Positions 1 to 28,699 of a stretch of 28,699 nt of DNA are shown piece after piece (the first letter of the stretch is position 1; every line of letters starts with the position of its first letter). The position numbers and the translations under genes are program-made. The notes beneath the pieces are model-generated. The model ran no database searches. It was given only the letters and a program-made list of their open reading frames with translations, and was not told the origin of the DNA. Location: NCBI GenBank assembly GCA_025201365.1, contig JAIXMF010000163.1, positions 1 to 28,699 of the forward strand, written 5' to 3'. Origin of the DNA: Syncephalis plumigaleata. Its lineage: Eukaryota > Zoopagomycota > Zoopagomycetes > Zoopagales > Piptocephalidaceae.

Positions 1-1127
1 ACACGTAGGATGTTGCAGCAATGGTGGAATTATATGATTTAGTAGCGAATGCACCAGTACTTCTATCCAAGCAGCGCATGTACCCAAACGAACCAATGCA
101 TGCAACGTATCACTCAATTGATCTGAAATGTACAAGTGACTGTTAGGCTACGCTGCTCACTACGCTAATAATACCACATCTACCTGGTACTCGTGTGTCT
201 ACGAATATTTCGGGTTGCTCTTCCTCCGTCTTCACTTGGATCAGCTTGCTAAACGCCTCACCAACTTCCTCGGCCAAACTATCGCGCATTTGTTGAGCAT
301 GACTCTATCAGCAGTATTAGCCGCTATTAGCTCTTCTTCTTCCTCATTCTATACACAAACCTGACAAACTAAAAGAATATCCGCTTGACTAATATTCTTG
401 AGTTGTAACATTATCGAATCCTAAATACCAATTACTCAGTACTATTGGAACAATACCCTCTACTAACATGTAAATAATTACCATTGCTTCTATACTATCC
501 AAAGCGGTACAAAACTTTTGTGCTTCCCTAGCCATACGACATTGCTCTGTTTGCTCTTGGAACTGATAGCATTGTTAGGAAAAGAAGAATAAATAGATAC
601 AACAAGCATGCCACTAGCTTACTTTTGATAACAATTCTAATGTCTGAATAATAGCATCCTCTTGTACGATATCATGCTCTAGTTCAATTTGCTGCTGCAA
701 TGCATGTGCAAGTTCTTGCTTGACACCGGTCTATAACCACAAATAAGCAATGGTCAAAGTAATACGCGGTATGCTTGCTTTCCTTTACCTTTCCATCTAA
801 CGGCACGTCCAAACCACTAGCTTGCTCGAATAGTTGCGCCAATTCCTCACTTAGTCCAGTAGATGTACGCAATAGCTGATGTAATTCGCCAGCATTCTCT
901 TTCATCAAACTAACTAGTTGATCCTAGTGAACAGTAAAATTAACAAGATTACCTTCTACGTATTATATTGCTTAAACTACCGATGTCTCTCCTATTTCAA
1001 CGCTAATCTGGGCAATACAACTCAATAGCGAGGCACGGTCGGCATCTTGGCTCAAAGTCGTTTTGACCTGAGGAGGATCAAGCAAATGTGCTACAAATTG
1101 TTGTTGTAATTGCGTATTCGTTGGCAT
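1..1127 (-). CDS. ZW10: ZW10-like kinetochore/vesicle-tethering protein, N-terminal part (runs off left edge)
   Basis: Seven exons read on the minus strand: 981-1127, 789-923, 623-730, 482-562, 361-420, 184-304 and 1-122. The introns are 56-61 nt with GT-AG ends. The ATG at 1127 starts MPTNTQLQQQF; 258 residues are visible with no frame break. The protein is helical and rich in Leu, Gln and Glu, with a coiled-coil look. By recall it lines up with the ZW10 N-terminal domain: a VKQEL...LLSKFQEQTEQC stretch matches the human LKQQL...LKQLQEFSTAIEEY region, and LLNHIIPPLLQHP matches human LLKYILRPLASCP. ZW10 acts in the Rod-Zw10-Zwilch kinetochore complex and in the NRZ/Dsl1 tether for Golgi-to-ER vesicles. 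The C-terminal two thirds lie outside the window. The assignment rests on remembered alignment, so another tethering or coiled-coil protein is possible. It faces away from the inverted repeat. Confidence 0.7.
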
Positions 1128-1478
1128 GTCGACTATACTATTTGATCAATATCGGAGGAAAAGGTGATGTCATTGTTAAATGGCTATGCGATATCACTTA
1201 TTTTATTAAGCATCCTTTTATGTTGTTACTATCATCAGCATTTCAGCATAAACATTCCTCACATAATCCTAGACAATATCCATTTGTTCCAAGATATATT
1301 GCAAGAATCTAATAAACATGCATACCCATATACTAAAGTAATTGATTGTAAATAAAGAAGTGAATTGGAATTGGAGGTTAATATCGTTTCATATCGATAT
1401 GGACGGCTAAGATGATCTATTTAGGTATTAACACCATTGAAAAGGAAACTGACACGTAAATATGCAATAACAATTACA
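1128..1478. other. Intergenic: ZW10 5' flank up to the inverted-repeat edge
   Basis: There is no convincing coding exon on either strand. This AT-rich DNA lies between the ZW10 start codon and the outer edge of the left repeat arm, and should hold the ZW10 promoter. No clear TATA box was found. The sequence has no counterpart beyond the right arm, so the homology really ends near 1479. Confidence 0.6.
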
Positions 1479-2421
1479 ATAAACAATATAATAAACAAGC
1501 AGTAACTAGTATAATGACTGACATGTCACGAACGAGCGAGGAATGAGCAAGGAAGGGTGCATGAACACGTATGCCAGTTTATTTGAAGAAGCAGTGTATG
1601 CTTGCAGGTAGATAGAGTATGTAAATGGCAATAAACAAATAAAAATACAAATAAAAGCATGACGTAATGGTGGCATACAAACAGATGACGGAAAAGAGTG
1701 GTAAAAGTAAAAGGTACATATAACAACGAGAGCAGTAAATGCTTAAACATTGATAAATAAGCAGGACAGTGATAGAAAACAAAGGACTAGAACGAACAAT
1801 AAACAAGGCTTATTGGTATAGTAATAATAACGACAAGTGAGCATGTAGATAGCTTAGAGGAAGAGGAACACAAAGAGATAAATAAAGGTCATAGAGATAG
1901 TATGGCAGAATAGCTGCTATTGGGAAGGTGTATGCTAAAGTGAAAGAGGGAGTAAGTGAAATGCGAATGACACGAAGAAGACGCGTATTACTGAGAAAGT
2001 AAATAGGTAAATAACTAGCATATAGTCAAGAGGAAGTAGACGTGTGTTGTTTACTGACAAGTGGAATGTAGTTGATACAAAGAAGACAATAGCGGTAAAG
2101 AAGGGAAAGGGAAACAAGGGAAGCAGCTAGAATGCAGTTGACACAAAGAATACGCGTGCTGTGTAAAGAAGTAAATAACAAGGTGAATGAGCAATAGGTG
2201 GAATAGTGGATACATGCAGTGAGAAATGGGAATAGTGACAAGCATGTGTATGTAGTGGGATGAAGTAGAATGATGGAAATAAATTGGAATGAATAGAGAA
2301 AACAATAGTAGAATGAATGTAGTAGCAAGTATAGGAATGTTTGTATGCAGTAATTTAGATTGTTAATGACAATAGTAATACATTTATTGAACCGAATTGT
2401 ATGGTACGCTAATGATGACAT
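1479..2421 (-). other. Kinase 3' flank, pyrimidine-rich on the kinase-sense strand
   Basis: About 0.94 kb downstream of the kinase stop is strongly C+T-rich on the kinase-sense strand (A+G-rich on plus). It carries many variants of a CATTC/CTACTATT theme. The bias suppresses stops and creates open frames of 60-131 codons in several overlapping frames, with Phe/Leu/Ser/Cys-rich, membrane-like translations. None has an intron pattern or family resemblance, so I treat it as non-coding 3' flank or low-complexity DNA. Part of it (1899 to about 2276) is present a third time at 10689-11066. Confidence 0.6.
2383..2388 (-). terminator. Polyadenylation signal AATAAA of the left kinase gene
   Basis: A canonical AATAAA on the minus strand lies 34 nt past the kinase TAA, at the usual distance for 3'-end formation. 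It mirrors 16407-16412. Confidence 0.55.
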
Positions 2422-4770
2422 TTAAAGACACCGTTGTCGCTTTGCCGGTGGCTCAGACCGGTCGGATTGCAGGATGCTGTCAAGCTTGCGCTTCGCTTCC
2501 TGCGCAGATTTAAACCATGGATGCTGCAGAGCATCCATGACTGTCATGCGTCGGGCTGGATCGACCTGGAGAAGGCCATTAATAAAGCGTGTCGCTAAAC
2601 ATAATTGGTTACAATTAGTGGATTGTACTAGTGTAATCATAACAACTTACCTTCGTTCACGGGTTCATTAAAATTGACAATCTCAAATGGCGCTCGCTCA
2701 TTTAAAATTGTATAAAGGTACTCTCCACAGGTCCATTTATTCTTCTTCATCATGAATGGATGAATACCTATGACATACCAGGTTAGCTATCATTGATTTT
2801 AAGTAAAGATTAGCTTACCACTTAGCAAATAGTATGCCAGGATGCCTATACTCCACATATCGGCACTTTTGTTGAATCCGATGTGTGGGTTTTGAATATG
2901 GGCAACCTTCTCTTTGCCAGTGTCGCCTTGATTCGTGAAGACTTGAATAACGACGTTTACATCCGTGCCAGTCAAAAAAACTTCTGGTGCCATGTATGCT
3001 GGCGTACCAACAAGTCCCTGTATATAAATTTCTGGATCTAACATTCGTGACAATCCGAAATCTGCTAGGAGGGTATGCGTACACCCCTCGTCCTTGAAAA
3101 GGATGTTCTCCACCTATATCTGTGTCAGTATTTGTAATAAAGCAAGTAATCAAATGACTTACCTTGATATCTAGTAGTAATTGGATTACATTAACCAGGT
3201 TATCATTAATAAACATTGTTAGTTAATCATAAGCATAATTACTTACCCAGATGAGCAACGTTGGCCTTGTGCAAATCCTAATAGTATATGGTTAATATGG
3301 TTCTAGTATTAATTATGGTTATATTACTTACTTTAAGAGCCAGTAGAATTTGGCGAATAATTGCCTTGGCCTTGGCTACAGGGAGGGGTGCAGGGTTCTT
3401 GGCCAGGTAGTTAAAGAGACTACCTCCTTTGGCTAGCTCTGTGACAACAAACGTGCCGTAATCGTTTACGTTGAAGCTAATGGCACGTAGTGTATGTTGC
3501 TGGTGTCGAAATTGTCGCATTATACCCCACTCGTTTGCCAGCGTCATATCGTCGTTATTGGCTTGCTTGATTGCTGCTGCCTCTCCAGTAGTACAGGATA
3601 TCCCCTTGTACACTGTACCGAAGCCACCGCTAGATGCGCACGTTAGCTATTCATTATAGAATTTCCCTGTATTTAACTATTTGATCACCTACCTGCCGAG
3701 ACGCTCTGTAGTGTGATAGTAATCACCGAGCATCTGTATCGTGTTAGTAGTAATACTGTATATATTGTCTCCATTTACCTGTGTATAATAATAAATATGA
3801 GATGTTTTCTTTGGTTCTGCTTGTTCTAACGCGGTATATAGAAATTTGTCTATATATATTGTTAGCCCAAATCTATCAATGAAGTCGCCGTAACTTACAA
3901 TTATAAACGTCTATATTGATCGTGCCGACATTTTTAAATGTACTGTTTTCATTTTCCTCCTGATCGTTTACTACAGAAATGATTAGCATGAATATTTGAC
4001 CGCGCATACCAATAACTTACTAGTTAAGGCAGCAAGGCCTTCATTCTAATAAGCGATTAGTTAAACGTTCAATATATTTGAGCATAGAACTTACTGTGAT
4101 ATGAATCATACCATTCTCCTAATGAGCTGCAGGTTAGATTACACCCATCGTTTAATATGGTTATTGGCTTACCTCTGATATGTTAAAAACACATTCGTTA
4201 CCGCGAGGAAGTTTATAATCACTAATGTATCGCAATTAGTAAATAGATCAAGGTGACATAGTAGTGACTTACCAACCAGCTTCATTACCGAATGATAGCT
4301 TGCTGCCACGGTAAAGCAGCAATTCTATAGATAGGTTAGTTATTCTCGTCTGTGTCATTCAAACATAGCTTACCCTGCTTCTTATCTCCTTCTGGCGTTA
4401 TCCACCCTACTAGCTTCGTGCGGTTCTCCTGCTTCAGCTCGGGCCACTTAAAAGGCACATGAATAAATTTATTACGCTTTTTTTCTACACCTGAGCCACC
4501 ATCGCCAGCAGCTGATAGTTGCGCTGGCTTCGGTGATGGCTCCGCTGATTGGAGTGGCACCGATTCCGAGGCAGCAGCAGTAGCAGCAGTGATAGGAGCG
4601 AGAATATGAGTGGGGGTAGGAGAAGTGGTAGTAGCGGGGATAGGAGCAGAAGTAAAAGCGACAATAGGTACTCTTCCATTGTCAGCACCAGCGGTAATAG
4701 CTGGTATTATAATAGGTGCGGACTTTGACGCAGACACTACTATTGGAGCTGAATCGGCACCTTGTTTCAT
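2422..4770 (-). CDS. FHA-associated CHK2/Rad53/Cds1-type Ser/Thr kinase, left-arm copy
   Basis: Fourteen exons give 550 residues. Residues 1-100 are Ala/Pro/Ser/Thr-rich and probably disordered. Residues about 105-230 resemble an FHA beta-sandwich (LLLYRGSKLSFGNEAGCDY, then ISEENGMIHIT), but the usual phosphothreonine-binding Arg of the FGR motif is Asn. The kinase domain covers about 231-520: glycine loop GSGGFGTVYKG (243-253), AIK lysine 265, catalytic loop AHLDIKVEN (D354, N359), DFG 374-376, APE 398-400, and an enlarged loop before DMWSIG. LLQVDPARR and HPWF close the C-lobe. The tail ends in a basic PPAKRQR that could be a nuclear signal. These features fit the checkpoint kinases that act downstream of DNA damage. 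HLD replaces HRD, making it a non-RD kinase, but the residues needed for catalysis are present. No SQ/TQ cluster is seen. Every exon is identical to the right-arm copy. Confidence 0.85.
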
Positions 4771-4955
4771 TTTGAAAGCACAATTGTTGAGTATATCGCG
4801 GTAAGAGTATAGAAAGTAGGGGTAGAGCTGTATGAGACTTAAGTGAAAACTTGCGCGTAAACCTAGATTGAACTAGATAGTGGAGAGAACTGGAGGAGTA
4901 GCGGAATAAGAGGTTGTGCATAGCCCATTAGCTATTGTCGCCAACACTAGTGGCT

Positions 4956-4962
4956 TTATATA
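4956..4962 (-). promoter_or_regulatory. TATA box of the left kinase gene
   Basis: TATATAA on the minus strand lies about 190 nt upstream of the kinase ATG at 4770. It is the mirror of 13833-13839. If transcription starts about 30 nt downstream, the 5' leader is near 150-160 nt. Confidence 0.45.
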
Positions 4963-4975
4963 ACACAGCACATAG

Positions 4976-5503
4976 GTCATAAAACTGTAGCTTCAGCTTA
5001 TACCGCTACACTTCGTCCAGTACGCTTTGTACCTGGGAATATTTCAAACTCATACTGCGCAGAACTGAGCAGAACTAAACAGCTCCAACACTACAATAAT
5101 AACATGTTTTTACGATCTTTGCCAATACTTGACCGATTTCGACGCGGCAAGTTTGCTTGTATAGCTCGACACTTGGTAGAATACGCTGTACACATTTAAT
5201 GTAGATATCTTTATTCATGACACATTTACAGGGCGTAGAAGATATTGGTCGTCAAGGTAAACAAGCAAAGTGACTGCGCACTAGCATCGTCTTTATTTGG
5301 AAGGTGGTTTTGCTCTATGTAAGCAGCCACGATTTGCCTGATTATTGACAAAGCACTTCCGCACCGATACCGTTTACCAGGATTTTCATCCATCCATCTA
5401 TCTATCTTTTGCTAGCGTTATGACGTAGACAGTTCATCCCATTCTTTCGACGCTATTACTTCATGTCAATTCCCATATCGCAAGCTATCGTTTTCCTCAT
5501 TTC
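4976..5503. repeat. Single copy of the 0.53-kb unit that is duplicated in the right arm
   Basis: This is the reverse complement of the units at 12699-13236 and 13280-13819. The part nearer the kinase (up to about 5053) carries the variants of the outer right-arm unit. The part nearer the spacer (from about 5077) carries those of the inner unit, so the left copy is a mosaic. The switch lies in or near a 10-bp minisatellite (5054-5086) with one unit fewer than either right-arm copy. A CATC/TATC tetranucleotide stretch occupies about 5387-5417. Confidence 0.85.
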
Positions 5504-6210
5504 TATATTCACTTATCCAACACAACGCTTCCAAAAACGATTATCAAACAGCTATTCCATCTAGGTTACACAATCCTTACCAAAAAATTCTCACGCCGTT
5601 ATTCCACTTATGCACTGCAGTTACGTCACTACAACATCGCACTGCAACCTAGCTTAACCCTGTGCATGTCATTATCGTAAACTACTATTTACTCCTAGCC
5701 TATTGGAACTAACTGACTGCACACTGCATCCGTTACCTATCTCAACTGTCTACGTCTTTTGCGCTTTTTACTTCTCTTTCGTTTTCCACCATCATTCTGC
5801 TACTCTTTTCTTGTAATGACACTTTCTACGTAATACTGTCGTTTATATACATAGAATGAGTTATTCTTTATTATATTTGTTCGTATGGCGGTAATAATAA
5901 GTATGCTATTAGGTATTATATATTTGCGTTTTATTTGCTTGAAAGTACACATGCATGGGACATTGGTTGTTGGAACTACAGCAGAAAGTAGCAGCTACTT
6001 ACGCGTTGGGACTAGTGCCGAGTAGTTGAACGGGATAAGCATTGCGTTTGCAGTTCGCAGCGAGCGCTCCTACCCCAAATTCTTAAGTATGCTGCTATGG
6101 GCTGTAGTAATCCGCAATCAATGTAAGCGGTACTTGAGTGTTCTGGATAGTTGGAAGGGCTGATATACGAAGCTAAGTTCTGCTATTACAAGACCCTCAT
6201 TTATCGCGGT

Positions 6211-6304
6211 AGGTGGATGTTGTGTATGTCCGCTATTACGCAGATCGAAAGATTGCTCAATAGTATTCCGTGGGGAATTCTAGGACATACAACAGCATCC
6301 GCCT
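6211..6304 (+). other. Imperfect hairpin of about 94 nt
   Basis: The segment 6215-6231 (GGATGTTGTGTATGTCC) faces 6283-6300 (GGACATACAACAGCATCC). Flanking AGGT and CGCCT extend the stem to about 21 pairs with one bulge and a G-U or two, around a loop of roughly 50 nt. As RNA it could be a structured non-coding transcript or a precursor hairpin; as DNA, a relic of a small inverted-repeat element. No known RNA family was recognised. An exact copy lies at 11898-11991. Confidence 0.4.
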
Positions 6305-6525
6305 CGCTACCCTTTGCTACTAACCATTTTGATTAACTAGGTAGTTGTCTATTCATATTACGAGGATACACGCAATACGCAGCAGTAACCAGAAGGTAAG
6401 TAAATATAGCCACTCGTGTACACAACCAATACTAATAGCTGCCGTTTACTAATTATACTCTTTATTATTCGTTTACAACGCTATCAATCATTTAATTGCT
6501 ACTATTATAGTCTAGATATCGCAAT

Positions 6526-6641
6526 CATAGGAAGCATATTTGGGTTGCCTAAGCCAGCATTGTCTGGCTTAGGAGGGATAGGGGTAGCTTACTGGCCTAT
6601 GGCCGGTATTGCTTTGGGTGTACACAAATATGCTTCCTATG
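6526..6641 (+). other. 116-nt three-stem (cloverleaf-like) inverted-repeat structure
   Basis: A perfect 17-bp outer stem, CATAGGAAGCATATTTG (6526-6542) against CAAATATGCTTCCTATG (6625-6641), encloses two further perfect hairpins. These are CCTAAGCCAG/CTGGCTTAGG (6548-6557 and 6564-6573, 6-nt loop) and the near-palindrome ACTGGCCtatGGCCGGT (6591-6607). It could be a small terminal-inverted-repeat element, a structured RNA or a cruciform-forming site. It has no tRNA features (no A or B box). No family recognised. Confidence 0.6.
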
Positions 6642-7135
6642 CGGGTTTTCCTTTACTTAATAAACGTCTTATAACATAACTTTATTCACTGCTAATACAA
6701 GAGACGACATCCAGACAATATGTACTAATTTTCATTCTAAATGTCAACCAACTGATACTCAACAACAATAGCAATATACCGGGATAATCAACTATGCTAA
6801 TACTCACTGCCAACACTCATTGCCATCCATCATTGACATGTATCCACTAGCAACATGAATAAACATGAGTCATTTTGATCTATATTGACATGTCATTCCT
6901 ATATCCCTTCCTATCTCATTATTGCTTCATTACCTCCTACTTGCCAGATCAGCATTGTATTCTAGTCTACTCGTTCCTCTCTTTCATCCAGCATCAATCA
7001 TTCCATACACTCATTCCATTCTACTATTCCGGCATCTTCATCAGTAATGCAAGTCATTTATTCCATTCTACTACCATTATACACATAACAATAAAGACAA
7101 GCTGTCCATTGCTTCATACCATTTACTATGCTTAT

Positions 7136-7397
7136 ACTTGCGCAGGATGCATCATTATTTTCTATTATTTCGTAATAATCCAAATAATCATACATGTATT
7201 GGTACAAAGCAAGAACATCAAGTAAGTACGGCAATTCCGTTTATTAATTCATAATCATGTTACATAAATATAAATAATGGTATGGCCATTTATTGAATAA
7301 CCATGTGACGTAGATCATCATTACTCGTTCACGCTGTATGTAATTAATACAAAATACACTCTTATGTAGTTTACTAACTAATGGCATGTCATTTTAT
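7136..7397. other. Spacer between left arm and eIF5B stop
   Basis: AT-rich sequence with no gene. An AATAAA-type signal on the minus strand overlaps the eIF5B stop codon (7393-7398), so part of this stretch is the eIF5B 3' flank. Confidence 0.5.
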
Positions 7398-9818
7398 TTA
7401 TTGAATGTCCAGCGTCTTCTTTAGTTTAACAATCAATGCCCATTCCTCCTTGGACACATCGTTACGGAAGCTTCCTTAAGAATATCAATCGATTGACGAG
7501 ATATCTAATAGCATGACGATTAATACTCTAGTCATGCTATCCATTAGTACAACAATAGTCGTGTCGCGCTTACCTTGCTGTATAGTTCATTCTGTTCTGT
7601 AAAGTGACGGCCTACCATTTTCGGTGTTTCATAGACGGGACATTCAATCTTAACGGCAACACCCGCGGTAGCTTGTCCCTTCTTTACGAGGTCGACACTC
7701 TTGTGATTCTGCTCGATACTGGTCACCTTACCGAGTGTGATGATTTTTTTCTCCTTCGTCTCGGGATCCGTGTTAATCACGCAGATCGGTGTACCGGGAC
7801 GGAGACTACCCTCTACCACGTCGACACCCAAAACGATTGGATCACGCTTGTGGAATACACAACCGGGTACGATCTTTAATACGCAAGGGAAGACCGCTTC
7901 AGGTGCTTGATCCTTGCGTTTTTGTTCCATAATTTCCTAAATAACATAACACAATAAAATCATCTATATTAGTTCTTCATCATCGTTGCTAATCACTTGT
8001 TATGCTATGTGCACTAGTAGATTTACCTTATTGTATGCCATAAATTGATCGAATAGATGGTAGATGATATTGGCGGTAAATATAGATATGCCCATTTCAT
8101 CTGCCAACTCTTGCGCATCCCTGTCGACCTTGACATCAAAGCATAGCATTACTGCAAATTCCTTGGCTCGTTCCAACATGGTCGAGCAGCGAATAATGTC
8201 ACGCTTATGCACGGGACCAATATTAATACCGGACACGGGAATCTTTGATACTCGCAGGAATTCCAGCAATGCTTCCAGTGAACCGATAGTCGATGCTTGT
8301 ACACAAACACCGCGACCACTTTTATCGACCGACTTCAACAAGGTTTGCAGATCGGACATGACCTCGTCCATTAGATCGTCTTCATCGTCATCCGGACCAA
8401 CCACCATGAGACGGGGGCGGCAATGGTCTTATCTAGTTCTGGCGCGCAAATCTTAACACCCATGGCGGCTTTAATGGTCTTGTGATGCACGTAGGCCAAC
8501 TATCATCATTGTATATTTACAGGTAAGCTGATGCTACTAATCAAGACACTATTGCTTGTCTCCCTTACCTTAACTCGTAATTCCCTTAATGGTTGCGGTG
8601 TAAGCAGTGCTCGGACATTGGTGACGATAGGTCCGTGCAAGCCGCATACTACAATACGGTCACCTTCGTTCAACACGCCATTCGACAATACAACATCAAT
8701 GGTGGTGCCGAGGCCTTCTATCACCTTTACCTCCAATACTGTGCACTCCAGTTCCGACGAATACATTAGCTTGTCGTTCATACGCGTTTGAGTTAGTTGC
8801 ACCAGCAGGTTAAGTAGATCGGGGATACCCTCGCCTGTAATGGCTGAAGTTGGCACGAGCGACACATTACGGCCAAGATTCTTATTATCATAGTAAAGAC
8901 ACGAGTTGAGACCCTAATCGTATCGTATCGTATCGTATCGTAGAGGATAGAATGATTCATTAGTGTTACTTTTATAATAGCTGACGACTAGACTCACCTG
9001 TTCAGCGAATTCCAATATGACTTTTTGGTACAATCCTCAAATTCCCGTTGTGCATGTTGCTTTTGTTTACTAAGCGAGTCGCGGAACGCATTGTTCGGAA
9101 TTGGTTTCCAGTCGTAGACACAATCAATCTATACGAACGATATCGTTGCACATTATTATTAGTTGTTCCGTTTGTATATTCCTCGATGTGTACAAACCTT
9201 GTTTAGTGCAACAATAAATGGCGTTTTACGATCACGCAATAGACGTAATGACTCGAGTGTTTGTGGCTCTAAACTATGCTACATAATAATAGTGCAAATG
9301 AATGGATCAATCAGCTAATGTATTCATGTACTCCATTCGCGTTATCTCAATCTACTTACCACAATATCTACAACGAGAATGGCGATATTACACAGCGATG
9401 AACCACGAGATCGTAGACTAGTGAATGACTCGTGACCTGGCGTGTCGATGACCAATAGACCAGGCAGTTTGTATTCAATTCTGATGTCCTATTAATAAGC
9501 GAGCATTAATAACTACTGACTAGTGGATCGGTGGCAATATCGAATTACCTCGGGTAAGCATTCCGTCTTTTGCTTAACCGCATCAATTGGGAAGTAGGTG
9601 GCACCAATTTGTTGGATAATACCACCAGCTTCACCTTCTTGAACATTAGTTTGTCGGATCTATATGAAATAATGGTTAGCATTGGTAATAGCTAATCAAA
9701 TAATGCGCACCTTATCCAATAGCTTGGTTTTACCCGTATCTACGTGGCCAAGAATGCAGCAAATGGGCGAGCGAAGATCATCCTTTGATCAGGCAGCAAG
9801 TGCTTCCTTCATACGTTT
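7398..9818 (-). pseudogene. EIF5B: eIF5B (translation initiation factor IF2 family), 5'-truncated and frame-broken
   Basis: Exons on minus: 9711-9818, 9549-9659, 9360-9488, 9198-9278, 8998-9128, 8569-8913, 8027-8499, 7574-7936 and 7398-7504. They cover the GTPase domain to the C-terminus: G1 GHVDTGKT, switch [12 protein letters not shown]3 DTPGHE, G4 NKID, G5 TSA, then domains II-IV ([46 protein letters not shown]) and the ISRQSIDIL end. eIF5B is the GTPase that joins ribosomal subunits. The Lys/Glu-rich N-terminal region (hundreds of residues) is absent, and no candidate exon lies upstream. An in-frame TGA sits at 9789-9791, just before DDLRSPICC. Exons 8998-9128, 8027-8499 and 7398-7504 each lack one base. 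The conserved switch I Thr reads Ile. Introns are retained, so this is a DNA-level copy and not a retrocopy. Base-calling error could explain the frame breaks but not the missing N-terminus. Confidence 0.9.
8917..8943. repeat. ATCGT pentanucleotide microsatellite
   Basis: About five copies of ATCGT lie in the eIF5B intron between exons 8998-9128 and 8569-8913. Confidence 0.9.
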
Positions 9819-10688
9819 CTATCGTCGTAAACATAGATGGTAAGTCGATTCTACTCGGCAATGATGACGACGATGTGAACTAATATACAATCTATATATG
9901 CACTATTGCTAATGTATTCACTTGCTCAGTATCGCATACCATTGTATATTAATCATACGCCATATTGCAGTAAGAGCATCGTATGGCACAATTAGTATGC
10001 CGAGTTATTTCACATTAATAATAATGATATAGACCATATGCTACGGCGTAGCTAGTGTATCATTAATTATTGTCAGAATGTCAGCTTATGTCATTTAATT
10101 CCATAGTATGCGGCTAACGAACTTCAGTAGGACTATTATCGCCATTTGTTCGCATTTAGCTGTACGATATGCGTATGAGTAAGGAGTTGACAGACAGTTT
10201 ACAAAGATCAATGCATTAATGGAATACTTCATAGTACTACTAGTCAATGCGCGTCTTAGTAGGAATAATGATATAAGCAATAGAGCTGTTTAAATAGCAG
10301 ATTACACGCTTGTAGTCGGTTCATATGAATCACGCATCCTATCTGTGCAGAATAGTTTACCAACAGAGAATTCATAGTGCAATGACAACGATTGCTGACT
10401 CATTAATACCATCACATATACGCTATTTGAACTCACTGCCGAGTAGGATAATTTTATTGAATTACCTTCTAAATAAACAGCTGATCGTCAATAGACATGA
10501 ACACGGGAATGAGCAAAATATTGAATATGTATGCAATGGGTTGCGAATGAAGTAGAAAACAAAATAGGGCAGCAGTATTGAAATAAATAGACTAAGCTGA
10601 ATGAACAGAATAGAACAAGAGAAGATGAGTTAAGCCTGACGCTAAGCAAAAAGAATAACAGAGAGCAATAAACAAAGAATAGAACAAT
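9819..10688. other. Anonymous stretch where the eIF5B 5' exons would be expected
   Basis: No coding exon is recognised. I looked on the minus strand for the charged eIF5B N-terminus and did not find it. Open frames at 10095-10280 (minus) and 10325-10555 (plus) lack any family signal. From about 10545 to 10688 the plus strand becomes A+G-rich, resembling in style the kinase 3' flank. It may be a diverged continuation of the copy that follows. Confidence 0.5.
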
Positions 10689-11066
10689 AGTATGGCAGAA
10701 TAGCTGCTATTGGGAATGTGTATGCTAAAGTGAAAGAGGGAGTAAGTGAAATGCGAATGACACGAAGAAGACGCGTATTACTGAGAAAGTAAATAGGTAA
10801 ATAACTAGCATATAGTCAAGAGGAAGTAGACGTGTGTTGTTTACTAACAAGTGGAATGTAGTTGACACGAAGAAGACAATAGCGGTAAAGAAGGGAAAGG
10901 GAAACAAGGGAAGCAGCTAGAATGCAGTTGACACAAAGAATACGCGTGCTGTGTAAAGAAGTAAATAACAAGGTGAATGAGCAATAGATGGAATAGTGAA
11001 TACATGTAGTGTGAAATGGGAATAGTGGCAAGCATGTGTATGTAGTGGAAAGGTAGAATGATGAAG
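10689..11066 (+). repeat. Third copy of the kinase 3'-flank segment, against the right arm's inner edge
   Basis: This is a direct repeat of 1899 to about 2276 (offset 8,790) and thus an inverted repeat of about 16519-16896. It differs from both arms at many sites where the arms agree with each other, for example GTTGACACGAAG here against GTTGATACAAAG in the left arm. Where the arms differ it can side with the left, as at GAGGGAG near 1936. It ends abruptly where homology to the left arm's inner part begins (11067). It is therefore older than the last homogenisation of the arms or was excluded from it. Confidence 0.9.
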
Positions 11067-11560
11067 ATAAGCATAGTGGATGGTATGAAGCAATGGACAG
11101 CTTGTCTTTATTGTTATGTGTATAATGGCGATAGAATGGAATAACTAACTAACATTACTGATGAAGATGCCGGAATAGTAGAATGGAATGAGTGTATGGA
11201 ATGATTGATGCTGGATGAAAGAGAGGAACGAGTAGACTAGAATACAATGCTGATCTGGCAAGTAGGAGGTAATGAAGCAATAATGAGATAGGAAGGGATA
11301 TAGGAATGACATGTCAATATAGATCAAAATGACTCATGTTTATTCATGTTGCTAGTGGATACATGTCAATGATGGATGGCAATGAGTGTTGGCAGTGAGT
11401 ATTAGCATAGTTGATTATCCCGGTATATTGCTATTGTTGTTGAGTATCAGTTGGTTGACATTTAGAATGAAAATTAGTACATATTGTCTGGATGTCGTCT
11501 CTTGTATTAGCAGTGAATAAAGTTATGTTATAAGACGTTTATTAAGTAAAGGAAAACCCG

Positions 11561-11676
11561 CATAGGAAGCATATTTGTGTACACCCAAAGCAATACCGGC
11601 CATAGGCCAGTAAGCTACCCCTATCCCTCCTAAGCCAGACAATGCTGGCTTAGGCAACCCAAATATGCTTCCTATG
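11561..11676 (-). other. Right-arm copy of the 116-nt three-stem structure
   Basis: Exact inverse of 6526-6641, with all three stems intact. Confidence 0.6.
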
Positions 11677-11897
11677 ATTGCGATATCTAGACTATAATAG
11701 TAGCAATTAAATGATTGATAGCGTTGTAAACGAATAATAAAGAGTATAATTAGTAAACGGCAGCTATTAGTATTGGTTGTGTACACGAGTGGCTATATTT
11801 ACTTACCTTCTGGTTACTGCTGCGTATTGCGTGTATCCTCGTAATATGAATAGACAACTACCTAGTTAATCAAAATGGTTAGTAGCAAAGGGTAGCG

Positions 11898-11991
11898 AGG
11901 CGGATGCTGTTGTATGTCCTAGAATTCCCCACGGAATACTATTGAGCAATCTTTCGATCTGCGTAATAGCGGACATACACAACATCCACCT
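11898..11991 (-). other. Right-arm copy of the imperfect 94-nt hairpin
   Basis: Exact inverse of 6211-6304. Confidence 0.4.
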
Positions 11992-12698
11992 ACCGCGATA
12001 AATGAGGGTCTTGTAATAGCAGAACTTAGCTTCGTATATCAGCCCTTCCAACTATCCAGAACACTCAAGTACCGCTTACATTGATTGCGGATTACTACAG
12101 CCCATAGCAGCATACTTAAGAATTTGGGGTAGGAGCGCTCGCTGCGAACTGCAAACGCAATGCTTATCCCGTTCAACTACTCGGCACTAGTCCCAACGCG
12201 TAAGTAGCTGCTACTTTCTGCTGTAGTTCCAACAACCAATGTCCCATGCATGTGTACTTTCAAGCAAATAAAACGCAAATATATAATACCTAATAGCATA
12301 CTTATTATTACCGCCATACGAACAAATATAATAAAGAATAACTCATTCTATGTATATAAACGACAGTATTACGTAGAAAGTGTCATTACAAGAAAAGAGT
12401 AGCAGAATGATGGTGGAAAACGAAAGAGAAGTAAAAAGCGCAAAAGACGTAGACAGTTGAGATAGGTAACGGATGCAGTGTGCAGTCAGTTAGTTCCAAT
12501 AGGCTAGGAGTAAATAGTAGTTTACGATAATGACATGCACAGGGTTAAGCTAGGTTGCAGTGCGATGTTGTAGTGACGTAACTGCAGTGCATAAGTGGAA
12601 TAACGGCGTGAGAATTTTTTGGTAAGGATTGTGTAACCTAGATGGAATAGCTGTTTGATAATCGTTTTTGGAAGCGTTGTGTTGGATAAGTGAATATA

Positions 12699-13236
12699 GA
12701 AATGAGGAAAACGATAGCTTGCGATATGGGAATTGACATGAAGTAATAGCGTCGAAAGAATGGGATGAACTGTCTACGTCATAACGCTAGCAAAAGATAG
12801 ATAGATGGATGGATGAAAATCCTGGTAAACGGTATCGGTGCGGAAGTGCTTTGTCAATAATCAGGCAAATCGTGGCTGCTTACATAGAGCAAAACCACCT
12901 TCCAAATAAAGACGATGCTAGTGCGCAGTCACTTTGCTTGTTTACCTTGACGACCAATATCTTCTACGCCCTGTAAATGTGTCATGAATAAAGATATCTA
13001 CATTAAATGTGTACAGCGTATTCTACCAAGTGTCGAGCTATACAAGCAAACTTGCCGCGTCGAAATCGGTCAAGTATTGGCAAAGATCGTAAAAACATGT
13101 TATTATTGTAGTGTTGGAGCTGTTTAGTTCTGCTCAGTTCTGCTCAGCTCTGCGCAGTAGGAGTTTGAAATGTTTTCAGGTACAAAGCGTACTGGACGAA
13201 GTGTAGCGGTATAAGCTGAAGCTACAGTTTTATGAC
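12699..13236 (+). repeat. Tandem duplication, inner unit
   Basis: Repeated with a period of about 583 bp at 13280-13819. A 43-bp non-repeated spacer (13237-13279) separates the units. It contains a GATA/GATG stretch, a CTTTGCTTGTTTACCTTGAC segment and a minisatellite of TTCTGCTCAG-like 10-mers (about 13118-13158). It differs from the outer unit by scattered substitutions and short indels. It has lost the kinase TATA region that follows the outer unit. Confidence 0.9.
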
Positions 13237-13279
13237 GTCACTTGTCACTCTACCGCGCACTAGTACGTAGGTGGGCAAA

Positions 13280-13819
13280 GAAATGAAAAAAAAACGATAG
13301 CTTGCGATGTCTGAATTGGGATGAAGTAATAGCGTCGAAAGAATGGGATGAACTGCCAATCTCATAACGCTAGCAAAAGATAGATAGATGGATGGATGAA
13401 AATCCTGGTAAACGGTATCGGTGCGGAAGTGCTTTGTCAATAATCAGGCAAATCGTGGCTGCTTACATAGAGCAAAACCACCTTCCAAATAAAGACGATG
13501 CTAGTGCGCAGTCACTTTGCTTGTTTACCTTGACGACCAATATCTTCTACGCCCTGTAAATGTGTCATGAATAAAGGAATCTACATTAAATGTGTACAGC
13601 GTATTCTACCAAGTGTCGAGCTATACAAGCAAACTTGCCGCGTCGAAATCGGTCAAGTATTGGCAAAGATCGTAAAAACATGTTATTATTGTAGTATTGG
13701 AGCTGCTCAGTTCTGCTCAGTTCTGCTCAACTCTACGCAGTATGAGCTTGAAATATTCCCAGGTACAAAGCGTACTGGACGAAGTGTAGCGGTATAAGCT
13801 GAAGCTACAGTTTTATGAC
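13280..13819 (+). repeat. Tandem duplication, outer (promoter-proximal) unit
   Basis: This unit ends 13 bp before the kinase TATA box. The 10-bp minisatellite is at 13701-13740 (four units). It shares outer-side variants with the left arm (TATGAG, ATATTCCCAGG), while the inner unit shares the remaining variants. Confidence 0.9.
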
Positions 13820-13832
13820 CTATGTGCTGTGT

Positions 13833-13839
13833 TATATAA
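13833..13839 (+). promoter_or_regulatory. TATA box of the right kinase gene
   Basis: TATATAA lies in GTTATATAAAGCC, 186 nt before the ATG at 14025, in a position that suits a leader of about 150-160 nt. Confidence 0.45.
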
Positions 13840-14024
13840 AGCCACTAGTGTTGGCGACAATAGCTAATGGGCTATGCACAACCTCTTATTCCGCTACTCC
13901 TCCAGTTCTCTCCACTATCTAGTTCAATCTAGGTTTACGCGCAAGTTTTCACTTAAGTCTCATACAGCTCTACCCCTACTTTCTATACTCTTACCGCGAT
14001 ATACTCAACAATTGTGCTTTCAAA

Positions 14025-16373
14025 ATGAAACAAGGTGCCGATTCAGCTCCAATAGTAGTGTCTGCGTCAAAGTCCGCACCTATTATAATACCAGCTATTA
14101 CCGCTGGTGCTGACAATGGAAGAGTACCTATTGTCGCTTTTACTTCTGCTCCTATCCCCGCTACTACCACTTCTCCTACCCCCACTCATATTCTCGCTCC
14201 TATCACTGCTGCTACTGCTGCTGCCTCGGAATCGGTGCCACTCCAATCAGCGGAGCCATCACCGAAGCCAGCGCAACTATCAGCTGCTGGCGATGGTGGC
14301 TCAGGTGTAGAAAAAAAGCGTAATAAATTTATTCATGTGCCTTTTAAGTGGCCCGAGCTGAAGCAGGAGAACCGCACGAAGCTAGTAGGGTGGATAACGC
14401 CAGAAGGAGATAAGAAGCAGGGTAAGCTATGTTTGAATGACACAGACGAGAATAACTAACCTATCTATAGAATTGCTGCTTTACCGTGGCAGCAAGCTAT
14501 CATTCGGTAATGAAGCTGGTTGGTAAGTCACTACTATGTCACCTTGATCTATTTACTAATTGCGATACATTAGTGATTATAAACTTCCTCGCGGTAACGA
14601 ATGTGTTTTTAACATATCAGAGGTAAGCCAATAACCATATTAAACGATGGGTGTAATCTAACCTGCAGCTCATTAGGAGAATGGTATGATTCATATCACA
14701 GTAAGTTCTATGCTCAAATATATTGAACGTTTAACTAATCGCTTATTAGAATGAAGGCCTTGCTGCCTTAACTAGTAAGTTATTGGTATGCGCGGTCAAA
14801 TATTCATGCTAATCATTTCTGTAGTAAACGATCAGGAGGAAAATGAAAACAGTACATTTAAAAATGTCGGCACGATCAATATAGACGTTTATAATTGTAA
14901 GTTACGGCGACTTCATTGATAGATTTGGGCTAACAATATATATAGACAAATTTCTATATACCGCGTTAGAACAAGCAGAACCAAAGAAAACATCTCATAT
15001 TTATTATTATACACAGGTAAATGGAGACAATATATACAGTATTACTACTAACACGATACAGATGCTCGGTGATTACTATCACACTACAGAGCGTCTCGGC
15101 AGGTAGGTGATCAAATAGTTAAATACAGGGAAATTCTATAATGAATAGCTAACGTGCGCATCTAGCGGTGGCTTCGGTACAGTGTACAAGGGGATATCCT
15201 GTACTACTGGAGAGGCAGCAGCAATCAAGCAAGCCAATAACGACGATATGACGCTGGCAAACGAGTGGGGTATAATGCGACAATTTCGACACCAGCAACA
15301 TACACTACGTGCCATTAGCTTCAACGTAAACGATTACGGCACGTTTGTTGTCACAGAGCTAGCCAAAGGAGGTAGTCTCTTTAACTACCTGGCCAAGAAC
15401 CCTGCACCCCTCCCTGTAGCCAAGGCCAAGGCAATTATTCGCCAAATTCTACTGGCTCTTAAAGTAAGTAATATAACCATAATTAATACTAGAACCATAT
15501 TAACCATATACTATTAGGATTTGCACAAGGCCAACGTTGCTCATCTGGGTAAGTAATTATGCTTATGATTAACTAACAATGTTTATTAATGATAACCTGG
15601 TTAATGTAATCCAATTACTACTAGATATCAAGGTAAGTCATTTGATTACTTGCTTTATTACAAATACTGACACAGATATAGGTGGAGAACATCCTTTTCA
15701 AGGACGAGGGGTGTACGCATACCCTCCTAGCAGATTTCGGATTGTCACGAATGTTAGATCCAGAAATTTATATACAGGGACTTGTTGGTACGCCAGCATA
15801 CATGGCACCAGAAGTTTTTTTGACTGGCACGGATGTAAACGTCGTTATTCAAGTCTTCACGAATCAAGGCGACACTGGCAAAGAGAAGGTTGCCCATATT
15901 CAAAACCCACACATCGGATTCAACAAAAGTGCCGATATGTGGAGTATAGGCATCCTGGCATACTATTTGCTAAGTGGTAAGCTAATCTTTACTTAAAATC
16001 AATGATAGCTAACCTGATATGTCATAGGTATTCATCCATTCATGATGAAGAAGAATAAATGGACCTGTGGAGAGTACCTTTATACAATTTTAAATGAGCG
16101 AGCGCCATTTGAGATTGTCAATTTTAATGAACCCGTGAACGAAGGTAAGTTGTTATGATTACACTAGTACAATCCACTAATTGTAACCAATTATGTTTAG
16201 CGACACGCTTTATTAATGGCCTTCTCCAGGTCGATCCAGCCCGACGCATGACAGTCATGGATGCTCTGCAGCATCCATGGTTTAAATCTGCGCAGGAAGC
16301 GAAGCGCAAGCTTGACAGCATCCTGCAATCCGACCGGTCTGAGCCACCGGCAAAGCGACAACGGTGTCTTTAA
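14025..16373 (+). CDS. FHA-associated CHK2/Rad53/Cds1-type Ser/Thr kinase, right-arm copy
   Basis: Exons: 14025-14421, 14471-14522, 14574-14622, 14677-14700, 14750-14774, 14825-14896, 14946-15016, 15062-15102, 15166-15463, 15518-15548, 15625-15632, 15682-15976, 16028-16144 and 16201-16373. They total 1,653 nt, an exact multiple of three ending in TAA. Exon 11 is only 8 nt (ATATCAAG) and encodes part of the catalytic loop (Asp-Ile-Lys), so skipping it would kill the enzyme. The acceptor at 14676 was preferred over an earlier AG because the latter brings in a stop; the same reasoning placed the acceptor at 15165. By recall, the C-lobe LLQVDPARR...ALQHPWFKS matches yeast Rad53 LLQVDPNNR...ALNHPWIKM closely, and Rad53 also has extra sequence between APE and DMWS. 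The coding sequence equals the left-arm gene, so this window carries two gene doses. Confidence 0.85.
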
Positions 16374-17316
16374 ATGTCATCATTAGCGTACCATACAATT
16401 CGGTTCAATAAATGTATTACTATTGTCATTAACAATCTAAATTACTGCATACAAACATTCCTATACTTGCTACTACATTCATTCTACTATTGTTTTCTCT
16501 ATTCATTCCAATTTATTTCCATCATTCTACTTCATCCCACTACATACACATGCTTGTCACTATTCCCATTTCTCACTGCATGTATCCACTATTCCACCTA
16601 TTGCTCATTCACCTTGTTATTTACTTCTTTACACAGCACGCGTATTCTTTGTGTCAACTGCATTCTAGCTGCTTCCCTTGTTTCCCTTTCCCTTCTTTAC
16701 CGCTATTGTCTTCTTTGTATCAACTACATTCCACTTGTCAGTAAACAACACACGTCTACTTCCTCTTGACTATATGCTAGTTATTTACCTATTTACTTTC
16801 TCAGTAATACGCGTCTTCTTCGTGTCATTCGCATTTCACTTACTTCATCTTTCACTTTAGCATACACCTTCCCAATAGCAGCTATTCTGCCATACTATCT
16901 CTATGACCTTTATTTATCTCTTTGTGTTCCTCTTCCTCTAAGCTATCTACATGCTCACTTGTCGTTATTATTACTATACCAATAAGCCTTGTTTATTGTT
17001 CGTTCTAGTCCTTTGTTTTCTATCACTGTCCTGCTTATTTATCAATGTTTAAGCATTTACTGCTCTCGTTGTTATATGTACCTTTTACTTTTACCACTCT
17101 TTTCCGTCATCTGTTTGTATGCCACCATTACGTCATGCTTTTATTTGTATTTTCATTTGTTTACTGCCGTATACATACTCTATCTACCTACAAGCATACA
17201 CTGCTTCTTCAAATAAACTGGCATACGTGTTCATGCACCCTTCCTTGCTCATTCCTTGCTCATTCGTGACAAGTCAGTCATTCTACTAGTTACTGCTTGT
17301 TTATTACATTGTTTAT
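16374..17316 (+). other. Right kinase 3' flank, pyrimidine-rich
   Basis: Inverse of 1479-2421. C+T-rich on plus, with long stop-free but overlapping frames that I judge non-coding. Substitutions against the left arm become frequent toward 17150-17316 (for example in the CATTTGTTTACTGCCGTATAC stretch, about 17154-17174). Confidence 0.6.
16407..16412 (+). terminator. Polyadenylation signal AATAAA of the right kinase gene
   Basis: AATAAA begins 34 nt after the kinase stop. Confidence 0.55.
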
Positions 17317-17772
17317 CGTGTATTCTATTTGTTCACTTGTTGCTTTCTATGCACTCAATTGTATGCATCATCATCATAACTTATCAATCATTCTAGTTTA
17401 TTGCTACTTGTAAGTACATGACATGGCAATATCCAACTATACTCGTACACTTGTATCGTCTACCTTATAGAATTGATGATGATAGTTATCACTATCAGTA
17501 AAGGATCCATTACTGAATACTGAATTGTTATTATTATTATGCTGTATCAATTGGCATTTCTATGGTGATAATGGTGTTAACAATTGTGTAAATTTATTTA
17601 TTAGTAAAAACAAATGCTAAAGGCTAGCTGGTGTTAATCAGTTGGAAGCACCCAATAAACAGCTCACTCACACATCCACACACAAAAACGCAAACGCAAA
17701 CATAGACAGACAAACCTTTATTGTATTATTTGTTTGCTTCTAATACACACACACGACAGATACTATTTGTTT
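17317..17772 (+). other. 5' flank of the SAM-SNF2 gene
   Basis: Single-copy DNA between the repeat edge and the SNF2 start codon. It is AT-rich, then CA-rich and poor in T at about 17660-17715 (CACACATCCACACAC, then AACGCAAACGCAAAC), which would suit a 5' leader. No clear TATA box. An in-frame open stretch before 17773 has no ATG. Confidence 0.5.
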
Positions 17773-20704
17773 ATGACAACGGAAAAACAGAATGCTACGG
17801 ATCAGTACTTGTACACAACCGTATATGCCAATATGAATCCACTAGTCAGTCGGTCGGCGTCACCGGCAATGTCAATCAATAATTCCGCAGAAGGCTCGCT
17901 CGAATTGTATGCTGAATCAAACGTAAGTAGACTGATAGAATCAACTGTGGAGAACTCAACGCTAACTCGAGTGATTTAGACAAGTGCAGCTTTCTCATCG
18001 CTATTTCTCGATCGAGCAATACGACCAAGACTGGAGGTACCGCCACAGGACGAAGTGACACGTTGGTCGCCGAGTCAAGTGGCTCACTGGTTTCAGCATA
18101 GTGTTGGCATAGAAGAACAATATGCTAATCAGTTTATAGAGCATGAAGTGGATGGTCAAACACTACTGCTAGATATAGATGAGACGTGTATACGTGAAGA
18201 TCTGGACATTAAAAAGCTCGGTATTCGAAAGCGGATCTATCGAGCCATTCTTACGCTAAGACAGCAGTTAATGGCGACATCCTACACGCCTACTATGATC
18301 ACGCCATCAGTCTCTGCCTCATCAGCATCAGTGTCGGCAACTTCTACGATGTATCAACCCGCTAAACGACAACGACTCAATACGGATATACCAAATGATC
18401 GTTTTTGGTCTAACAATGATGTGGCAACAGCTATAATCCCAATATTATCTAATATTAGTAGTGATGAACCTGGTTATAATCTACCTAGTCATACTAGTAC
18501 GCCAAGTGTAGTTAAAGACAAAGCGCCTATACTCGAGGGGTCAACCACTAGACCAAATACGAAAGATCGTTTAATTAGCGACTGGCTACCCTATAAAGCA
18601 ATAGAGGATCCATTTATAATGGATGCTAATGTAGATGATGTTAATGAAACGGCCTCATTTCAATTTATAGCTAGAGGTAAGTTTATTATTATTTACTTAA
18701 TCGACTCTATGGAATGATATTCATTTCGTATAATTCTAGATATGCCTCATCGATACTTGGGCTATAATGTTTATGTTCAGGTAATATCAATAATCTCAAA
18801 TGGAATATTTTACTTAATTATTGTATTTCTCTACATCTAGTCACAAATGAAACGATATTTACGTGGTCGCATTTCTGTTAATAAGCAGACAGATTTGCCG
18901 GAAATACAGAACAGATTTCGTGCAGTAGTAGTTGATCCAACGGAGGATCATAATGACACGAACAATGAATGTACACTCGAAGACGACGTATTACCGGTAA
19001 GGGATATGCTTGTATAATATCTCTTAGTATTTTAGTATTTATTCTATATGTATATATATATATAGCTCTATGGTGAATCAGACTATTCCGATACAGAACT
19101 TGATGAGGCATATGAAGATATAGAAGATAACAGTGGCACACGAGATAAATCCAATACAACATTACCAGCAGCAGGTAATATGTTTGCCCAATTAATCAAT
19201 TTACTCTCCTAATGCTGACATCTCTAATATAGAATCAGAATGCAATAGGAATCCAAGAATTCAACTCATGACCTTGGAACGTAAAAGGGAAATCATCAAG
19301 GAATATAGCAATCGATTATTAGAGAAATGGCAATCTAAACGGTAGATTATACTAATGTAATGCTTACTATTATAAACTAACTAAAATAATCCATCTAGTC
19401 TTACGGTATTAGAGAAACAAAAGTATTCTCTATACAAAAGAAAGTCGAACATTATAACACAAATTCATTCAGAATTGAAATATCTGTTAACTAAGGTGAG
19501 TATGTAATAACACAATCAATACTGAATTACTTAGTATGCTTTTTATAGCGATTACCTACAATGATAGACACGATTAGTAATACTGCCTATACGACAGAGA
19601 AGGCCATTACAACAGCATGCGGTGCACTGGATAGAACACTATTTTACATTTATGATTTATCATGGAAAGTTGGACTATTAGCATTACCAGAAGTGAGTCA
19701 TCTATCATACTAGTCATTGTATCAGATATTAATATATATATATATATATAATGACAAATAGGCACCATTAAAACCAGTGCGAACTAGGAAGAAAGCAACA
19801 TCAACGTCAATACTAGCGAATGACAATAGTAATAGTACAACAATAGAGAAAGAAGCGGAAGAAGAGGAGGAGTCAGATAATCTATCAGATTTTATTGATG
19901 ACAGTGAATTGAATCCTGATGATTACACTTCACTTCGTAATCTAATGTCAACAGATAATAATGATAGTGAAATGTTGGATTCATCGAATGAGCCATCAGT
20001 AACATTGCTACTTGATGAACTGATTCAACTGCCAACATTCCAATTATTGGATGTACCAACTACATTAGAATCACATGATACACCACCACCAACAACAACT
20101 ACTACAACAACTACAACAACAACTACAAATAATGAGCATGAGTTAGTAGATTTGTCATTGGATACAGATACTATTACATCGAATGGATTATCATCTAGTA
20201 ATAGTCAAGAGAATGATCAAGTTACAGTAAGTAATTCACCGCAATACGTGTCTATATCATCATCATCATCTCGATCATCCTCGCCTATTATATCGGAAAT
20301 GAGAGCGGATTCACCTCCACCTATACGATCACCTGTATCTAGTATGAGACGTGTATCTCGATCTGCAGCCACACCATTCACTGCTACCTCACAACGTTCC
20401 TATTCGATTAAACTAACGAAATCACAGAATACACCACCTACAGCAAGAAATACAGTGGCACCAACTGTTATTAATCCACCTGGACACACTAGTACTGCAT
20501 CTCCATCTACCGGCAGTGGATTATCGAATTCTTCAGGCATTGGATCGTTGCCGTATAATAACATCGAGACATTCTCTAATTGGACGGAAGAAGTCGCCGA
20601 ACGAACTATTAGGAATTGTCGTTGTGCACGTACGCGTATTCCAACTGCCATACGACGAGCGGTACGCAACTATTTAGATCTACCTGGTGAAAGTGAGTTA
20701 CATC

Positions 20705-20745
<41 letters not shown>

Positions 20746-23700
20746 TCATATGTGCTAATTCAACAATTAGATTTATTCTCAAGAATCGAGAATCTGGCAC
20801 GATGGAGTGCCTTTCAAGGCAATACATTTCGACCACCAGGCAGTTACTCTAATGAAAGCGTCAAGTGAGTATATGAAGAATAGAAATAGTTGACATCATA
20901 GATTGTAACTAATCTCAATATAATATAGCGATGTAGATGTTCCATTGAAATGGCTATTCCATGATTACTGTCATTGGATGCGGCATCAATATCAACCATC
21001 TGATGCTACACAATCATTATGTGAAAAGAAGAGTATAAGAAGCTGGTTAAATGTGGATCTATTCCGTCAATTTCAAGTATGGCGACTCACACATGTAGAT
21101 GACACACATACCGATGAATCTAGTACAAGAAGTGATAGGTAATTATGAACAATGTCAAGTAGAGCTAGTGAATAATCTAAATGACTAGATTGGAACATGT
21201 GGATCGAACTATAGACGCTAGAGGAGTACATCACTCCACTGCGAATTCACTCGATAAACATGTAAAAGTAACACCAACCGTAGTTCATTCATCTACACGT
21301 TCCTCCTCTCCATCAACATGGCCTGTACTACGTAAACCACAATCTAAATATCGTTCATTACCATCACCATCTACCGAAACTATATCAGCACCATTAGATG
21401 TAAATATAGCTGACACCATAACAACAACAGAGACAACAACAGATATCGACTATGATAATAGTAATAGTAACAGTAATAGTAATTCACTACAGGATATAAC
21501 TCTATTACCTAATGATAATGATGTTACGCAATATATGGAACCATTACATGTAGAGAATACTACAATATTAGTAGAGAACACTGCCAATGATACAACACTT
21601 GATACAACACTTGATACGAATTCAACTCCATTGAGTACAACTACATCACCGTTAGATAACACTATCAATGTCAATGAAGCAACAGAAGACCTATTAGTGG
21701 ATATACCGGATAAACCCATACCAGGTCGACGTGATATTCGAGAAATACGCAAGGAATCAAAAATGGCCTGTATGATACGACGTGTTGTTACGAAGAAGGC
21801 CAAACAAATTGATGCACGCATGTAAGTAATACTATGATATGATTCATTATTGGTTAATATTTGTTAATAATGTCCTTTATCTTTATTGATTATCTAGTGA
21901 TGACTCAAATGATACTACTACTACTAATGAAGTGAGTGTATTTCTAGTATTGATTATTATGACTATATATCTAATAATTATATGTAGAGCTTTACTATTA
22001 ATATGGGTCATCTAGATGATGAAGTACCCGTTACTATTCCGGCATTCCTTGCCAATCATCTAAAACCTCATCAGGTAATGAGTGTATATTAATGTTACAT
22101 TGTCATCATTCATATCTAATTAGCGTGTACTAGTTAAGTGGCGTACGCTTTCTATGGCGTTGCACGATGATGCGACCAGTTCATGGTGGAGTACTAGCAC
22201 ATTGTATGGGACTGGGTAAATCATTTCAAGTTATCACGTTTATATACACGTATTTGCAATGCTTATTGAATACACCTAACATTATTCCTGATGAATTACG
22301 CGTAAGTAGCTCTATCTTGATTTATTCTATGCTAAAATAAGTATTTACATATATATAGGAGGGTCGTGTAGTGGTTGTATGTCCACCAACAGTCATGAAC
22401 AATTGGATCAAGGAATTCTCTCATTGGATTCCTGAAGAGCAACGACATGAAATGCGTGGTCTCTATACAATTGGTAATAATGATATCAATCTTGTTTCTT
22501 GTATTATTTACAGTATTCGTTATAAATAGGTGAATCTGGCATGAAACTAATCAAGTTGAACACTATTGATCATTGGTACCGCAATGGTGGTGTTAGTAAG
22601 TAGATGGTTGCAAGTTGTTATTTGACATTGAGCGATTACTTACATGTAAATAGTTCTTGTTAGCTATCAATTCTATCGAGATTTTGTCATGAATACACGT
22701 CAGCTTAATGATGATAAAGAGCAGACTATTGTAGAACGAGCATTCCTCGATCCAGGTCCTTCAGTTATTATTGCTGACGAGGGACATATCATCAAGAATC
22801 CTCGGGTAAATGAATGAGAGATCATCAGTAATTTGTACTAATATACTGCTACTACTATTATCATTAGACTATGATAGCGAGTGTATTTCAGAATGTAACC
22901 ACTAAGGCACGTATTTGTCTTACGGGATCACCATTACAAAATGATCTGGTAAGCAATTCATTGAAGATAATGTCATGTTAATTACTATAGATAATTAAGT
23001 CAACATTGATTAATAGGAAGAGTATTGGTGTATGGTGAATTGGGTGTGTCCCAACTATCTTGGCAAATTGGAGGATTTTCGTAATCGATATATTCATCCT
23101 ATCAATAATGGTCTATTCCATGACAGTACAATGAGTGATAGAAAGGTATTGTAGTAGACTAGGCAATAGTTGCAAGATTTGTCTAATATATATAATGATA
23201 ATAGTTATCACAAACCGTACTCTACGTGCTAGTGACTATATTAAAGCCAATTGTACTAAGGTAAATACTCTAGTATGTGTTGCACTAGTACACGACTAAC
23301 TATTAGATATTAGGAAGGATGCCACTACACTACGACGAGAATTACCGCCACTGCATGAATTCGTTATTTCATGTCGACTTAGTCCATTACAGTATAATGC
23401 TTACTGCGTGAGTGACATAGCAATCATGTAATCAAGTCATTAATCAATCATGTCTACTAGGCATATCTATTGGAGAAACATAGATCGGGTGCCACTCTAT
23501 TTCAGCAATATCAATCATTACTTCGTATTTGTAATCATCCATATATTGCACAGGTAATTAAATCAACAATTACTCTTGTGCAAACAATAACTAATCTACG
23601 TGTACATACACGTATTGTTAATAGACGGTGCGAGATCAATTACTACTTAAACGATTTGAACATGCTAAAACGAATCCACATTCAAACTTTGTAATGGTCA

Positions 23701-25274
23701 ATCCATTGCCGTGTGAAATGGAGGAAGATGAAGATCCAGGTGTGAATACAACTGCATTATTACGTAATATTGGATTAGAGTAAGTCTCATAGTCAATTGT
23801 TATTACGAGCTGGATTATCTAAATATATATATATATATACATATACATATACATATATTATTAGACAAGATCTCGGTGACCATTGGATGAAGACAACCAT
23901 TGATTTACAAACAGGTAAGATGAATTGATATATGTTTGCTTCTCAATTACAACTTACATAATCAATTATTATCATTGTATTAGATGTTCGATCTATTCAT
24001 CATAGTACTAAAATGATGATACTCATGTCGATTGTTACAGCATGTATAGCAATCAAGGATAAACTACTAATATTCTCACGTAGTATTCCTACATTAGGTA
24101 ACGATATGATGCTTATATATGCTTTGTAAAGAAAAGCGACTAATTACTACGACTAGATTATATTGCTAGATGTTTAACAGAGTTTAAGATCGAGTATTTC
24201 CGACTAGATGGACAGACTAAGATTGCTGTAAGCTAATTATTAATGCATTAATGATTGATTAGACTAAATTGTATATGTATTAGGATCGACAATATATGAT
24301 TGATGCATTTAATGGCGGTAGCACAAAAAGTGTATTCCTTGTATCGATTAATGTAAGTGTAATCAGTAGCAAATGAATAATAAAGACTAATAAAATACGT
24401 AAGTCTGGTTCATTAGGCGTCAATATGATAGCAGCAAATCGAGTTGTCCTAGTCGATCTAGGTTGGAATCCAAGGTGAGTAATAGACCCTGTCAATAATG
24501 GCATAAATACACTTTGTATTAACTGATCCATTGATTCTATAGTCATGATGAACAAGCAGTTGCTCGTGTAAGTAAATGAATTGCTACATTCACATACATA
24601 CATACTTACACTCACTATGATGTAAAGGCTTATCGATACGGTCAAGTGAAACCAGTGTACGTTTATCGATTGCAGAACTTTGGTACTTGGGAGGATAAAG
24701 TGTACAAGAATAACATACACAAGATTGGACTGGCATAGTAAGTGATCATTACTATCATGTTGCTAAACAATGAAGATGATAGATGCTAAGCAATGTGTCA
24801 TTCATAGTCGAGTGGTCGATGAACGTAATCCTGATAAACATTTTACGCGTAAAGAAATATCCACCTATTTCACATTGCCTCCATTGAATGTGCCAACCTA
24901 CTTGGATGAGAAGACATTCGATGATGAGGATATTGTATTGGCCAATGTGTTAAAGAGGTATGCATGTCTTGCTTCTATTATGAATGATGTCATCTGATTT
25001 ATAGTTATGGTTATTATTATGTAGTTATCGCAATTTGATTGTCGATATTAGCACGCAGGCTTCATTGTGGCGAGAAACAGACGAGGAATTGTCACCTAGT
25101 GAAAGGGAAATGGCACATCAATTAGCCGAACAAGAAGGGGAACGCCTAATGGATGATCCTTCAAAACGACCTGAACCTGCTACGATTCCTGAATCAGAAC
25201 AGAAAGTAATGACAAATACAGAGACACAAGAGACAACTAATGGTGTTGAATCCACCTCATGTACTAACATATAA
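17773..25274 (+). CDS. SAM-domain plus DEGH-box SNF2 ATPase (ATRX/ARIP4-like), 33 exons
   Basis: Exon ends: 17773-17922, 17980-18676, 18740-18780, 18841-18996, 19066-19174, 19233-19341, 19399-19495, 19549-19692, 19762-20692, 20771-20864, 20929-21138, 21189-21821, 21898-21931, 21988-22074, 22134-22301, 22359-22473, 22530-22595, 22654-22805, 22868-22948, 23017-23145, 23205-23260, 23314-23407, 23461-23553, 23625-23779, 23865-23914, 23984-24097, 24157-24227, 24284-24352, 24404-24474, 24543-24567, 24628-24737, 24808-24957, 25025-25274. Sum 5,511 nt, 1,836 residues, no frame break. A SAM domain occupies about 79-146 (WSPSQVAHWF...GIRKRIYRAIL). A long Ser/Thr/Asp-rich region with poly-Thr follows. 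The ATPase starts near 1160: MGLGKS (1189-1194), DEGH (1322-1325), LTGSPLQND, ILKPIVLR, LRICNHP, and motif VI QAVARAYRYGQ (to 1673). DEGH instead of DEAH and the RVVDERNPDKHF tail are typical of the ATRX/RAD54L2 branch, nuclear chromatin remodelers. The SAM domain probably adds a protein-interaction surface. Confidence 0.93.
20706..20742. repeat. TA dinucleotide microsatellite
   Basis: About 18 TA units in the SNF2 intron 20693-20770. Shorter TA runs occur in the introns near 19050-19064, 19732-19750 and 23823-23838. They are likely length-polymorphic. Confidence 0.95.
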
Positions 25275-25297
25275 TGCAGTGTTATGTTATTATTAGC

Positions 25298-25303
25298 AAT
25301 AAA
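25298..25303 (+). terminator. Polyadenylation signal AATAAA of the SNF2 gene
   Basis: AATAAA begins 24 nt after the TAA at 25274. The gene is tail to tail with methionine synthase, whose own signal lies 73 bp further on, so the two 3' ends probably sit within about 100 bp of each other. Confidence 0.6.
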
Positions 25304-25375
25304 CATTACTACGACTACAACACTTGCTTGTATTAGCAATCATTAGCGTGATTATTGTATGTATCACTGCTACTA

Positions 25376-25381
25376 TTTATT
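25376..25381 (-). terminator. Polyadenylation signal AATAAA of methionine synthase
   Basis: AATAAA on the minus strand, 24 nt past the stop codon at 25405-25407. Confidence 0.6.
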
Positions 25382-25404
25382 AATGGCTTTTGCATGTTCA
25401 TTCA

Positions 25405-28400
25405 TTAAGATTCATAGGCTAGAATAGGACGAAGCCATTTCTCCACTTCCTCAACTGATACGCCCTTTCGTTGTGCGTAACTTTCCACCTGTTCATTCAT
25501 ATCGTATATAGTTAATTGATAAGCAGTCAATGTATCATGAAGGCTTACCTGATCTTTGTCAATCTTGCCTACAGCAAAGTATTTCGATTCGGCATTAGCA
25601 AAGTAAAGACCGCTGACTGAAGCTGCCGGCCACATAGCAAGCGAGTCAGTTAGTTGAATACCCGTATCGCGTTCAATGTTGGCCAATTGCCACATGGATT
25701 GCTTCTCTGTGTGATCTGGTTGACTTGGATAACCCGGTGCTACGTGAAATGCTTAGTTAGTAAATGTGCTTTCTTCCTCTTTCTTTTTGTTGACAACTAT
25801 TAGAAAGCTTACCTGGTCGAATACCCTAATTATTGTGGATAACAATCATTGTGATATTAATATCTTGATTGTAGTCGTTGAGATTCTACATTGTGTATAG
25901 TTACCTGATATTTCACCGATAGCATTGCTTCAATATCCAGATTCTCATCTTTCTGATATCCCCAGTATTCCTACACGTAATGTTTGATTAAACTACTATG
26001 TCTATCATTGCAAGTCATCATCATCATCATTATCATGCTTACACGTCGTAATTCCACATGAAGTGCCTCTGCAAATGCTTCTGCCAATCGATCAGCCAAA
26101 GCCTTGACCATAATCGAGTTGTAGTCATCGAATTGCTTCTCATATTGCCCGGCTAGTTCATCTGCACCGAAACCAGCGCTCACTGCAAATAGACCAATAT
26201 AGTCTGCAATGCCACTATTCTTTGGTGCAATGAAATCCGAAATACACAAGTAGGGATCGGTCGAGTCTTTATCCTAAGTGTAATAAAAACGGTTAGATGG
26301 CCTTGCATTGCTGTTACACTCATCTACTATGCCTTATACCTTTTCTGCTTGTTGTCTAGCAATGATCATTAGCGGATTAATTAGTGGGTAAAGCAAGCAT
26401 ACTAATATCCTACCTTAGACCATAGAACTTTGTTGCCACTTGGTGCGTGTCTCGTCAGTATAAACCTATTGAATAATATTAATATTAATATTACAAAATG
26501 ATAAATGCTTGCATGATTGTACCTCAATATCATCACCAACACTATTGGCTATAGTAAGAGAAAAGAGAGACAAGTTAGCTATTATATTTGTATATATTTG
26601 TATGATTACCTGGATATAATCCAATAGTTCCCTTGGCTTTTAATAGTTTCTGATCGATTATACGTTTCAACAACGTTTGTGCCTCTTCATATAACTTCTT
26701 TGCCTCCGCACCTTTACGTGTTCATGTTATTAACGCTTCTTTCTTATTTAATAAGTACTTCAATCATCTAACTTACCAACAGTTTCATCCTTAAAGATCT
26801 TAGGATAACCTCGATTAGGATAGCGACCACGAAGCTGCCATACTTGGAAGAACGGATTCCAATCAATGTATTTTATTAACGCATTCAAGTCGTAATCCTC
26901 GAATATCTACGTAAATGGATTGATACACTAATATCATCATGCTACTTTGTGATTTCATATTGCTTACCTTTTCACCAAGGAATGTCGGTTTAACTGGTGG
27001 TGGCTGAGACGACCAGTCAATCTGTAAACCTTGCTCGCAAGCCTTGTTGTACTTTAGATATTTGCGATCTCTTAAATCATACTAATTGCCACATATATGT
27101 TAATACAGTTATCATTGCTATATGACTTTTTATCAACTTACATGATCCTCGCGCACTTCCTCGTATTCTTCACGTAGTTCTTGGGCAAAGTCCTCTTTTG
27201 TACCTCATCAAGTAGATTCGATACTACGACCACACTATTATTTTCGAATATAAATGATTAGCATCCATCTATGGCTGCAGTCTATCTGTTGATTTACCTT
27301 CGTGATGCATCAAGTACGTGTACGGTAGGAATCGAGTAACGTGGAGCAATTTCACCGCTGTATGTGTTTTGCTAGTAGTAGTGGCACCACCAATTAACAT
27401 GGGATCTTTATGCCGCGTCGTTCCATTTCCCGTGCCACATGAATCATTTCATCTAGCGATGGTGTAATAATCCAGATAGACCAACAATATCGGCATTCTC
27501 CGCGATGGCCGTTTCAATAATCTTCTCGGCAGGTGTCATGACACCAAGATCAATGACCTAACAAATAGATACATAAATATAAATGAATTAATATTATATG
27601 ATTCATGTATGCAATACTTACTTTGTAATTGTTACATCCCAACACTACAGCCACAATGTTTTTACCGATATCTATATGTTTATATGACAATCATTAGTAT
27701 ATCATTACATTTTATACTTGTATATATCTTACCATGAACATCACCCTTAACCGTGGCCAATACTAAATGAATAGAGTAGATTAGTGAAAAATAGATACAC
27801 TACTACATTATTATACATGCATACATACCAATAGTGCCATTATAGGTTGGTTCATTGGATTCAGTGCCAGATATTAGTTGTTGCTGTAAGCGTTCCTCCT
27901 CCATAAATGGAATCAAATGAGCAACAGCTCTATTTACATCAAAGTAGAGCATTACAATTTAGTATATCATGAGGGTATTTCTCATTCGACTTACTGCTTC
28001 ATAACACGCGCACTCTTAATGACTTGCGGTAAAAACATCTTGCCTGCTCCGAATAGATCGCCCACAATATTCATACCGTCCATTAGTGGACCCTCAATGA
28101 CATGGAGTGGTCGTTCGAACTATCAATTAAGCAATAGCATTAGTAACTATTATCGATTATATTGCTTCTCATGGAGTGTAGCATACATCGGTGATACTCT
28201 AGCCTCTTCGGTGTCTTCAATGATATACTTTGTGATGCCTTTCACTAGTGCGTGTGCAAGTCGTCGTCTCACTGGTTCCTTGCGCCATTTCTTCGTTCTC
28301 TTTCTTCTCACTCGATTTACCATGTTCTTCGGCGTATTTCACACTTCTCTGTAGCATCGGGATCACGATTGTGAACAGCATTCTCGCATAGTTCGAGTAG

Positions 28401-28699
28401 ATCTTTGGGTATATCGTCGTAAATGGTCAGGAATCCCGAATTAACAATGCCCATATCTAGACCAGCTCGAATAGCATGATACTGTCATCACCATTGTATT
28501 AGTAATTGTATGTATTATTGTCATTACTCCATTCTGATATGACTTACCAGGAACACGCTATGCATCGCTTCACGCACTGAATCCTTGCCTCGGAAGGAGA
28601 ATGAGACGTTAGATACACCGCCGCTTACCTATATAGTTGTCATATCGTTTATTAGCATTTATATTACTGCTACTTGATTCTCTTTCAACTTACTTAGCA
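25405..28699 (-). CDS. MTR: Cobalamin-dependent methionine synthase, C-terminal half (runs off right edge)
   Basis: Exons on minus: 28694-28699 (partial), 28548-28628, 28198-28481, 27995-28119, 27829-27929, 27733-27762, 27622-27671, 27298-27557, 27142-27234, 26968-27081, 26777-26906, 26610-26711, 26523-26548, 26414-26465, 26340-26355, 26043-26273, 25905-25970, 25813-25825, 25549-25739 and 25405-25488. The enzyme transfers methyl from methyltetrahydrofolate via cobalamin to homocysteine. Visible in order: end of the folate domain ([14 protein letters not shown]), the B12 cap ([20 protein letters not shown]), the DVHDIG cobalamin-ligand motif, [11 protein letters not shown], and the reactivation domain ([53 protein letters not shown]). 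Microexons of 13 and 16 nt are conserved in frame. Conserved reading requires about seven one- or two-base corrections: two in 28198-28481, three in 27298-27557, one in 27142-27234 and one in 26414-26465. All other residues look conserved. This is either error-laden sequence or a recent pseudogene. Confidence 0.93.

Follow-up and report, generated by a model that had tools for sequence, protein, structure and literature searches.

How two gene-bearing segments several kilobases long, lying in inverted orientation around a spacer, come to be almost identical is the question raised by a contig of Syncephalis plumigaleata (JAIXMF010000163.1, hereafter C72), a fungus that probably attacks other fungi. 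The window analysed here is the whole of this 28,699-nucleotide stretch. Palindromes maintained by gene conversion are known best from the small number present on sex chromosomes. Those of the human Y chromosome, such as P6, are described in one study (PMC3723533) as having arms homogenised by gene conversion and as undergoing rare inversion through crossover between the arms. Similarly, work on yeast (PMC8604942) describes template switching between short inverted repeats, which results both in homogenisation of the arms and in inversion of the spacer.

Architecture of the inverted repeat

Self-BLAST of the window returned two inverted matches, 1476-5504 with 17319-13279 (4041 columns) and 4976-7135 with 13236-11067 (2170 columns), each 98.9% identical and each exceeding chance level by far. 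The giant inverted repeat around a 3.9-kb spacer that had been described from the sequence alone is therefore present (Table 1). Arm B is the longer, mainly through one extra 541-bp unit, which occurs twice in this arm (12698-13236 and 13279-13819; 95% alike) and once in arm A; together with a third copy of the outer arm piece within the spacer, this bears out the proposal that the length differences are real. The tandem units lie in an apparently non-coding block, I, the counterpart of which in arm A runs from 6678 down to about 4976. Block G, the innermost part of each arm, also borders the native eIF5B gene on its downstream side, and the third copy overlaps it by 4 bp at their join, an arrangement shared by contigs C351 and C106. 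The outer ends of the palindrome are members of repeats for which candidate places number in the hundreds (40 scored for each), the end piece of the arm having 318 at first look. Rfam gave no matches in the window at gathering scores.

Table 1. Positions of the features identified in the window
Feature	Position	Strand	Details
Palindrome arm A	1476..7135	-	self-BLAST
Palindrome arm B	11067..17319	+	self-BLAST
Kinase gene copy A	2422..4770	-	14 exons, 550 aa; exon mapping and identical protein
Kinase gene copy B	14025..16373	+	14 exons, 550 aa; Pfam Pkinase E 3.4e-50
Kinase B exons 1-7	14025-14421, 14471-14522, 14574-14622, 14677-14700, 14750-14774, 14825-14896, 14946-15016	+	
Kinase B exons 8-14	15062-15102, 15166-15463, 15518-15548, 15625-15632, 15682-15976, 16028-16144, 16201-16373	+	
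Spacer	7136..11066	.	3.9 kb; opposite orientation in haplotype contig C373
5'-truncated eIF5B pseudogene	7400..9850	-	limits partly by eye
E', third copy of the arm's outer piece	10651..11070	+	self-BLAST; 420-bp match to outer arm 1861-2282, 93% identity
Inner block G of arm B	11067..11519	+	counterpart in arm A: 6683-7135
Block I, conserved, upstream of kinase B	11524..13819	+	holds tandem 541-bp units
Dispersed 227-bp repeat, just beyond arm B	17400..17626	+	607 first-look candidates, 40 scored

The kinase genes and the eIF5B-derived spacer

Both arms can be spliced in silico through 13 GT-AG introns into a single open frame, and the two 550 aa proteins are identical; the prediction of a complete, divergently transcribed 14-exon kinase gene in each arm was thus correct. 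The protein contains a Ser/Thr kinase domain of the CaMK group, in the translation of which catalytic motifs are visible that we take to have their usual roles. By sequence, the solved chains closest to this domain are twitchin and DAPK, followed by Rad53 and CHK2. The 'checkpoint-type' label originally given to the gene accordingly holds as a resemblance to Rad53 and CHK2, shared with twitchin and DAPK, but is not established as a class, an FHA domain being undetected. The stretch preceding the kinase domain appeared FHA-like by eye; however, such a domain was absent from the Pfam results, a five-sequence profile had no PDB match, and residues 195-345 of protein P0001 used as a query recovered P0001 alone among 306 candidates. 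The FHA label was consequently dropped, although a diverged FHA fold may escape both Pfam and the profile. A predicted structure of P0001 alone had a mean pLDDT of 34.9 and was set aside. Judged from its sequence, the protein would be a lineage-specific, CaMK-like kinase.

The spacer consists of a broken, 5'-truncated eIF5B gene, with a stop codon at 9791-9789 immediately ahead of the P-loop exon and a switch I motif reading GGIIQQ, as against GGITQQ in the native gene. The assembly contains nine such truncated copies, this one included, in addition to two native alleles. The spacer had been thought single-copy, which is true inside the window only: its 3.5-kb core has eight other full-length and two long partial matches in the assembly. 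In contigs C201 and C356, eIF5B copies are themselves arranged as inverted pairs, with identities of 99.1% inside C201 and 98.8% inside C356, whereas copies in the same position in the two contigs are 98.0% and 97.8% identical.

A dispersed family of palindromes

At least 12 tight palindromes of the same design are found on eight contigs, some lying in the interior of contigs of 0.74 and 0.97 Mb and several close to contig ends. The inner block of the arm has 35 near-full copies, of which 24 belong to the 12 tight divergent palindromes and 11 are single or more widely spaced; no tight convergent or direct pairs occur among the 35. Copies examined at different loci are 8-22% divergent. By contrast, the arms within the three palindromes compared letter by letter are about 99% identical: over 6247 columns, those of C373:558k show 10 mismatches and 19 gap openings, and over 5912 columns, those of C373:250k, pieces of which are 79-92% identical to the window, show 17 and 29. 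For the remaining palindromes, where the likeness of arms was judged by scores, bits are equal for the two inner blocks in 5 of the 12 in the family, and the arms of C24:12k differ by 82 bits. Among the 11 palindromes holding both copies of the kinase exon, these two score equally in 7 and unequally at C24:12k, at C324, at C383, where one copy contains a stop, and at C373:250k, where one is broken.

The family also shares breakpoints. An identical 2-bp coordinate step marks the junction of block I with a second block, S, at nine junctions in eight structures, and three junctions read in letters (one of the nine and two more) have the same breakpoint. This argument concerns the block S palindromes; the eIF5B-spacer type found in the window has a different inner edge, and only its join of blocks I and G recurs, in C329 and in one arm of C373:250k. 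C351 and C106 each contain a related kinase unit between inverted repeats of 873 bp, the identity of which is 98.6% and 99.4% respectively.

An apparent second haplotype of the locus

Contig C373 carries the window locus with the same outer edges and with the spacer reversed relative to C72, and looks like the other haplotype. Between the two contigs the left flank differs at one position in 1470 and arm A by two substitutions over its outer 5 kb, while the right flank differs by 1.49%, and the window contig may therefore be partly shared or collapsed sequence.

Gap-free, two-state sites within 11080-17250 were compared across the four arms (A and B of the window and of C373). The resulting 27 SNPs comprise nine common to both arms of a haplotype (seven of them clean, since 11149 and 11150 fall in a messy indel), two that are position-specific, none distributed crosswise and 16 confined to a single arm, 12 of these to window arm B, where several are clustered. 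At the outer edge, all six two-state SNPs inside the arm are position-specific. Arm A of C373 contains about a dozen small deletions resembling sequencing errors, and consensus building could have mixed reads from the two arms.

Probable gene conversion and its alternatives

The contrast between near-identical mirror copies within a locus and diverged copies between loci suggests continuing self-correction within each pair, and the haplotype-shared SNPs, together with the second inverted pair around eIF5B in C201 and C356, point to the arm-to-arm gene conversion that had been raised as a possibility. As in palindromes of the Y type, long inverted arms of near identity (98.9% in both arm blocks) enclose a spacer, and, bar possible mixing by the consensus, they are alike though the palindrome predates the split of the copies compared, an age indicated at the window locus by the haplotype-shared SNPs and in the other spacer type by the shared junctions. 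We thus regard the locus, with somewhat more confidence than doubt, as one allele of a dispersed palindromic family with arms conserved by conversion and a spacer that is occasionally flipped. A module of two head-to-head kinase genes around a short spacer would have originated once or a few times and then, behaving as a repeat, reached many sites, with one lineage acquiring the 3' part of eIF5B plus its downstream flank. The arms of a palindrome would repair each other, such that its two kinase genes stay alike, and a rare crossover between them would flip the spacer.

A rather unlikely alternative is a transposon: one mobile element bounded by terminal inverted repeats, or a pair of elements facing opposite ways, with the kinase and eIF5B sequences as captured cargo and with arms that are alike through the youth of the copies. 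Its ends do lie in the abundant candidate repeats described above, the 873-bp inverted repeats bound the related unit in C351 and C106, and other places hold copies of a fragment of the native eIF5B gene. Short direct repeats (7-11 bp) were present at all five stretches checked, representing three loci, but only at the C373:250k palindrome does one, of 10 bp, sit at both edges of homology; at the window locus a 9-bp repeat was rejected as a target site duplication, as it falls inside the end of arm A. No transposase was found among 19 of the 49 listed window ORFs and three shorter ones, though a non-autonomous element would lack one. Similarly, 11067-14024, part of which is covered by fewer than four relatives, contains 28 ORFs of at least 40 aa, and the two with a third-position lean (12208-12399 and 13374-13556) have no Pfam match. 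Youth alone also fails to explain a common junction in palindromes differing by 8-22%. Mobilization and conversion may nevertheless both have operated.

It is less probable still that each palindrome arose by a separate, recent inverted duplication, through fold-back replication or a template switch, and has similar arms merely because it is new. Such an origin would account for near identity within palindromes, for the proximity of several to contig ends and for the inner edge of the window's spacer type, which among tight palindromes was seen to be shared by its allele alone, but not for the recurrent I-S breakpoint, nor for a palindrome on both haplotype contigs with haplotype-specific SNPs in both arms. 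That hairpin reads or joined haplotypes generated the mirror copy, as the original prediction had allowed, is very improbable despite the short window contig (28.7 kb), its left 1.5 kb being nearly the same as C373, the palindromes near contig ends and the indel errors in C373, because the outer edges agree on two contigs, the outer-edge SNPs are arm-specific, the window arms differ in the 541-bp unit, and other palindromes lie within contigs of 0.74 and 0.97 Mb, that of C373:250k with a unique left flank. No empty site came to light for this palindrome, its left flank occurring once in the assembly. The orientation of the spacer is a separate matter, as the inversion between C72 and C373 could reflect an assembly choice.

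Relation to known systems

Favouring conversion invites comparison with the human Y chromosome, the palindromes of which are not known to form one module. Near-identical inverted arms surround a spacer in both, and the opposite spacer orientations on the two contigs here may reflect an inversion or an assembly choice; however, the description of the Y (PMC3723533) is of a single chromosome with eight large palindromes, unlike the many 6-kb palindromes of one family across a two-haplotype fungal genome. Yeast template switching (PMC8604942) has the same two outcomes as proposed here, but its repeats are short in comparison with the gene-carrying arms of about 6 kb. With a dozen members, at least one of them present on two haplotypes, the family would offer replicates within a single genome for measurements of conversion speed, of the length of tracts and of flipping of the spacer. 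Pack-type transposons capture host genes, and the movement of a truncated host gene, eIF5B, to several places beside repeat ends is reminiscent of them, whereas the lack of a transposase in a partial ORF scan and the inconsistent target site duplication are not. Among the papers listed on fungal-genome palindromes and on Syncephalis, no title or abstract opening mentions such palindromes or this kinase family, which does not prove that these are unpublished.

Divergence of exons and introns

Between loci, silent sites in kinase-domain exons are 1.5-3.3 times more different than the introns interspersed with them in nine of the ten pairs among five genes, with fourfold-site values of 0.26-0.46 and intron-core values of 0.14-0.19. 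Intron distances stay nearly flat, at 0.15-0.21, as kinase dS rises from 0.51-0.69 to 0.98-1.11, and constraint is consequently doubtful as the source of low intron divergence. This exon-limited divergence is not a product of plain neutral divergence. One explanation, which we consider unlikely at present, is that the palindromes act as cassettes that proofread themselves and together form a diversified repertoire of kinases, identical within a pair, with kinase exons held apart between palindromes by selection or exon-directed diversification while introns and flanks remain alike. Such a repertoire, were it to exist, could serve recognition, conflict or drive, by a logic comparable to that of HLA and fungal incompatibility repertoires. 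A study of fungal non-self recognition reportedly deals with HNWD genes and their concerted evolution. The repertoire outlined there (PMC1805685) is a diversifying gene family at multiple loci, but comprises other proteins; in the present family, the diverged part is the kinase domain, with a dN/dS of 0.26-0.46.

A palindrome present on both haplotypes

The assembly comprises 32.6 Mb in 383 contigs, one of which, C72 (28,699 bases), is the window in its entirety. Self-BLAST aligned two inverted arms with 98.9% identity in two blocks, separated by a 3.9 kb spacer, and a 541 bp unit was present twice in arm B and once in arm A. Each arm also carries an intact gene, with 14 exons, 13 GT-AG introns and a 550 aa open frame. 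The giant gene-bearing inverted repeat of the original prediction is confirmed, and this palindrome is one instance of a larger pattern.

Coordinates of features in the window and related contigs
Feature	Position	Source
Arm A	1476-7135	self-BLAST
Arm B	11067-17319	self-BLAST
Extra outer-arm piece, 420 bp	10651-11070	self-BLAST
Arm inner block	11524-13236	
Kinase-domain exons (and relatives)	15166-16373	
Repeat, 227 bp	17400-17626	
Activation domain of vitamin B12-dependent methionine synthase	25405-26273	
Stretch collinear with the window	C373 ~556,567-585,804	
Retroelement	L011 3874-8366 (C351:588-592k)	
Inverted eIF5B pairs	C201:32-53k; C356:2-24k	

Contig C373, which appears to carry the other haplotype, is collinear with the window except that its spacer is inverted. 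By substitutions, the flanks of the two differ by 0.07% (left, 1/1470) and 1.49% (right), arm A by 0.28% (with two in its outer 5 kb), arm B by 0.50% and the spacer by 2.05%. The very low divergence of the left flank suggests a homozygous or shared stretch; heterozygosity or assembly appears to change at the palindrome, positions 1-1475 being near-identical as against 1.49% in 17320-28699. The spacer inversion may be real or, since 6 kb arms are hard to cross, an assembly choice; if real, it may have arisen by crossover between the arms. Arm A of C373 (read stretch L009) has around 12 small deletions relative to the other three arms, likely to be sequencing errors, and the kinase frame of this arm is broken by one of them.

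The kinase gene

Syncephalis plumigaleata, placed in the Zoopagales, Zoopagomycota, attacks other fungi. The kinase proteins of the window's two arms are identical, and that of C373 arm B differs from them at two residues. The best match is P0001, a hypothetical protein of the same species (65% identity across 63% of the kinase); among the best 120 of 1591 matches, the 119 behind it are other kinases with 24-36% identity, and P0001 is the sole relative of the middle region among 306 candidates. The description as a 'checkpoint-type' kinase is not established: Pfam identified a protein kinase domain (E 3.4e-50), and Rad53 and CHK2 appear among the solved chains, but below the nearest, twitchin and death-associated kinases, and no FHA domain was found by Pfam or in the PDB profile search reported earlier. 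The kinase motifs GSGGFG, the AIK lysine, HLDIKVEN, DFG and APE are all kept in the translation, and so the kinase may be active.

A dispersed family of palindromes

The arm inner block has 35 near-full copies, with 39 candidates scored; the remaining 32 rows are parts or short matches. Twenty-four of the near-full copies form 12 tight pairs on eight contigs: C72, C373 (two), C157 (two), C24 (three), C290, C324, C383 and C111. These are places per contig, the window and its allele being counted apart and further allele pairs being possible. The copies point away from the centre in all 12. The distance separating the inner blocks is roughly 4.8 kb at the window's locus and its allele; five of the others have about 2.4 kb and the remaining five about 3.2 kb. 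A 103-residue kinase query, almost wholly one exon, recovered 38 family copies with 51-99% identity (57 candidates scored), of which 36 lack a stop; another three rows, at 29-31% identity, are other kinases. In the stretches compared, the window diverges from copies at other loci by 8-22%.

Similarity between arms

The window's palindrome is probably one allele of this dispersed family, its arms matched by conversion; it works like a gene-conversion palindrome, in which the arms would keep each other alike. Conversion is favoured by the breakpoint that block-S palindromes share although their loci have diverged, by SNPs that the two arms of a haplotype hold in common and by the inverted eIF5B pairs described below. 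The arms of the window's allele (C373:558k) differ by 10 mismatches and 19 gap openings in 6247 columns, and those of the second palindrome on that contig (C373:250k) by 17 and 29 in 5912. For palindromes outside the window and C373, arm likeness is read from scores only: the two inner blocks score equal bits in 5 of 12 palindromes and lie 5-82 bits apart in the other seven, while the kinase exon scores equally in 7 of 11 pairs (the exceptions being C24:12k, C324, C383 and C373:250k); at C157:196k the second kinase gene lies beyond the contig end.

Among the four arms of the window and C373, 27 gap-free two-state SNPs fall within 11080-17250. Nine are common to both arms of a haplotype (two inside a messy indel), two are position-specific (one inside that indel), none is crosswise and 16 are private (window B 12, window A two, C373-B two, C373-A none). 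At the outer edge, all six SNPs inside the arm are position-specific, with five more just beyond it. The inner edge holds 12. Six are crosswise, five of which are already in the spacer and so restate the inversion; the other six are private to C373-A, next to an indel. Private SNP clusters in arm B, and the likely sequencing errors in C373-A, count against conversion.

Consensus mixing of reads from two arms could possibly make arms look alike, although it could hardly mask differences of 8-22%. That each palindrome is a separate recent duplication is unlikely, given that the junction between block I, upstream of the kinase, and block S, found in palindromes with another spacer type, has an identical 2 bp coordinate step at nine junctions in eight structures (two being single arms); three junctions inspected base by base, of which one belongs to the nine and two are additional, agree. 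This shared-breakpoint argument applies to block-S palindromes and does not directly cover the window's type, which has a different inner edge; for this reason, and because pair scores are uneven, matching by conversion is rated as probable rather than firm, and separate duplication keeps a small probability.

The spacer and eIF5B

Pfam found an IF-2 domain in the spacer (E 1.7e-19), with EF-Tu domain 2 below the cut-off; the GTP-binding part and last domain of eIF5B were identified by eye. In the window copy the N-terminal part is missing, a stop stands directly before the P-loop exon, and switch I carries Ile in place of Thr. A 3.5 kb spacer query had, itself aside, eight full-length matches across the assembly, so the spacer is not 'single-copy' as had been supposed; there were also two long partial matches, which are the native genes, two short pieces and six weak matches of around 70 bases each. 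All 13 rows from a 117 aa eIF5B query lie within the 11 places made up of the window's own copy, the eight full-length matches and the two native genes; the copies there share 95.6-99.1% identity over 2.7 kb. Block G, the arm inner edge, lies directly downstream of native eIF5B, which suggests that one module acquired the 3' end of eIF5B together with its flank.

In C201 and C356 eIF5B extends into the charged N-terminal part, its start lying outside the stretch read; these are the only copies found with that part, each inverted relative to a truncated copy. Identity is 99.1% and 98.8% within C201 and C356 respectively, as against 98.0% and 97.8% between same-position copies, and the two partners seem to exchange sequence within each contig.

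Exon and intron divergence between loci

Intact kinase genes were compared at five loci (window B, C373:250k right arm, C383, C329 and C157), leaving out C373-A, C373:250k left and C24 for indels, and window A and C373-B as almost equal to window B. In 9 of 10 pairs the kinase domain has dS of 0.51-1.11 and dN/dS of 0.26-0.38, against intron distances of 0.15-0.21. In these nine, fourfold divergence in its exons is 1.5-3.3 times that of the cores of the introns among them, bootstrap intervals overlapping or touching in two (C329-C373:250k and C329-C157). The exon excess is absent from the tenth, young pair, C383-C157. Fourfold values are 0.26-0.46 for kinase exons and 0.11-0.32 for earlier exons; the cores of introns 8-13 differ by 0.14-0.19. 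It is possible that selection keeps ancient kinase variants distinct and conversion evens out the remainder, as has been reported for HLA, or that some process alters exons only. Constraint on introns is a poor fit as a simple explanation, since the distance between introns scarcely grows as that between exons rises.

Mobility and neighbouring elements

The arm ends are members of abundant repeats. No transposase was found in the part of the ORFs scanned, nor a consistent target site duplication at the loci checked; the family may have spread by either transposition or segmental duplication. C351 and C106 carry a related unit with a diverged kinase and 873 bp inverted ends. A retroelement in C351 (read stretch L011) encodes reverse transcriptase and RNase H, with gag-like and tyrosine-recombinase frames seen by eye, and is absent from C106, likely the other haplotype of C351. 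One block-S copy lies near a BUB1/Mad3-like gene.

The 227 bp repeat in the window, with 607 first-look candidates of which 40 were scored, lies about 70 bp beyond the arm's end piece at several places; Rfam matched no family in the window, this repeat included. The methionine synthase activation domain is in keeping with PMC8085122, a study of how early-branching fungi use cobalamin.
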